Shown here in pieces: positions 1 through 64,000 of a stretch of 64,000 bases of DNA. A program made the translations under genes and the position numbers. Position 1 is the stretch's first letter; every line of letters begins with the position of its first letter. Where the stretch lies: NCBI RefSeq assembly GCF_001625215.2, contig NC_030385.2:45781598-45845597 (forward strand), given 5' to 3'. This DNA comes from Daucus carota subsp. sativus. Lineage: Eukaryota; Streptophyta; Magnoliopsida; Apiales; Apiaceae. A model generated the notes under the pieces. It was not told where the DNA came from and did not search any database. It saw nothing but the letters and a program-made list of their open reading frames with translations.

Positions 1-420
1 AACAAAATAAAAAAAGTTTGTTTCAACGATCAGTTAGAGTTGGAAATAATTCTTTCTGAATATAAAGAATAACATTGTCATAGTTGAGAGAGAGAGACGA
101 GAAAAAGAGAAAGTGGGGGAAAAGGACGAGGAGTGTCGGGTAAAAATAATATTTTCTGTATTGAATCATTTACAAGTTTTTCGGAAGATACTTCTGCTAG
201 TTGAAAAAAGTTCAGGTCAGTTCGGTGTGTAAATCTTATAAAGTTTAACTTATAAGTGGTGTGATAGTAATAATAGGACTTTTTCACAAACATTATGAAA
301 TACTTGGCGTTTCTATTCATACATATACATGTATGTAATGAATATACTTCTTTAATCTGTATTCACCTTATGACTTCTTGTATATATGTAACTTGAATCA
401 GATTCATCTTAAAAATCAAG
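1..420 (+). other. Intron sequence 5' of the first visible ATR3 exon
   Basis: AT-rich sequence with no ORF that resembles a protein. It ends in a splice acceptor (AG at 419-420) directly before the first recognisable ATR3 exon, so it is read as the 3' part of an intron whose upstream exons lie outside the window. The short open frames here have no recognisable content. Confidence 0.6.
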
Positions 421-2354
421 GTCATGATGCCGTAAAGCCACCCATCAGATTAAAATCATTCATTAAGTTTACGATGGATGTTGCATCAGCTTCCCCCAGG
501 CGCTATTTCTTTGAGGTAATAATATATTTATTTTTGCTTTAAATTTTAACAAGTTCGGTTATGACAACAATAATCATAGAAATAGTTTGTTCTTATCTTA
601 TACCTGTGCTTATAGGTTAAAATACAAAAGCTTCCTGCCTTGGTAGAGAATTCTAGTTTTCTTAATAGTGCATTTCCTTTTCTTGAGTTATAGGAATATC
701 TTATCTTGTTTAATAATTGAGCATTAATTAATATAATATAGATTTGTATTGTGAACACGCATACAAGGTCTTTTGCCTTCAGGTGATATATTTACACATA
801 TTTGGAAAACCTATATAGCTTGTGGCTTCTGTACCAAAAACAAGTCAATTTTTGTTTGTAAAATTAATTGGCTCTCTAGAAATGATTTATGTATAGTATT
901 CCAATTATGTATAGCATATATGAATATACAAGCTTTTCTTTTGTCCAGTTCCCTTACAACTTTACGATATGTTGAAGGAAGTCATGACAATATGTAACAT
1001 AACTGCAGCTAGGCCAAAAAATTGAAAATTGTAGATAATCTCACCTTTTTGACTGTTTCCAGTTCAAATTTTCTTTTGTTTTCCTGTAATGTTTCTGTTT
1101 GGTCTGTCCACCCTTCGACCCTCCAAGTGGAACCATTTAATTATAAACAATATTACAGGTCATGAGTTTCTTTGCCAGCACTCAGTCTGAGAAGGAAAAG
1201 CTACAGTATTTTATATCAGCAGAAGGCAGAGATGCTTTACATAATTATCAGAAGGAACAAAAATCTGTTTTAGAGGTATGGCCTGTCAGTTAAGATGTAA
1301 TACGAACTTAGGGACTACAGAATTTCAATTCCAGTATCCTTTTTATATTTGACAGCATGTCTTCTTGAATTTTGTATGCTATGGTCAGTTATTTCCACAT
1401 TTATCTACTATATAATTGCTTTTATTGGAGTATTGTATGGATGTTGATCTTCAAAGTGACAATCTTTTGCCAAAGTTGACTGGTTTCTTGAACCTGTAGG
1501 TATTAGAAGACTTCCCATCTGTACAAGTACCATTTGAGTGGTTGATTCAGTTGGTTCCTCCACTGAAAACAAGGGCTTTCTCTATTTCTTCCTCCTGTTT
1601 AGCTCATCCCAATCAAGTACATATAACAGTTAAAGTAGTATCTTGGAGGACACCTTCCAGTAAGAAACGTGTTGGTCTCTGCTCATCATGGCTTGCTGGA
1701 CTTGATCCTCAACATAGTATGGGTCTTTAATCACTTAAAACATCGCTTGTGAAGTAATCATGTTTACCAATTATATGCACGCTGACATTAATGTTTCTAA
1801 TTCTTAATTAATTTGAAACAGAGGTAGCAATCCCAGTGTGGTTCAAGAAAGGTTCTCTTCCCTCTCCAGATCGATTAGTCCCTCTCATTCTCATTGGACC
1901 GGGAACTGGTTGTGCACCTTTTCGCGGATTCTTGGAGGAAAGAAAATACCTAAGCAGCTTCGGTGCAACAGCACCTGTTCTATTCTTCTTTGGTTGCCGA
2001 AATGAGGATGATGATTTTCTGTACAAAAATTTCTGGTTGTCTCTTTCAGAAAGCAGTGGAATACTTTCAGAAGATATGGGTGGAGGCTTTTATGTTGCCT
2101 TCTCTAGGGACCAGCGCGAAAAGGTTTACGTCCAGCATAAGATGCGGGAACAGAGCGCTAGGGTCTGGAAGTTGCTTCATGATGATGAAGCTACAATATA
2201 CGTTGCAGGTTCTTCTATAAAAATGCCGTCTGATGTGTTCTCGGCCTTTGTGGATATTATGTGCAAAGAAGGAAATATGGCAAAAGAAGTTGCTACAAGG
2301 CTTCTTGAGCAAATGCAAGAGGCTGGTAAGTATAATGTGGAGTCCTGGTCTTAA
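421..2354 (+). CDS. ATR3: NADPH-dependent diflavin oxidoreductase 1 (ATR3/TAH18 type), 3' part
   Basis: Flavoprotein that passes electrons from NADPH through FAD and FMN to the Fe-S assembly factor DRE2/CIAPIN1 in cytosolic Fe-S protein assembly. Four exons are visible: 421-515, 1159-1275, 1500-1716 and 1822-2354, all with GT-AG borders and joining in one frame. The exon at 1500 carries the FAD-binding motif RAFSIS; the last exon carries the NADPH-binding motif GPGTGCAPFRG, later the motif YVAGSSIKMP, and ends in ESWS, an aromatic-containing C-terminus usual for this reductase family. The FMN (flavodoxin) domain and most of the connecting domain are missing only because the window starts inside the gene. 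No lesion is seen. Cytochrome P450 reductase is the nearest alternative, but there is no membrane anchor evidence here and the short linker fits ATR3 better. Confidence 0.9.
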
Positions 2355-3113
2355 ATTTTTTGTCGGAGAATGCCAACAACTTGGGTAGATTGTAGATTTC
2401 AGTTTTAATTTTGTCAGTGTTCTTAATTGCATAGATAGTCCATGTGAGGCTCCAGATTCTCGCTTGTCCGAAATTTATTAGAAAAACACGTGCTATTTGA
2501 CTGATTTATAAGTTTGCGATTCAAGGAAGCACCAGGACCTAATCTGAATCCAATTAATCAAATTCTTCAATATGATATTATGGTTCCTATGTCACTTTGT
2601 TGCTTATGTATAGTCAATATCTTATGTAAACAGAAGTGTTTACCCTTTTTCTCTATATAAATTTATAATGTTACAGTAACATGTTTTAACTTTATTTATT
2701 GTATTTAAACAATTTTATCTTTACCTAGGTGCTTAATCTTTTCTTGTACACACATAAATATTTAATTTTTAGTACTTCTCTTTGGAAGACATGTCAGTAA
2801 GGAAACTGCATTGTCACCTGTCAATAATTCAATATTCATACCTAACAAAACGGCCAAGCTTCAATAGTGAAATGGCCCCAGGGAGTACAACTGCCAATAC
2901 ATCCTCATTCTATTGGTTCGATTCTGATTAATCCTAGAAATTATGATTAAAACATATAGAATATTACTCCTTCTGTTTCATATTACATGTCCACTTTTGA
3001 TAACTAAAAATTGTTTCAAATTAGTTGTCTCATTTCAACTTTCAATGCAATGTAGTCAATAGTTGTATTTCCTAGATGAAGATGAAGTTTATATCACATC
3101 CTACTAAATTATA

Positions 3114-3348
3114 CTCCCTCTGTCCCATTTTAACTGATATTTGACTTTTTAACACGTATATTGAGGTGTAAAAAAACAATATCTACACTCAATAAAAAAT
3201 TTCAATTCTTATATCAAATAAAAGTTTAGACTTTAAACTTTTATTTGATATAAATTTTATAAAAAATGATCATGTTTAGATGTAATTTTTTTAACATCTT
3301 AAAATACGTGTAAAAAAGTCAAAAGCAGTTAAAATGGGACGGAGGGAG
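3114..3348. mobile_element. Stowaway MITE nested in the outer element
   Basis: Terminal inverted repeats CTCCCTCTGTCCCATTTTAA and its inverted complement, flanked by TA dinucleotides (3112-3113, 3349-3350). The ends lie in long imperfect palindromic arms, as is usual for this group. Confidence 0.8.
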
Positions 3349-3531
3349 TATTTCCTAGATCAAATATCGGTTTTTCTATGGTGTGCCCAAGGGCACACAC
3401 TAAGCACTAATTTTTATGAGTTTGTTGCATTCTTATTGGTCATGTAATCATAAATATGGATGGCCCCCCTTGCATTTACACCAACTCCACCAATCAAAAT
3501 CCACTAAACTCTTCAAATTTTATCCCACATA

Positions 3532-3786
3532 CTCCTTCCATCCCAATTTAATGAGCTTTTTGCTCATTTCACACATATTATTAAATGATTGTTCTTTTTT
3601 CCATCTTCACCCATATTTGTTGTGTTGACTTTCTATAGTATTAGCTAGATTGTACATTGAAAATGATAAATAAGAAAGGGCAAAAGTGGAAGAATGTTGC
3701 TAAATGTGCATTGAAAAGAGAGAGGCTCAACTATTTTGAGATAAAATTTTTCCTCAAAAGGGTCATCTAATTTGGGATGGAATGAG
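3532..3786. mobile_element. Second Stowaway-like MITE nested in the outer element
   Basis: The ends CTCCTTCCATCCCAATTTAA and AATTTGGGATGGAATGAG are inverted complements, flanked by TA. It is more diverged at the termini than its neighbour at 3114. Confidence 0.7.
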
Positions 3787-5259
3787 TATTATACTTGGTC
3801 AATGCAATAAATACAATAATAAATGAAGGTTTTTTTACAAAAGTTAGTTTTCTTAATATGTGTGATTTGTTCAAAAGTGGACATGTATTATGAAACAGAG
3901 AGAGAGTAATTTACAAGCCGGGGAAAATCCTAGTAAACGATAGATGTTTAGGTGGCTTTAAAAGCTTAATTTCTCGATCAGTTTACTATCATTTGCGAAA
4001 AAAATTTAAATCAACTTACTTATAAGACAAAATCTTAGAGTTAAAAATATCAACTTTTTTACTAACTTATTTTTATTTTTAAATTTGATTTTATAAAATA
4101 TAAATACTCATTTAAAAAAATAAATTATAATATTTATTATTATATTAATAAATTTTATACTAGACAATTTGTAAATATTTAAAAAATTATCTAAACACAT
4201 TAATTAAAATTATTTTTCACTTAAAAATAATTTTAAATTATGTTTCACTTAAAAATAATTTTAAATTATAAACAATAAAGAAGTTAAATCAAATCTCCGT
4301 TGTGTTTGTAAATAGATCATATTAAAGCTTTGTCGTACACAGCACATGTCACAGATGCTAATATTTTTTCCATCCCTCTGCTCTTCTGTGCAGTTGTGCT
4401 TTTGTCTATGCACATTTCTTCCTTTCCCACAACATCTTAAATTCGTTCAATGACATAATACACATGCTTCAATTTATATAGCAGTAAAAAGAACAAAAAA
4501 ACAAGAAACTAAAATATTAGTCCATGCTTTGAACTGATCTGTGTCCCCTGAAATATATATATCATTAAAGATTTCAAATCTAAGATCCCTTTCATTCAGC
4601 TGATCAATTGTTTCTTCCATACCCAACCACATTCAATGAATCAAGAAGTGGCCAGCAATGGCAGCACATAACCATTGAGCCGCTTTTCGAGATTTTAGAC
4701 CAACATTCAACTCTTTCTGTGTCGCTGCATCAGCAGGGCCGGGGGCATGATAGCCTGTCGTACCATTATTATTCGTTTATTACTAATCACTGACGATATC
4801 CGTCATTGTAATAATAAGAACTCTAGTACTAGTTCAGTCCGGGATCATTTAAAATCCTGGTTCCGCGACTAGAAATGTTGTATACGAAGCTACCACAATA
4901 ACCATGAAAGTATGTTTCTCTATAGGGGCATAGAAATAGAATGTACTAATATGTTACGAAAACAACCTATTTTCTGTATACTGGCATAATCAAATAAACA
5001 GTTGCCATTTAATATAATTGAGATAATATACAACATAAACATGGCTCTACCATATTCTGATTGAGTATTAACAAAACTGGGAATATAGTAGGGGCACCGT
5101 CTTAAGCGATGAAATGTCCCTACTACCCATCAGAACCAGTAGAGAGAGCCATGACTACAAATATATCAACGAAAGCTAATTTAAAGTAGACTATATAGCG
5201 GGGATCCAGATTTAAAAGATGATCCCATCCCTAACTAATGATCTAATCTGAGTTGAAGA

Positions 5260-6582
5260 TCAAGCGAGATATACCTGACACTGTATTACTGTTTTACCAA
5301 TCTTGAACCCAGGAACCACTGTGAAAGCCACTCGAGGATCAGCATTCGCTGTGCCAGCAGCGGACAAGAAGGCTTCTTCATTTACACATTCCATGCAAAC
5401 TTCAGAAAATCTACAATTTTTGTCAACTCGAAAGATTGAGGCCTCTGGCTCAAAAGAAAAGGCCAGGCAATGAAGTAACCACACCTTCTTCGCCATCTCG
5501 GAAAACAGAGAAAAGAACTCTGTCTCTGGGAAACCACCGGATGTCAATAGTTTTCTTTGGCTCAAGTTGCCGAATAGAGATGCTTCCATTTTGGGATGAA
5601 CTAGTCTCATGTACTTGGTGCGGCAAAATTTTGCAAATGTAGAATTAGGCTTCCAGGCCAGATACTCCTTTGGCTTCTGAGATTTCATCACAACAAATCT
5701 GTCAAAGAACTGCCGTTGTCTTTTCTTCTCGGACACAGATTCTTTTGAAAGAGAGAAGTAAGCGTAATTAAAACCAGCAAAGAGCTCTTTGCAAACAAAT
5801 GACTCAAATGCAAAACTCTTGTGCACGTCACTTGAGTACACAACCCCTGGTTCAATTGAATTGGCAGCTGCATCTAGATCCCAACCAGCAGATTCCATCT
5901 CATTGATCATCAACTTTACAAAACTCCTGATAGCTTTAACAGTCTGCCGAAGTATCGTAATGAAATGGCTGGTACTTATGATTGAAATTTGAAGGTTATT
6001 TGGAGGCGACAAAGGTCCACTAGAATTCAATCTCTTCTCCATTAACTTGTTCTCTCTTTTGACCTCTTTTAACTTTTCTCTAGCTAAGGTTAGTTCTGAC
6101 TGTTTCAGCTCATGCTCGGAGTCTAAAGTCTTCTCCATAATCTTTAAAGTTTTATTAACACTCTTCAGCTCCTTAATTTCAGCCAACAACTGTGTAGTCC
6201 CGGGAGAAGACTCGTCAACCTGTTTAGTAAAGTAACATTGCTTCATCTCGGATAAAATTTTCAACTCCGAGACTACCATCTCATCAGCAGATTGAATAGT
6301 TTCACTATCATAGGGAGACTGAGCAAACTGCATCTCAGCATAAGCCGCTTTAATAGATGAAATACTAGAAAACAGTTTGGCAAGAAAAGCTTCAGTGACT
6401 TCTTTTCTCCGACGCTCCTCATCTTCATCAAATGACTTACACCGACTAGTCATCTGTTCCTTAGTATTCTGACCTCCAGCTGGAGAAATCCCTGTTAAAG
6501 CTCGAATATGCAAAACCTTGGCAAATGTACGCGATAACCTACTCCTACTCGGGGTCACTACATCAATATTAACCGGATCCAT
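5260..6582 (-). CDS. DUF641 / GIL1-IRKI family protein
   Basis: Plant-specific family that includes GRAVITROPIC IN THE LIGHT 1 (light-dependent loss of hypocotyl gravitropism) and IRKI. The biochemical activity is unknown. The 440-residue protein is encoded by one uninterrupted exon. It opens with MDPVNIDVVTPSRSRLSRTF, then an N-terminal DUF641 segment (about residues 45-115), a predicted coiled coil (about 130-190), and the conserved C-terminal domain ending in FKIGKTVIQCQVYL, a strong family signature. The start is fixed by a splice acceptor (CTACAG on the minus strand, complementary to 6583-6588) that abuts the ATG, so the 5' UTR lies in a separate exon near 8.4 kb. Length and ends look intact. 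The exact orthologue within the family cannot be decided from sequence alone. Confidence 0.9.
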   Translation of the reverse strand: MDPVNIDVVTPSRSRLSRTFAKVLHIRALTGISPAGGQNTKEQMTSRCKSFDEDEERRRKEVTEAFLAKLFSSISSIKAAYAEMQFAQSPYDSETIQSADEMVVSELKILSEMKQCYFTKQVDESSPGTTQLLAEIKELKSVNKTLKIMEKTLDSEHELKQSELTLAREKLKEVKRENKLMEKRLNSSGPLSPPNNLQISIISTSHFITILRQTVKAIRSFVKLMINEMESAGWDLDAAANSIEPGVVYSSDVHKSFAFESFVCKELFAGFNYAYFSLSKESVSEKKRQRQFFDRFVVMKSQKPKEYLAWKPNSTFAKFCRTKYMRLVHPKMEASLFGNLSQRKLLTSGGFPETEFFSLFSEMAKKVWLLHCLAFSFEPEASIFRVDKNCRFSEVCMECVNEEAFLSAAGTANADPRVAFTVVPGFKIGKTVIQCQVYLA

Positions 6583-8365
6583 CTGTAGACAGAAATACGA
6601 GATAATGATGATAGCAGCAATATCACAGATTTACGAACACAGCAGAAACATGTACAGATAAATATAAAGACTGATTTCAAGATCATGAATTCATACCAAT
6701 GAAGAAGAAAATGATCTTGCATCAACAAAAAGTAAAAAGCAGTACACTATAGCTCTTAGATTGTGAACATACTGAATCTTCTTTACTTTTGCAACTACTG
6801 TTATGCTTTTACAAAAAGTAGATTTAAATTATTGGGCTAAAGGATAACAGAGAGAAAGATTGAGGAGAACTAGAAAACTACAGAATGTTTGATAGAATAA
6901 AAAGCTCAATAGATTGGTCCAAATTTAGTACCCCCTTGTAATAAAGGCTGGCGGGTACTGTTGCAACTACAATCCAAGAGGTACCCTGTTTTAATACAAC
7001 CTGGTAGAATATTTTGTCTTGTTTTATTAGTGTTACAAGCCATGAATGCAAGGATCATAGCAAATTAAGTAGCCTAGTGGCGATTATAGATTTGTCCTTA
7101 ATCCTACGAAAATCTTAGAGAAATACTACCAGAACCACAACCTTTACCTAAAGTTGTATCGGAAAATGATATCTAAGTGAAATGTTATCAGAACCACAAC
7201 TTTTACCAAAACTGCACCGAAAAATAATTTAGCTTTTTTGATGCGACTCATCAGCTTTCTTACACCTAGTAAATATTTTTGGACCTGGCCAAACTACAGT
7301 GCAGCATTTTTCTTATTCCTTATTGTAGCTATCAATATCGTCACACCAAACATACACTCGTCAAAAACTGCATTATAATTCCTTCGCTCGCCACACGACT
7401 AGTTAGCGTAATCCAGTGTTATCAATCCGACATCCCTCGATACACTTATTAGCATGTTTTTATTACACTCAGCAAGGCAAGACAGACCTCCAGGCTCCAG
7501 AGAGCCATTGAGGCCACAAATCTTGAGTGACAATAACTTCACTATTAACTGTCCTCATAGCCACCTAAAATAGCAATAAATTAACCACTAACAACTCCAA
7601 TAAATCTGCGGGGCCCTTGAAAACACACGTGTTGCCACATCACCCAAACAACAGCTGGATCAGCTCATGAAAATTGAGAATCACACGCTTAATAATTTAT
7701 CCGGGTACTAGACAAAATTTTCTAAAAAAACAGGCCTGGGCAGCTGTGCCTAGAAATCTGAGCCTGCCCTGCAACATCAATCCAACGGCCTCAAATCACT
7801 CTCCAAAAGAGTTTCACAGCAAGCCTGCAGGTCACGTGACACAGTACTAATCTGCCCATTTTAAAGTATTCGAATATCCGACCCGACCCGACTGTACCCG
7901 AATTCTAAAACGAGGCAAATAACATATCTAACCTAAATAATCCCCTGCATGCAGGTCCACTCTTACTCCTATATCATAATAAAAACAGATTAAACTGTCC
8001 ATTACAACTTAGCCAAAACCCAAATCAAAGACAGCTAGTTCAGAACATACGATAATAATAGCATACGTCCAACGAGGAAAAAAAAAGGGTTGGACACAAA
8101 AATTACAGAATGAAATAATATATACATAAAAAATTTAGGATTAAACTGTACGACATTTTTTGCCATTGAATATATGTTAGGACCCTATTTAAATTTAAAC
8201 AGATTTATATCAACAGACAACAATAAACCACAAGCAAACTGCTTAAGTTAAAGACAGACAGAGAGCTAAAGCTTCAACTTAGAATACTTAATGAAGGCTA
8301 AAACCTTGGGTTTTAAAAGTAATAAAAATCACGAGCCGAGGGTTCGAATCTTGTCAAAGACGTAC

Positions 8366-8445
8366 CTTAACGAACAAGAAGCTTCAGTTGAAACCATGCA
8401 TTTGAGAAACACACACAAGCTGAGTTTCAGAGAGATTTGAGTGTG
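8366..8445 (-). other. Putative non-coding first exon (5' UTR) of the DUF641/GIL1-family gene
   Basis: On the minus strand the sequence runs through a CT-rich leader and ends in TTAAG followed by GTACGT, a near-consensus donor (intron from 8365). The acceptor is directly before the ATG at 6582, giving a 1.78 kb intron. The upstream boundary is estimated from the TATA-like sequence at 8471-8479. Inference; not supported by transcript data. Confidence 0.5.
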
Positions 8446-8470
8446 TATTTTCTGCAAGACAAGAAGAGGG

Positions 8471-8479
8471 AATATAAAG
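8471..8479 (-). promoter_or_regulatory. TATA-like box for the DUF641/GIL1-family gene
   Basis: Minus-strand CTTTATATT lies about 30 nt upstream of the pyrimidine-rich leader that becomes the proposed 5' UTR exon. Confidence 0.35.
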
Positions 8480-8589
8480 CAGGGAAGGAAAGGGGTAGTG
8501 AAAAGACCAAAAAGGGGTGCTAACAGTGTCCAACAGTGAGATGGAGATGCATCGGGATTATAAATGTGAAATGTGTTTGAGTTCGGCAT

Positions 8590-9635
8590 TCAAAGTCAAT
8601 CCGGTGATTTTTGTTATTAATGCATGTTGTGCCAGAGATTTATGTCCAATTTACCATTGTGTCTGGTCAGTGTTTTAAAGGTTCTTAAATCTTAGTAATT
8701 CATTAAATAAATTTTGATATATTTTTAAAATATATTCTATGGATTTTTTAAATATATTTTGATTTGATTAAAACATTTTGATTTATCAGAAAAACTTTGC
8801 AATAAGTTTTTTATAATTCTTGAATTAACACATCAATTCATTAGTGAAAAATGTTATATCCAAAGCAATATGCAAGGATTTGTATTGAAAGTATATAATT
8901 TATGCAGATGCAAGGGGTTAAGAATTGAATATGTTCTGAAGCTAAAAATATTGCTCTGGATTTAATATTTTCCTTCGTTAGTTTGCTGATCATGGATCGG
9001 GCGTGTTGGTGCTGGAAAGAAGTGGCAGGGGTAAAAAGGGAATTTAGAGAAACCCAGTTCACACGGGTGCTTGAAACGAGGAACACTGAGATTTGGAGTT
9101 TACATAGGTTGTCATTTGTTAAATCATAAATGTGATCGAGCAAATGTTGGATTTTACAGCTACTTGAAGTTGGTCTTAAACGTGTGGGGGCAGTACACTT
9201 AATTATTAATTATATCATCAACGTACTTCTTAAATTACAAGTTCATTTTTGATATTTTACGGCTAAATCAATTTAAATTTTATTAAAATTATAAATTATT
9301 TTTTGTAAGTTTTGATAACTGACAATTATATTTTAGAAAAAGAATATATATATTTTTATAGATATAGTTTTGTGATTTTTAAATACATAATATATATGAA
9401 TTTCAGTGCAAATTTACAAAATTTCAATATATCTAACTAAAAGCAAAACAAATTGCTGATGATTGAGAGGAATATTATTATTACTGAAATGGAGATGCTC
9501 AACAATTTTAATATTATCGGTTGATATAAAAGTTGAGGTGGTAAATAAGTGGACCCATGTAAAAAAATCATAAAATTCGATGTAAGATGGTACTCATAAA
9601 ATAAGTGGTGTTAAATAACAAAGTTTAAAGTATGA
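8590..9635. other. AT-rich intergenic sequence
   Basis: Upstream flank of the GIL1-family gene. The 100-codon minus-strand frame at 8841-9143 has no recognisable features. Nothing else was identified before the MITE pair that starts at 9636. Confidence 0.5.
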
Positions 9636-10393
9636 GAGCATCTCCAACAGCCTCCTTGTTGGCTCTTAAATATAATATAAAAAATGTGGCTCTTAGCAAT
9701 TTAGAACAAAGTTAAGAGTGTAAACTCCAACAATACTCTCTACATCTCTTCTCTATTTAATATTTTATTCATATATTGGGCTCCACTACAACAAAAGAGA
9801 GTGAAAGATGGAGATGAATTGGAGGGAAAGATTTTTTTATTGTAAAAAAGTAAGTTAGGAGCCATGTGGTGGCTCTTAACTTTGAGGAGAGATGAGAGAG
9901 AAACAAGAGGCTCTTAGAGCATCTCCAAGGGGCTCTCTAAATGAGCTCTTAACTTCAAATTTAAAGAGCAATGCAAGAATTAGAGCTCCAATGGGCTCTT
10001 AGAAGCTCTTTAAAAAATTAAGAGCTTAACATCTCTCCTCTCTTTTAAAGAGCATGTAAGAGCTCTTAACTTTTTTTTCATGAATATAATATTGGTTTCC
10101 CTCCAACTTTACTCCCAACAATTCTCTCTTTTTACTTTTCTCTCTCTTTTATATGAATAAAATATGAATAAGGAGCAAGTATAAAGAAGAGCATTGGAGT
10201 TGAAATCTTTTTCAACGTCTTAACTCACTAGGAGCCAAATATTATATTATATTTTGAAGAGTGACTTAAGAGCACCATTGGAGATGCTCTTAAGATTTAA
10301 GAGCCACTTAAGAGTCTCTTGGAGCACCATTTTTCTTCTCCCTCTTCAAATCTCAAGTTAGGAGCCTAAATAAAGAGCCTCTTGGAGATGCTC
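9636..10393. mobile_element. PIF/Harbinger-like MITE (outer of a nested pair)
   Basis: Starts GAGCATCTCCAACAG and ends with the inverted complement (TTGGAGATGCTC), flanked by a TGA triplet on both sides. Internally rich in the words GAGCTCTTAA and GGCTCTTAA. A 3-bp target duplication fits PIF/Harbinger. Confidence 0.65.
9917..10289. mobile_element. PIF/Harbinger-like MITE (inner of a nested pair)
   Basis: Ends GAGCATCTCC and GGAGATGCTC, flanked on both sides by TTA (9914-9916 and 10290-10292), the canonical PIF/Harbinger target. It is inserted in a relative of the same family. Confidence 0.75.
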
Positions 10394-10787
10394 TGATAAG
10401 ATTAGAAGCAATATATAGCTAAACTGAATAAGAATCCAGTTCATCATAGAAAAATGTGAGGAAAATTGTCTAAATATCATCAAGATAAAAACATTTCTTA
10501 AACATTTGTAACGGTTGTTATATATTTCTTAAACATTTTTTGAGATTCTTGTTATCTAATTCATTCAAACAAAATACGTAAAATAATGATTCTATCTTCA
10601 ATAGAGTGAAAAGAATCACATACAGATGCAGAGTTTCTGGCAAATAACTTTAGTATACAGACTAGCCATCTCCGCAAACAAGTGGAAAAGATAAGATATG
10701 ATCTTGTATTGAGAGAATTTGTTTGTTGTATATAATATAACAGTACACTGTACGCTATGCTTCAGTAGACATAACCAGGATCGAGAG

Positions 10788-13700
10788 CTAGGTGAATATG
10801 TATACCTCGTCATATCCTTTCCTGCAGTAGATATAGGTAAACAGCCACCAATTTGGTTGCCTCAATCACTTTTAGATATTTATAAAAGAAAACAAGTCGA
10901 GAAACTTATACTAAATACTTACCCAGCTGCCCCGCAGAAAGTTGGACTGTAATTGTATATAAGGTTGTCAAGAACTGTCTGAGCAGGAGGCCTATTCGAT
11001 GACTTCCTCGCCTCACTGCAATTGATGAACAAGAAAAAATACGTTTATAACGCAAAGGAGGCAGGGCAACACAATCATGATTTGAAAAGTTTTAAGAGTC
11101 TAGGGGAGTGCAGACCTAATGGCCTCATAAGACTATATGCAAAAGATTAACAATACTATGTCAGTGAAAGAAATGTAAAGCCTGTCAAATCATCGCTTAC
11201 AAACACTATATATAATCATATGGATGTAACATGTTGGAAATAAAAAATGGAAAATACAATTCTCAGTCAATGCATTTCTTCTGCATGCCAAGGCCGGAAC
11301 ATATTAATGTAAAACCAATCTATCATGGTTAATGCATCTATGTTCAAGAGAGGACCACCTACCTCACAAAATAATTTGCAACATTTTGAGTAACTTGAAC
11401 GGCATCTTCCGAGTGTGGAATCATTTCTGAGGCCCATTCAAAAGCATTTTTCTGCAATTCCACAAGATGAGGAGCACATTATCTGATAAATCACACATAT
11501 AACGTGAAGAATTAACAAATAAATAGAAATAAATTATCTATTGGGGACAGCAGGTCAAGAAGCCCAAAGAAACTGCTCAGAAGCAATATAGAAGGCTCTG
11601 GAAGCCCAATACTTGGACTAATATAAAATATTTGTTGAGATCTAGTTGTGTTTCTTCCGTATCGGTGGAGATAAGTTTTATCACAGTTTCGACCTTTGTC
11701 CCATATCCCACATCATTAAATCTCATTCAAAATAATTTGCACAGTATATAAAGAACTTTAAAATTTATGAAAAGCTATAATCTCACTCCTAACAGAAGTG
11801 GTCGTCATGGCTAAATATTCTACCTCGTAATTAGTTACTAATAAGAAAACAAATCTTCACCTAAGCTATTGTGTGGCCTTGAATATAAACAAATAACTAC
11901 ATTACTTGAGAAAAATATATGGACGATACCTCGGGGTGCCACTGTGGAGCAGTCACAGGATATTTGCGTGCTTGCACTGTTGAGACATAAACCTGACTTC
12001 AGCGAATCTATATGAGCTTTCTAGAATTCTAGGCATACATATATAAAGTATAACTACATAGGATTTCACATGAAGAGTAATGTAAGGACAGAAGCTACTC
12101 CAAGCACCTTATCATTTTCATCAGCAGTAGTTGTGAGTATCTCGAAGAAACTATGTAGATCTGCATTGCCTTGAAACTTTTCTGGTGATATGCCATACTG
12201 TAATAGAATTTATGATTGTTAGATAAGTCATATATTGTCAAAAAAATGCAAATATGTCGAAACAGAAAATATGCCATACTATAATAGAATTTATGATTGT
12301 TAGATAAGTCATATAAAAATGCAAATATGTCGAAACAGAAACTATAATAACAAAAAAGTTATCTATGGCTACAAACGTTGCTCATGAATCCATATACAGA
12401 AAATATAAAAAAGCACTGCCATTTAGTCAAGGCAGCTGAACTGACCTAAGATACAATCTCCGGAAATTAGAGGAACATGATCTTAAAAATATAATTTTTA
12501 TCTAGAAACTATTTTATGGACTACAGCTCTACAAGACACTTCATTCAATACAATTTAAGGCAGATAACCACACAAAACATATAAATAAGGAATATTATAT
12601 GAAAGAATTTTAAAATTATATAATGGAAACATCCTCACCTTGCAAACTCTTTCAATCAAAAAATGTTGAGATTTGAGAATAAGCCCACACAAATCATTAA
12701 CATGCTAATTTAACGTTGCTAAGATGGGTGGTTATAAAATAGGTAAATGTTCCTTTCCATTATGGATAGCACCATATATAAACTGAGGTTATTGCAAGAT
12801 TAAAAATAAAGAAGTATAACACTGAGAGACAGAATCAATGCTTTTGGTGAGAATTTTATGCACTTGATTCTACTAATTGAACACAGTGGTCGAGTTCTGC
12901 ATAACACTTGGCACTTATTTAGCACAAAGATCTGAATTAAGATTGCTTTATTATTAAACTACAGCAATTAAATTGTGATTAACTCCTGTCTTTTGATTTA
13001 AACTCTGTGTAGATTTACCACAGCAAAAATTGCAAACATATCGTAATACTTTTTCCATGTGCCACCTCTGGTTTTACTGTCTCAAGAATATATAGGTGAT
13101 TTCATAACATTTCAGGAGGCAGGAGCCACAACATGAAAAGAAAGTAGACACTATACAGTCTACAGAAAAAACATGAAATATAGCATATTGATTATATCTC
13201 TTTCTTATTCAGTTCCATAGATAAGGTTCAAAACAGAGAAAAATATGAATATTGGAATAGTCAGTGCTCAGTAGCAGAAATTCATATCCTCGCACCTTAT
13301 GCCTCTACTAAGCTTAAATTTTTAAACCCACAACCACTTAATCACCAAGGGGATAGGGGCACCCACCAGGTTAAAGCCAAATGATCATAAGATAAGTTAA
13401 TCACTTACGAATTTGCATGACTCACCTTATGGTTTTGCATTGCTAAACAATCAGTACTGAGCTTTCTGAGCAAATTTGGAGAAAATCTGCAAACACATGT
13501 AAACAAAAAAAATTGAGTCATAGCTTCAACACATAGCCACTTATCACAGTATATGCATATAGATACAGCCAGATAGTTATCTTGCAAATATGAAAATACT
13601 TAAGAAAAAATATTACATGGTAGACAAGAATTCACATACCTTTGAAATACTGTTCCTTCTATGTTTATGTTTTGCATAAATTCTAGTTTCGAAGCTTGAT

Positions 13701-15387
13701 CTGATGCGCTAAAAGGTTCGAGAATGTTCCTGTCCTAATGCAAAAATATGTGATTAAAATATTTACAAGAATACAAAGCTACAGATTTCCAGAACTTATG
13801 CAATTAAGTTCAGATAAAACATGTATGGAATGACTGTGACTGCATAAAAGAAGTCTATTCTGTAAGAAGGGCATAAGATGGCCGCACATTGGCATAAGCA
13901 GCGAGTCTAGTATAAAATATAAATGTAATGAGTTTCAAGATTAAAACAGGAAAGAGAAGTGGTGCATCCTTATCTAAATGATACAAACTCAAGAATGCAG
14001 TTGGATTCATGCCAAAAGTACAAGCGAACACGCTAAAGCGCAAGCCTCATTAAGGTTTACTATTCTTTCAACGATTCATATGTCCCATTGCCTTTTGGTG
14101 GTGTTGAATGGTGATAGAGATAATTCAGATTCACAAGAGTGAGAGATAACTACACTCTAACAAAAGGACATAAAAGACACGCTAGCTAACCTTGCTGACA
14201 ATCATCGATACAAGTTCAAAACCTAAGCAGATGGAAAGCAGGGGAAAATGATGTCCTGCATCATTCTTCTCCAATATTTTCTGCGGAAAATTCATCAAAA
14301 GTTAGTCGTGGTAAAATGTGTAGGTCTCGGCCATTAATAAACAATACCAACACTTCAAAGCTTCTTCCAAAATCATTGGAAGAAAATTACTTCTCCACTC
14401 ACGAAACAAACCTTAAATATATCCTCAACAACATCAAAATAAAGTCCCTCTTTGCACCACCCTCCAGTAAATAGAAAACCGTTGACCAGCTCAAATTTCT
14501 GCATCACAATGAGGCAAAATCTCACAATCAAAATTCAACATAAATATTAAACATCACTTGCTTCTATATAACATTCACAATAAGGTATTAAGAAGTGTAC
14601 ATAAATTCAACAGATTATAAATCATAAGCATCATTTCAAACTTGAAAGCTATTCAGTTAACTAAAGACTCACTGCAACTTAATTAAATTCAATTCTGCGT
14701 TTTATGTTAACTGGTGATTTGTATAGTTGAAACCGGTGATTTTAACATGAACACCAGCTGTAATCAGTTATTTGTACTAGTCTACTAGAATCATGATTAG
14801 TAATTTACTTCAAAATCACCTATTCAAACTATACAAATCACTAATTCTCATTTAACTAATCACATGTTCTCACAATTCTCATTTTAAATCGCGTTAAAAT
14901 GAGAATTGTGAGAACACTAATTCTCATTTTAATCCTCGTTTAACTAATCACATGTCCTCACAATTTTCATTTTAAACGACGTTAAAATGAGAATTGTGAG
15001 AACGTAACAACCAAATGTTCTACACTTTTTTAAGTGCAGCACATTTGGTTGTCCGTGATGGTGTAAGGTATGGATATGTACTTGTTGGAGGATATGAGAA
15101 GGCTCGTTAAAGATAAAAGGAATGACTCTAGCGCCAGCTGATTCAACAAACTTGACATAAGAAGCTGCAATATACGAAGCATTCGTATCATTATTTAATC
15201 TGCCGGAAGCGCCGTCGCCGGGATGAGAGATAATTCCGATGACCGGACGGTAATTGAGGTCGGGATTGAGTGCGGGACAAGCAGGAGTTGAGTCGCTGGG
15301 GAGGCGGAGAGTTGACTCGGACTGAGTTGAAGTGAGTTGAGTGAGTGAGTGGAAGAGGAGCAAGGGGATCCAGATGTAATTAGACAT
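10788..15387 (-). CDS. GGH: Gamma-glutamyl hydrolase (folylpolyglutamate hydrolase), complete 10-exon gene
   Basis: Vacuolar or secreted C26-family peptidase that trims the gamma-glutamyl tail of folate polyglutamates and so controls folate retention. Exons (descending): 15387-15082, 14498-14412, 14280-14191, 13734-13640, 13486-13426, 12197-12108, 11992-11930, 11451-11363, 11015-10923 and 10821-10788. All borders are GT-AG and the exons sum to 1,008 nt, i.e. 335 residues plus stop, normal for the plant family. Residues 1-23 are a hydrophobic signal peptide; RPVIGIISHPGDG follows. The nucleophile Cys sits in ICLGFE (about residue 149) and the catalytic His in QWHPE (about 262). The end is GYDEVYIFT. 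Intron 1 (14499-15081) holds palindromic MITE-like sequence and the acceptor region before exon 6 is locally duplicated; neither breaks the frame. Assignment is very firm. Confidence 0.95.
12191..12341. repeat. Tandem duplication spanning the acceptor of GGH exon 6
   Basis: About 75 bp beginning ATGCCATACTGTAATAGAAT is repeated head to tail from 12272 with small differences. The repeat copies the exon's first codons and its acceptor (CTATTACAG) into the upstream intron. In the upstream copy this becomes CTATTATAG, so a second acceptor is possible but would add intron sequence. Confidence 0.7.
14711..14842. repeat. Hairpin/MITE-like inverted repeat in GGH intron 1
   Basis: GTGATTTGTATAGTTGAA near 14714 and its inverted complement TTCAAACTATACAAATCAC near 14823 bracket about 110 bp. 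Short paired arms with no coding content suggest a MITE. No target duplication was resolved. Confidence 0.45.
14862..15053. repeat. Double palindrome in GGH intron 1
   Basis: GTTCTCACAATTCTCATTTTA pairs with its inverted complement about 20 bp later, and a second, similar palindrome follows (14958-15003). A third imperfect inverted repeat (CAACCAAATG...CATTTGGTTG) closes the block. The motif GAGAACA also recurs at 57630-57730, where it again flanks a palindrome, so this is probably a small repeat family. Confidence 0.45.
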
Positions 15388-15618
15388 GGTGGTGGAGAGA
15401 CGGAGATGAAGTGGAGATGGTGGAAGGGGCGTTTGAGTTTGAAGGTTTGGTGTGTGGAAGTGGAGATGGTGGAAGTGGAGATTGGATGATTGTGTGTTTT
15501 ATAGGTTCCATCGTTTTCAAAAAAAATAATCCCCCCGATTTTATGCACATAATTTGAGCGATAAAAAAATTTATGTATTATTTCAATTTTTTCTGAATAA
15601 AATAGAAAGGGGATTGAG

Positions 15619-15718
15619 CATGATTGTATAGCCCAGTGGTGGGTTTATCCTCTGTTGACCCGGGACACTCGGGTTCGGCTCTGGCTCACGCCGAGAATTA
15701 TTTGAACTTTTTTTTTTA
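15619..15718 (+). mobile_element. Possible tRNA-derived SINE
   Basis: The segment has a Pol III A-box-like word (TAGCCCAGTGGTGGG) and about 35 bp later a B-box-like word (CGGGTTCGGCTC), then a poly-T tract. This order and spacing are those of tRNA-derived plant SINEs. A target duplication could not be placed with confidence. Confidence 0.5.
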
Positions 15719-15919
15719 ATGTTTTATTTATTTCTTTACATTACAAAACTTTTTTGAAATAGATAATGGATCTCACCACTTTCTCACTTTCTTTCCCTTT
15801 TCACATTATTTTTACTCCACCGTCTATTTTTTATATACTAAAAATTAACGGGTCTTACCACTTCACCTGTTTAGATGGGACTGAGATGGGACTGAGGGAG
15901 TTGAGGGAGTATTAGTCAG

Positions 15920-16487
15920 CAGTGTTCTAAAAATCGGTCTAGGCGGCCGTCTAGGCGGTGTCTAGGCGCTAGGCGGCACTGAAACGCCCTGATTCGATCC
16001 TAGGCGGTGAATTAGGCGTTTTTTACAAAAATCGGTGGTAGGCGGTCCACATCTCGTCTAGGCGGTCCAGGCGGCCAATAACAAAAAATAAAATTAAAAA
16101 TAAAATCTAAAATTATGATTATATTCTAAAAAATTAATTATTCACTTGTACTTAACTTAATATCCTTATAAAAAAAGTAAAATGATTAATTTTATTTAAT
16201 ATTTCTTACATTATTTATAAGATACTGATTGGTATATATTTATTTAATCAATGATTTTGTATTACACGTGTCAAGTAGTTATTTTTAATATATGATATTA
16301 TATTGTTTACCAGATTGACTCTACTAGTAGTGAAAAGTAGATAAAATTATTAAATTATATTTAATTATAATAATTTAAAAATAATATATGTCCGATTAAT
16401 GCTTCGATTAATCCCCAATTTCCCGATTAATCGCTGAAAGGTACCCCGACCGTCCTGGGACGCCTAGCGATTTCTGGAAGATTGCTG
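15920..16487. mobile_element. hAT-like non-autonomous element
   Basis: Left end CAGTGTTCTAAAAATCGG; right end is an imperfect inverted complement finishing GATTGCTG. Subterminal copies of CTAGGCGG (left) and CCGATTAATCG-like words occur. The flanks share GTCAG (15915-15919 and 16488-16492), a partial target duplication. The same CAGTGTTCTAAAA end recurs at 35347 (inverted) and 20687. Confidence 0.5.
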
Positions 16488-16689
16488 GTCAGTAGTCAAT
16501 GGTCATTGAAACATTGTTTTTGCATATTTTTTAAAATTTATTTGAAAAATCTATTATCCTTGCAAGTGGCAATCGATTTGTTCCTGACCCGATGGCACCC
16601 GAAACGGGTACAAACCCGACCCAAAAACATAAAACCCCAACATATCTCCCAAACCCCCTACAAAACCATCCCTCCACAGTTCCGAATCC

Positions 16690-18240
16690 ATGTTTCTTAC
16701 CAAACCTCCCCGTTCTCTGCAACTCAACAACCTCGTACACTGTCACAACTCCATAACCAAACCCTTTCTTACACACAACAGAACTATCTCTCAATCTATC
16801 AACACTCTTGATTCAGGCCACATAGATGAACCAAAAAAGAAACTATCCCAACTCTTTTCAGACAGAACTGAAAGTGGGTTTAGGAAAAGATTGATGAGAG
16901 ATGAGAGAGGTGTCTACAAAGAGCTTTCCCCGAGTATGATTGAGTTTTCTAGGTACTTGTATGAACAGGGATATTTCGAAAGTGATTCGAGTGTGTTTCA
17001 GAATCAAGTGTTTGATGCAGCCTGTTTAGGGAATGTGTATGGGCGTAATTTTCTTAGGCATGCCACGGAGAAGTTTGGCTGCAAAAATCAAGAAATTGCC
17101 AAGTATGCGGACTTATTTGTTTTGATTTTGCAACTACTTCCTCCGTCTTGAAATATAGGTTGCTTGATTTCTTGACGCTTCTTGAAATATAAGTTGTTTG
17201 ATTTCTTGATGCACACTTTCAAGTTCTTGACCCCTTAGTTAAAACCATTAATTTTAATTATTTTTTTAAAAATATATGATTAATATTATAATTCAAAATT
17301 ATTTTTAAAAAAAATAATGATTATACCTATAGCCAAACGACCTATATTAATATTTTCACGAGAGAGTATTTGTTATTTTAAGTTATAAGTATGCACTTTA
17401 TTGCTAGCTTTAAATGCATTTGTTTTAGGGAAATTTTAATGGAACTATTGAGAAAATTTAACGTAGTAGTGGTATTTATCGAAGGATTAGTAATAAGATG
17501 TATGTGGAGGTTATTTTGAGAGGATGGAAGTGCTCACCTAGAGAGAGGTGTGATTAGTGAATATGCATTTGTTTTGAATTTAACAGACTTAATGTGACAG
17601 ACTGTTTTGATATTTGGACGGGTCTATGATTTGTATAGTATGTTGTGTTGTATTAGTAACTCTGCAAATGCAAATGTTGTACGGTAAACTTGAAGAACTC
17701 GGACGATTTTTTTCTAGGGAATAACCTTAATATATCGTTTGTATGACCCACATCCTTGTTCACTATCAGCTTGGTACAGGATATCTACTATTATGTTGTT
17801 GACTCTAAATTGATGCAACCCTTATTTACAAACCGATGAAGATGACCCTTTAGATAGTTACCGGGACTAGCTATTGATAGGCTAACTCATTAGCTTTTTG
17901 TCACTTGATAGGAGAGAAAAATTAATGTGCATATTATGACTCTAACTAATGAATTCCGAATAGCACGATGTGTATTAGATTTGGTAAGGCTTTGAGAGAA
18001 TGCAAAAATGTAGAGATGCTCTTAAATAGAAGAAGCCGAATATGTGTAAGTAGCAAATTTTGTTTCTTAAAAAAATGGCTGAATTTGTTTGATGAGTATA
18101 TAGTGAGCTGAAAGAGGATAACCAGCAAAACTAAAATTCAGGTCAAACTCTACCCAAATATAGGAATGATAGTATAGAGATTCAGGTAGTGACAATATGA
18201 AGTAATGTGACAGAGTTTAATATCTGCTAAGCTATACTTA

Positions 18241-18277
<37 letters not shown>

Positions 18278-19701
18278 GAGTCTCGCAGAAATTGCCCCCA
18301 ATAAACAGTAGTCTTTATGTCAACGCTTCAATGTAGTATGTTGCATGATTTGGACAAGATGTTTTATTTTCTTGATTTCTAGCACATTTATACCTGTTTG
18401 GAAAGCACACATATAAAAGGTACATATTGTATCTATCATCAGAACTTGCTTGGTGTTTCTGAGAAAAACTGGAAGGATGTTTCAAATGTATATGTTTATA
18501 CAGCAGTTGGTCCTCTATCAAACTAACATGTTAATCTCTTTAAAATGTTTTTTTTCAAGACTAGTAACACTGTATGATCCTTCAGTAAATTATGAAGCAA
18601 CCTGACAGCAACAAGTGTTAGAAGGTACAGGTCACATGCTTTAACACAATGAATGCAATGGCATCCAAAGATGTACCTGTGAATATTTTAAAGAAGTTGG
18701 AAAATTGTCAACATGTTTTTTTGTATCTATGACACTTTGCAATCAAGTACATCTAAAAATTCACTGCCATGAAAGCAGAACAACATTTATAAATCACAAA
18801 CTTGAAAATTTGGCCTTAAGACATGAAATGATATGATCACAGGTTAGTATGTGATACATGTAACATATAAAGTTCTGATTGGCCGGGACACCTTAAAATT
18901 CAATACTTGGGTTTTTTTTAATCCCCAACCACTGCCCCATTTCCGGTTTTACAGGGGTAGGTTCCGCCCCGTTTGGGGTGGGTTAGGGGCAGTAGATATA
19001 AGATACATAGCTCAGACTAGAACGGTTTAAGTTATTTAACTTTCTCGTATAAAATTGACCAGAATCACAGTGCAGTTCAGCAGTCATGCTCATATGCTTA
19101 AGTTGTTTCATCTTTTTATGTACCGTGCTTGATGATTTATAATGGCAACTCTGCTTGTTAAATGTTTTTATTGTACTCGTGTTATGTCAACTTCCATGTT
19201 TTATGAACTTAAAGTATAGCTCTTTCAGATGGTTATCAGGCAGTGAGTTGAAAAGGGTTGCCCTCTTTGGTTGTCCGTCCCTCTCAAGGAAGGCTGTCTT
19301 TTCTGCCAAGAGATTGCGCACTTTCTTCAAGATACAGGAAAATACAGTTAGTTATTCATTCAACACAATCATTTCCTAAATCCATTTTGGCAATTCTCTT
19401 TATCTCTGCTGTACAGGATATTCCAAATTTTATAGTCATTTCCAGTTGATCTCAACTTTCATGCGCTTATCCTCAGGTTTGCAGCCAGTGTGTTCTAAAA
19501 CAATCTTGCAAGTATGTGAATCAGAATGTATGGAACAGTAATACCAAGAATTTGTATTTGCCTGCAGTAATGAATGTTATTTCTCATTATGCCATGGAGT
19601 CGGTACATCCACAACTGTTAGTGCCTGATGAGATTAAGATTATTGTTGCTAGATTGCTCAAGGTGGTTGTAAAGCTAAGTCAAACTGTTTCACAAGATTA
19701 A
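16690..19701 (+). CDS. Conserved plant protein of unknown function, probably organelle-targeted, with a Cys cluster
   Basis: Three exons, 16690-17102, 19229-19346 and 19477-19701, with GT-AG borders, giving 251 residues in one frame. I do not recognise a named family. The first 45 or so residues are rich in Ser, Thr, Arg and hydrophobic residues with few acids, as in mitochondrial or plastid transit peptides. The body is a helical-looking segment (FSRYLYEQGYFESDSS) followed by KWLSGSELKRVALFGCP. Exon 3 opens with VCSQCVLKQSCKYV, a C-x2-C-x6-C cluster that could bind a metal or disulfide. The C-terminus VVVKLSQTVSQD is uninterrupted. The intact frame across three exons indicates a real gene. 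Intron 1 (2.1 kb) holds an AC microsatellite and a Stowaway remnant near its donor. Confidence 0.8.
18243..18276. repeat. (AC)n microsatellite in intron 1
   Basis: Uninterrupted AC dinucleotide run of about 16 units, inside the first intron of the gene at 16690. Confidence 0.95.
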
Positions 19702-20110
19702 TATAATATCCAGATGTTAATTTCGAAAATACTTTCTTGCTAGCTAATCATTTTGGTGGCAATTCTTGCATACATATCTTACATGATATTATCAATCAAT
19801 TGTTTTGTCGTTGACAAGGGCTGAGAATGATGTTTAGGACCTGATCATACCCATTAAAGCGTAGTTTGGCTGTTAATTTGCATGCTTAAGTAATTTAAAG
19901 TTTGATCATCCATATTAGTGGAGAGGTATCATCATTACAAATATGGTGGTTAGAGCAGTCAAAAATTAGCTTTACATAATTATGTTTTGTGCTGCTGAAG
20001 TTGTTCTCTCCTCTTGCATGTCTGCAACATTTAAGCTCATTATATGTATTCCTAATCAGAAAGTAGTGCTTTCACTGACTGTTATTAATTTTTCAAAATA
20101 TCAATCAGTA

Positions 20111-20361
20111 CTCCCTCCGTTTCAATTTACATGTTCACTTTTAAAAAAAAAAGTTTGCTTTAAATTACTTGTCCACTTCAACTTTCAATGCAAAATCATA
20201 TTTCCAAAGTCAATTCTACTCCACATATCTCTTATTTATATTTCCTAGATCAATCTCACTCCACATATTTTGATCATTTAATTCAATTAATTTGTGAACA
20301 TCCATTTTTCTTAAACTGTGTGATTTTTTTAAAATGGACATCTAATTTGAAACGGAGGGAG
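20111..20361. mobile_element. Stowaway MITE
   Basis: Terminal inverted repeats CTCCCTCCGTTTCAATTTAC and its inverted complement (ending GAAACGGAGGGAG), flanked by TA on both sides. Located between the unknown-function gene and the BES1/BZR1 gene. Confidence 0.85.
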
Positions 20362-21139
20362 TAAAACAACTAATTCATTGAGACTAAAGAATGTAAATTC
20401 GTTAATTCATTTTCGCATGTTAAAAGGTTAATCTCCAGGAAGCTATATTTAGTGCCCACATTTGATGAACAAGATGGAAGGAAAAATGAACTCCTTTTCA
20501 TGAAATTAGGCCTAAAATTTTACTTTCGGTCACGTGAAAGGCGCACTACGGCTGAGATTATTTGGTCATTGGATATGGTGGGCTCGGCCTCAGGTGCAAG
20601 TTTGATGGTAACTTGACTTTTAAAGGAGTTTACATGGCAAGATGGTCGGTCATAGACTCGTAGCTATGGTTTAATAGCTAGTTTTCAGTGTTCTAAAAGT
20701 TTTGATTTATTAAAAAAAATTTGATTACTTTTTTAGAAATATTTTATATATTATACTCCGATTCGATTAAATTTTTAATTCATTAATTTTTTTTGATAAA
20801 TCCTGAATCGGTAGATCAATTGATTAGTTTGATTTCCGATTTTTACAGTTATATTATGAAATGAGAATTGAGTTGTATCAAATTTGTTTTATTTTTCAAT
20901 TTTCTTATATTCTCGAAATGGATACGGATAAATTATATTTTGCCGGCTTGAGTAACGTTTTCAATTTTATCAATTATTTGACTAAAAATTCATAAAGTTA
21001 AATACATACACCGTCGCGTGGCATTTTCGTTAATATGCAACAGCCTATGGTCAATGTGGTAAGCCAACCGCAGTATATATGGGTAGCTAGCTCTCCAGTG
21101 TACTTCCAATGATTTCATTTCACCTTTGGTATTCCTCTC

Positions 21140-21590
21140 TTTATATATCAAAACCGGGTCCCCGGCTAACCCGCCGTTGATTATTTTCACGGACTCCCTC
21201 CGACGAAATTCCGGCGATTAAGTAATTTTATTCTATTATCTGCAGATTCAAGTAATTTTCTCTTTTTTTTATCTACTACTGTAGTTTACTAGTTTTATTT
21301 TCACAATATTTAGGCTTGTTTAACTTAATATTTAAATTAATGACAATAATGTAGTTTAAATTATTCTAGTGGGAGTCTCTATCGACAACAAAAGAATTTC
21401 AAACAGTCGAGTCAAACAAATGAAACTAATGATTACTATCACATCACTTGTTGTCAGTCACATGATCCTAGTTTGATAACACCATGTCTTCTGTTATGTT
21501 TTGTCCAAATTCTTTGTAATTTCAGGGAGAGGTGGGAGAGAAAGCGAGAGAGACAGAGAGAGAGAGGGGGAGAGAGAGGGAGAGAGAGAG
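21140..21590 (+). promoter_or_regulatory. Putative core promoter and 5' UTR (with intron) of the BES1/BZR1 gene
   Basis: A TATA-like TTTATATATC at 21140-21149 is followed by a leader in which GATTAA|GTAATT near 21220 could be a donor and TTTCAG|GGAGAG near 21526 an acceptor. The last 65 nt before the ATG are almost purely GA repeat. The frame open across this leader has no ATG before 21591. Confidence 0.4.
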
Positions 21591-24351
21591 ATGGCAACGG
21601 GAGGAGGAGGAGGAGGAGCAAGTAGATTGCCGACATGGAGGGAGAGAGAGAACAACAAGAGAAGAGAGAGGCGAAGGAGAGCCATTGCGGCGAAGATATT
21701 CTCCGGACTGAGAATGTATGGCAATTATAATCTCCCCAAGCATTGCGATAACAATGAAGTTCTCAGAGCTCTTTGCAACCAGGCTGGTTGGATTGTTGAG
21801 CCCGATGGCACCACCTATCGCAAGGTACTCAACGTTATTTCTTTCCTTTTAATCCCTGTTTTTCGATTTTTTCTACTATGATACCATGTTAAGTACTTAA
21901 GTTGCAAAGGCTCATGTGCAAATTGCAATAACCATTATCTTATGCGTACTCTATTTTGTTATTGGGTTCGGGTCCTGACATACATATGATCCAACATATT
22001 ATCAACATTTTTTTTGTTTTTGGGATGACATTTAACTAGATTTTTGATGAAAATGTCGGGGACTACAACGGAAAGATCGAGATGTTTTACCATCCAACTG
22101 TTTTTTTCCCGCTGAACATATGCCGCTTATAATTGATTGTTGTGGACATTACCCTTGCTATTTTGCTTCTGTTGTTTTTCTTCCTTTATTGTCACAGTTT
22201 ACTGTGCATTTTAGCAGTTTACTAGTGCCTCTTCTAACATGAGCCTCTAATCTCCAATCTTAGTACATGTACTTAAAAAAAGCCTGGTCACAAAAATAAC
22301 AAGCATGTGTTTGTTAAGATTGAGTTTTACCAAGTCAGGGACTTAGATTATCCTGCCCAGTGCCCACCACCCTGCATTTCTCCACTTCCACTTAAAAGAA
22401 TAAAATTAAAAATGTAATTTCTATACGCAACTCATGAAGATCCTGAAGTGTTAGTGGGGGCAATGTACTTTTCAGCTTTTGTTCTGTAGCTTTACTTGTT
22501 TCCTTTCATGTTCTTGGTGCAGCACCTACTTGCTGAAGCCTTTACTTTGTTATATGCTAACAGAAACTTGTGCAACTCAGCAGCAGTGTTTTTAAAAGCT
22601 CAGTTTCTTTATTTAGCATTGCTTTGCAATTGTTGGTCTCGTGAAGGGCTTGTTTATGGGAAAGTCCCATCATTTTGAGTCATTGGCTCATGGTACAATC
22701 CAATCAATGTGCCACCTTGAATTTATTGGACTTGCTCCACTGTGGTTTTTGGGCTATATTATTGTACTTTTGCTGCTTCAGTGCATTAGTTGTGGCCACC
22801 ATGTCAGAGAAAGTGTGTATCTATCTTTGTGTTATATCATCACAAGGAGGAACTACTTGATTTACCCTCTTCTTGCTTCATGTATACTTTTAACCTGTTC
22901 AGTTCACTGTGCATTTTGGGAACTGGTAGTTAAGTGATTTGCTTAGGTCTAATCAAAACAAATTTGTATGTACTTTATCTTGATTTTGTTTACTGGTAAA
23001 TGGTAATTCACCCAGGTTCCGTATTAGGCAACTCTAAAACAGTTATTGATGTTTTTTTCTTATATATTCCCGTGGAAGCTTGGTTTAGGTTAGCTGATCA
23101 TTCTGAGGACTATGGCTAATTACCTCAGAGACTTGTATAAGTATGCAATTATAAATGACGTGAATGAATGGGGTGCCTAACCATATAGTTCTAGACTTGA
23201 AACAACTGTTCGGTAAATTTATGGAAAATGGGCATCTACAGTGCTAGAGTATGTGTGTATCAGTTTGATTTATTTTTATTTTGCAGTAAACCATGTTATA
23301 TGGACTTTTTGATTCACATTGAGAATCCCCTGCGATTGACACTCCATTTTGTATGCGCTACAGTGCTTGAAAATTATACTGCATAATTTTCTTAATATCA
23401 GGACTTAGGTTCTTGGACATGTATCTATTGCGGAGAATTCCATCTGATTCTGGATGATATGTAGTATTTTCTTAGATGTTTTGGTGCTTTCTATGCTTCT
23501 AATGATATTCCGATTTTGCAGGGATGCAAGCCTGTAGAACATGTGGATGCTATGGGAGGATCTGCACCAGTGAGTCCTTGCTCGTCTTATAACTTAAGTC
23601 CCTGTGCTTCTTACAACCCTAGTCCCATGTCCTCTTCCTTCCCTAGCCCAGCTTCATCCTCTTATGCTGCTAATGCAAATGTAGATGGCAATTCCCTCAT
23701 CCCGTGGCTCCAAAACCTATCATCTTCATCCTCATCCGCCTCTTCCTCCAAGTTTCAGCATCAATATATGCAAACTGGCTCCATCAGTGCTCCGGTCACT
23801 TCTCCTTTGAATTCCCCAGCTCGAACCCCTCGATTTAGAACTGAATCTGGCTGGAATGCACCACATTACTCTTCAGTCCCTTTCTCCACTCCACCAAGCC
23901 CTGGGTATCAGATCTTCCCAAATCCAGATTGGTTCAAAGGCCTCCGAATTCCACAGAGCGGCCCGTGTTCTCCAACGTTCAGCCTTGTGTCTCCAAAACC
24001 ATTTGGCTTCACGGACGAGGCTCAAGCAGGCAACGGTTCTCGTATGTGGACTACTGGACAGAGCGGGAACTGTTCTCCCGCTTTGGCAGCAAGTATGGAC
24101 CAGGATGCCAATGTGCCTATGGATGTATCCCTATCAGATGAATTTGCATTTGGAAACAACACAAAGAAGCAAGTGAAGCCGTGGAAAGGTGAAAGGATCC
24201 ATGAAGGGTTCGTTTCAGATGATCTCGAGCTCACTCTGGGAACCTCACAGACAAGGTACTCATCGACAATGAAATTTAAACTGCATTCACAAACATAAAC
24301 ATTGTTTTGTTTTCTTTTCTGATCAGTTCATTTGCATTATATTGCAGGTAA
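21591..24351 (+). CDS. BEH4: BES1/BZR1 homolog transcription factor (BEH4-like)
   Basis: Brassinosteroid-pathway transcription factor that binds E-box/BRRE sites and is inactivated by GSK3/BIN2 phosphorylation. Exons 21591-21824, 23522-24255 and 24348-24351 give 323 residues; the last exon contributes only one base of Arg and the stop. Residues 10-90 form the atypical bHLH-like DNA-binding domain ([20 protein letters not shown], then [18 protein letters not shown]). A Ser/Pro-rich stretch follows with repeated SPxxS-type sites for BIN2 (residues about 95-150), then [10 protein letters not shown], a PEST-like acidic region, and the C-terminal EAR repression motif LELTL at about 313-317. The family member is most like BEH3/BEH4. 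The last intron and 3' UTR are copied twice more downstream (27.5 kb and 38.6 kb). Confidence 0.93.
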
Positions 24352-25865
24352 GAAGGTGAAGCAATCCGAATACAAGCGGTCTCATTGCCAGTCTCGAACT
24401 ATGTTATCTTGTTCTAAGAACAGAATAGAAGCCTTCTGTATAGTCTGTAGTCATCTTCATTATAAATGTTCTGTCTGGAGTATGAAATTAATTCATGTGT
24501 TCTCACCTATGTCTATCGCCTCGTTCACTTTGTGTTCAGTGAGATATCTTCGACATTATATTCAATATAGAGCTGCAATGATTCGGGTGGTTTTAAAACT
24601 TGTGGTTGATAGCTTAGCATCTATTTCGTTCAAAGTTTTTGTTGACGAGAATACAATACACGAAAATGCAGTTGCATAGAGATATTTTATCGTTGCTACA
24701 TAGTGATTTTGATTCGATGGCCAAACTAAATTTTGGCCAGAAAAGTTGACAGAAGGTGGACCAATTCACTACTGACTTTGCGCCTTTACCATCGAATTTT
24801 GTAAAGGCACTCGCTGTAAACTCTGTTGCCGAGTGAACTAGTGAATCTTTTACTGAAAAAAAAGGAAGCATGCAAACTGATCTGCTGGCCCTGTTTATGA
24901 GACTGACGCAGGAAGATTGAGATGTGTTTATTTACATTATTTCAGTTTGTCTATGTTCATGGCCAGATACGCATCATCTGAAAAAAGGAATCCCAGCATT
25001 AAATTGTGTTACCATGTATGGCTGAAACAACCTTTTCCTTTTATAAACTATTTTTAGCTTCTTTTTGCAAAAGAAAACGCAATCAAGTCCATGTCATTTC
25101 CTAGGTATGCTATACATTAAATTCTGTTGTCATGTTTAGTTGAAACGGATAGACCTATACCTCTACTCTGAACTATTGAAGTGGTAAGTTTTGGCGTATA
25201 ACAACATGTCAATTTATTCTTTTAATCACACTTTTATTTTGTTTTAATATTTATTTAATATTTAATGTATAAAATGAATGTAGTGTGGTGTAAAATTATG
25301 AGATGAGCTAATATTTAATATATTTCATAAAATTTTATTATTTTAGAATATTGTATATAATTAAATGGAATATCCAAAAAAAAACATGCATGCTCATTTG
25401 ATAAATCTGAACAATTAATATATGAATGAATAATATATCTGACTAATCTGAATGAATCAAATATCTGAATTCTGAATGAATAATATTATTTGATATTCTT
25501 TATGAGAAATATCTGAATGACAACTTATTTTAAATAAATATATAATCCAGTAAAAAAGATTAATCACATTTATTGACAATAAAATATCATACGTGTATAA
25601 TATTATATATATGATCTTGTTAAATATTCCTATATCAAAAATTAATAATAGCTTTGATTTTTTACACATAATTTGATGTGGAAAATATATATTTTTACAG
25701 ATTATTTTTAGATTATTCTTTTTTAAATGAAAATATAAATGTAAATTTTACTAAGAATAAATTGAAAAATAACAATAATATTTTAAATTTTTTTTTCTTC
25801 GACTCAAATCAAGTAAAAGAATCAATATATTATTTTTAAGAAGATAAAATTAATTGTTTCAATTA

Positions 25866-26013
25866 ATACAATACCAGTACCTATTTTGGATGATGGTGCA
25901 AAGAACTGCATAACCCTGTTTTACATTTAAGCAAAGTAACTGCATATGGCTATTCATAGTACAAATATAGTTGACATATTCATATTAAGAGGAAACAAAA
26001 TGTAATCACGGTT
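25866..26013 (+). repeat. 148-bp direct repeat, left copy
   Basis: CAATACCAGTACCTATTTTG through AATCACGGTTT, nearly identical to 27050-27197. The pair brackets the RNase H-like pseudogene. Confidence 0.85.
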
Positions 26014-26200
26014 TGGTTGAAACGGACAGACCTATACCTCTACTCTAAAATATTGAAGTGGTAAGAACAACATGCATGGCTAAGGGTGTATTTATATAGA
26101 GTGATTCACAGCATTTTGATCTACAAGCAATCAGTCACCCAAATCTCCTCTCCCAAATACTCCTATCTACTGCACCTTTTCACCTCCTCTCAACTCATCC

Positions 26201-26917
26201 ATGGAGAAATCTTGGAAATTTCCAGCAGAGGGCTTTATCAAGGTGAATGTTCACGCCTTCACACGTGATGTCGCTCTCCCCAATGGTAATGATTCTGGAA
26301 TCGGTATTGTGCTCAGAGATAGGAAGGGTACTATCATAAAAATGTACTATGGTACCATCCGCAATCTCACTACAAGAGCAAACGAACTCTGGGCTCTCTT
26401 GGTGGGACTTAAAGGAGCCTTTATTGAACAAGAAAATATGGTGGAACTGGAGACTGATAATGGTGAAGCAGTAAAGGAATGAGAGGACTGGAAATGGTTC
26501 ATAGACCAGAACCACTGCAAGGTTATTCAACAGCTGGAGCAGCGAAAGAGCGACCCAAATCTAACCCTAGTGGTTAGGGTTGTTGAAGAGAGTTAGAACA
26601 GATTGACAAGATACTTGGCGGAGGCGGGAGCTCTGCAGAATACACGTTTGGTAGTAATGAGGCGTTTGTTTGGTAGGGTTAAGGAAATCTGGAGCCTGGA
26701 CATGGGTTTGGGAGCTATCCATGGAGGTTTTGAAGCTATGTCGGAAGAGGAGTACGAGGACTGGTTATGGGAAGCTGAAGAAGATGAGCATGAGCATCTA
26801 ATTGAGGTGGTGGAGCTCTCGGATGATGAAGACGAAGAAGATGAAGCCAGCAGGGTTTCCTATGATCAGGAAGAGCAAGGTTTTGGTTGGAGGAACCAAG
26901 CAAATGGTGGACCTTGA
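26201..26917 (+). pseudogene. RNase H-like (RVT_3 type) gene with two in-frame stops
   Basis: One reading frame of 239 codons from 26201 to 26917, broken by TGA (26480-26482) and TAG (26594-26596); no frameshift. Residues 1-93 match the plant RNase H-like domain found in non-LTR retroelement-derived proteins (FIKVNV..., then GIGIVLRDRKGTI, ANELWALLVGLKGA, ELETDN). Of the acidic active-site residues, Glu62 and Asp86 are present but the first Asp is His18, so catalysis would be lost even without the stops. The part beyond the stops is a helical region and an acidic tail (ELSDDEDEEDEAS). A TATA-like TTTATATAG lies at 26089-26097, so transcription is possible. No poly-A tail or LINE remnants were seen. 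Confidence 0.75.
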
Positions 26918-27049
26918 GGTTAGGGAGTATGGCGGCAGGAGGCCCTGGGCGGGGATATGGCTTCTTGAAATAGTTTCATTGGATGGCTGCTTGGAATTTT
27001 CAGTTTGGATGTTCCCTTTCTCCTCTGTTTAGTATTATTAGACTAAGAC

Positions 27050-27197
27050 AATACCAGTACCTATTTTGGATGATGGTGCAAAGAACCGCATAACCCTGTT
27101 TTACATTTAAGCAAAGTAACTGCATATGCCTATTCATAGTATGAATATAGTTGACATATTCATATTAAGAGGAAACAAAATGTAATCACGGTTTTAT
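27050..27197 (+). repeat. 148-bp direct repeat, right copy
   Basis: Partner of 25866-26013; differs at a few positions. After it the sequence diverges and leads into the GT14 exon fragment. Confidence 0.85.
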
Positions 27198-27302
27198 TAA
27201 TGCCCATGGAACTGAATTCGCATCTCTGTAGACTTTTTTGAGTTTCTTTACATTTCATATTCTGGATATGCCTGTACCATAACATTACTACAATATTTGC
27301 AG

Positions 27303-27490
27303 GTTCTGCTTGGATGATCCTCTCACACTCCTTTGTAGAGTACCTTGTATGGGGTTGGGATAATCTTCCAAGAACACTTCTCATGTACTACACGAATTTT
27401 GTCTCATCTCCCGAAAGTTACTTTCATACTGTAATATGCAATGTGCCCGAGTATGTTCCAACTGTAATCAACCATGACATGCACTACATT
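27303..27490 (+). pseudogene. Isolated exon fragment of a GT14 beta-glucuronosyltransferase (GlcAT14 family)
   Basis: Behind a good acceptor (ATATTTGCAG, 27293-27302) an open stretch encodes SAWMILSHSFVEYLVWGWDN, then LPRTLLMYYTNFVSSPESYF, then HTVICNVPEYVPTVINHDMH. This is the highly conserved block of plant Golgi GT14 enzymes that add glucuronic acid to arabinogalactan proteins. It stops matching just after HDMHYI, where the DNA switches to a copy of the BES1/BZR1 3' UTR. Neither the 5' nor the 3' remainder of the gene is in the window. The fragment has no stop codon, so capture or breakage was fairly recent. Confidence in the family is high; its status as a non-functional fragment is inferred. 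Confidence 0.8.
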
Positions 27491-28480
27491 ATATTGTTCT
27501 CATTGCCAGTCTCATTGCCAGTCTCGAACTATGTTATCTTGTTCTAAGAACAGAATAGAAGCCTTCTGTATAGTCTGTAGTCATCTTCATTATAAATGTT
27601 CTGTCTGGAGTATGAAATTAATTCATGTGTTCTCACCTCCTATGTCTATCGCCTCGTTCACTTTGTGTTCAGTGAGATATCTTCGACATTATATTCAATA
27701 TAGGCTGCAATGATTCGGGTGGTTTTAAAACTTGTGGTTGATAGCTTAGCATCTATTTCGTTCAAAGTTTTTGTTGACGAGAATACAATACACGAAAATG
27801 CAGTTGCATAGAGATATTTTATCGTTGCTACATAGTGATTTTGATTCGATGGCCAAACTAAATTTTGGCCAGAAAAGTTGACAGAAGGTGGACCAATTCA
27901 CTACTGACTTTGCGCCTTTACCACCGAATTTTGTAAAGGCACTCGCTGTAAACTCTGTTGCCGAGTGAACTAGTGAATCTTTTACTGAAAAAAAAGGAAG
28001 CATGCAAACTGATCTGCTGGCCCTGTCTATGAGACTGACGCAGGAAGATTGAGATGTGTTTATATATATTATTTCAGTTTGTCTATGTCCATGTCATGGC
28101 CAGATACGCATAAATGTTGATAAAATGAGCGATGAGTTATGCTCATTGAAAGTTACCAACTATAAGTGAATGCAATCTTTTTTCAAGTGGTCCATTTATC
28201 CAAAGGATTTATGATTTTCCAAAGCGATGAGTTGTGCTCATTGAAAGTTACCAACTATAAGTGAATGCAATCTTTTCTCAAGCGGTCCATTTATCCAAAG
28301 GATTTATAATTTTCCAAAAAAAACTGATCATCTGCTGGCCAGTGAAAAAAAGAATCCGAGCATTAAATTGTGTTACCATGTTTGCCTGAAACAACCTTTT
28401 CTTTTCATAAACTATTTTTACTTTTTTTTTTTTGCAAAAGAAAACGCAATCAAGTCCATATCTTATTTCTCTTCATTCCT
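27490..28480 (+). repeat. Second copy of the BES1/BZR1 3' UTR and downstream flank
   Basis: Closely matches 24380-25080 (same AACTATGTTATCTTGTTCTA start and GGAAGCATGCAAACTGATCT). It contains its own head-to-tail duplication of about 95 bp (28130-28218 and 28224-28318, word GTTACCAACTATAAGTGAAT), which is single in unit B at 43210-43302. Confidence 0.85.
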
Positions 28481-28633
28481 CTCTTAGGTATGCTAATATG
28501 AAATTAAAAATATTAACAATAAAAAATGTGTATTGGCAAACGAGAAAAGTATTAAGAGACGGAAGAAGTAACAGTTGGATTTAAGTTTTATCAAACGAAT
28601 CAAATTCAAATACGTGTTGCTCTTTTAATTTCA

Positions 28634-29146
28634 CTAGCCTTTAACCCGTGCAAATCACGTGCGCTTTCGTAATCTATTAATTATAATTTAAATCTTAACA
28701 CTATTTTATTAGTATTTTAGTATTAATAATTTGGATTTTAGTTAGATTATATTAATCAACTGATTATATCTTCTAACGGAAATTTAGCTTTCACAATTTA
28801 TTATCTATCTATAATTATTTTTCTGATATTAATATGTGATAGTTTATTATTCAATTAATTTTAAATCAAATTTTTCATATTTCATATATCTTCATATGTT
28901 ACGTAATGGTTCGTGTTTGTAATGAAATAGAACACGTTAGAGTTAAATTTCGAGTAGAATACGTTATAATTAAAAAGTAGCGTCTCTAATTATTTATATG
29001 TATTTTAGACAAAAGATATTCAAAATTGTATATTTATAATTAGTTATACATTTATCTATATATATATTTTTTAATATTAATATATGCTATTAACAGTTGT
29101 TTCACCTTTTTCAACTAATTATAAATTATATTTAAAAAAATATTAT
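28634..29146 (-). mobile_element. Non-autonomous Helitron, 5'-truncated (family member 1)
   Basis: Read on the minus strand, the 3' end is a GCACGGG-containing hairpin region followed by TTAAAGGCTAG, inserted before T (A on the plus strand at 28633). Almost identical to 33521-34030. It lacks the 5' TCTATACTATA terminus. Confidence 0.7.
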
Positions 29147-29689
29147 CTTCATAGGATGATATCTCGGGAAAAAAAAATGCATAATTGCAACTAGTTTTTA
29201 AAGTATGTGATGATTGATTTCAAGTTAAGTTTATGACTGGCTCAGTTTGGACTCTGGAAATGAGTGGCTCAGCAGATTTAGTGATTCACTCAGCTGTGTT
29301 TATTGCATGCCAAACAAACTGAACGAGATGATTCGGTCATATAATTCTTATTCACCTCCGTTTAGAAGTAATCAAATGGCCCCTAAAGAATTATGCATTA
29401 CGCTAAGTAATTCCATATATATAGTTAACACACTTTGCTGGAGAATAGCTAGCAATAGCATAGCTACTGCAGTAGTGCTTCCAACAATTCAATACTTGCC
29501 CTGCAGGTATATTTTTTGATTGGGGTGTGGTGTTCGGTTACGTGAATAACTTTCTTTTTTCAAAAGAAAACACACAAGTCCACATCTCGCGCCATTTCTT
29601 TTAATTCCTAGCTAGCTTCATCTCCTGGGTATTAAATTCTGTTACCATATTTGGCTGAAACAGAAAGCCCTAGACCTCCACTCTAAAAT

Positions 29690-31540
29690 GTGTAACATGC
29701 ACCAGTTGAATTGAAAGTTAATATGCACCAAAAATTTCATGAGTGTGTGTGTGTGATTGTTTTTTTCATCTGATGATATGCATTGTACAGTTAATATAAG
29801 AAAATTAATTTTTGTACATTCTTACTTTCCCCCATTTTTAGAGAACATCTCAACATATTCTTAAGAAATTACTGTACATTATAATTTGGTTTTTGTAACT
29901 TGCAGGTATAGTAAGTTCTATTTTATATTTTTTTCTGTGAGATGGCTTTATGATATAGCAAGTCATCCCTGGACTCTACATAATTTTGGACCAATATGTT
30001 ATTGATATATGGCGTTTCCAAATACTTACTTTAGTTTTGGTGCTTTGTGCTGATTGTGTGCACTTTGTTTTCTGGAGAGTCCTAACTCATGTAAAAACAA
30101 CATGAGCTCAATCAGCGTGGCTTAATTGCTAGGGTTAGCTAGTGGATTCATTTGCCGATGGCATTATAATATTATTACACTAAATTATCAGTCTCTGTCG
30201 ATATTTATGTGTGTGTGGATCTTCTTTACCTTTCTTTCTTTTGATGTTGTCACCAATCAAATTTTCTCTTTTTAACATTTTACAGATGGCTCTCAGGGAT
30301 CTTTACCAATTTGTACTAAACGTGTTTCTATATATTTTTTGGTAGAGTTAAGTTCCATATAGTCCACATATTTACTGTAGTACCGTGGACCACATATGTT
30401 CTGCAACTATAGAATGACATAAAAACATTGCAAAATGTATGAAACTTGTTATTTTGTGAAATACATTCTATAAATATCACTATTTCATGAAAAATATTGA
30501 AAATAAATTATGTTCGACAAGTAGAACACATATGTTCTGTAATATGTAAATATGTTCTGCAAACTTAACATGTTTTGCAGAATAATGTGTTTTTCACTAT
30601 TTAATTTGTAGAATGTTTAGGATTGTCAAAATTTTTAACAAAATAATGATGTTTATAGAACATGATTTGCAAAATAACACATTTTGCAATGTTTTTATGT
30701 CATTCTATAGTTGCAGAACATACGTGGTCTACGGTACTACAGTAAATATGTGGACTACATGGAACTTTGTTCTTTTTTGGTAATAATATTATATTTGTAC
30801 GCTTTTTAACATGCACCAAAAATTTCATGAGTGTGTGTGTAACATGCACCAGTTGAATTGAAAGTTAATATGCACCAAAAATTTCATGAGTGTGTGTCTG
30901 ATTGTTTTTTCCATCTGATGATATGCATTGTACAGTTAATATAAGAAAATTAATTTTTGTACATTCTTACTTCCCACACTAACAACATTTTCAAATGTCC
31001 CATTTTTAGAGAACATCTCAACATATTCTTAAGAAATTACTGTACATTATAATTTGGTTTTTGTAACTTGCAGGTATAGTAAGTTCTATTATATATTATC
31101 TTCTGTGAGATGGCTTTATGATATAGCAAGTCATCCCTGGACTCTACATGGTTTTGGACCAATATGTTACTGATATATGACGTTTCCAAATACTTGCTTT
31201 AGTTTTGGTGCTTTGTGCTGGTTACGTGCACTTTGTTTTCGGGAGAGTCCTAACTCATGTAAAAACACATGAGCTCAATCAGCGTGGCTTAATTGCTAGG
31301 GTTAGCTAGTGGATTCTTCTGCCGATGGCATTATAATATTATTACACTAAATTATCTGTCTCTGTCGATATTTATGTGTGTGTGGATCTTCTTTACCTTT
31401 CTTTCTTTTGATGTTGTCACTAATCAAATTTTCTCTTTTTAACATTTTGCAGATGGCTCTCAGGGATCTTTACCAATTTATACTAAACGTGTTTCTATAT
31501 ATTTTTTGGTAATAATATTATATTTGTACGCTTTTTAAAT
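29690..31540 (+). repeat. Tandem duplication of the NHL-like gene's 5' leader and first exon
   Basis: Copy 1 (29690-30344 plus 30773-30807) and copy 2 (about 30838-31538) are close to identical from AACATGCACCAGTTGAATTG through the first exon and into intron 1. Both retain the acceptor (ACATTTT[A/G]CAG) and the ATG (30286 and 31453). Copy 1 is interrupted just past its donor by a MITE. Copy 2 has about 30 extra bases near 30977. Confidence 0.9.
30345..30772. mobile_element. Mutator-like MITE with about 90-bp terminal inverted repeats
   Basis: The first 90 bp (from GAGTTAAGTTCCATATAGTC) are the near-perfect inverted complement of the last 90 bp. The 10-bp word TTTTTTGGTA occurs on both sides (30335-30344 and 30773-30782), the size expected of a MULE target duplication. 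The tandem copy at 31500-31512 is an intact empty site, which proves the borders. Confidence 0.9.
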
Positions 31541-32590
31541 ATATCATATCATTTGTCATTGTTTTATATTTATATTTTTGTATTTATGTGCCAGGTTTTT
31601 CGGTCCTCGTCCAATCGATATTGACAGAAATCCTCAGCCCACACCGAATATCGAACTTGTTGAAGTTGTTGCTCCGGTCGAACCCATATTTGTCGATATT
31701 CTTGTCGACGTCGAGCAGCTACATCAACTCCCTCGGGATGTCAGTATTGTTGACGAGCAACAACATCAACTCTTTCGGGATGTCGACATTGTTGACGAGC
31801 AACAACATCAACCCCCTCGGGATGTCGATAATACGCCCGTCAACAATATTTTTGGTGACGTACTATATTATTTTATAACCCCTATCCATGATTTATACAA
31901 TTTATTGGTGCGTCTTTACGTTTTTATTGTCAACCGTAATTTATTGAGCTTTAGTTTTCTAATGTTCCTTGTTATTACTTCTGCGGGTTTCAGTGTATAT
32001 TATTATTACCGCCATCAATCTCAAGTTGATGTCCCTGAATTTAAAGTAGTTAATAGTACTACTTATGAATTCGACATTCAACGGGACCAACTTTCTTACG
32101 ATACTTTTTTTAATCTCTCCGTCTTTAATCCAGATAATACGAGAGAAATAGAAATCCGTAATAATATAACCCTATTTGCTTCAGACATATCGATAGGGTT
32201 TTTAAACAATACTCCTCCTCTTTTCCTTAATACCAGTCAATTTGCGCCTTTCGACTTTCATATGTCCGGCACAAATATTAATTTTAAACCCAAAATTTGT
32301 GCTTCTTCCATATACTATTATATGATTATCAATTCTGATGTCACCGTCCGTTCAGTCGACTATCCGCAAAATATTAATAAATATCAATGGGTGACACATT
32401 GTACAATTATATCTACCCAACCTCCCCAAGGACATATGACAGTCTCTTTTTGCAAAACCATAAGGTAAAATTTCACTAAAGTTTAAGCTTATTAATAACT
32501 TCTTTTGTATTAGTTTTACTAAATATTTGGCTAAGTTAGTTATCCTCTCTTTGTTTTTACAGAGAAATTAAAGCTGACAAATGGAGATGA
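31453..32590 (+). CDS. Membrane-anchored LEA-2/NHL-like protein with N-terminal repeats
   Basis: Exons 31453-31508, 31595-32464 and 32563-32590 join in frame to a 317-residue protein. Residues 1-20 (MALRDLYQFI...) are hydrophobic. Residues 56-98 contain three imperfect 15-residue repeats (VDEQQHQLFRDVDI type). A transmembrane helix spans about 136-158 (FLMFLVITSAGFSVYYYY). The rest (about 165-300) looks like a LEA-2/NDR1-HIN1-like beta domain, with FFNLSVFNPDNTREIEI at its core and several N-glycosylation sites, and ends TVSFCKTIREIKADKWR. NHL proteins are usually plasma-membrane proteins linked to defence. If intron 2 is retained, the frame ends at 32468 instead. The fold is assigned by pattern only; the repeats and N-terminus are not usual for NHL proteins. 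Flanked by a duplicated first exon. Confidence 0.65.
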
Positions 32591-32862
32591 CGCACAGAGA
32601 ACAAATGGAAGAGAAATAAAAAAGAGACTGCCATTAGTCGACTAAATGTGTATGATTTGAGTCTATTTGAAATTATTATTCAATGAAAATTTTGTTGTCC
32701 TACTACCTAATGTGTGTAGAGAAATAAAAAATGAAAAAATCAGTTAACTTTCACAGTTTCAATGAACTTAATATTTATCTTCTCTTATATTAAAAATTCC
32801 TTTATTTTTTCATGAAATATATATTCCTAAGTATATTTGTTAATGTGATTTGGTTTGGACAG

Positions 32863-33050
32863 ATCTTGCCCAGAATAAAGAAGAGGAGAAGTACAATGTA
32901 TGTTCTGATGAAATGTCGCTTCCGGACTGCGATAAAGAATGGGATGCCCATTTTTGTTCATTAACGTGCATAACTAAATATAATGATGGATGATTACTAG
33001 ACGCAATTTGTGAGCGTAACCAAATTTGTTTATGTAAATGTGCATGTTAA
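32863..33050 (+). pseudogene. Decayed defensin-like (DEFL/LCR) second exon, unit A copy
   Basis: After an acceptor (GGACAG, ending 32862) a frame runs to TAA at 33048-33050 with one in-frame TGA (32991-32993). The frame contains nine cysteines, with a C-x3-C pair in the middle (FCSLTCITKYNDG) and a closing C-x-C-x-C-x-C, the spacing of plant defensin-like cysteine-rich peptides. Its start DLAQNKEEEKYNV fits the mature-peptide exon of a two-exon DEFL gene. No signal-peptide exon was found upstream. Unit B holds a homologous copy with different lesions. Confidence 0.6.
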
Positions 33051-33212
33051 AGATATTATATGAAGAAATAAATAATATTTAATTATAATCAAGAAGATGC
33101 TGTGAATTTTATGGTGTTTTTAAATTTTAATATTTGGATAAAAATACATCTTTTTATATTTTTATATTTTATGAAAGTTATTATAATTTCTACCATCCTA
33201 TCAAAGTTATTA

Positions 33213-33455
33213 CTCCCTCCGTTTCTATTTATTTGCTCGTTTGATATGTCGTGACTGTTCATAACATAAGACAAATTACTAATTTACGTCTAATCTATAA
33301 CACTAAATATAGTCATGAGTGATCTTGTTGTATTCGTATTCACGAGTACTTTAATACGGTGAAGATTTTATATTTAATACTAATATGAAATTAAAAATAT
33401 TAACAATAAAAAATGTGTATTGGCAAACGGGAAAAGTATTAAGAGACGGAAGGAG
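33213..33455. mobile_element. Stowaway MITE (unit A only)
   Basis: CTCCCTCCGTTTCTATTT at the left, inverted complement (GACGGAAGGAG) at the right, flanked by TA. Unit B has the uninterrupted site near 45905-45910 (GTTATTAACAGTTGG), confirming the borders. The right half is duplicated at 28497-28575. Confidence 0.85.
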
Positions 33456-33520
33456 TAACAGTTGGATTTAAGTTTTATCAAACGAATCAAATTCAAATTC
33501 GGGTTGCTCTTTTAACTTCA

Positions 33521-34107
33521 CTAGCCTTTAACCCGTGCAAATCACGTGCGCTTTCGTAATCTATTAATTATAATTTAAATCTTAACACTATTTTATTAGT
33601 ATTTTAGTATTAATAATTTGGATTTTAGTTAAATTATATTAATCAACCGATTATATCTTCTAACGGAAATTTAGCTTTCACAATTTATTATCTATCTATA
33701 ATTATTTTTCTGATATTAATATGTGATAGTTTATTATTCAATTAATTTTAAATCAAATTTTTCATATTTCATATATCTTCATATGTTACGTAATGGTTCG
33801 TGTTTGTAATGAAATAGAACACGTTAGAGTTAAATTTCGAGTAGAATACGTTATAATTAAAAAGTAGCGTCTCTAATTATTTATATGTATTTTAGACTAA
33901 AGATATTCAAAATTGTATATTTATAATTAGTTATACATTTATCTATATATATATTTTTTTAATATTAATATATGCTATTAACAGTTGTTTCACCTTTTTC
34001 AACTAATTATAAATTATATTTAAAAAAATATTATTATACATAAGGAGTGTTTTTACTATATGAAACTGTTTAATAGTAGCTATCTACATGTTATTGTTAA
34101 GTTTTAG
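33521..34107 (-). mobile_element. Non-autonomous Helitron (family member 2)
   Basis: The 3' end (minus strand, TTAAAGGCTAG) is at 33521-33531. Nearly identical to 28634-29146 and to the next copy. The flank (TTGCTCTTTTAACTTCA) is repeated before the next copy, so members 2 and 3 arose by tandem duplication of flank plus element. Confidence 0.7.
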
Positions 34108-34140
34108 AGGATTCAAATTCGTGTTGCTCTTTTAACTTCA

Positions 34141-34787
34141 CTAGCCTTTAACCCGTGCAAATCACGTGCGCTTTCGTAATCTATTAATTATAATTTAAAT
34201 CTTAACACTATTTTATTAGTATTTTAGTATTTATAATTTGGATTTTAGTTAAATTATATTAATCAACTGATTATATCTTCTAACGGAAATTTAGCTTTCA
34301 CAATTTATTATCTATCTATAATTATTTTTCTGATATTAATATGTGATAGTTTATTATTCAATTAATTTTAAATCAAAATTTTCATATTTCATATATCTTC
34401 ATATGTTACGTAATGGTTCGTGTTTATAATGAAATAGAACACATTAGAGTTAAATTTCGAGTAGAATACGTTATAATTAAAAAGTAGCGTCTCTAATTAT
34501 TTATATGTATTTTAGACTAAAGATATTCAAAATTGTATATGTATAATTAGTTATACATTTATCTATAAATATTTTTTTAATATTAATATATGCTATTAAC
34601 AGTTGTTTCACATTTTTCAACTAATTATAAATTATATTTAAAAGGATATTAATATACATAAGGAGTGTTTTTAGTATATGAAACTGTTTAATAGCTAGCT
34701 ATCTACATGTTTTTTAGTTTTAGAGAAGAGTGTCAAACCAAAATTTTGTACGTGTACAAGTTATACTCATGTTGACTTTTTATAATA
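34141..34787 (-). mobile_element. Non-autonomous Helitron (family member 3)
   Basis: Minus-strand 3' end CTAG at 34141. The body matches members 1, 2 and the intronic copy at 51114. The 5' end runs into member 4 at 34788, so the extreme terminus is truncated or shared. Confidence 0.7.
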
Positions 34788-35888
34788 CTAGCCTTTAACC
34801 CGTGTGAAGCACGGGCGGGTATATAGTTCGTAATTTATTATTTATTATTTAAATTTTAACATCATTTTATTAGTATTTTAATATTAATAGATTGAATTTA
34901 ATTAAATTATATTATTCGACTGACTATATTTTCTCCCGATTACTTGAAAATGGACAAACCCTGACACACACACACACACACATAATCAGTATTACAGAAA
35001 TCGAGAATCGGACCTAATCGGTTGAACTACCGATTCAGGGATTAATCGAAAATCGGGGATTAATCGAAAGGATTAATCGGACTGAAAATCGGATTTATTT
35101 TAATATTAATATATTATTTAATATTTAGTTATTATTATATTAGATATTTAGTAACTAATATATTTATTATATTCATAAACTCTATAATTATTCATTTTTA
35201 AAGTAATATAGTATTTTAATTTTAATAATTTATCATATATGCTTCGATTAAAAAATATATATAAGGATTAATCGGATTTCAAAAATCGAATCGGTGGCCG
35301 ACCTTGCAGGGGATTAATCGGTTAAATCTGGGATTTTTAGAACACTGCATATAGTACATTTAATCCGAATTTAGTACATGTAGATTTAATAATTAAAAAA
35401 AATCAGAAAATTCAAATCTTTTCCGAACATTGATGATCTTGTCATACATTTGAAAGATTCAGTAATATAATCAATTGAATTTCAACATAATTATGTAATC
35501 TTGATTTTTTGACAACAGAAACTTTTAAGATTAGAGTTAGAAAGGGTTATGTGATGTTTAGAAGACATTAAAGTTAAAAAGAGTTATATGAAGGTTCTTG
35601 TTAAAAGAAAATATTCAAAATTATATATTTATAATTTTTATATAACATCATTATAAATTTTTTAATAAATATTATATGATAATGGATTGTTAGGAGTGTT
35701 TTTAGTATTTGAAACTGTTTAACAATGTAAGACTAATAGACTTCACATTTGTAGAGTTGTAGTACCAAAAGGAGAGTACCAAACCAAAAAATATAACTAA
35801 AACCTAGGACTACAAATTATACCCATGTTGACTTATTATAGCATACAAATTATACCCATGTTGGCTTATTATAGCATAATAATATAGA
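34788..35888 (-). mobile_element. Non-autonomous Helitron (family member 4), apparently both ends present
   Basis: Minus-strand 5' end TCTATATTATTATGC at 35888 and 3' end CTAG at 34788, with an adjacent hairpin (CCCGTGTGAAGCACGGG). It lies between A (34787) and T (35889), the Helitron target. The element carries a (CA)n run, a nested hAT-like element and a local 45-bp duplication at 35813-35873. Confidence 0.65.
34987..35347. mobile_element. hAT-like element nested in Helitron 4
   Basis: Ends CAGTATTACAGAAATCGAG and its imperfect inverted complement GATTTTTAGAACACTG; subterminal GGATTAATCG words in both orientations. Target duplication is weak (CACATAAT versus CATATAGT). Confidence 0.45.
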
Positions 35889-36200
35889 TAGTATAATATA
35901 GTATAGATAGTATATATTAGTTTTAAGTACAAAGAATTGTTGAACATAAAAATACGAAAAGGTGATATGAATATATTATATGAGGGTGACTAGTACATAA
36001 GTAGGTCTCACTAGGTAAGGGTATGGTCGTAACTCGTATACGAGATTATCAACCTGATGGGCTGGGTAGTTGGATAAACTCATAATACCCAAGCAAGAGA
36101 TGGGCCTACCCATTTCATAGTCACTTTCTTTGATTTAACAAGTATCTTATCAACCATACCTAATTCCCAAATTTTATTCCCCCAAATCTTGATTTCATAT

Positions 36201-37105
36201 CAGGGATGGCAATCGGGTCGGTCGAAACGGGTTTGGCAAAAACCAAATCCAAACCCGATTTTTTTTGCCAAACCCGAACCCGAACCCGAACCCGGAAAAA
36301 CCCGAATCACCAAATCCGAACCCGAACCCATCGGGTTTATTCGGGTTCGGTTCGGGTTCGGGTTTGTGGATTTTTACCAAATTACACCTTGATTTTTACA
36401 AATTCAGGTGAGACATCTGATTCGGGTCAAAGGGCTCGTGGGTCTGACGATGTTGAAATTATTATGATTGAATTAGAGGTCAGATAGGACAATGGATCAT
36501 TCTTCTAAGCATGAAATTGTTGATGAAGTAAGGCCATTGAAAAGCAACACCAGCTCAAAACAACCGGAATGGAGGAATTTAATGATAAGAATTACCGGAG
36601 AGTTGAAAAGGGGTTGCATATTAGAATGAGATGGCTAGTCGTATTTGATGATTTGAAACCACATGTATCCGTGTTGCTAATCTCATTCAAAATCTTGGCA
36701 TATAGTATACTTATTTCGAACCCTACAGGTGAAAATATGTTTAATAATAATAGTTTAGTAATGTTAGACTTTAATGCAATAGTTTGTACTAGTATTAGTA
36801 ATATAATATGTTATATGTTACACAATATTACTTTAAATTACGGGACAATACATGTATATATAAAAATATTATTTTTATATTCCAACGGGTTTCGGTTCGG
36901 GTTCGGGTCGGAACAAAACGGGTTTCGGGTTTTCGGGTCGGGTTCGAAACGGTATGGCATAAACCCGAACCCGACCCGAAAATAGTTCGGGTTTAAAAAT
37001 CAAACCCAAACCCGAACCCAAACCCGAAATATTCGGGTTCGGTAAGACCCAATCGGGTCGGTACGGATCGGGTATCCATCGGTTCGGTACAAATTGCCAT
37101 CCCTA
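36201..37105. mobile_element. hAT-like element rich in CGGGTTCGGG subterminal repeats
   Basis: Ends CAGGGATGGCAAT and ATTGCCATCCCTA; perfect 8-bp target duplication TTTCATAT (36193-36200, 37106-37113). The corresponding position of unit B (49033-49040) is an empty site with one TTTCATAT. Open frames inside are chance frames through CGGGTT repeats and are not genes. Confidence 0.92.
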
Positions 37106-37471
37106 TTTCATATCCTCAGTTCTTAAATTACACACTTCACTACCACACACCCTCTAATAATCCCAACCCAAATTCTCAAATCTTGTTTTCAACCCTCCAT
37201 TTGTAGCTAGTTACACCCACCCACAAACATATAGATACAAGTAGTTCAAGAATTGTGTGATTATGATAAAGGTGGAAGTTATGAGGCTGGAATTTAATTA
37301 GTGAGGCATTATATTGGTATAAGCTGTTCAAGAATTGTGTGATTCTTGATATAGGCGGGAGCTTTGAGCTGGGACTTTAGTGTGAAGGCGTTGTGTTGAT
37401 AATTTAGATTGGTTTAGTTGATTATATGGTGTTTTCTTTAAGTGAGTAGAGCTGAAATTTGCTTCAAGAAA

Positions 37472-37981
37472 ATGTCAGCAGAGAGATCATTTGAGGCCTG
37501 GGAGGAAGTTCAATGCCATGGATTGGATCTTGCGGACCGGCTTACGCAAGGATTTACGGGTTTGATTCAATCTCATATTAGTCCTCCATCGTTTTCTTGG
37601 CCTAATCCTCAACCCCCAAAACTGTTTGATGTTGAATTCCCTAGTTATAATTTTGTGGACAAGGATTTCCGGTTTGCAAGTGATTATCAATCTGGGATCA
37701 ATGGGGTTTTAGCTGTGTTTGATATTGGGAATAAGTTAGGCCAAGCTGGGGCTGATTTCGGGGCCTCATTGAATGGTGTGGTTCAGCAGATTTTTCGGTT
37801 CTTAATTGCCATTTCCATTTAAGCGGAATGATGATGATGTTGCTTTGGGTAAGTTGCGTGCGGATGTCACTAGTCGGAGACAGGATATGGGTGTTAAGAT
37901 GCAAGTTCAGGATGATTTAGGGACCTTGGCTAAGCAATTTCGAGATCTGGGTTTGTTGAAATTGATGGAAATTCAGATGAG
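37472..37981 (+). pseudogene. Truncated, frameshifted copy of gene X exon 1
   Basis: Almost identical to 49399-49908 including about 370 bp of 5' flank. A 4-nt insertion (AATT near 37804) shifts the frame and yields TAA at 37820-37822, about 117 codons from the ATG. Homology stops near 37981, inside exon 1. One visible substitution (Arg to Cys in VQRHGLD). The promoter region is retained, so transcription is possible. Confidence 0.92.
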
Positions 37982-39931
37982 TCCATTTACATTACTTGGA
38001 TGCTCAGCATATCGGTTTTTTTTAATGGTTGGTGTGTCCATACTCGCAAACTTGGATGGTTTCTTAAAAAATAAGCCTATAATTAAATGGAATATCCAAA
38101 AAAAACATGCATAGAATTGAATGAGACTAAAGAATTATGCATTACGCTAAGTGAAGACGATGTTGACACGTTCACTATTTTCTTAATGAATAAGCTGCAA
38201 GAGGCATAGTAATTCCATATTTAGTTAACACACACTTTGGTGGAGAATAACTAGCAATAGCATAGCTACTGCAGTAGTGCTTCCAGACCTTGTTCGCTTC
38301 CAACAATTCAATACTTGCCCTGCAGTTGATTGGGGTCTGGAGTTCGGTTACGTGAATTAACTTTCTTTTTTCCAAAGAAAACACAGAAGTCCACATCTCT
38401 TATTAAAAAGAAGCTAGCTCCATCTCCTGGGTATTAAATTCTGTTAACATGTTTGCCCGAAACAGACACCCCTAGACCTCCACTCTAAATTGAAGTGGTA
38501 AGCTTGGCGTATAACATATACGAAAACATGTCAATTTATTCTTTTAATCACAGCTTTTTTTGGACAGCTCGATGCATAATTGATTCACACTAGCTAGCTG
38601 GTTTCCCTTTGGTACTCATCGACAATGAAATTTTAACTGCATTCACAAACATAAACATTGTTTTCTTTTCTGATCAGTTCATTTGCATTATATTGCAGGT
38701 AAGAAGGTGAAACAATCTGAATACAAGCGGTCTCATTGCCAGTCTCGAACTATGTTATCTTGTTCTAAGAACAGAATAGAAGCCTTCTGTATAGTCTGTA
38801 GTCATCTTCATTATAAATGTTCTGTCTGGAGTATGAAATTAATCCATGTGTTCTCACCTCCTATATCTATCGCCTTGTTCACTATGTGTTCAGTAAGATA
38901 TCTTCGACATTATATTCTATATAGAGCTGCAATGTTTCGGGTGGTTTTAAAACTTGTGGTTGATAGCTTAGCATCTATTTCGTTCAAAGTTTCTGTTGAC
39001 GAGAATACAATACACAAAAATGCAGTTGCATAGAGATATTTTATCGTTGCTACATAGTGATTTTGATTCGATGGCCAAACTAAATTTTGGCCAGAAAAGT
39101 TGACAGAAGGTGGACCAATTCACTACTGACTTTGCGCCTTTACTGTGACGCCCCCGGCCCGGGATGACCTCAGTAACCCGACCCGGGAATGTCATTCTAC
39201 TAAACAAACCAAAATATATTTCCAAAATTTCAAACTTCTCATTACAACATAACTTAAAGTCATATTTAACCTTACATCAAAAGTCTTACATCATACGCTT
39301 CTAAAAGTTCTGAATACAAGCCTAACACATATTAAACGCTTCTTTCGATTACATCATAATACTTCTATTAACTTCTGCTTGCAAATTCAACCAAGTTACT
39401 CTAGGTCACCACATTTTTACCCTTGCCTGAACATCCTTCTCCCGAATTCTTTCCTGTACAGTTAGTACATAAAAAGGAATGAGCTCATAAAGCTCAATAA
39501 GCATATATCGTACAGTTCAACTGAGTTTTATTCACAAAACTTTAATAATCAAATCAATATTTCACACATCAAGATGAATATGAGTATTCAAACACGTTCA
39601 CAAGTTCACACGTTCTACTGTTGGGGATCCCGGCCAGCTAAACAATTGGTTTAGCTTTCCTTCCCGAAAGAAGTATCATACTTTACTTCACAAAGGAAGC
39701 ATCACACACAGAACAAATGTAAGAATACTCATTCCTCATCAGAAAATCATCAACAAAATGTTCACCAAAACATCATCAAATATCACAGTGAAGGGTACAG
39801 TATATACTTACAGTGTACAATGTCCTAGTTAAAATCTCCAACAACTTCGTTCCCTAAAATATTCACACAGTTACTTTATTATTATTAAGTCATGTTTATA
39901 TTAAATCTCCAATTACTACTAATCAAATAAG

Positions 39932-41183
39932 TAGGGGTGATCGCGGTGCGGGCGGTGCGGTTTTTTCCTAAAACCGCAAACCAAACCGCACATGCGGTTT
40001 TACCAAAATCTCAAACCGCAACCGCACCACGAAATTTTAAAACCACATAAACCACACCACGAAAATGCGGTGCGGTGTGGTGCGGTTCACTGCGGTTTCC
40101 ACATGCGATAAAACTAACTAAATATCTCTAAATTTGAACATAAATTTCAAATCTGGAACATTAATAAAACTTAACAGAGGAGTCTTAAACAGCACAGTAG
40201 CACACCGATTAAAGTCTTAAACAGACAGACTGAGATAGTTGAAGTGGAAAGTAATTTCAAATACAAATATTATAAAAAAAAATCAGCTTCAATCTTCAAG
40301 CTCTGTAGAAATCAGCTCCAGCCTCCAAATACTTGATGCATTTATATGCTGAAAAGGACCTGTACAAATAAGGATATAAGATAGAAACAAATAATAAAAT
40401 TAGATCATTTTTTGGATCAGATTCATCTTTCGTAAAATGGTCCCAGACATCACTTACTTTTTTCGAAGATGGCGTTGCTTTCCGTTTTTGTGATGCAGGC
40501 GTCTTCTCAGTGGTTTCATCTTGTGTAGCTTGTGTTGCGTGTGATGAAGAAGTCACCGGAGTATTGACGGGCTCTAAGTTTTGCTCCATCTCCGTCTGAA
40601 ACAAGAAATTATCGAATCAAAATCCAACAATCAAAAGAATCCGAAGTATGAGAGCAAATAATCTACCTTAATTAGCTCAACAAGCTTGATGTACGTGAGA
40701 TTGTGAATCGTTGAATCTGAAGTAGTTATTGCAGATAAGATGTTAGCTATTTGGGATTTAGGGTTTTGTCATTTGTGCGGCTATCGGCTAGAATAAAAGA
40801 GATGAGTATGATTTTAAGTTTTACCTAATAGAACTTTGGGCTTCTGCCTTCTGGGCTACCGCATGCTGCTGGACTGCTAGACTAGGACTAATAATAGTTA
40901 AGTTTTAATGGGCTGAGAGTAATATTAATTATAATATATATATAAATATATATAATTATAAATATAAATATAAATATTATTTTTATTATATATATTAATA
41001 TTGCGGTGCGGTGTGGTTTGAACCGCATTCAAGAAAACTAAAACCGCAACCCGCACCGCACCGCGCGGTTTGTGAAAAATCCAAACCGCAACCGCACCAC
41101 GAAAATTAAAAACCGCGTTTTGTGGTGCGGTTCGGTGCGGTGCGGGCGGTTTACGCGGTTTGGACGGTTTTCTGCTCACCCCT
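39932..41183. mobile_element. hAT element with TGCGGTGCGG subterminal repeats and a transposase remnant
   Basis: Terminal inverted repeats TAGGGGTGA and TCACCCCT(A), flanked by AAATAAG on both sides (39925-39931, 41184-41190; one base ambiguous). Both ends are packed with AACCGCACCGC-type words in both orientations, as in hAT subterminal transposase-binding regions. Carries a BED-type N-terminal coding remnant. Confidence 0.85.
40416..40589 (-). pseudogene. N-terminal remnant of a hAT (BED zinc-finger) transposase
   Basis: From the ATG at 40589, preceded by a plausible acceptor (TTGTTTCAG), the frame encodes a low-complexity Thr/Ser leader, then SQKRKATPSSKKVSDVWDHF, the entry of the BED zinc finger of RICESLEEPER/DAYSLEEPER-like hAT transposases. 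The Cys and His ligands that should follow are missing, and the frame closes at 40296 in unrelated sequence. The catalytic domain is absent. The element therefore depends on a transposase made elsewhere. Confidence 0.7.
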
Positions 41184-41322
41184 AAATAAGAATAATGAAA
41201 TCATAACTAAACTATTAAATTAATAAAATAAAATAAAACTATAAAAATAATAAGTCAGTAGACTTACTTAGATTTGGCAGGCCGTGAGCTTCCTATTTTT
41301 ATAAAGTAAGAAGGGAATGTGT

Positions 41323-41372
41323 TTATATAAGGAAAGATATGACTTTCCTTACATTTCCTCTCGATGTGGTAC
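41323..41372 (-). promoter_or_regulatory. snRNA-type module M1: USE-like motif plus TATA box, 32-nt gap
   Basis: Minus strand: GTACCACATCG (41372-41362), 32 nt, TATATAA (41329-41323). Resembles the plant USE (RTCCCACATCG) except for the second and third bases. Confidence 0.6.
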
Positions 41373-41462
41373 CACATGAAATTGGTATTAAGAAAATTGG
41401 CACCTGGCGTCGGAGGGTGGCGCCAACAACTTTGATTTTATTACCTTAATAGCTAGGCTACT

Positions 41463-41506
41463 GATTATATTCATGAGAATACACTATCATGTTTTCGATG
41501 TGGTAC
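41463..41506 (-). promoter_or_regulatory. snRNA-type module M2, 26-nt gap
   Basis: Minus strand: GTACCACATCG (41506-41496), 26 nt, TATAATC (41469-41463). Confidence 0.45.
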
Positions 41507-41621
41507 AAGGACAAGAAGATAAAGAAACGTCCTCCAAAATTAATAATGCAACCGAGTGCCAAAGGTCTCACTTACAGCTTAACTCAAATTAATTTTATTT
41601 AAAATAAGCTTAGTTCTTACT

Positions 41622-41663
41622 CTATATACACATGTTTTGTTACTACTTTACTCGATGTGGTAC
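41622..41663 (-). promoter_or_regulatory. snRNA-type module M3, 24-nt gap (Pol III-like spacing)
   Basis: Minus strand: GTACCACATCG (41663-41653), 24 nt, TATATAG (41628-41622). The centre-to-centre distance is about three helical turns, as in plant U6-type Pol III genes. Confidence 0.5.
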
Positions 41664-41787
41664 CAAAAGTTCATATAGAAAAAGAGAAATTTTCTTTTGG
41701 CACAAACTAGAACCATACCTTGGGACAAGAATAACTTCAAGTCTTAGCACATGCTCTTACTCACTTGAAAATTAACATCTAAAGCCT

Positions 41788-41832
41788 ACTATAAATGCCT
41801 ATATGTTGTTAGTTGAGAACTCGATGTGGTTT
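41788..41832 (-). promoter_or_regulatory. snRNA-type module M4, 26-nt gap
   Basis: Minus strand: AAACCACATCG (41832-41822), 26 nt, TTTATAGT (41795-41788). Weaker match to both elements. Confidence 0.4.
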
Positions 41833-41861
41833 TATGTTTTCACATCTTAGAATGTGGCAAC

Positions 41862-41911
41862 TTCCCACATTGAAAAGATTTAGGAGCTTGTGCTCCTCCA
41901 ACTCTATATAA
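41862..41911 (+). promoter_or_regulatory. snRNA-type module P1: USE-like motif plus TATA box, 32-nt gap
   Basis: TTCCCACATTG (41862-41872), 32 nt, TATATAA (41905-41911). Confidence 0.6.
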
Positions 41912-41936
41912 CTCATGTTATATGATAGCACTCATT

Positions 41937-41986
41937 GTCCCACATTGAGTAAATATTGGAATCACCATGCTTCCAATTCTATATAA
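41937..41986 (+). promoter_or_regulatory. snRNA-type module P2, 32-nt gap
   Basis: GTCCCACATTG (41937-41947), 32 nt, TATATAA (41980-41986). One mismatch to RTCCCACATCG. Confidence 0.65.
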
Positions 41987-42153
41987 ACTCACCATTGCCC
42001 ACCTTTCTATTCCAGAAAGTTTGCAGCTTTCTCTCGGGTTCCATATACCCTATTTATTCAGTTTTAAAGTTTTAGAAATAAAGAGAAATAATTAAGTTTC
42101 TCATAATCAAGTGAAAAAAATATGTTTTGAAGGTTTGACAAAAACCTCACCAA

Positions 42154-42203
42154 GTCCCACATTGATAAAATATCATAAATGTGAAATCTTTTACTCTATA
42201 TCA
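42154..42203 (+). promoter_or_regulatory. snRNA-type module P3, 32-nt gap
   Basis: GTCCCACATTG (42154-42164), 32 nt, TATATCA (42197-42203). Confidence 0.6.
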
Positions 42204-42273
42204 ATGTTGTGAAGCCAACACTTACAACCCAAAACCCAACTAAGGCAACTTTCTTTACTTTGGACTACCTTTA

Positions 42274-42322
42274 GTCCCACATCGAGGAGGCTATAAGATA
42301 TGCCATCCCTTCCTCTATATAA
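42274..42322 (+). promoter_or_regulatory. snRNA-type module P4: exact USE consensus plus TATA, 31-nt gap
   Basis: GTCCCACATCG (42274-42284) matches the plant USE exactly; 31 nt later TATATAA (42316-42322). The TATA box itself is the target of the hAT MITE at 42324: TATATAAA is the duplicated 8 bp. Confidence 0.7.
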
Positions 42323-42323
42323 A

Positions 42324-42687
42324 CAGCGGCGGATCCAGGGTCCGAGCCAAGTGGGGTCCAATTTTTTTTAAACATGATAGGTAGCAAAATTAATATCATA
42401 GAATAAGTCTGATGTTATAATATTTACATATGTGAGCCAAGTGGGGTCGTTGCGTTGCTCTTCAGTCTTGTCTTCATCACTCTGCACCTGTGAGCACAAA
42501 TGACTTGCTATTATTTTGTGTTTACTTTTCTTGGCCCGGGCTTGAATTTTTTGGCCCCATATCATCTTTATTGGCCCCATTTTATATTACAGTTCTGATT
42601 TTTTATACATAAAAAAGTAGGTTTTTTTTTTATAAAAATTCAAGTGGGGTCAGGGGCCCCCACCTGACCCCTGTGTATCCGCCACTG
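42324..42687. mobile_element. hAT MITE inserted in the TATA box of module P4
   Basis: Ends CAGCGGCGGATCCAGGG and the inverted complement of CAGTGGCGGATACACAGGG; perfect 8-bp target duplication TATATAAA (42316-42323 and 42688-42695). Same GGCGGATC family as 44601 and 63622. Confidence 0.92.
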
Positions 42688-42768
42688 TATATAAATCAAG
42701 GTTATGAAGCCAATACTTGAAAATATACCAACTACAACTTGTTGCTTGGTTTTTGGACATTACTATTT

Positions 42769-42817
42769 GTCCCACATCGAGGAGATTATAAAAACATTTC
42801 CTCTCAAGTCTTTATAA
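42769..42817 (+). promoter_or_regulatory. snRNA-type module P5: exact USE consensus plus TATA, 31-nt gap
   Basis: GTCCCACATCG (42769-42779), 31 nt, TTTATAA (42811-42817). Confidence 0.65.
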
Positions 42818-43003
42818 TGCTAGTAGACTTAGCTTAAAGAAAACTAACCCCCGTATGTAATTGAATAATTATGGGAGCCTTGACCAAGGCAAAACAGAAT
42901 TTCACTAGATTAAATATATGATAATAATACTTACTTACTAAAATACATATAAATATAAATTATGTATCATCCAAATAAAATGAATTCGGGATATTACATT
43001 TAC

Positions 43004-44245
43004 CACCGAATTTTGTAAAGGCACTCGCTGTAAACTCTGTTGGCCAGTGAACTAGTGAATCTTATACTGAAAAAAAGGAAGCATGCAAACTGATCTGCTG
43101 GCCCTGTCTATGAGAGTGATGCAGGAAGATTGAGATGTGTTTAATTACATTACTTCAGTTTTTCTATGTCCCTATCATGGCCAGATATGCATAAATGTTG
43201 ATAAAGTAAGCGATGAGTTGTGCTCATTGAAAGTTACCAACTATAAGTGAATGCAATCTTTTCTCAAGCGGTCCATTTGTCCGAAGGATTTATGATTTTC
43301 CAAAAAAAAAACTGATCATCTGGCCAGTAAAAAAAGGAATTCCAACATTAAATTCTGTTACCATGTTTGGCTGAAACAACCTTTTCCTTTTATAAACTAT
43401 TTTTACTTTCTTTTTGCAAAAGAAAACGCAATCAAGTCCATATCTTATTTCTCTTCATTCCTCTCCTAGGTATGCTATACATTAAATCCTGTTGTCATGT
43501 TTGGTTGAAAAGACCTAGACCTCTACTCTAAAATATTGAAGTGGTAAGCCTGGCGTATAACATATATGAAAACATATGGAAACATGTCAATTTATTCTTT
43601 TAATCACACCTTTACTTTGTTTTAATATTTATTTAATATTTAATGTATAAAATGAGTGTAGTGTGGGTAAAATTATGAGATGAGCTAATATTTAATATAT
43701 ATATATCATAAAATTTTATTATTTTAGAATATTGTATATAATTAAATGGAATATCCATAAAAAACATGCATAAAATTGAATGAGACTAAGAGCTCATTTG
43801 ATAAATCTGAACAATTAATATATGAATGAATAATATATCTGACTAATCTGAATGAATCAAATATCTGAATTCTGAATGAATAATATTATTTGATACTCTT
43901 TATGAGAAATATCTGAATGGCAACTTATTTTAAATAAATATATAATCCAGTAAAAAAAATTAATCACATTTATTGACAATAAAATATCATACGTGTATAA
44001 TATTATATATATGATCTTGTTAAATATTCCTATATCAAAAATTAATAATGGCTTTGATTTTTTACACATAATTTGATGTGGAAAACATATATTTTTACAG
44101 ATTATTTTTAAATTATTCTTTTTTAAATGAAAATATAAATGTAAATTTTACTAAGAATAAATTGAAAAATAACAATAATATATAAAAATCTTTTTTCTTC
44201 GACTCAAATCAAGTAAAAGAATCAATATATTATTTTTAAGAAGAT
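43004..44245 (+). repeat. Unit B copy of the BES1/BZR1 downstream flank, resumed after the LTR-like insertion
   Basis: Continues the match broken at 39143 (ACCGAATTTTGTAAAGGCAC), then follows 24.8-25.85 kb including the AT-rich block with TATGAATGAATAATATATCT. A 70-codon minus-strand frame at 43857-44069 is shared with 25457-25669, but its base composition is that of AT-rich flank, not of a gene. Confidence 0.85.
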
Positions 44246-44600
44246 AAATTATGATCTTCATAGGATGATATCCCGAAAAAAAAAATGCATAATTGCAACT
44301 AGTTTTTAAAGTATATGATGATTGATTTCAAGTTACGTTTATGACTGGCTCAGTTTGGATTCTGGAAATGAGTGGCTCAGTAGATTTAGTGATTCACTCA
44401 GCTGTGTTTATTGCATGCCAAACAAACTGAACGAGATGATTCGGTCATATAATTCTTATTCAGCTCCGTTTAGAAGTAATCAAATGGCCCCTAAAGACTT
44501 ATGCATGACGCTAAGTAATTCCATATATATAGTTAACACACTTTGCTGGAGAATAGTTACTGCAGTAGTGCTTCCAACAATTCAATACTTGCCCTGTAGG

Positions 44601-44906
44601 CATTGGCGGATTCAGCTCCGAAAGTAAGGGAGGTCGTATACAAACTTTTGTAACGATGATTAATCAGAATAAATACAGGAAAAAATTTAATATTCAAATT
44701 ATGTTACCGTTGCACAACATAAATAAGTCATATCCACCTTGATTAGAATGGTGGATATCAAAATGATTAAATAGATAACAAAAATTTAATATTCAGATTA
44801 TGTAATTTTTTGCTATTGCACGACATTATGTAATTATATAAAATTAATGACAAAATTTTAAGGGGGTTCAACTGACCCCTTTTGCCCCTATCAGGATCCG
44901 CGTCTG
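44601..44906. mobile_element. hAT MITE of the GGCGGATC family
   Basis: Ends CATTGGCGGATTCAG and the inverted complement CAGGATCCGCGTCTG; 8-bp target duplication CCTGTAGG / CCTGCAGG (44593-44600, 44907-44914; one mismatch). Unit A has the uninterrupted site (CCCTGCAGGTATAT near 29500). Confidence 0.9.
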
Positions 44907-45210
44907 CCTGCAGGTATATTTTTTGATTGGGGTGTGGTGTTCGGTTACGTGAATAACTTTCTTTTTTCAAAAGAAAACACACAAGTCCACATCTGCGCCA
45001 TTTCCTTTAATTCCTAGCTAGCTCCATCTTCTGGGTATTAAATTCTGTTATCATATTTGGCTGAAACAGAAAGCCCTAGACCTCCACTCTAAAATGAAGT
45101 GGTAAGCCTGATACGGAAACATGTTTTAATCACAGCTTTTTTTGGACAACTCGATGCATAATTGATTCACAGTAGCTAGCTAGTTTCCCTTTGGTACGTG
45201 TAAGCAATTT

Positions 45211-45344
45211 TGTGTATAAATACTGGCATGCTCGGGTGTTGGATTCATTGCCAGTTGTGTTTGCTCATCAACAAGTACTTGAACAACTCTACTCTTCTTT
45301 CGCCAACTCTTTGTTCTCCAACTCTTTGTTCATCATCAGGTTTG
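45211..45344 (+). promoter_or_regulatory. Putative core promoter and leader upstream of the unit B defensin-like relic
   Basis: TATA-like TGTATAAATAC near 45210-45220, then a leader with a repeated CCAACTCTTTGTTC and a possible donor (CATCATCAG|GTTTGAA) at 45344/45345. No clear signal-peptide exon. It may be the original promoter of the defensin-like gene. Confidence 0.3.
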
Positions 45345-45556
45345 AATGAATCCGCGATATTTTTATTTTAGTGTCCATATCATCCTGCATGCCTTGAGAT
45401 TATTATTTTACGCTATATGGAAAAATGGAAAAATCAGTTAACTTTCATAGTTTTAATGAATTTAATACTTATCTTCTCTTGTATTAAAAATTCTTTTATT
45501 TTTTCATGAAATATATAGTCCTAAGTATATTTGTTATTGTGACTTGGTTTTGACAG

Positions 45557-45747
45557 ATCTTGCCCAGAGTAAAGAAGAGGAGAAGTACAATGTATAAACT
45601 GATGAAATGCCGCTTGCGGACTGCGACAAAGAAGAACAGGATGCCCATTTTTGTTCATTAACGTGCATAGATAAATATAATGATGGACGATTACTAGAAG
45701 CAATTTGTGAGCGTAACCAAATCTGTGTAAGTAAATATGCATGCTAA
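45557..45747 (+). pseudogene. Decayed defensin-like (DEFL/LCR) second exon, unit B copy
   Basis: Homologous to 32863-33050, with the same acceptor (TTGACAG). Lesions differ: TAA at 45595-45597 sits where unit A has its first Cys codon, and two of the closing Cys codons are Ser and Tyr. The codon that is TGA in unit A is Arg here. One extra codon lies in the acidic loop (KEEQDAHF). Ends at TAA 45745-45747. Confidence 0.6.
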
Positions 45748-46346
45748 AGATATTATATGAAGAAATAAATAATATTTAATTATAATTAAGAAGAAGATAT
45801 GAATCTTATGGTGGTTTTAAATTTTAATATTTGGATAAAAATGCATCTTTTTATATTTTTATATTTTTTGAAAGTTATTATAATTCCTACCATCCTATCA
45901 AAGTTATTAACAGTTGGATATGAGTTTTATCAAACGCATCAAATTCAAATTCGTGTTGCTCTTTTAACTTCGTTACTTTTTAAGTACAAAGAAGTGTTGA
46001 ACATAAAAATACGATTATACGAAAGGGTGACATGAATATATTATATTAATATGATGTTGAGGGTGATTAGACTGGGCTGGCACAACCCGAACCCAATCCG
46101 CACAACCTGCGGGTAACCCGAACCCGACTCGAAAGATAATATTTATTAATAAATATATTGTTTAAATAAAAAATAAATAATATTATAGTTCAAATAAATT
46201 AATTTATATTAAATTAAATATTTTTTATTAAATTTAAGTAATAAATATTATAAAAATAATATAAATATATGTATTTTATATAAATATATATAATATTTAT
46301 ATTATAAATTAATTTTTGGGTAATTTTGGGTAACCCGAAACTGATA

Positions 46347-46926
46347 CTCCCTCCGTCCCGGTGAGTAGTATACATATGGGAAGTGGCACGGAGGTTAAGA
46401 AAAAGTGTAATTTAGTGATGAAAAGTAAAAAAAGTGGGTGAAGTGGTGGGACCGGTTAATATTTAATGTGTAAAATGAGTGTAGTGGGAGTAAAGTGGTG
46501 GGATCTACTACTCCCTCCGTCCCCTTTTACTTGTCTCTTTTGAAAAAATAACGCATCTTAAGAAAATGTTAGTTGGATATCTTGTTTTCATACATATCTC
46601 TAATAAATGTAATGAATTAGATAGAGTTGTGTATATATATATATATGCTAGTCAAACATTGGAAGTTGTTACTTTTTGAAAAAACATACAAAAAGTTGAT
46701 TTGAAAAGAGAAGTGGACAAGTAATTTGGGACAATTTTTTTTTCAAAGTGGACATGTAAAAGGGGACGGAGGGAGTAATATTTAAGGTATAAAGTAGGTG
46801 TAGTGGAAGAAAGTAGTGGGTGTAGTTAAGTTTTTATAATATAAAAACTTATTATTTTTGGTATGTATACAATTGATGGGACGTCCCAAAAAGGAAAATG
46901 TATACAATTCAATGGGACAGAGGGAG
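46347..46926. mobile_element. Stowaway-like MITE (outer)
   Basis: CTCCCTCCGTCCCGGTGAGT at the left and inverted GGGACAGAGGGAG at the right, flanked by TA. Contains another Stowaway at 46511. Confidence 0.65.
46511..46775. mobile_element. Stowaway MITE nested in the one at 46347
   Basis: CTCCCTCCGTCCCCTTTTAC and its inverted complement, flanked by TA. Confidence 0.85.
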
Positions 46927-47062
46927 TATGTTTTTCCGAGTTGATTTTGTGTCGACCCAAATTCGACCCGAACCCAAAAAACTCTAACACAAATTCGTAT
47001 TTTACGGGTCGAATTCGTGTCGGGTTGTTGAGTCGGGTCCAATATTACCACCTTATGACTAA

Positions 47063-47952
47063 GAGCAAGTCTAACAGTGTCCTAGTTGGAGTGCTAAATA
47101 TAATCTAAAAAATTATGTCCTAGTAGTTTAGGACATATTCTACTAACTTCAACTCCAACAATGTATCTTATTTTCACTATATGTTTAATATTTTATTATT
47201 AAAAGTTCACTTTCATCATTAAAACATAATATAAAATAGAGAGAGAAAAAAAGTGTTGGCAAAAATTTATTATATAATATGGGATAGGGTAAGGTAGGGG
47301 TGGCAATATTGGGCCCGACCCGACAACCCGACACGAATTCGACCCGCAAAATACGAATTCGGGTTGGGGGTTTTCGGGTTCGGGTCGAATTCGGGTTGAC
47401 CCAAAATCAATCCAGAAAAATCGGGTCATTTTCGGGTTGAATTCGGGTTACCCGAAATTACCCGAAAATTAATATATAATATAAATATTATATATATTTA
47501 TATTATTTTTATTATTTTTATAAAATTTATTAGTTAAATTTAATATAAAATTATTTAATTTAATAAAAATTAATTTATTTGGATTAAAATAATATTTATT
47601 TATGATTTAAAAAATATTTTTATTAATAAATATTAATTTTCGGGTCGGGTTCGGGTTATCCGCGGGTAGTGCGGGTCGGGTTCGGGTTGGGTATTCTGAC
47701 CCATTAAATTTTCGGATCGGGTTCGGGTTGGGTAAATTTTTTGACCCGCGACTGTCAACCCGACCCGAACCCGACCCGAAACCCGAAATTGCCAGCCCTA
47801 GGGTAAGGAGAGAGAGTGCCTCAAAAATAGGGCTTGAATGGGTTGTCCTAGTGATATAGGGCATCACTAGGACATTGTTGGATGGAGATTTTTCATCAAA
47901 TTCCCTATATTTTGACTTAAGACACTAAATAGGGCACCTGTTAGATTTGCTC
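47063..47952. mobile_element. PIF/Harbinger-like MITE with a nested hAT element
   Basis: Ends GAGCAAGTCTAACAG and inverted complement CTGTTAGATTTGCTC, flanked by TAA on both sides (47060-47062 and 47953-47955). It carries the hAT element at 47295. Confidence 0.85.
47295..47800. mobile_element. hAT element with CGGGTTCGGG repeats
   Basis: Ends TAGGGGTGGCAAT and ATTGCCAGCCCTA; perfect 8-bp duplication GGGTAAGG (47287-47294 and 47801-47808). Confidence 0.92.
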
Positions 47953-47974
47953 TAAGTACATAAGTAGGTCCGAC

Positions 47975-48713
47975 TAGGCCTGTCAATGGATCGGGTTTGG
48001 ATCGGATCGACCTAAATCCATATCCATATCCATTTAATTTAGCGGATTCGGATTCGGATCGGATCGGGACCGGATTTTTTTTAAGCCGATCCATATCCAT
48101 ATCCATTCGGATCACGGATCTCGGATCGGATATCCGATCCATTTACTTACTACTTATATATATTTTTTATAAGACTTTAAAATTACCTAAAATACAAATA
48201 AAACCAATAAATAACAATGTTAAAATTTAAATTACAAAGTCAAACATTACATCTCAAGTCTCAAAACAAATCACAAACTAAATTGTTTATAAATAAAATT
48301 TAAAAGGATCTGTGAGTTTTCAAACCAGTTTTATATTCCAAGACCCAGGTCACCAAACATACCAAACATACTAGATAACTAGCAGAGACTGGGCCTGTGA
48401 ATTTGTAGTTGGTTTTATATTCAAATAATCAGTTTGTAATGTATGTTGTAATTTGTAAATACTTATCGAGAATAAAATATATTATTATATAATATATAAT
48501 ATAATATAATATATATATATATTAAATATATATTAACCGGATCGGGTTATAAACGGATCGGATCACACTAAATCCATATCCGGTCCATTTATTATCGGAT
48601 TTTTTTAATCGGATCGAATTTCGGATCGGATTTTTTTTACCAAATCCATATCCGCTAAAATGACCTCGGATCGGATCGGGTCGGATCGGATTTTCGCTCC
48701 ATTGACAGGCCTA
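47975..48713. mobile_element. hAT element with GGATCGGATC repeats
   Basis: Ends TAGGCCTGTCAATGGA and its perfect inverted complement; perfect 8-bp duplication GGTCCGAC (47967-47974 and 48714-48721). Rich in CCATATCCATATCC and GGATCGGATCGG words near both ends. Confidence 0.93.
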
Positions 48714-49398
48714 GGTCCGACCAGGTAAAGCTATGGTCGTATATCAAATTATCAACTAGTACATAAGTAGGTCCCATTAGGTAAGGGTATGGTCGTATGG
48801 ATATGAGATTATCAACCTGATGGGCTGGGCTGGGTAGTTGGATAAACCCATAATACCCAAGCAAGAGATGGCCTACCCATTTCATAGTCACCTTCTTTGA
48901 TTTAACAAATATCTTCTCAACCATACCTACTGACCATAAAAAAAATTCAAAAAAATAAATAAAAATCCTTAGCTCTTCCCCCAAATCCAATTTCTAACCC
49001 TAATTCCCAAATTTTATTCCCCCAAATCTTGATTTCATATCCTCAGTTCTTGAATTACATACTTCACTACCACACACCCCTCTAATAATCACAACCCAAA
49101 TTCTCAAATCTTGTTTTCAGCCCTCCATTTGTAGCTAATTACACCCACCCACAAACATATAGATACAAGTAGTTCAAGAATTGTGTGATTATGATAAAGG
49201 TGGAAGCTATGAGGCTGGGATTTAATTACTGAGGCATTATATTGGTATAAACTGTTCAAGAATTGTGTGATTTTGATATAGGCGGGAGCTTTGAGCTGGG
49301 ACTTTAGTGTTAAGGCGTTGTGTTGATAATTTAGATTGGTTTAGTTGATTATATGGTGTTTTCTTTAAGTGAATAGAGCTGAAATTTGCTTCAAGAAA

Positions 49399-52300
49399 AT
49401 GTCAGCAGAGAGATCATTTGAGGCCTGGGAGGAAGTTCAACGCCATGGATTGGATCTTGCGGACCGGCTTACGCAAGGATTTACGGGTTTGATTCAATCT
49501 CATATTAGTCCTCCATCGTTTTCTTGGCCTAATCCTCAACCCCCAAAACTGTTTGATGTTGAATTCCCTAGTTATAATTTTGTGGACAAGGATTTCCGGT
49601 TTGCAAGTGATTATCAATCTGGGATCAATGGGGTTTTAGCTGTGTTTGATATTGGGAATAAGTTAGGCCAAGCTGGGGCTGATTTCGGGGCCTCATTGAA
49701 TGGTGTGGTTCAGCAGATTTTTCGGTTCTTGCCATTTCCATTCAAGCGGAATGATGATGATGTTGCTTTGGGTAAGTTGCGTGCGGATGTCACTAGTCGG
49801 AGACAGGATATGGGTGTTAAGATGCAAGTTCAGGATGATTTAGGGACCTTGGCTAAGCAATTTCGAGATCTTGGGTTTGTTGAAATTGATGGAAATTCTG
49901 ATGAGTCTGTGGATGAGAATGGGGATAGATATGTTATAAAGTCTAGAAGATTTGGAATTCCAACCGAGGTATATAGCTTGTGACTCCATTTAATTTTTGT
50001 CATTTGAGCATGTCAAATAATATCAGGTGGTTTAGCTTTCTGTGTGTATATGTACAATGAGCTAATAAGTTTAGATAAAACTTTCAGAGGATAAACTTTC
50101 ATGCAAGTATTTGCAACTTAATAGAATGGTGTATGAACCTTTTAGCATAAAACAACCACTTCTAAGTAGGGTACTAGTATGAAGAGTTGATGGTATGAAG
50201 CTGCTTGACCAAGGAAGGTAATGATGTATGCAGACTCAATAGATAGTTTCCATTTCCATATATGCTCTCAGCTTGTGAGAAAGATAATGTCGTGATTGGT
50301 AAACAATCAAAGTAGGAGGGTGGATTTGAAAAATAAAGAACGAGTGAGTGATTATTTTTTTTATGATGGGATTTGGGAAGAATTGGGTGTTGTGATGGAT
50401 TTTTTTTTTTTTTTTGGGGGGGGGGGGGGGGGGTTTGACTCATCTCGTTTGGGTGGTTAGGAATGGAATGGTCTAAGGAGGGAGGAATGAGAGTTTTGAA
50501 CATTTACTGATATTATTGTCATTTTATTCCTTTCCTTCCAATTCATTCATCCCAACCAAACACAACATAAGAGTATATCTGTCCTAGCTGATATGTTTAA
50601 ATTTTATTGTTGCTTGTCCAGTATGAACTTCAAGAATTTTTCACTCTGGCTGTTTGTGTATGAGAATGTTTGTTCCATCAATTTGCCATTGAAAATTGTT
50701 TAAAACTTTGCCAAAATCTTTAATTTCTTAAAAAAAGAATTATAATGCCAAGTATCTGAATGCAGGGAACCATAAGTGTTACATCAACATATGACAGTAG
50801 AAAAGAAGACCTGGAAAGTTCTTTGACTGCGAGAGGAGATCTGTGGAGGGTAGAAGCATCACAAGGCAATTCCAGTTCAGGAAATGGAGATTCCTCTCTT
50901 TTCCTTCTTCAGCTTGGACCAGTGCTTTTTGTTCGTGATTCTACTCTTCTTTTGCCACTTCATTTGTCGAAACAACATATGCTGTGGTATGGATATGATA
51001 GCAAGGTATAATTGGCTTTCTGGTTTACCCTATTTGAGCTACCTGCACATATGTGATTTTTGTCAAATATAGATGTTGGACTGTCATAGTGAAATCTGAC
51101 GGAAGATATGAAATCTATACTATACTATAAAAAGCCAACATAGGTATAATTTGTAGTCGTACAAAATTTTGGTTTGGTACTCTCCTCTAAAACTAAAAGT
51201 CTACAAGTAGATATCTATTAAACAGTTTCATATACTAAAAACACTTCTTATGTATATTAATATCTTTTTAAATATAATTTATAATTAGTTAAAAAAAAGG
51301 TGAAACTACTGTTAATAACATATATTAATATTAAAAATTACTTATAGATAAACGTATAACTAATTATAAATATACAATTTTGAATATCTTTTGTCTAAAA
51401 TACATATAAATAATTAAAGACGCTACTTTTTAATTATAACGTATTCTACTCGAAATTTAACACTTACGTATTCTATTTCATTACAAACACGAGCCATTAC
51501 GTAACATATGAAGATATATGAAATATGAAAAATTTGATTTAAATTGAATAATAAACTGTCACATATTAATATAGAAAAATATTTATAGATAGATAATAAA
51601 TTGTGAAAGCTAAATTTTCGTTAGAAGATATAACGAGTTGGTTAATATAATTTAACTAAAATCCAATTCATTAATACTAAAATACTAATAAAATGGTGTT
51701 AAGAATTAAATTATAATTAATAAATTACGAATCATATACCCGCCCGTGCTTTGCACGGGGTTAAAGGCTAGTATACATAAAATTGGAAGTTAGCAAGAAT
51801 TCTTTCTTTTTCCAGCAATCCTCAATTTGTAAGTGTTGTGGGAAAATGGTCTAGATGCCTCTGAAAATTTTGTCCTACACTTTATATAGATATTCTAATT
51901 TGTTATATTACATTATATTCAACAGAGCGCACTTATGTCTTTCTCTAATTTAGATATAGTTCAAGTAGACAATGCATTAAAGTAATTTAGACAAAGGGTA
52001 TTCTGAAACAATTTCTTTTACACACACATCACCTAAGGATATGCCTTTAGAACTCTGACTACTATCTTAAAAAATAGAATTATATCAGTCAGTCAATCCC
52101 TTCCATATAAATTTATTGAAAACCATAATAATATCGTGCCTGTTTGGGCACCACTTTTAAAAAAAAATAAGCACTTACATTTTTTTTAGAAAATGAGTTT
52201 TTTAATAATTTTTTCGGATATAAATGGTAAAGAGCTGTTTCATATTCATTATTTGACAAAAAAATAAGGGCTGATTTCAGAAAAAAGTAGATTTTGATGT

Positions 52301-55271
52301 ACTTTTCTCCAGAAAGAAGCCCTTATTTCTGAAAAATAAGTTTAGCCAAATGACCCAGTTACAAAATATCATCCTTATTGGTACTTTGCATCATCTTCAA
52401 AAAATAGTTGTCATACATTCTTTTAATCAAAATTTCTAGCTTTAAAATTAAAATCAAAATATTTCATTACTCCCTGCGACTTAAAATAAAAATACTTTCT
52501 AATTTCTTGGAATTGTTCTGTTCTTATAATTTAAGGGTAAAGGATGAAGATAATTATGCGATGATCTCTCAAGTCTAAGCATTTAATGGGACACTGCTGT
52601 ATCACAAGCCTCTATTTGTCCAATAACTAGTGTATTTGATATATGTACTTAAACCAAAATGATGCTAAAAGTTAAGTATAATTCTCACCCTATCTCTCTT
52701 TATCTTCCTTTTCCTGATTTTTCTTTCATTTTGGTTGTCTGTTTCCTATAATGTATGTACGTATGTAGTCTGCATATAGTGAGATCCATATATCGATATG
52801 ATTTACCTCCCTCCTTGGCATTGGTTTAGAATCCTTACTCCACTAATTTAACGAGCTCTGTTTCTGCATGTTGCTTTCTTTCCGTTATTGATATGTATCT
52901 ATTTTCTTGCAACTGGCAGAATGGAGTGCATTCTATATGTCCAGCTGTGTGGTCGAAGCAGCGGAGGTGGCTGGTGATGTCTATGATTTGTCTCAATCCA
53001 TTAGCCTGTGTGAGTTTACTCTATCTGAACCCTAGTCAAATAATCTGCTATGAGCTGACGGTTTCATTAGTTTCTTACACTTTTCAGCTTATTACTCTCC
53101 ATTAGATCCTCACTATTTTGTACCACCAATAGATCAGAGTTGTGAGCACTACGGATGACATGATACACCTAGATGTTCATTACCAAATGATGGCTATTAG
53201 CATTGTAACTGGTGCCTTACTGCCTCTCAGCAGGCTTGTTTTTTAACAACTGTAACTTGTATTGGCATGCATTAATAATGCACATTTAAGAGGGATGGAA
53301 ACACAAGGGAGAGACTAATAAGTAGGCCTTGATGTAATTTAATAATGATCATTTGGTTCAGAGGGTCATCACAATATATCATGCAAATCTGCAAGGAATG
53401 TTTTTATCTCATCTGTAATTTCCATATATAATCATAGATCTGAAAAAGATAATTATACGTTAAATTGTTCTTTTTCTCAAGTGCCTAAGTCGGTGATTTT
53501 GTCACATAACCTTACCATATGCTTTATTAAGAAATAAGAATTGTTCATTACCAATCCTTCCCTCTTTTCCCGGGATGCTTCTAATTGATAAACCCCATGT
53601 CTGTTTCCTTCTTTTTGAAAGTTAAAATGTCACATTGCTGGATCTTATGTATTCTATATTATACTTGTATAGTGTATCTCACTTTGTTCTTCATCACTCC
53701 ACTGTTGCCTTTCCCAGTCATTCATGGATTTTCAGTTTCCGAACGGTCAGTTCACATATGTATCCGGTGAAGGCATATCCACCAGTGCATATCTACCTTT
53801 ATGTGGGGGTCTGCTTCAAGCTCAGGGTCGATATCCAGGAGACATGACATTCAGTTACTCGCGCAAGGTACACTAGAAAATGCCATATGGTGATGCCATA
53901 GAGAAACACTTGTTAGAATTTATTGGTTATGTTCAGTCTTTTATATCTTTGATTAAATGATTGCTCAAATCATGCATGCGAGGGTCCTAAGGTCTAAAAT
54001 ATGTGTAATTGGTACAGAATAAATGGGGGACATGCATGACACCAACAGTGCAGTGGCCTGACAAGTCGTTTACTTTGAATCTTGCACAAGCCCTGGCTTG
54101 GAAGAGATCCGGTCTTATTGTGAGGCCAACAGTTCAATTCAGGTGCATTATTCTTTCTATTGAATTGTTTAATGGATGGCATTTATCATTTTCCATTGTG
54201 TGATTTCATCCAGAACCTATCCTGAAAGTGACATTGTTCATTAAAACAAACAAAACGGTATTTTGTATATACTCTGTGTGCAGATTTATGTATTGACAGT
54301 ATTTCATATTCTGGTTTGTTGTTTAATATTCTCTCTTACCTACATGTTCGCCCTCCTATATAATTGTTCTTCTTATCTAATGCTTTGTAATATTCTCATC
54401 TGTAACCAGTTTATCCCCGACAATTGGTGGAAGCAATCCTGGGCTGCGGGCAGAACTAATACATTCTTTTAAGGAGGAAGTGAATGTTATCTGCGGTTGC
54501 GCTTTAGTGACACATCCTTCTGCATTCGCATCAATTTCTGTACGTACTTCTTTCATTGTAAAAAGTAGTTCTGTATATATATTATAGTAAATAACTGGAT
54601 GCACTCGCTAATATGTTTTACACTGGCTCGTTGGTAATGAACCTAAGATCTCCGAAAGTGTCCATCACACTTTTTTTTTCCTTCTATTTTTTGCTGTTTG
54701 GAAGGTCCAATGCTCTGTACTACTATCATGGCCTCTTCTGAAAAGCAAATAGAAGAAGCCGCTGAGGCCTCTAGCTTTGTTGAATTACCAACTCCTAGCA
54801 GTTATCCATACCTTTGTCTCTTGTCTCCTATGTCCTTGAACAACTGCCGAGGCATCTAGCTCTTAAATTATTAATATTATTCTCATTCAATAAGTGTGCA
54901 ATTACTAACATCTGCTGGTTGGTTTGTGTTGAGTATATGCCAACTAAATTAAAAAGCATTTGGCATAATGAAATAGTATGACATAATGGTGCTTTGCATG
55001 CTTGCTAAATATAGACAAACAAAGTTTCATGGAACATGTTCTTTCTTGAGCTGGATTCTGTGTCATATACTCATATCTCATATTCTAGCTTAAACTCACT
55101 CCAATCACCTCGTGTTTAACGCTGAAATTTTATTATCTACCGCAGGTTGGCAGGTCGAAGTGGAATGGGAATGTAGGGACATCAGGCATAGTTTTGAGAA
55201 CTGAAGTTCCTCTTGGCAGTGTTGGTCAACCTTCATTCTCGATTCAATTAAATAGTGGACTAGAATTTTAA
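49399..55271 (+). CDS. Gene X: conserved seven-exon plant protein, function not recognised
   Basis: Exons 49399-49968, 50766-51005, 52920-53009, 53718-53867, 54018-54142, 54410-54539 and 55146-55271 have GT-AG borders and join in one frame to 476 residues. I cannot name the family. The N-terminus (MSAERSFEAWEEVQRHGLDL) and a Gly-rich segment (GQAGADFGASLNGVVQQIFR, residues about 93-112) precede basic PFPFKRN. From about residue 190 the protein is mostly alternating hydrophobic-polar stretches rich in Gly, Ser, Trp and Tyr (for example QFTYVSGEGISTSAYLP and KSFTLNLAQALAWKRSGLIV), ending SFSIQLNSGLEF. This pattern, with a terminal aromatic residue, would fit a membrane beta-barrel such as a plastid outer-envelope protein; that is inference. 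There is no signal peptide. A Helitron lies in intron 2. The 5' part is duplicated at 37472. Confidence 0.85.
50399..50434. repeat. Adjacent homopolymers T(n)G(n)
   Basis: A run of about 16 T followed by about 19 G, in intron 1 of gene X. Run length may be affected by sequencing error. Confidence 0.9.
51114..51771 (+). mobile_element. Complete non-autonomous Helitron in intron 2 of gene X
   Basis: 5' end TCTATACTATACTATAAAAA, 3' end hairpin CCCGTGCTTTGCACGGG followed by GTTAAAGGCTAG. It lies between A (51113) and T (51772), the Helitron target. No coding capacity. It defines both termini of the family seen in inverted orientation at 28634-35888. Confidence 0.88.
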
Positions 55272-55781
55272 TAAGTTTGACATGTTTACTGTAAACCTTA
55301 GCATATTGTATATACAACTCCTCTTAGTGGCAATGGTTCGTGTAAATATCAATAGACCAGAAAATATGTATCATCCCTCTTCGAGTGCTCCAGTTTCTTG
55401 GTGAACCTACTGCGAAACGTGTTCCATTTTTGTAAATTAAAGGAACCTTACTTTCTAAACAAGCTCACAGTTTTGGGGTGGACTCTTCCGGAACGTGTTT
55501 CATTTTATGCAAAAAGAACTTGCTCTTAAACAAGCTTTTCAAGTTGTTGGATATCCAGATTACGGATGAATATGAGCTTGGGAATTTAGTGAGGTTGAAT
55601 GCCGCTATCTGTTTGAACTTGGTTCAAACTCATTGTTGTTTTCCTGATCATAGAAGTTTGAAAATTTTGTAGGCATTAAATTTCTTTTTGCACATTTCCG
55701 GAAAAGATTGAAAATTTATTTCTGGGACAGGATTGATGCGTGAACTCGGATTTATTCAACTTGTTTAAATCTTAACATTTT

Positions 55782-57318
55782 TTACCAGGATATCTTCTTC
55801 GGTTTCATATTCTGTTTATGGCTCTTAATAACCAGTGATTTTTCCTTTCTCTGGTGAAGGAGAATCAAAGGTCTACAAAATAATAAAATTGCAGCCAGCT
55901 CCATCAGGAATGTCATTATGCTGATCCACACAAAGATTGTTCTTCTCCAGCACCAGATAATCTTCTTGACCTGTGGCAGCTCAGACTCGAGAGAGACCGA
56001 TGCAGAGTATATTTCTGGTATTCCTGCGCCGTGCTGCTGTTCGGCTCTCTGTTCAAGGATCACGCGTAAACAGGCAGTTGGTTCGATCCCTTCTGTGAAA
56101 TCGGAGAATTTAACCTCCAGAGTCTGCGATTCTGATTGAAACCCTGCAACCAGAGGAATGGTCTTGAATATGGTCTCAGCAAACCGGACAGACTGGCTTT
56201 TGAATTTCAGCATACTTGGGTAGCTTGAACTTGCTGTTACTTTACCAGTAGCAGATAGAAACTCCGCTTTAACCTGCAGATAGAAACCAAGACCCGTTGA
56301 ATGTAGACGATGCAGATGGTCTGGTGTAAGAATCAAGATAACATACCTGAAAGATACCAAGTTTCCTGTTGTATTCTGATTCAGGAAGGCTCAAAGAGAC
56401 GGTGAGCTGGAGTTTGTGATTGTAGGGAATTGCACGCTTGTCGCCCTTTCCCACTGCCGTGCTTTCCTTAGAGATCATACCAGATGATTGGGGAACTCCA
56501 TTAGAGGACATGAGTGGCATGAAAGCAACAGGACTAGCTCTGGTGTAGTCGAAGTTTAAGGCTTGTGTTGTCTGGATAGGCTCTTCAACTACGCGTCTCA
56601 TTGTCAGACCGCCTATGATGAAACTCGAAGCCAGAAGTCCAACCAACAAGAAGCAAACATAGATCATCCAGAAAATCGCCCAGGTGAACCTTACTGCCAG
56701 ATTCACTACAGCTTTTTGTGCCTTGATCTTCTTGTACATGAAAGATGTGAGATTCATATAGAATCCGACCCAGACACCAACGAGCATTTTCACTGCATAG
56801 TTTCTGATCCGTGCCACGGTTTGAAATGGAAACATCATTAACATAACAGACAAGTATGAGAGTCGGATGGGAAACATGAAGAATCCCAGGAAAAGATTGA
56901 TCTGAAAGCCGATCATTCTGACAATGATCACGGCCAAGAAGATCAAAGTGTTCAAAGGGAATTCTTGATATCCGCCTGAAGGACTATTCACCACCTTAGA
57001 GACATCGACATAATCATCAATGTTACAGTCAGGTATACCATTTGCTTGCTTTGAACTGAACTGAAGCATAGCCTTTTCGGATTCTAGAGATACCTTCTTG
57101 GCATTCTTATGAGAGGAATATTTGTCGTAAACTTTGCAAGGCTCAGAATCAAGCTGGAACAGTGGTCTACTAGAATTTTGAGACATTAACACTTTGTCAG
57201 CTCCATGGAGTAGCCACGGTTTCACCAGACCCGCGAAGAATCTCAAGTTACTTCCTCTACCAAAACCCGTAAATTCATCAGTATCAGAAGAATTTTCATG
57301 AAGGTTTGAGTCAGCCAT
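55782..57318 (-). CDS. Seipin (plant long N-terminus type, SEIPIN2/3-like)
   Basis: ER membrane protein that organises lipid-droplet formation. Exon 1 57318-56347 and exon 2 56273-55782, a 73-bp intron, 487 residues. Residues 1-120 form the variable N-terminal extension that distinguishes plant SEIPIN2/3 from the shorter SEIPIN1. A long hydrophobic block (122-165) and a helix at about 211-237 (FTWAIFWMIYVCFLLVGLLA) precede the lumenal domain (RRVVEEPIQTTQALNFDYT, later LQLTVSLSLPESEYNRKLGI, FQVKAEFLSATGK), the conserved seipin core. The C-terminal helix is at about 437-462. Both exons are intact. The gene is convergent with gene X (about 510 bp between stops). The left end of the Mutator-like element lies about 470 bp upstream of the ATG. 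Confidence 0.93.
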
Positions 57319-57394
57319 TGATGTTTTGGTGAAATGTAAGATAGTGAAAGCACAGAGGGGCTCTGGCCAAGGGTGGGAACAGCAGTCTGCGACA

Positions 57395-57401
57395 TTTTAT
57401 A
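57395..57401 (-). promoter_or_regulatory. TATA box of the seipin gene
   Basis: TATAAAA on the minus strand, 77 nt upstream of the ATG at 57318, which leaves room for a short 5' UTR. Confidence 0.6.
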
Positions 57402-58138
57402 GCCGAAAATTATTGACGTGGCACGACATCTGTTTTCTTGAATTTCTGAATATCAGACAGGCTGCAGTGCCTAGGGCATAGCCAGAAGATGGGAGAGTTT
57501 TGCCCACAGGGATTTCAGATAGATAATGTCACACATTTCAAAACTAAAACATATAAAATACTTCTTATCCGTTAATTAATTTCTATACCAGAAGATAGTA
57601 TGATTCAAATAAGAATTATTAGTAACGTGAGAACAGTGAGAACAATCATTCTGCACTTTTCATAGTAAAAGTGCAGAACAAGTACTACACATTTTTAAAG
57701 TGCTGAACTGTTCTCACATTAAAACGTGTTCTTCAGAGACCGCTACTCTACTTGAATATAAAAAAGATACCGTTGCAGTATGGTTTTCTGGCTCCATCTC
57801 ATTTCTAACCACTCTATTCAACCACTTTTCAAAAGTAACCAGTTTTTTTTCGAGCTTTCAAAACTAACCAGTCTAAATGAGGGGAGAAAACGCGACCCAA
57901 ACCAAAAAAATATTCCAGTAAGGGTCGCGCTTTGAAAGAGCGACCCAAACATAAATATATAAGTATGGGTCGCGCTTTCAAAGAGCGACCCATATGGGTT
58001 GTTTTTAAAAAAAAAAAATCAAAAATCAGAAAATATTATTTCAAAGGGCGACCCATATTATTTATATTATAATATATTATAATATTTTATAATATAATTT
58101 ATATAATGATATAATATAAAAATATTTTATATTATATA

Positions 58139-58140
<2 letters not shown>

Positions 58141-58195
<55 letters not shown>
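58141..58195. repeat. (TA)n microsatellite in the left arm of the MULE
   Basis: Uninterrupted AT/TA run of about 50 bp; the corresponding right-arm repeat lacks it. Confidence 0.95.
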
Positions 58196-58203
<8 letters not shown>

Positions 58204-58502
58204 TTAATTCAAGTTTTAGTAAGTATTTATATTATAATATTTTATAATATTATTTATATAATGATATAATATAAAAATATTTTATATTATATAGTGATAC
58301 ATTATTTGTGATATTATATTTTATATTATTATATTATGTAATGATATAATATAATATTATAGATTGTCATATTTAAATATTTAAGCTCATATAGATTGTA
58401 CTGAAAAGGTAATTCGCATTACATAAACTTAAACGAAACAGAAGCATTACATAAACTGAAAGGAAATTACATATGATTAAAATGAGAACATGACATAAGT
58501 TC

Positions 58503-59264
58503 TCAATCCTGAGTGAGGTCCACAATATAGTCGGAATCATATCCTTCATCATCATCTTCATCGTCCTCAGCGTGAGCATCATCGTCTCCACCATCATCAG
58601 CAACACCGCCTTCCACTTCATCTTCATCGACCCACGGGGTAGGCATTTGCACTCGACGGCACTGATAAGTTACATTGTCCACATCTCCCCACTCGGCCCA
58701 AAATCTGGCTTCCTGACTTCCCTCGAGTTTAGCCTGCAGTGCGGCGCACTCTTCATCGATTTTAGCCGCATAATACCTCCTGCGAGAATCACCAAATGGG
58801 ATATCCATCTCACCCATCTCACGATGGCGTTGAAAATAGAGTTTGTGAACTTCAGGGAATTTTCTGTTATGGATATCATCTTCCGCCTCCGTCATCACCC
58901 AATCTTTGCCCCTTCTAATCCTCCTATAAACATACCTGCAAATATAACGGAAGAGTTTGTTCCACTTTTTCACGTTCTTTTGATGTTCAACCTCGAGACG
59001 TCTCTCTTCTCTCGTCTCCTCTATCATTTTCTTGATGTCAAAGTCAGTGCGCATCCGTCCCAACGGTGGCCGAGTTTTCTTTTGTTGCACGACCGGTGGT
59101 GCCTTGCTTTTAGGAGCTGGTTTAGGTTGGTTGCTTCGGTTGTTGCGCATCCCTCCCAACACAAGCTCCGGCTGTCTCCTATCTTGTTGCTGTTTGAGGC
59201 GTTTTTCGCAGCCGGGGGTCATTGGTGCTTTCCCCTTATCCATTGGTGCCTTGCCCTTATCCAT
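58503..59264 (-). CDS. MULE accessory ORF: basic protein with an acidic C-terminal tail, function unknown
   Basis: Intact 253-codon frame on the same strand as and about 70 bp downstream of the transposase stop. It opens with two copies of MDKGKAP, then a basic Pro/Lys/Arg-rich segment, a region that may be helical (IKKMIEETREERRLEVEHQ), a Trp/Tyr/Arg-rich middle (WNKLFRYICRYVYRRIRRGK) and a strongly acidic tail (residues about 205-253) ending DYIVDLTQD. I do not recognise a domain. It may be either a second gene of the element, comparable only in position to mudrB, or the 3' exon of a longer transcript. It shows no nonsense mutations, which argues for recent coding function. Confidence 0.6.
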   Translation of the reverse strand: MDKGKAPMDKGKAPMTPGCEKRLKQQQDRRQPELVLGGMRNNRSNQPKPAPKSKAPPVVQQKKTRPPLGRMRTDFDIKKMIEETREERRLEVEHQKNVKKWNKLFRYICRYVYRRIRRGKDWVMTEAEDDIHNRKFPEVHKLYFQRHREMGEMDIPFGDSRRRYYAAKIDEECAALQAKLEGSQEARFWAEWGDVDNVTYQCRRVQMPTPWVDEDEVEGGVADDGGDDDAHAEDDEDDDEGYDSDYIVDLTQD

Positions 59265-59335
59265 TTTCAGCTTAAGTGATGAGTGAATTTTGTGTTTGTT
59301 TAGTTGCTTGTATGTGTATCAACCATAATGAAGAC

Positions 59336-61137
59336 CTATTTATAGGCGAATGGATTATTGTTTAGCTGAATTATGTCAACCACCTGCGTGTTCCCGCCCT
59401 TATTGCACCCTTTTACCATGTACCTTTGCGTCTTTACGGAGAACAAACCGGTTCCTCTATTAAATGTCTCGACCCGGTGTGTGTTAGCTTTGGCTGCAAT
59501 CTTCTCCAACTTATTTCTCGTCCTTAGACAAAGTTCATGACCCTCCCCAATGCCCTCAAGCACTGCGTTCCTCTCCTTATTGACCGTCCTAACAGTTTTA
59601 TAAAACATGAATTCAATCATTGCGGTCACAGGTAGGTGCCGAGCCACGCGCACGTTACCATTAAAGCTCTCCGTGATGTTTGTGGTAGCTTGGCCGAAAC
59701 GAGCGTGGCCTGTGTCATGACAAATAGTCCAGAGGGCTGGACTTATCCCTAGCAACCACCTCAAGCCTTGAGGCGAAAGCTCTCCAATCTTCTTCATGTA
59801 CGCATCATATTTCCTAATCTGTGGCGTATTGCCGGCTAGCCACATGTACATTTTAAGGTCCTTTCCCGGGAATGCCTTGGAGAAGTTGCTCCTAACATGA
59901 TGGAGACAGAATCTGTGATAGCCCATCGGCGGGGTAAAACCACTCGCTTCGTCATTCATTGCAGCAAGGATCCCCGTCGCACGGTCAGATATAATACAAA
60001 CCCCCAATCTATCTCGGCATACATGTCTACGTAAAAGACGTAGAAACCAAGACCAATTTTCAGTTGTTTCCTCATCAACAAGGGCGAAGCATATGGGATA
60101 TTGGTGGTTATTAGAGTCGACTCCCACCGCGACCAGCAATTTCCCATTATACTTTCCCTTAAGAAATGTACCATCAATGGAAATAACTGGCCGTGCATAC
60201 TGCCAACCATCAATCATTGCTTTTAGGCACCAAAATGCACGAACAAATGTCGATGTACCCCTCTCTTTATGATGTGGAACAACCTCAACCACAACTATAC
60301 TTCCGACATTTGTACTGGCCATGACATTAAGAAACCGAGGGAGCTCGTTGTAGGTTGTCTTCCAGCTTCCATAAACGCTTTCCATGGCGGCCATCTTCCC
60401 CCTCCATGCTTTCAAGTAACTAACCAAATGGTGGTACTCATCATTGACCATTGTGATGATGTTGCTTACCTTCAATTGAGGGGTCTGGGAGATCTGTTGA
60501 AACAAAATATATTAACATTAACGATGAATAATAAACGATAATATTTAGACATATAATGATATCCAAGGTTGTAGGACTTACGTAGGGAGCAACCACATAG
60601 CCAATCATTTTTGCTGAAATTTTGCGGTGGTCCTGCGTGGGTCTATCCAGTAGGCATGTGTGAATCTCTGAAATTATGTTGAAAACTCCCACCGTAGTTT
60701 TCAACATAATTTGAAACTTGGCCACCTGCAGCAGTTTGTCCGGTTTGTCCATAGTTCCCCCCATACTCGCCTCCATAGTGTTGGCTGGGTTGAGCAATAC
60801 TCTCGGCCTCGATAAACAATGATACGTCTCCACCCAAGTGAAATCTCTCGGGGATACTTAACATCCTACGAACATCGTCGTCCGATTTAACAGACTTCAC
60901 AAAGAACCCCGAAACGAGGTTACTAACCCCGATTCGAGGATATTTCACACTAAGCTTGACATCCCAATGATGCCTACTTATATGCATCAACCCGAACACC
61001 ATATCTCGTAGTTCTTCAAGTGAGCTGCTCAATTTCACATACATCATTTCTTTCGGATCTAAGGTGTAGAGAACATCGTTATCTTGTTTTATGATTTCAC
61101 CTCCCCAGAAGAAATTAACGTTTACGTATCCGTCCAT
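59336..61137 (-). CDS. MULE transposase (MUDRA-like), probably frameshifted in exon 1 and lacking SWIM finger
   Basis: Proposed exons 61137-60582 and 60493-59336 with good splice sites (CCCTAC|GTAAGT; TTTCAACAG|ATC). Exon 1 starts at MDGYVNVNFFWGG, a MULE N-terminal domain, and ends DHRKISAKMIGYVVAPY. Between 60640 and 60660 the frame must change (one frame reads HMPTG-stop, the other CLLDRPTQDHRK), so a 1-nt indel or an unrecognised intron lies there. Exon 2 holds the catalytic domain: Asp in ISIDGTFLKGKY (60173-60175), Asp in IISDRATG (59984-59986), a CLHH motif, and Glu in NITESFNG (59669-59671). The spacings (63 and 105 residues) fit the MULE DDE fold. The frame ends NNPFAYK without the usual C-terminal SWIM zinc finger. 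A start at 61347 is possible but gives an unlikely N-terminus. Confidence 0.8.
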
Positions 61138-61228
61138 CTTTGTTTTTGAAGTGTGTGTTTTTTTATGATTTTCGTGTTCGGCTAGGATTTTCTCACAAGG
61201 CAGATTGATAATATGAGGGAGAGTTTGT

Positions 61229-61985
61229 AGTGTTTGTTTTTCTGATTTGGTTTTGGTGCATAATGAAGAACACAAAATGCTGCTTATAAGGACACAATTC
61301 AAAAGAAAACACTGTGCTTGAACAGTGGATGCATTTGCTTTCTTCACTTAATGGATTTGCAGAATCGTCCTCTCACCAAAAAAGTGATTCTTTCAGCAGT
61401 AAAAACATGCATGAATAGTGGATGCATTTGATTTTTCCAAATAATGGATTTGCAGAATCGTCCTCTCACAAAAGAAGTCATCTTTCAGCAGTGAAAACAG
61501 GCTTGAATATTTGATGCAGATTGCTTTCTCTACTTAATGGATTTGCAGAAAAACGTCCTCTCAGCAAAAAAGTGAATATTTGAGCAGTAACAACAGGCTG
61601 GCTTATTGAATTATTGAATGATTTCAATGAAGTTGGCAGCTTTGTCCAGTGTTAAATCAATGTTTTGTAATAAAAAGCTAAAAAACCTACTGCCTTAGAT
61701 GTGACCATACAATCAAAATTATTTGCACACTCCTCAAAAAATAATTCTCTGCATCACATTTTAATATTAGGTAAATAAAACTTTAAATATTAGATAAATA
61801 ATTAATAAACTATAAATATTAGGTAAATAAAAAAATATTAGGTAAAAATTAGATAAAGGAAAAAATATTTCCGAATTAAATTAAATTAAAAAATATAATA
61901 TTACAATCTATAATATTATATTATATCATTACATAATATAATAATATAAAATATAATATCACAAATAATGTATCACTATATAATA
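61229..61985. repeat. Direct duplication in the MULE, copy 1 (transposase 5' region)
   Basis: Begins GTAGTGTTTGTTTTTCTGAT; repeated nearly exactly at 62139-62883. It contains the transposase leader and three head-to-tail units of about 92 bp (61317-61600; word GGATTTGCAGAATCGTCCTC). Confidence 0.9.
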
Positions 61986-62138
61986 TAAAATATTTTTATA
62001 TTATATCATTATATAAATTATATTATAAAATATTATAATATAAATAATATGGGTCGCCCTTTGAAATAATATTCTAAATGGTGTGAAAAAATTTAATTTA
62101 TAAATAATAAATTAAAATTCTATGTATCATGCCAATGT

Positions 62139-62883
62139 AGTGTTTGTTTTTCTGATTTGGTTTTGGTGCATAATGAAGAACACAAAATGCTGCTTATAAG
62201 GACACAATTCAAAAGAAAACACTGTGCTTGAACAGTGGATGCATTTGCTTTCTTCACTTAATGGATTTGCAGAATCGTCCTCTCACCAAAAAAGTCATTC
62301 TTTCAGCATTAAAAACATGCATAAATAGTGGATGCATTTGATTTTTCCAAATAATGGATTTGCAGAATCGTCCTCTCACAAAAGAAGTCATCTTTCAGCA
62401 GTGAAAACAGGCTTGAATATTTGATGCAGATTGTTTTCTCTACTTAATGGATTTGCAGAAAAACGTCCTCTCAGCAAAAAAGTGAATATTTGAGCAGTAA
62501 CAACAGGCTGGCTTATTGAATTATTGAATGATTTCAATGAAGTTGGCAGCTTTGTCCAGTGTTAAATCAATGTTTTGTAATAAAAAGCTAAAAAACCTAC
62601 TGCCTTAGATGTGACCATACAATCAAAATTATTTGCACACTCCTCAAAAAATAATTCTCTGCATCACATTTTAATATTAGGTAAATAAAACTTTAAATAT
62701 TAGATAAATAATTAATAAACTATAAATATTAGGTAAATAAAAAAACATTAGGTAAAAATTAGATAAAGGAAAAAATATTTCCGAATTAAATTAAATTAAA
62801 AAATATAATATTACAATCTATAATATTATATTATATCATTACATAATATAATAATATAAAATATAATATCACAAATAATGTAT
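62139..62883. repeat. Direct duplication in the MULE, copy 2
   Basis: Same order and same three 92-bp sub-repeats as copy 1. Offset about 910 bp. The intervening 62000-62138 contains the inward part of the right inverted repeat (GGGTCGCCCTTTGAAA). Confidence 0.9.
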
Positions 62884-63334
62884 AAGAATTATCCGATTAA
62901 TGATTTTATTTTTAAAAAAAATATATCACAAATAATGTATAAGAATTTTATGATTTTTTTATATTATATCATTATATAATATAATATTATAAAAATATTA
63001 TATTATTTTAAAAAAAATTATTATATTATAATTAGGGTTGTTTCAAAGAAATGGGGCACATATCAAAGAGCTTGGGTAGCTCTTTGAAAATGCGACCCCA
63101 AGGGGGGATTTTCAACAAGCTTGGGTAGCTCTTTGAAAACGCGACCCAAGGGGGATTTTCAAGCTTGGGTCGCTTTTTCAAAGCGCGACCCCTGTTGGAG
63201 AAATCGTTTTCGTTCGGGTCGCTCTTTCTCGCCTCATTTAGACTGGTTAGTTTTGAAAGCTCGAAAAAAAACTGGTTAGTTTTGAAAAGTGGTTGAATAA
63301 ATTGGTTAGAAATGAGAGGGAGCCATGGTTTTCT

Positions 63335-63621
63335 GTCACTGCAGAAGTGTCAGGAGTTGGCATAATTGGCACACACACCCAAATGCTGCTGCTATGGCCT
63401 GTGGTCTGTCTATTCAGGCCACTTGACGACCAATGATAGCTCGCCCATGCTGAAGAATATAACAGGACTCGTACTCCATGTGATCGATTCCAAGGGGAAT
63501 AGACATAATATTTACATAAAATACCATAAGCTGGTAAATTTCGTGTTTGAAGTGAAAAAAATATAAACATAGTTTGGAGAAATATTTTACACTAGGAAAT
63601 CCGTATTCATAAGGGCACATA
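63335..63621. other. Flank of the MULE, no gene recognised
   Basis: Short open frames on both strands overlap (66 and 107 codons) but neither has recognisable family motifs or splice structure. Confidence 0.5.
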
Positions 63622-63806
63622 CAGTGGCGGATCTGGCTATGAAGTTAAGGGGGGTCAATTTTTTTGTAAAAAAAATTAAAAGGGGTCACAAAAAAATTAA
63701 GGGGGGTCAATTTCAATTTTACAACCTAAAAATATGTATAATATTAATAAAAAAAAAATTAAGGGGGTCAGTTGCCCCCTCTTGCCCCTTCTAAGATCCG
63801 CCTCTG
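63622..63806. mobile_element. hAT MITE of the GGCGGATC family
   Basis: Ends CAGTGGCGGATCTGG and the inverted complement GATCCGCCTCTG; perfect 8-bp duplication GGCACATA (63614-63621, 63807-63814). Purine-rich strand with AAGGGGGGTCAA repeats. Confidence 0.92.
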
Positions 63807-63857
63807 GGCACATACTAGAAAATCCGATCAATGAAGTAAGAAATTTGTCTATACAGA

Positions 63858-64000
63858 TCATGCAGATTGGAGAATCTTGGTTTCTGGAGTATAATTGTCC
63901 ATATCAGCATGGTTGCTTCTGGCAGACATTGAATAAGCACGGCATGAATCACTGATCGAAAGGGTCCTTTCTTCGCGGCTTTCTTCAGAGGATGACTGTG
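63858..64000 (-). CDS. Possible C-terminal end of an unrecognised gene, cut by the window edge
   Basis: On the minus strand, a frame open from the window edge runs 46 codons to TGA at 63858-63860. It is Ser-, Glu- and Arg-rich (SSSEESREERTLSISDS) and ends TPETKILQSA. Another minus frame is also open here, so the choice rests on composition alone. No family recognised. Confidence 0.3.
   Translation of the reverse strand, partial: QSSSEESREERTLSISDSCRAYSMSARSNHADMDNYTPETKILQSA

Follow-up and report, generated by a model that had tools for sequence, protein, structure and literature searches.

The solo LTR and its nested insertions

Plant genes (DUF641, BES1_N) are found in the window, by which we mean the whole 64,000-nucleotide stretch of DNA that was analyzed. 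The nine promoter-like modules described here lie in a separate feature of the window, which was delimited by comparing the window with itself. Copies of another repeat, at 24255–24974 and 27509–28223, correspond to 38611–39143 joined to 42999 onward with the intervening stretch absent, giving two empty sites (24785–24789 and 27917–27921). Because of these empty sites, the 5-bp duplication TTTAC and the LTR-type ends, the intervening stretch is identified as a solo LTR in minus orientation, and modules on the plus strand are therefore antisense and those on the minus strand sense. Its ends agree with the LTR ends of a full-length relative (L009/L010, described below). The LTR-like character that the initial annotation gave to the element is thus borne out by the empty sites, the TSD and the shared ends; the modules do lie inside the LTR, which is larger than the 41323–42817 originally assigned to it and extends over 39144–42998. 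A DNA transposon with a 10-bp TSD AGTAGACTTA (at 41257 and 42822, by eye) was considered and rejected, as the LTR ends and the two empty sites set other borders.

The LTR has itself been invaded twice, by elements that are classed as hAT-like by their ends and duplications only. The smaller is flanked by an 8-bp duplication TATATAAA at 42316–42323 and 42688–42695, and its insertion therefore hit the TATA box of module A4; the larger has a 6–7 bp duplication (A)AATAAG. The window copy is a solo relic of a Ty3/gypsy family, bearing two insertions.

Table 1. Positions of the LTR, its nested insertions, the USE-TATA modules and two predicted transcript bodies in the window.
Feature	Positions	Strand	Description
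Solo LTR	39144..42998	-	TGTAATATCCCG start at 42998, CA end at 39144; 3855 bp including two nested insertions
TSD TTTAC, low side	39139..39143	.	
TSD TTTAC, high side	42999..43003	.	
Second nested hAT-like element	39932..41184	.	Ends TAGGGGTGA / TCACCCCTA; class by ends and duplication only
Nested hAT-like miniature element	42324..42687	.	Ends CAGCGGCGGAT / CAGTGGCGGAT; class by ends and duplication only
Sense S1	41323..41372	-	GTACCACATCG, gap 32, TATATAA; may be the promoter for the element's own RNA
Sense S2	41465..41506	-	GTACCACATCG, gap 26, TATAA; spacing U6-like
Sense S3	41623..41663	-	GTACCACATCG, gap 24, TATATA
Sense S4	41789..41832	-	AAACCACATCG, no TATA[A/T], TATAG at 18 and 28; head-to-head with A1
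Antisense A1	41862..41911	+	TTCCCACATTG, gap 32, TATATAA
Antisense A2	41937..41986	+	GTCCCACATTG, gap 32, TATATAA
Antisense A3	42154..42201	+	GTCCCACATTG, gap 32, TATAT
Antisense A4	42274..42323	+	GTCCCACATCG, gap 31, TATATAAA; TATA doubles as target duplication of the nested insertion
Antisense A5	42769..42817	+	GTCCCACATCG, gap 33, TATAA
Predicted S2 body	41393..41440	-	48 nt, predicted +1 through TTTT; hypothetical Pol III-type transcript
Predicted S3 body	41536..41599	-	64 nt through TTTT; hypothetical

The nine USE-TATA modules

Each module begins with a motif close to the USE consensus RTCCCACATCG, and its gap is defined as the distance from the USE 11-mer to TATA[A/T]. All nine motifs of the initial annotation, five plus and four minus, were found where it had placed them, and the two plus-strand motifs that it matched to the exact consensus are A4 and A5. 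Its TATA distances hold to within 2 nt for eight motifs, with A5 at 33 rather than 31; the ninth, the fourth minus-strand motif (41832), had been given a TATA at 26, but has only TATAG, at 18 and 28. An earlier TATA at gap 7 is also present in two of the plus-strand modules. The motifs are more frequent in the window than expected by chance: ACCACATCG occurs four times (0.17 expected; no shuffle of 100 reaches 4), and TCCCACATYG with at most one mismatch occurs 12 times (5.8 expected; again no shuffle of 100 reaches 12). The suggestion that promoter units had been amplified is supported by tandem units, approximately 74% alike over approximately 147 nt, in the LTR of a relative, and shorter tandem units are also present in the window. 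Inverted repeats between USE and TATA or around GTCCC were weak (mean z −0.65 and −1.08 respectively, 35 modules) and were set aside.

The arrays form two arms that face outward around a centre near 41847. In some DNA transposons, transposase-binding repeats are arrayed facing outward in two arms, and the layout would fit motifs that serve as subterminal repeats, or as integration or packaging signals, rather than as promoters. We regard this as very unlikely: the element is an LTR with a TSD and a full-length Ty3/gypsy relative, and such a role leaves unexplained both the conserved TATA at a fixed distance and the match to host snRNA genes described below.

Membership of the family

The full-length relative has two 2400-bp LTRs (L009 and L010), which are 100% identical, in the same genome. 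L009 has a 1520-aa frame in which Pfam identifies gag, zinc knuckles, protease, RT, RNase H and integrase domains in the Ty3/gypsy order; the integrase core (rve) scores 31.9 bits, just under its cut-off of 32.6, and a chromodomain match (Chromo) scores 23.1 bits, under its cut-off of 25.1. The 5' LTR is adjoined by TGGTATCAGAGC, which we take to be the PBS, and a purine tract is found at the 3' LTR.

Matches to GTCCCACATYG-N25-45-TATATAA provided 40 loci (L009–L048), where L010 is the second LTR of L009. Sorting by eye according to module layout put 21 of these loci and the window in family 1 and 12 loci in family 2, leaving seven (L010, L029, L031, L039, L042, L044 and L047) outside both. 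In a check on unmasked sequence, the window matches 18 loci, namely 17 of the 21 other family 1 loci plus L010, and none of the family 2 loci; the family 1 loci without a direct match to the window are L018, L021, L026 and L033. Single linkage of unmasked sequence joins both families and the window, but the families only via L036 (linked to four family 1 loci) and the pair L032–L033. When the motifs were masked, with a 250-nt limit, most of families 1 and 2 formed one group of 33, and the window grouped with L019 alone.

Modules occur on both strands in 22 of 22 family 1 loci, a count that is weak proof alone because layout helped to assign the family; they also do so in all 17 loci with a direct sequence match to the window. 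The initial annotation had described the array in a single element: it is present there, and is a family trait not confined to the window copy. In the 22 loci, TATA[A/T] follows at 31–34 for 84 of the 91 antisense motifs, although the loci were chosen by their USE-TATA pattern and the antisense modules are therefore partly ascertained. The sense motifs (n = 52) comprise 17 with a gap of 31–34, 29 with a gap of 24–28, and six with neither. A sense module of the longer class is present in 17 of the 22 loci (missing or unreadable in five) and the shorter class in 20 (missing or unreadable in two), and where both occur the longer is the outermost. The family order is therefore an outermost sense module with a gap of approximately 32, inner sense modules at 24–28, and then two to five antisense modules at 31–34.

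Conservation of motif and spacing

The module regions of 19 of the 22 family 1 loci (leaving out L018, L021 and L033) were aligned pairwise, and 147 of 171 pairs passed a filter of 0.50–0.85 identity and coverage above 0.6. In these pairs USE identity is 0.891 for antisense modules, 0.876 for sense modules with a gap of approximately 26 and 0.969 for sense modules with a gap of approximately 32, and TATA identity is 0.883, 0.932 and 0.955 respectively, making the outermost sense modules (S1 type) the most conserved class. The corresponding spacers are only 0.642, 0.650 and 0.648 identical, which is similar to the 30-nt flanks (0.58–0.69) and the remaining sequence (0.629), and TATA[A/T] outside modules is 0.678 identical. 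The alignment of LTR copies, which the initial annotation had proposed, thus finds USE and TATA conserved far above the sequence between them.

The length of the spacer is also kept. Alignment gaps occupy 0.8–1.6% of spacer cells, compared to 2–11% in the flanks and 4–6% in control spans that passed the same filter (identity 0.64–0.65). When homologous modules are compared, 308 of 436 antisense pairings and 207 of 273 sense pairings show an identical gap, counted for the best-agreeing TATA pair at 20–40; one or both homologues have lost TATA[A/T] in 44 antisense and 36 sense pairings. Because the LTR copies are related, their pairs are not independent tests, but this common history affects motif, spacer and control alike. 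Since the spacer drifts and motif and distance are maintained, we conclude from these alignments that the USE motif and the USE-TATA spacing of family 1 are under selection. Random spacing or a wholesale loss of motifs in other copies, which would have spoken against the original proposal, were not what we observed.

Spacing in the genome as a whole

Scans covered the 441-Mb, 11-contig genome. The pattern GTCCCACATYG-N25-45-TATATAA has 143 matches, and the reversed pattern has none; the gap is 31–33 in 90 of the 100 matches listed out of the 143. Many of the matches are paired approximately 7.1–7.5 kb apart, like the two LTRs of one element. In unrelated viral contigs, used as a spacing control only, the pattern TCCCACATYG-N24-36-TATATAA gave 61 chance matches with gaps that are spread (13 at 31–33, 12 at 30). 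A search of phage records found no match.

To reduce the modules of all loci to a non-redundant set, those at least 80% alike were removed, which left 80 of 209. TATA[A/T] lies at 31–33 in 50 of these (shuffle mean 2.1, maximum 8) and at 24–26 in 14 (shuffle mean 2.1, maximum 7). The result is similar for the 52 non-redundant modules outside the search pattern, with 28 at 31–33 and 10 at 24–26 (shuffle means 1.3, maxima 7 and 6). The distance to TATA is therefore bimodal, at approximately 32 for antisense and outermost sense modules versus 24–28 for inner sense modules. The genome scan for motif, spacer and TATA suggested at the outset accordingly gives a spacing far above chance, with an empty reversed control.

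Comparison with host U6 and U2 genes

In plant snRNA genes the USE is one helical turn nearer to the TATA box in those transcribed by Pol III than in those transcribed by Pol II (PMC9845283), and the plant USE is bound by SNAPc (PMC6765143). We calibrated the two gap classes on the host's own genes. There are 27 matches to U6, 22 of them over the cut-off. Of 17 U6 genes read, 12 have a USE with TATA at a gap of 25–28 (three of these also have a TATA at 16 or 20), two have a USE without TATA, and three have no USE by the pattern; the USE starts 62–66 nt upstream of the expected RNA start. There are 44 matches to U2, 42 of them over the cut-off and many partial. Among the best 13 of the 44, three have GTACCACATCG with a gap of 35 (near-identical copies) and one has TAACCACATCG with a gap of 36; the other nine do not fit the USE pattern, but in five of them ATACCACCACG can be made out by eye, followed by TATA at approximately 34.

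The inner sense gap of 26 falls within the host U6 range. A gap of 32 in the LTR falls 3 nt short of the 35 of U2, or 1 nt short if the inner TATAA is counted, which the sense TATATAA at gap 32 holds at 34. The USE variant GTACCACATCGAG of the sense modules is common to three of the 13 host U2 genes read. The earlier proposal that the two gap classes correspond to Pol II and Pol III snRNA spacing therefore agrees with the host genes, matching U6 directly and, within 1–3 nt, those U2 genes in which a USE could be read.

Our preferred explanation, to which we give a probability of roughly 0.74, is that the feature is the promoter-dense U3 of a Ty3/gypsy solo LTR, in which the modules would be snRNA-type core promoters composed of USE and TATA at a fixed distance. 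Promoters of the snRNA type, recognized by SNAPc, are the best reading of the modules.

Modules in other LTRs

Modules of this kind are not limited to family 1. In L013/L049 a purine-rich tract precedes the LTR, which starts with TGTAATATCC. The domains found there (gag, protease, RT, RNase H and integrase zinc-binding) identify a second Ty3/gypsy family. The L013 LTR has six USE motifs, all sense, of which five have a TATA (the first at 40, 32, 32, 24 and 32) and one has none. None of the 12 loci of family 2 has modules on both strands, the arrays being one-stranded, and of their 63 motifs 37 have a gap of 31–34, three a gap of 24–28, and 23 neither. The gap-26 module also occurs in five loci outside the Ty3/gypsy families: L031, L039, L042, L044 and L047, the last of which does not align with the other four. 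L031, L039 and L042 are copia-like, judging solely from a start that resembles TGTTAGAAAATGG and follows a purine tract, and their gap-26 module is downstream of this start.

The presence of motif and TATA in copia-like LTRs and in a second Ty3/gypsy family is how a general LTR component would behave, and would suit an ordinary Pol II LTR core promoter in which TCCCACATYG is the binding site of some host protein distinct from SNAPc, its likeness to snRNA promoters being convergent or coincidental. Such a promoter would also need no known RNA body downstream, and none is seen. We nevertheless think this improbable, since two spacing classes close to those of host U6 and U2, together with a USE variant shared with U2, exceed what an unrelated factor would predict.

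Possible transcripts of the modules

The initial annotation noted that no snRNA body follows the modules, and Rfam agrees, with no match over its cut-offs; a known snRNA body was therefore rejected. More generally, no known RNA was found after the modules at the Rfam gathering score, the only two matches being far below it (E 0.059 and 0.5), and no tRNA was found. If bodies are predicted through TTTT for the 29 sense units with gaps of 24–26, they are 33–135 nt long in 28 and 181 nt long in one. A clearly structured RNA body was rejected, with z from −2.6 to 1.0 where computed.

Signals for the end of a transcript were sought in the gap-24–26 sense units for which the next USE is within 170 nt (22 units, or 17 after near-copies were removed). 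TTTT is found in 17 of 17, and its presence is near chance, as shuffles have it in 14.3 (maximum 17). The first TTTT is at a mean relative position of 0.73, versus 0.46 in shuffles (maximum 0.71 of 500). It is 21–24 nt from the next USE in 13 of the 17 units, and this distance is fixed relative to the USE and not to body length.

For Pol II snRNA-type transcripts we considered the 3' box, which has the consensus CA(N)3-10AGTNNAA (PMC5079582). A motif like it follows the antisense modules in 18 of 46 units, compared to a shuffle mean of 7.3 and a maximum of 16 in 300 shuffles, and three on the other strand. The letter order of the 3' box ranks first of 20, with 15 of 45 units against 11 for the next two. 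As transcript-end signals, the late TTTT and the 3'-box excess are suggestive only.

Transcription of the inner sense modules by Pol III is plausible. We lean slightly toward their also being Pol II promoters, with the gap of 26 carrying no polymerase meaning in LTRs, and this is compatible with our preferred explanation. In L031, L039 and L042 the gap of 26 follows an LTR-like start, which is where a Pol II promoter is expected; the predicted bodies have no clear structure; and TTTT is both positioned relative to the next USE and present in most shuffles. In favour of Pol III, the gap of 26 is retained in different inner sense modules, whereas the outer one stays at 32; this gap equals that of host U6; and in none of 500 shuffles is the first TTTT so late.

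Discussion

Returning to the explanation that we prefer, SNAPc and TBP would be expected to read the USE and TATA of the LTR modules. Because its USE variant, spacing class and TATA context are common to some host U2 genes, the outermost sense module is a candidate Pol II promoter, and would drive the element's own RNA; since it lies approximately 900 nt from the 3' end of the LTR in L009, it is not certain to be the start of the genomic RNA. The antisense modules would start short or antisense transcripts against the orientation of the element, and Pol III may read the inner sense modules, whose spacing is that of U6. Since relatives keep the motif and its internal spacing but vary freely in the DNA between, these elements probably rely on the host machinery that transcribes small RNAs.

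A stronger reading treats the LTR as a cluster of snRNA-type genes that is mobile, in which a U2-like Pol II promoter for the element's RNA, U6-like Pol III units and antisense snRNA-type Pol II units occur together. The Pol III units would then make short sense RNAs (approximately 30–135 nt) from U3, and SNAPc would feed both polymerases within one LTR, which may help the element to escape or exploit silencing. We advance this only tentatively, and think it rather unlikely.

The modules share with plant U2 and U6 promoters the USE, the TATA box, the two spacing classes, and the variant GTACCACATCGAG found in three of the 13 U2 genes read. They differ in being inside an LTR, arrayed, on both strands and without a known snRNA body. 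Likewise the element has the LTR ends, 5-bp TSD and gag-pol domains of Ty3/gypsy elements (chromovirus-like, with the chromodomain match below cut-off), but an LTR that bears arrays of snRNA-type promoter modules. Small-RNA-gene promoter sequences are also found in the LTRs of Cassandra, Helenus and Ajax, described as 'TRIMp3', which are short and non-autonomous with internal 5S or tRNA promoters (PMC10886601); the present family is of autonomous type, with external USE-TATA promoters. It is not of the Cassandra type, as Rfam gives nothing over its cut-offs, tRNA is absent, and L009 has a 1520-aa gag-pol frame. The trypanosomatid Pr77 is a retrotransposon promoter complexed with TBP and SNAP50; it is an internal 77-nt promoter of non-LTR elements, and the abstract mentions no USE-TATA array (PMC8190864). 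Trans-species miRNA loci of Cuscuta carry a USE (PMC10226582), and so resemble our modules in having it outside canonical snRNA genes, but are miRNA loci and not LTRs.

Among the top matches of an open-literature search, judged by title and abstract opening, we found no plant LTR retrotransposon with a USE. Single TCCCACATYGG motifs near a TATA are common in plant LTRs, which makes the single motif less new; the ordered, two-stranded array with two gaps is unaffected by this. Foamy viruses and bovine leukaemia virus have Pol III miRNA units beside a Pol II promoter, but are animal viruses with another promoter type.

If SNAPc does read these LTRs, then their promoters are built from the host's snRNA promoter code, and the change of spacing that separates Pol II from Pol III is part of it. 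The modules, which vary freely in their spacers but keep their gaps, are a natural series on which the spacing rule can be tested directly. Mobile USE-TATA modules, at the 143 places that match the strict pattern, would also yield false positives in genome scans for snRNA-type genes, and new small-RNA genes would be able to arise from them.

Modules in other loci

USE-like motifs were also identified in a second Ty3/gypsy family from the same genome, where each locus fetched carries between two and eight; in L013 and L049, two loci of this family, every motif lies in the sense orientation. A module with a gap of 26 nt between the USE 11-mer and TATA is present in five further loci (L031, L039, L042, L044 and L047), of which L047 gave no alignment with the other four. 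The LTRs of L031, L039 and L042 appear copia-like when judged by eye.

Locations of features in the window and in related loci
Feature	Location
Second Ty3/gypsy family	L013, L049, L012, L020, L022, L027, L032, L036, L037, L038, L041, L043, L045
GGGAC...GTCCC dyads, window	upstream of 42274, 42769
GGGAC...GTCCC dyads, L009 (full-length relative)	upstream of 3662, 3791
hAT-like miniature element	window 42324–42687
748-bp copies	window 61226–61973, 62136–62883
~880-bp direct repeat	window 37105–37983, 49032–49907
Domain-bearing frames (DUF641/GIL1, BES1_N, Seipin, MULE transposase)	window 5263–6630, 23465–24295, 56272–57396, 59339–60511

Surroundings of the modules

The GGGAC...GTCCC dyads lie directly upstream of the USE and overlap it; both arms carry matching changes in several modules, the signal being weak across the whole module set. 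The miniature element is bordered by an 8-bp target duplication, TATATAAA, which copies the TATA box of antisense module A4, so that a box stands on either side of the element.

The solo LTR is flanked, one copy per side, by the direct repeat (97.6% identity, 12 kb apart). The two 748-bp copies are 99.3% identical, lie 910 bp apart and both contain 93-bp tandem repeats.

Host snRNA genes

Four U6 genes with a repeat spacing of ~5.5 kb occur in the host genome at C5:12227302–12243956 and form a tandem snRNA cluster; three of them have a weaker 120-nt match to the U2 model ~1.8 kb upstream.
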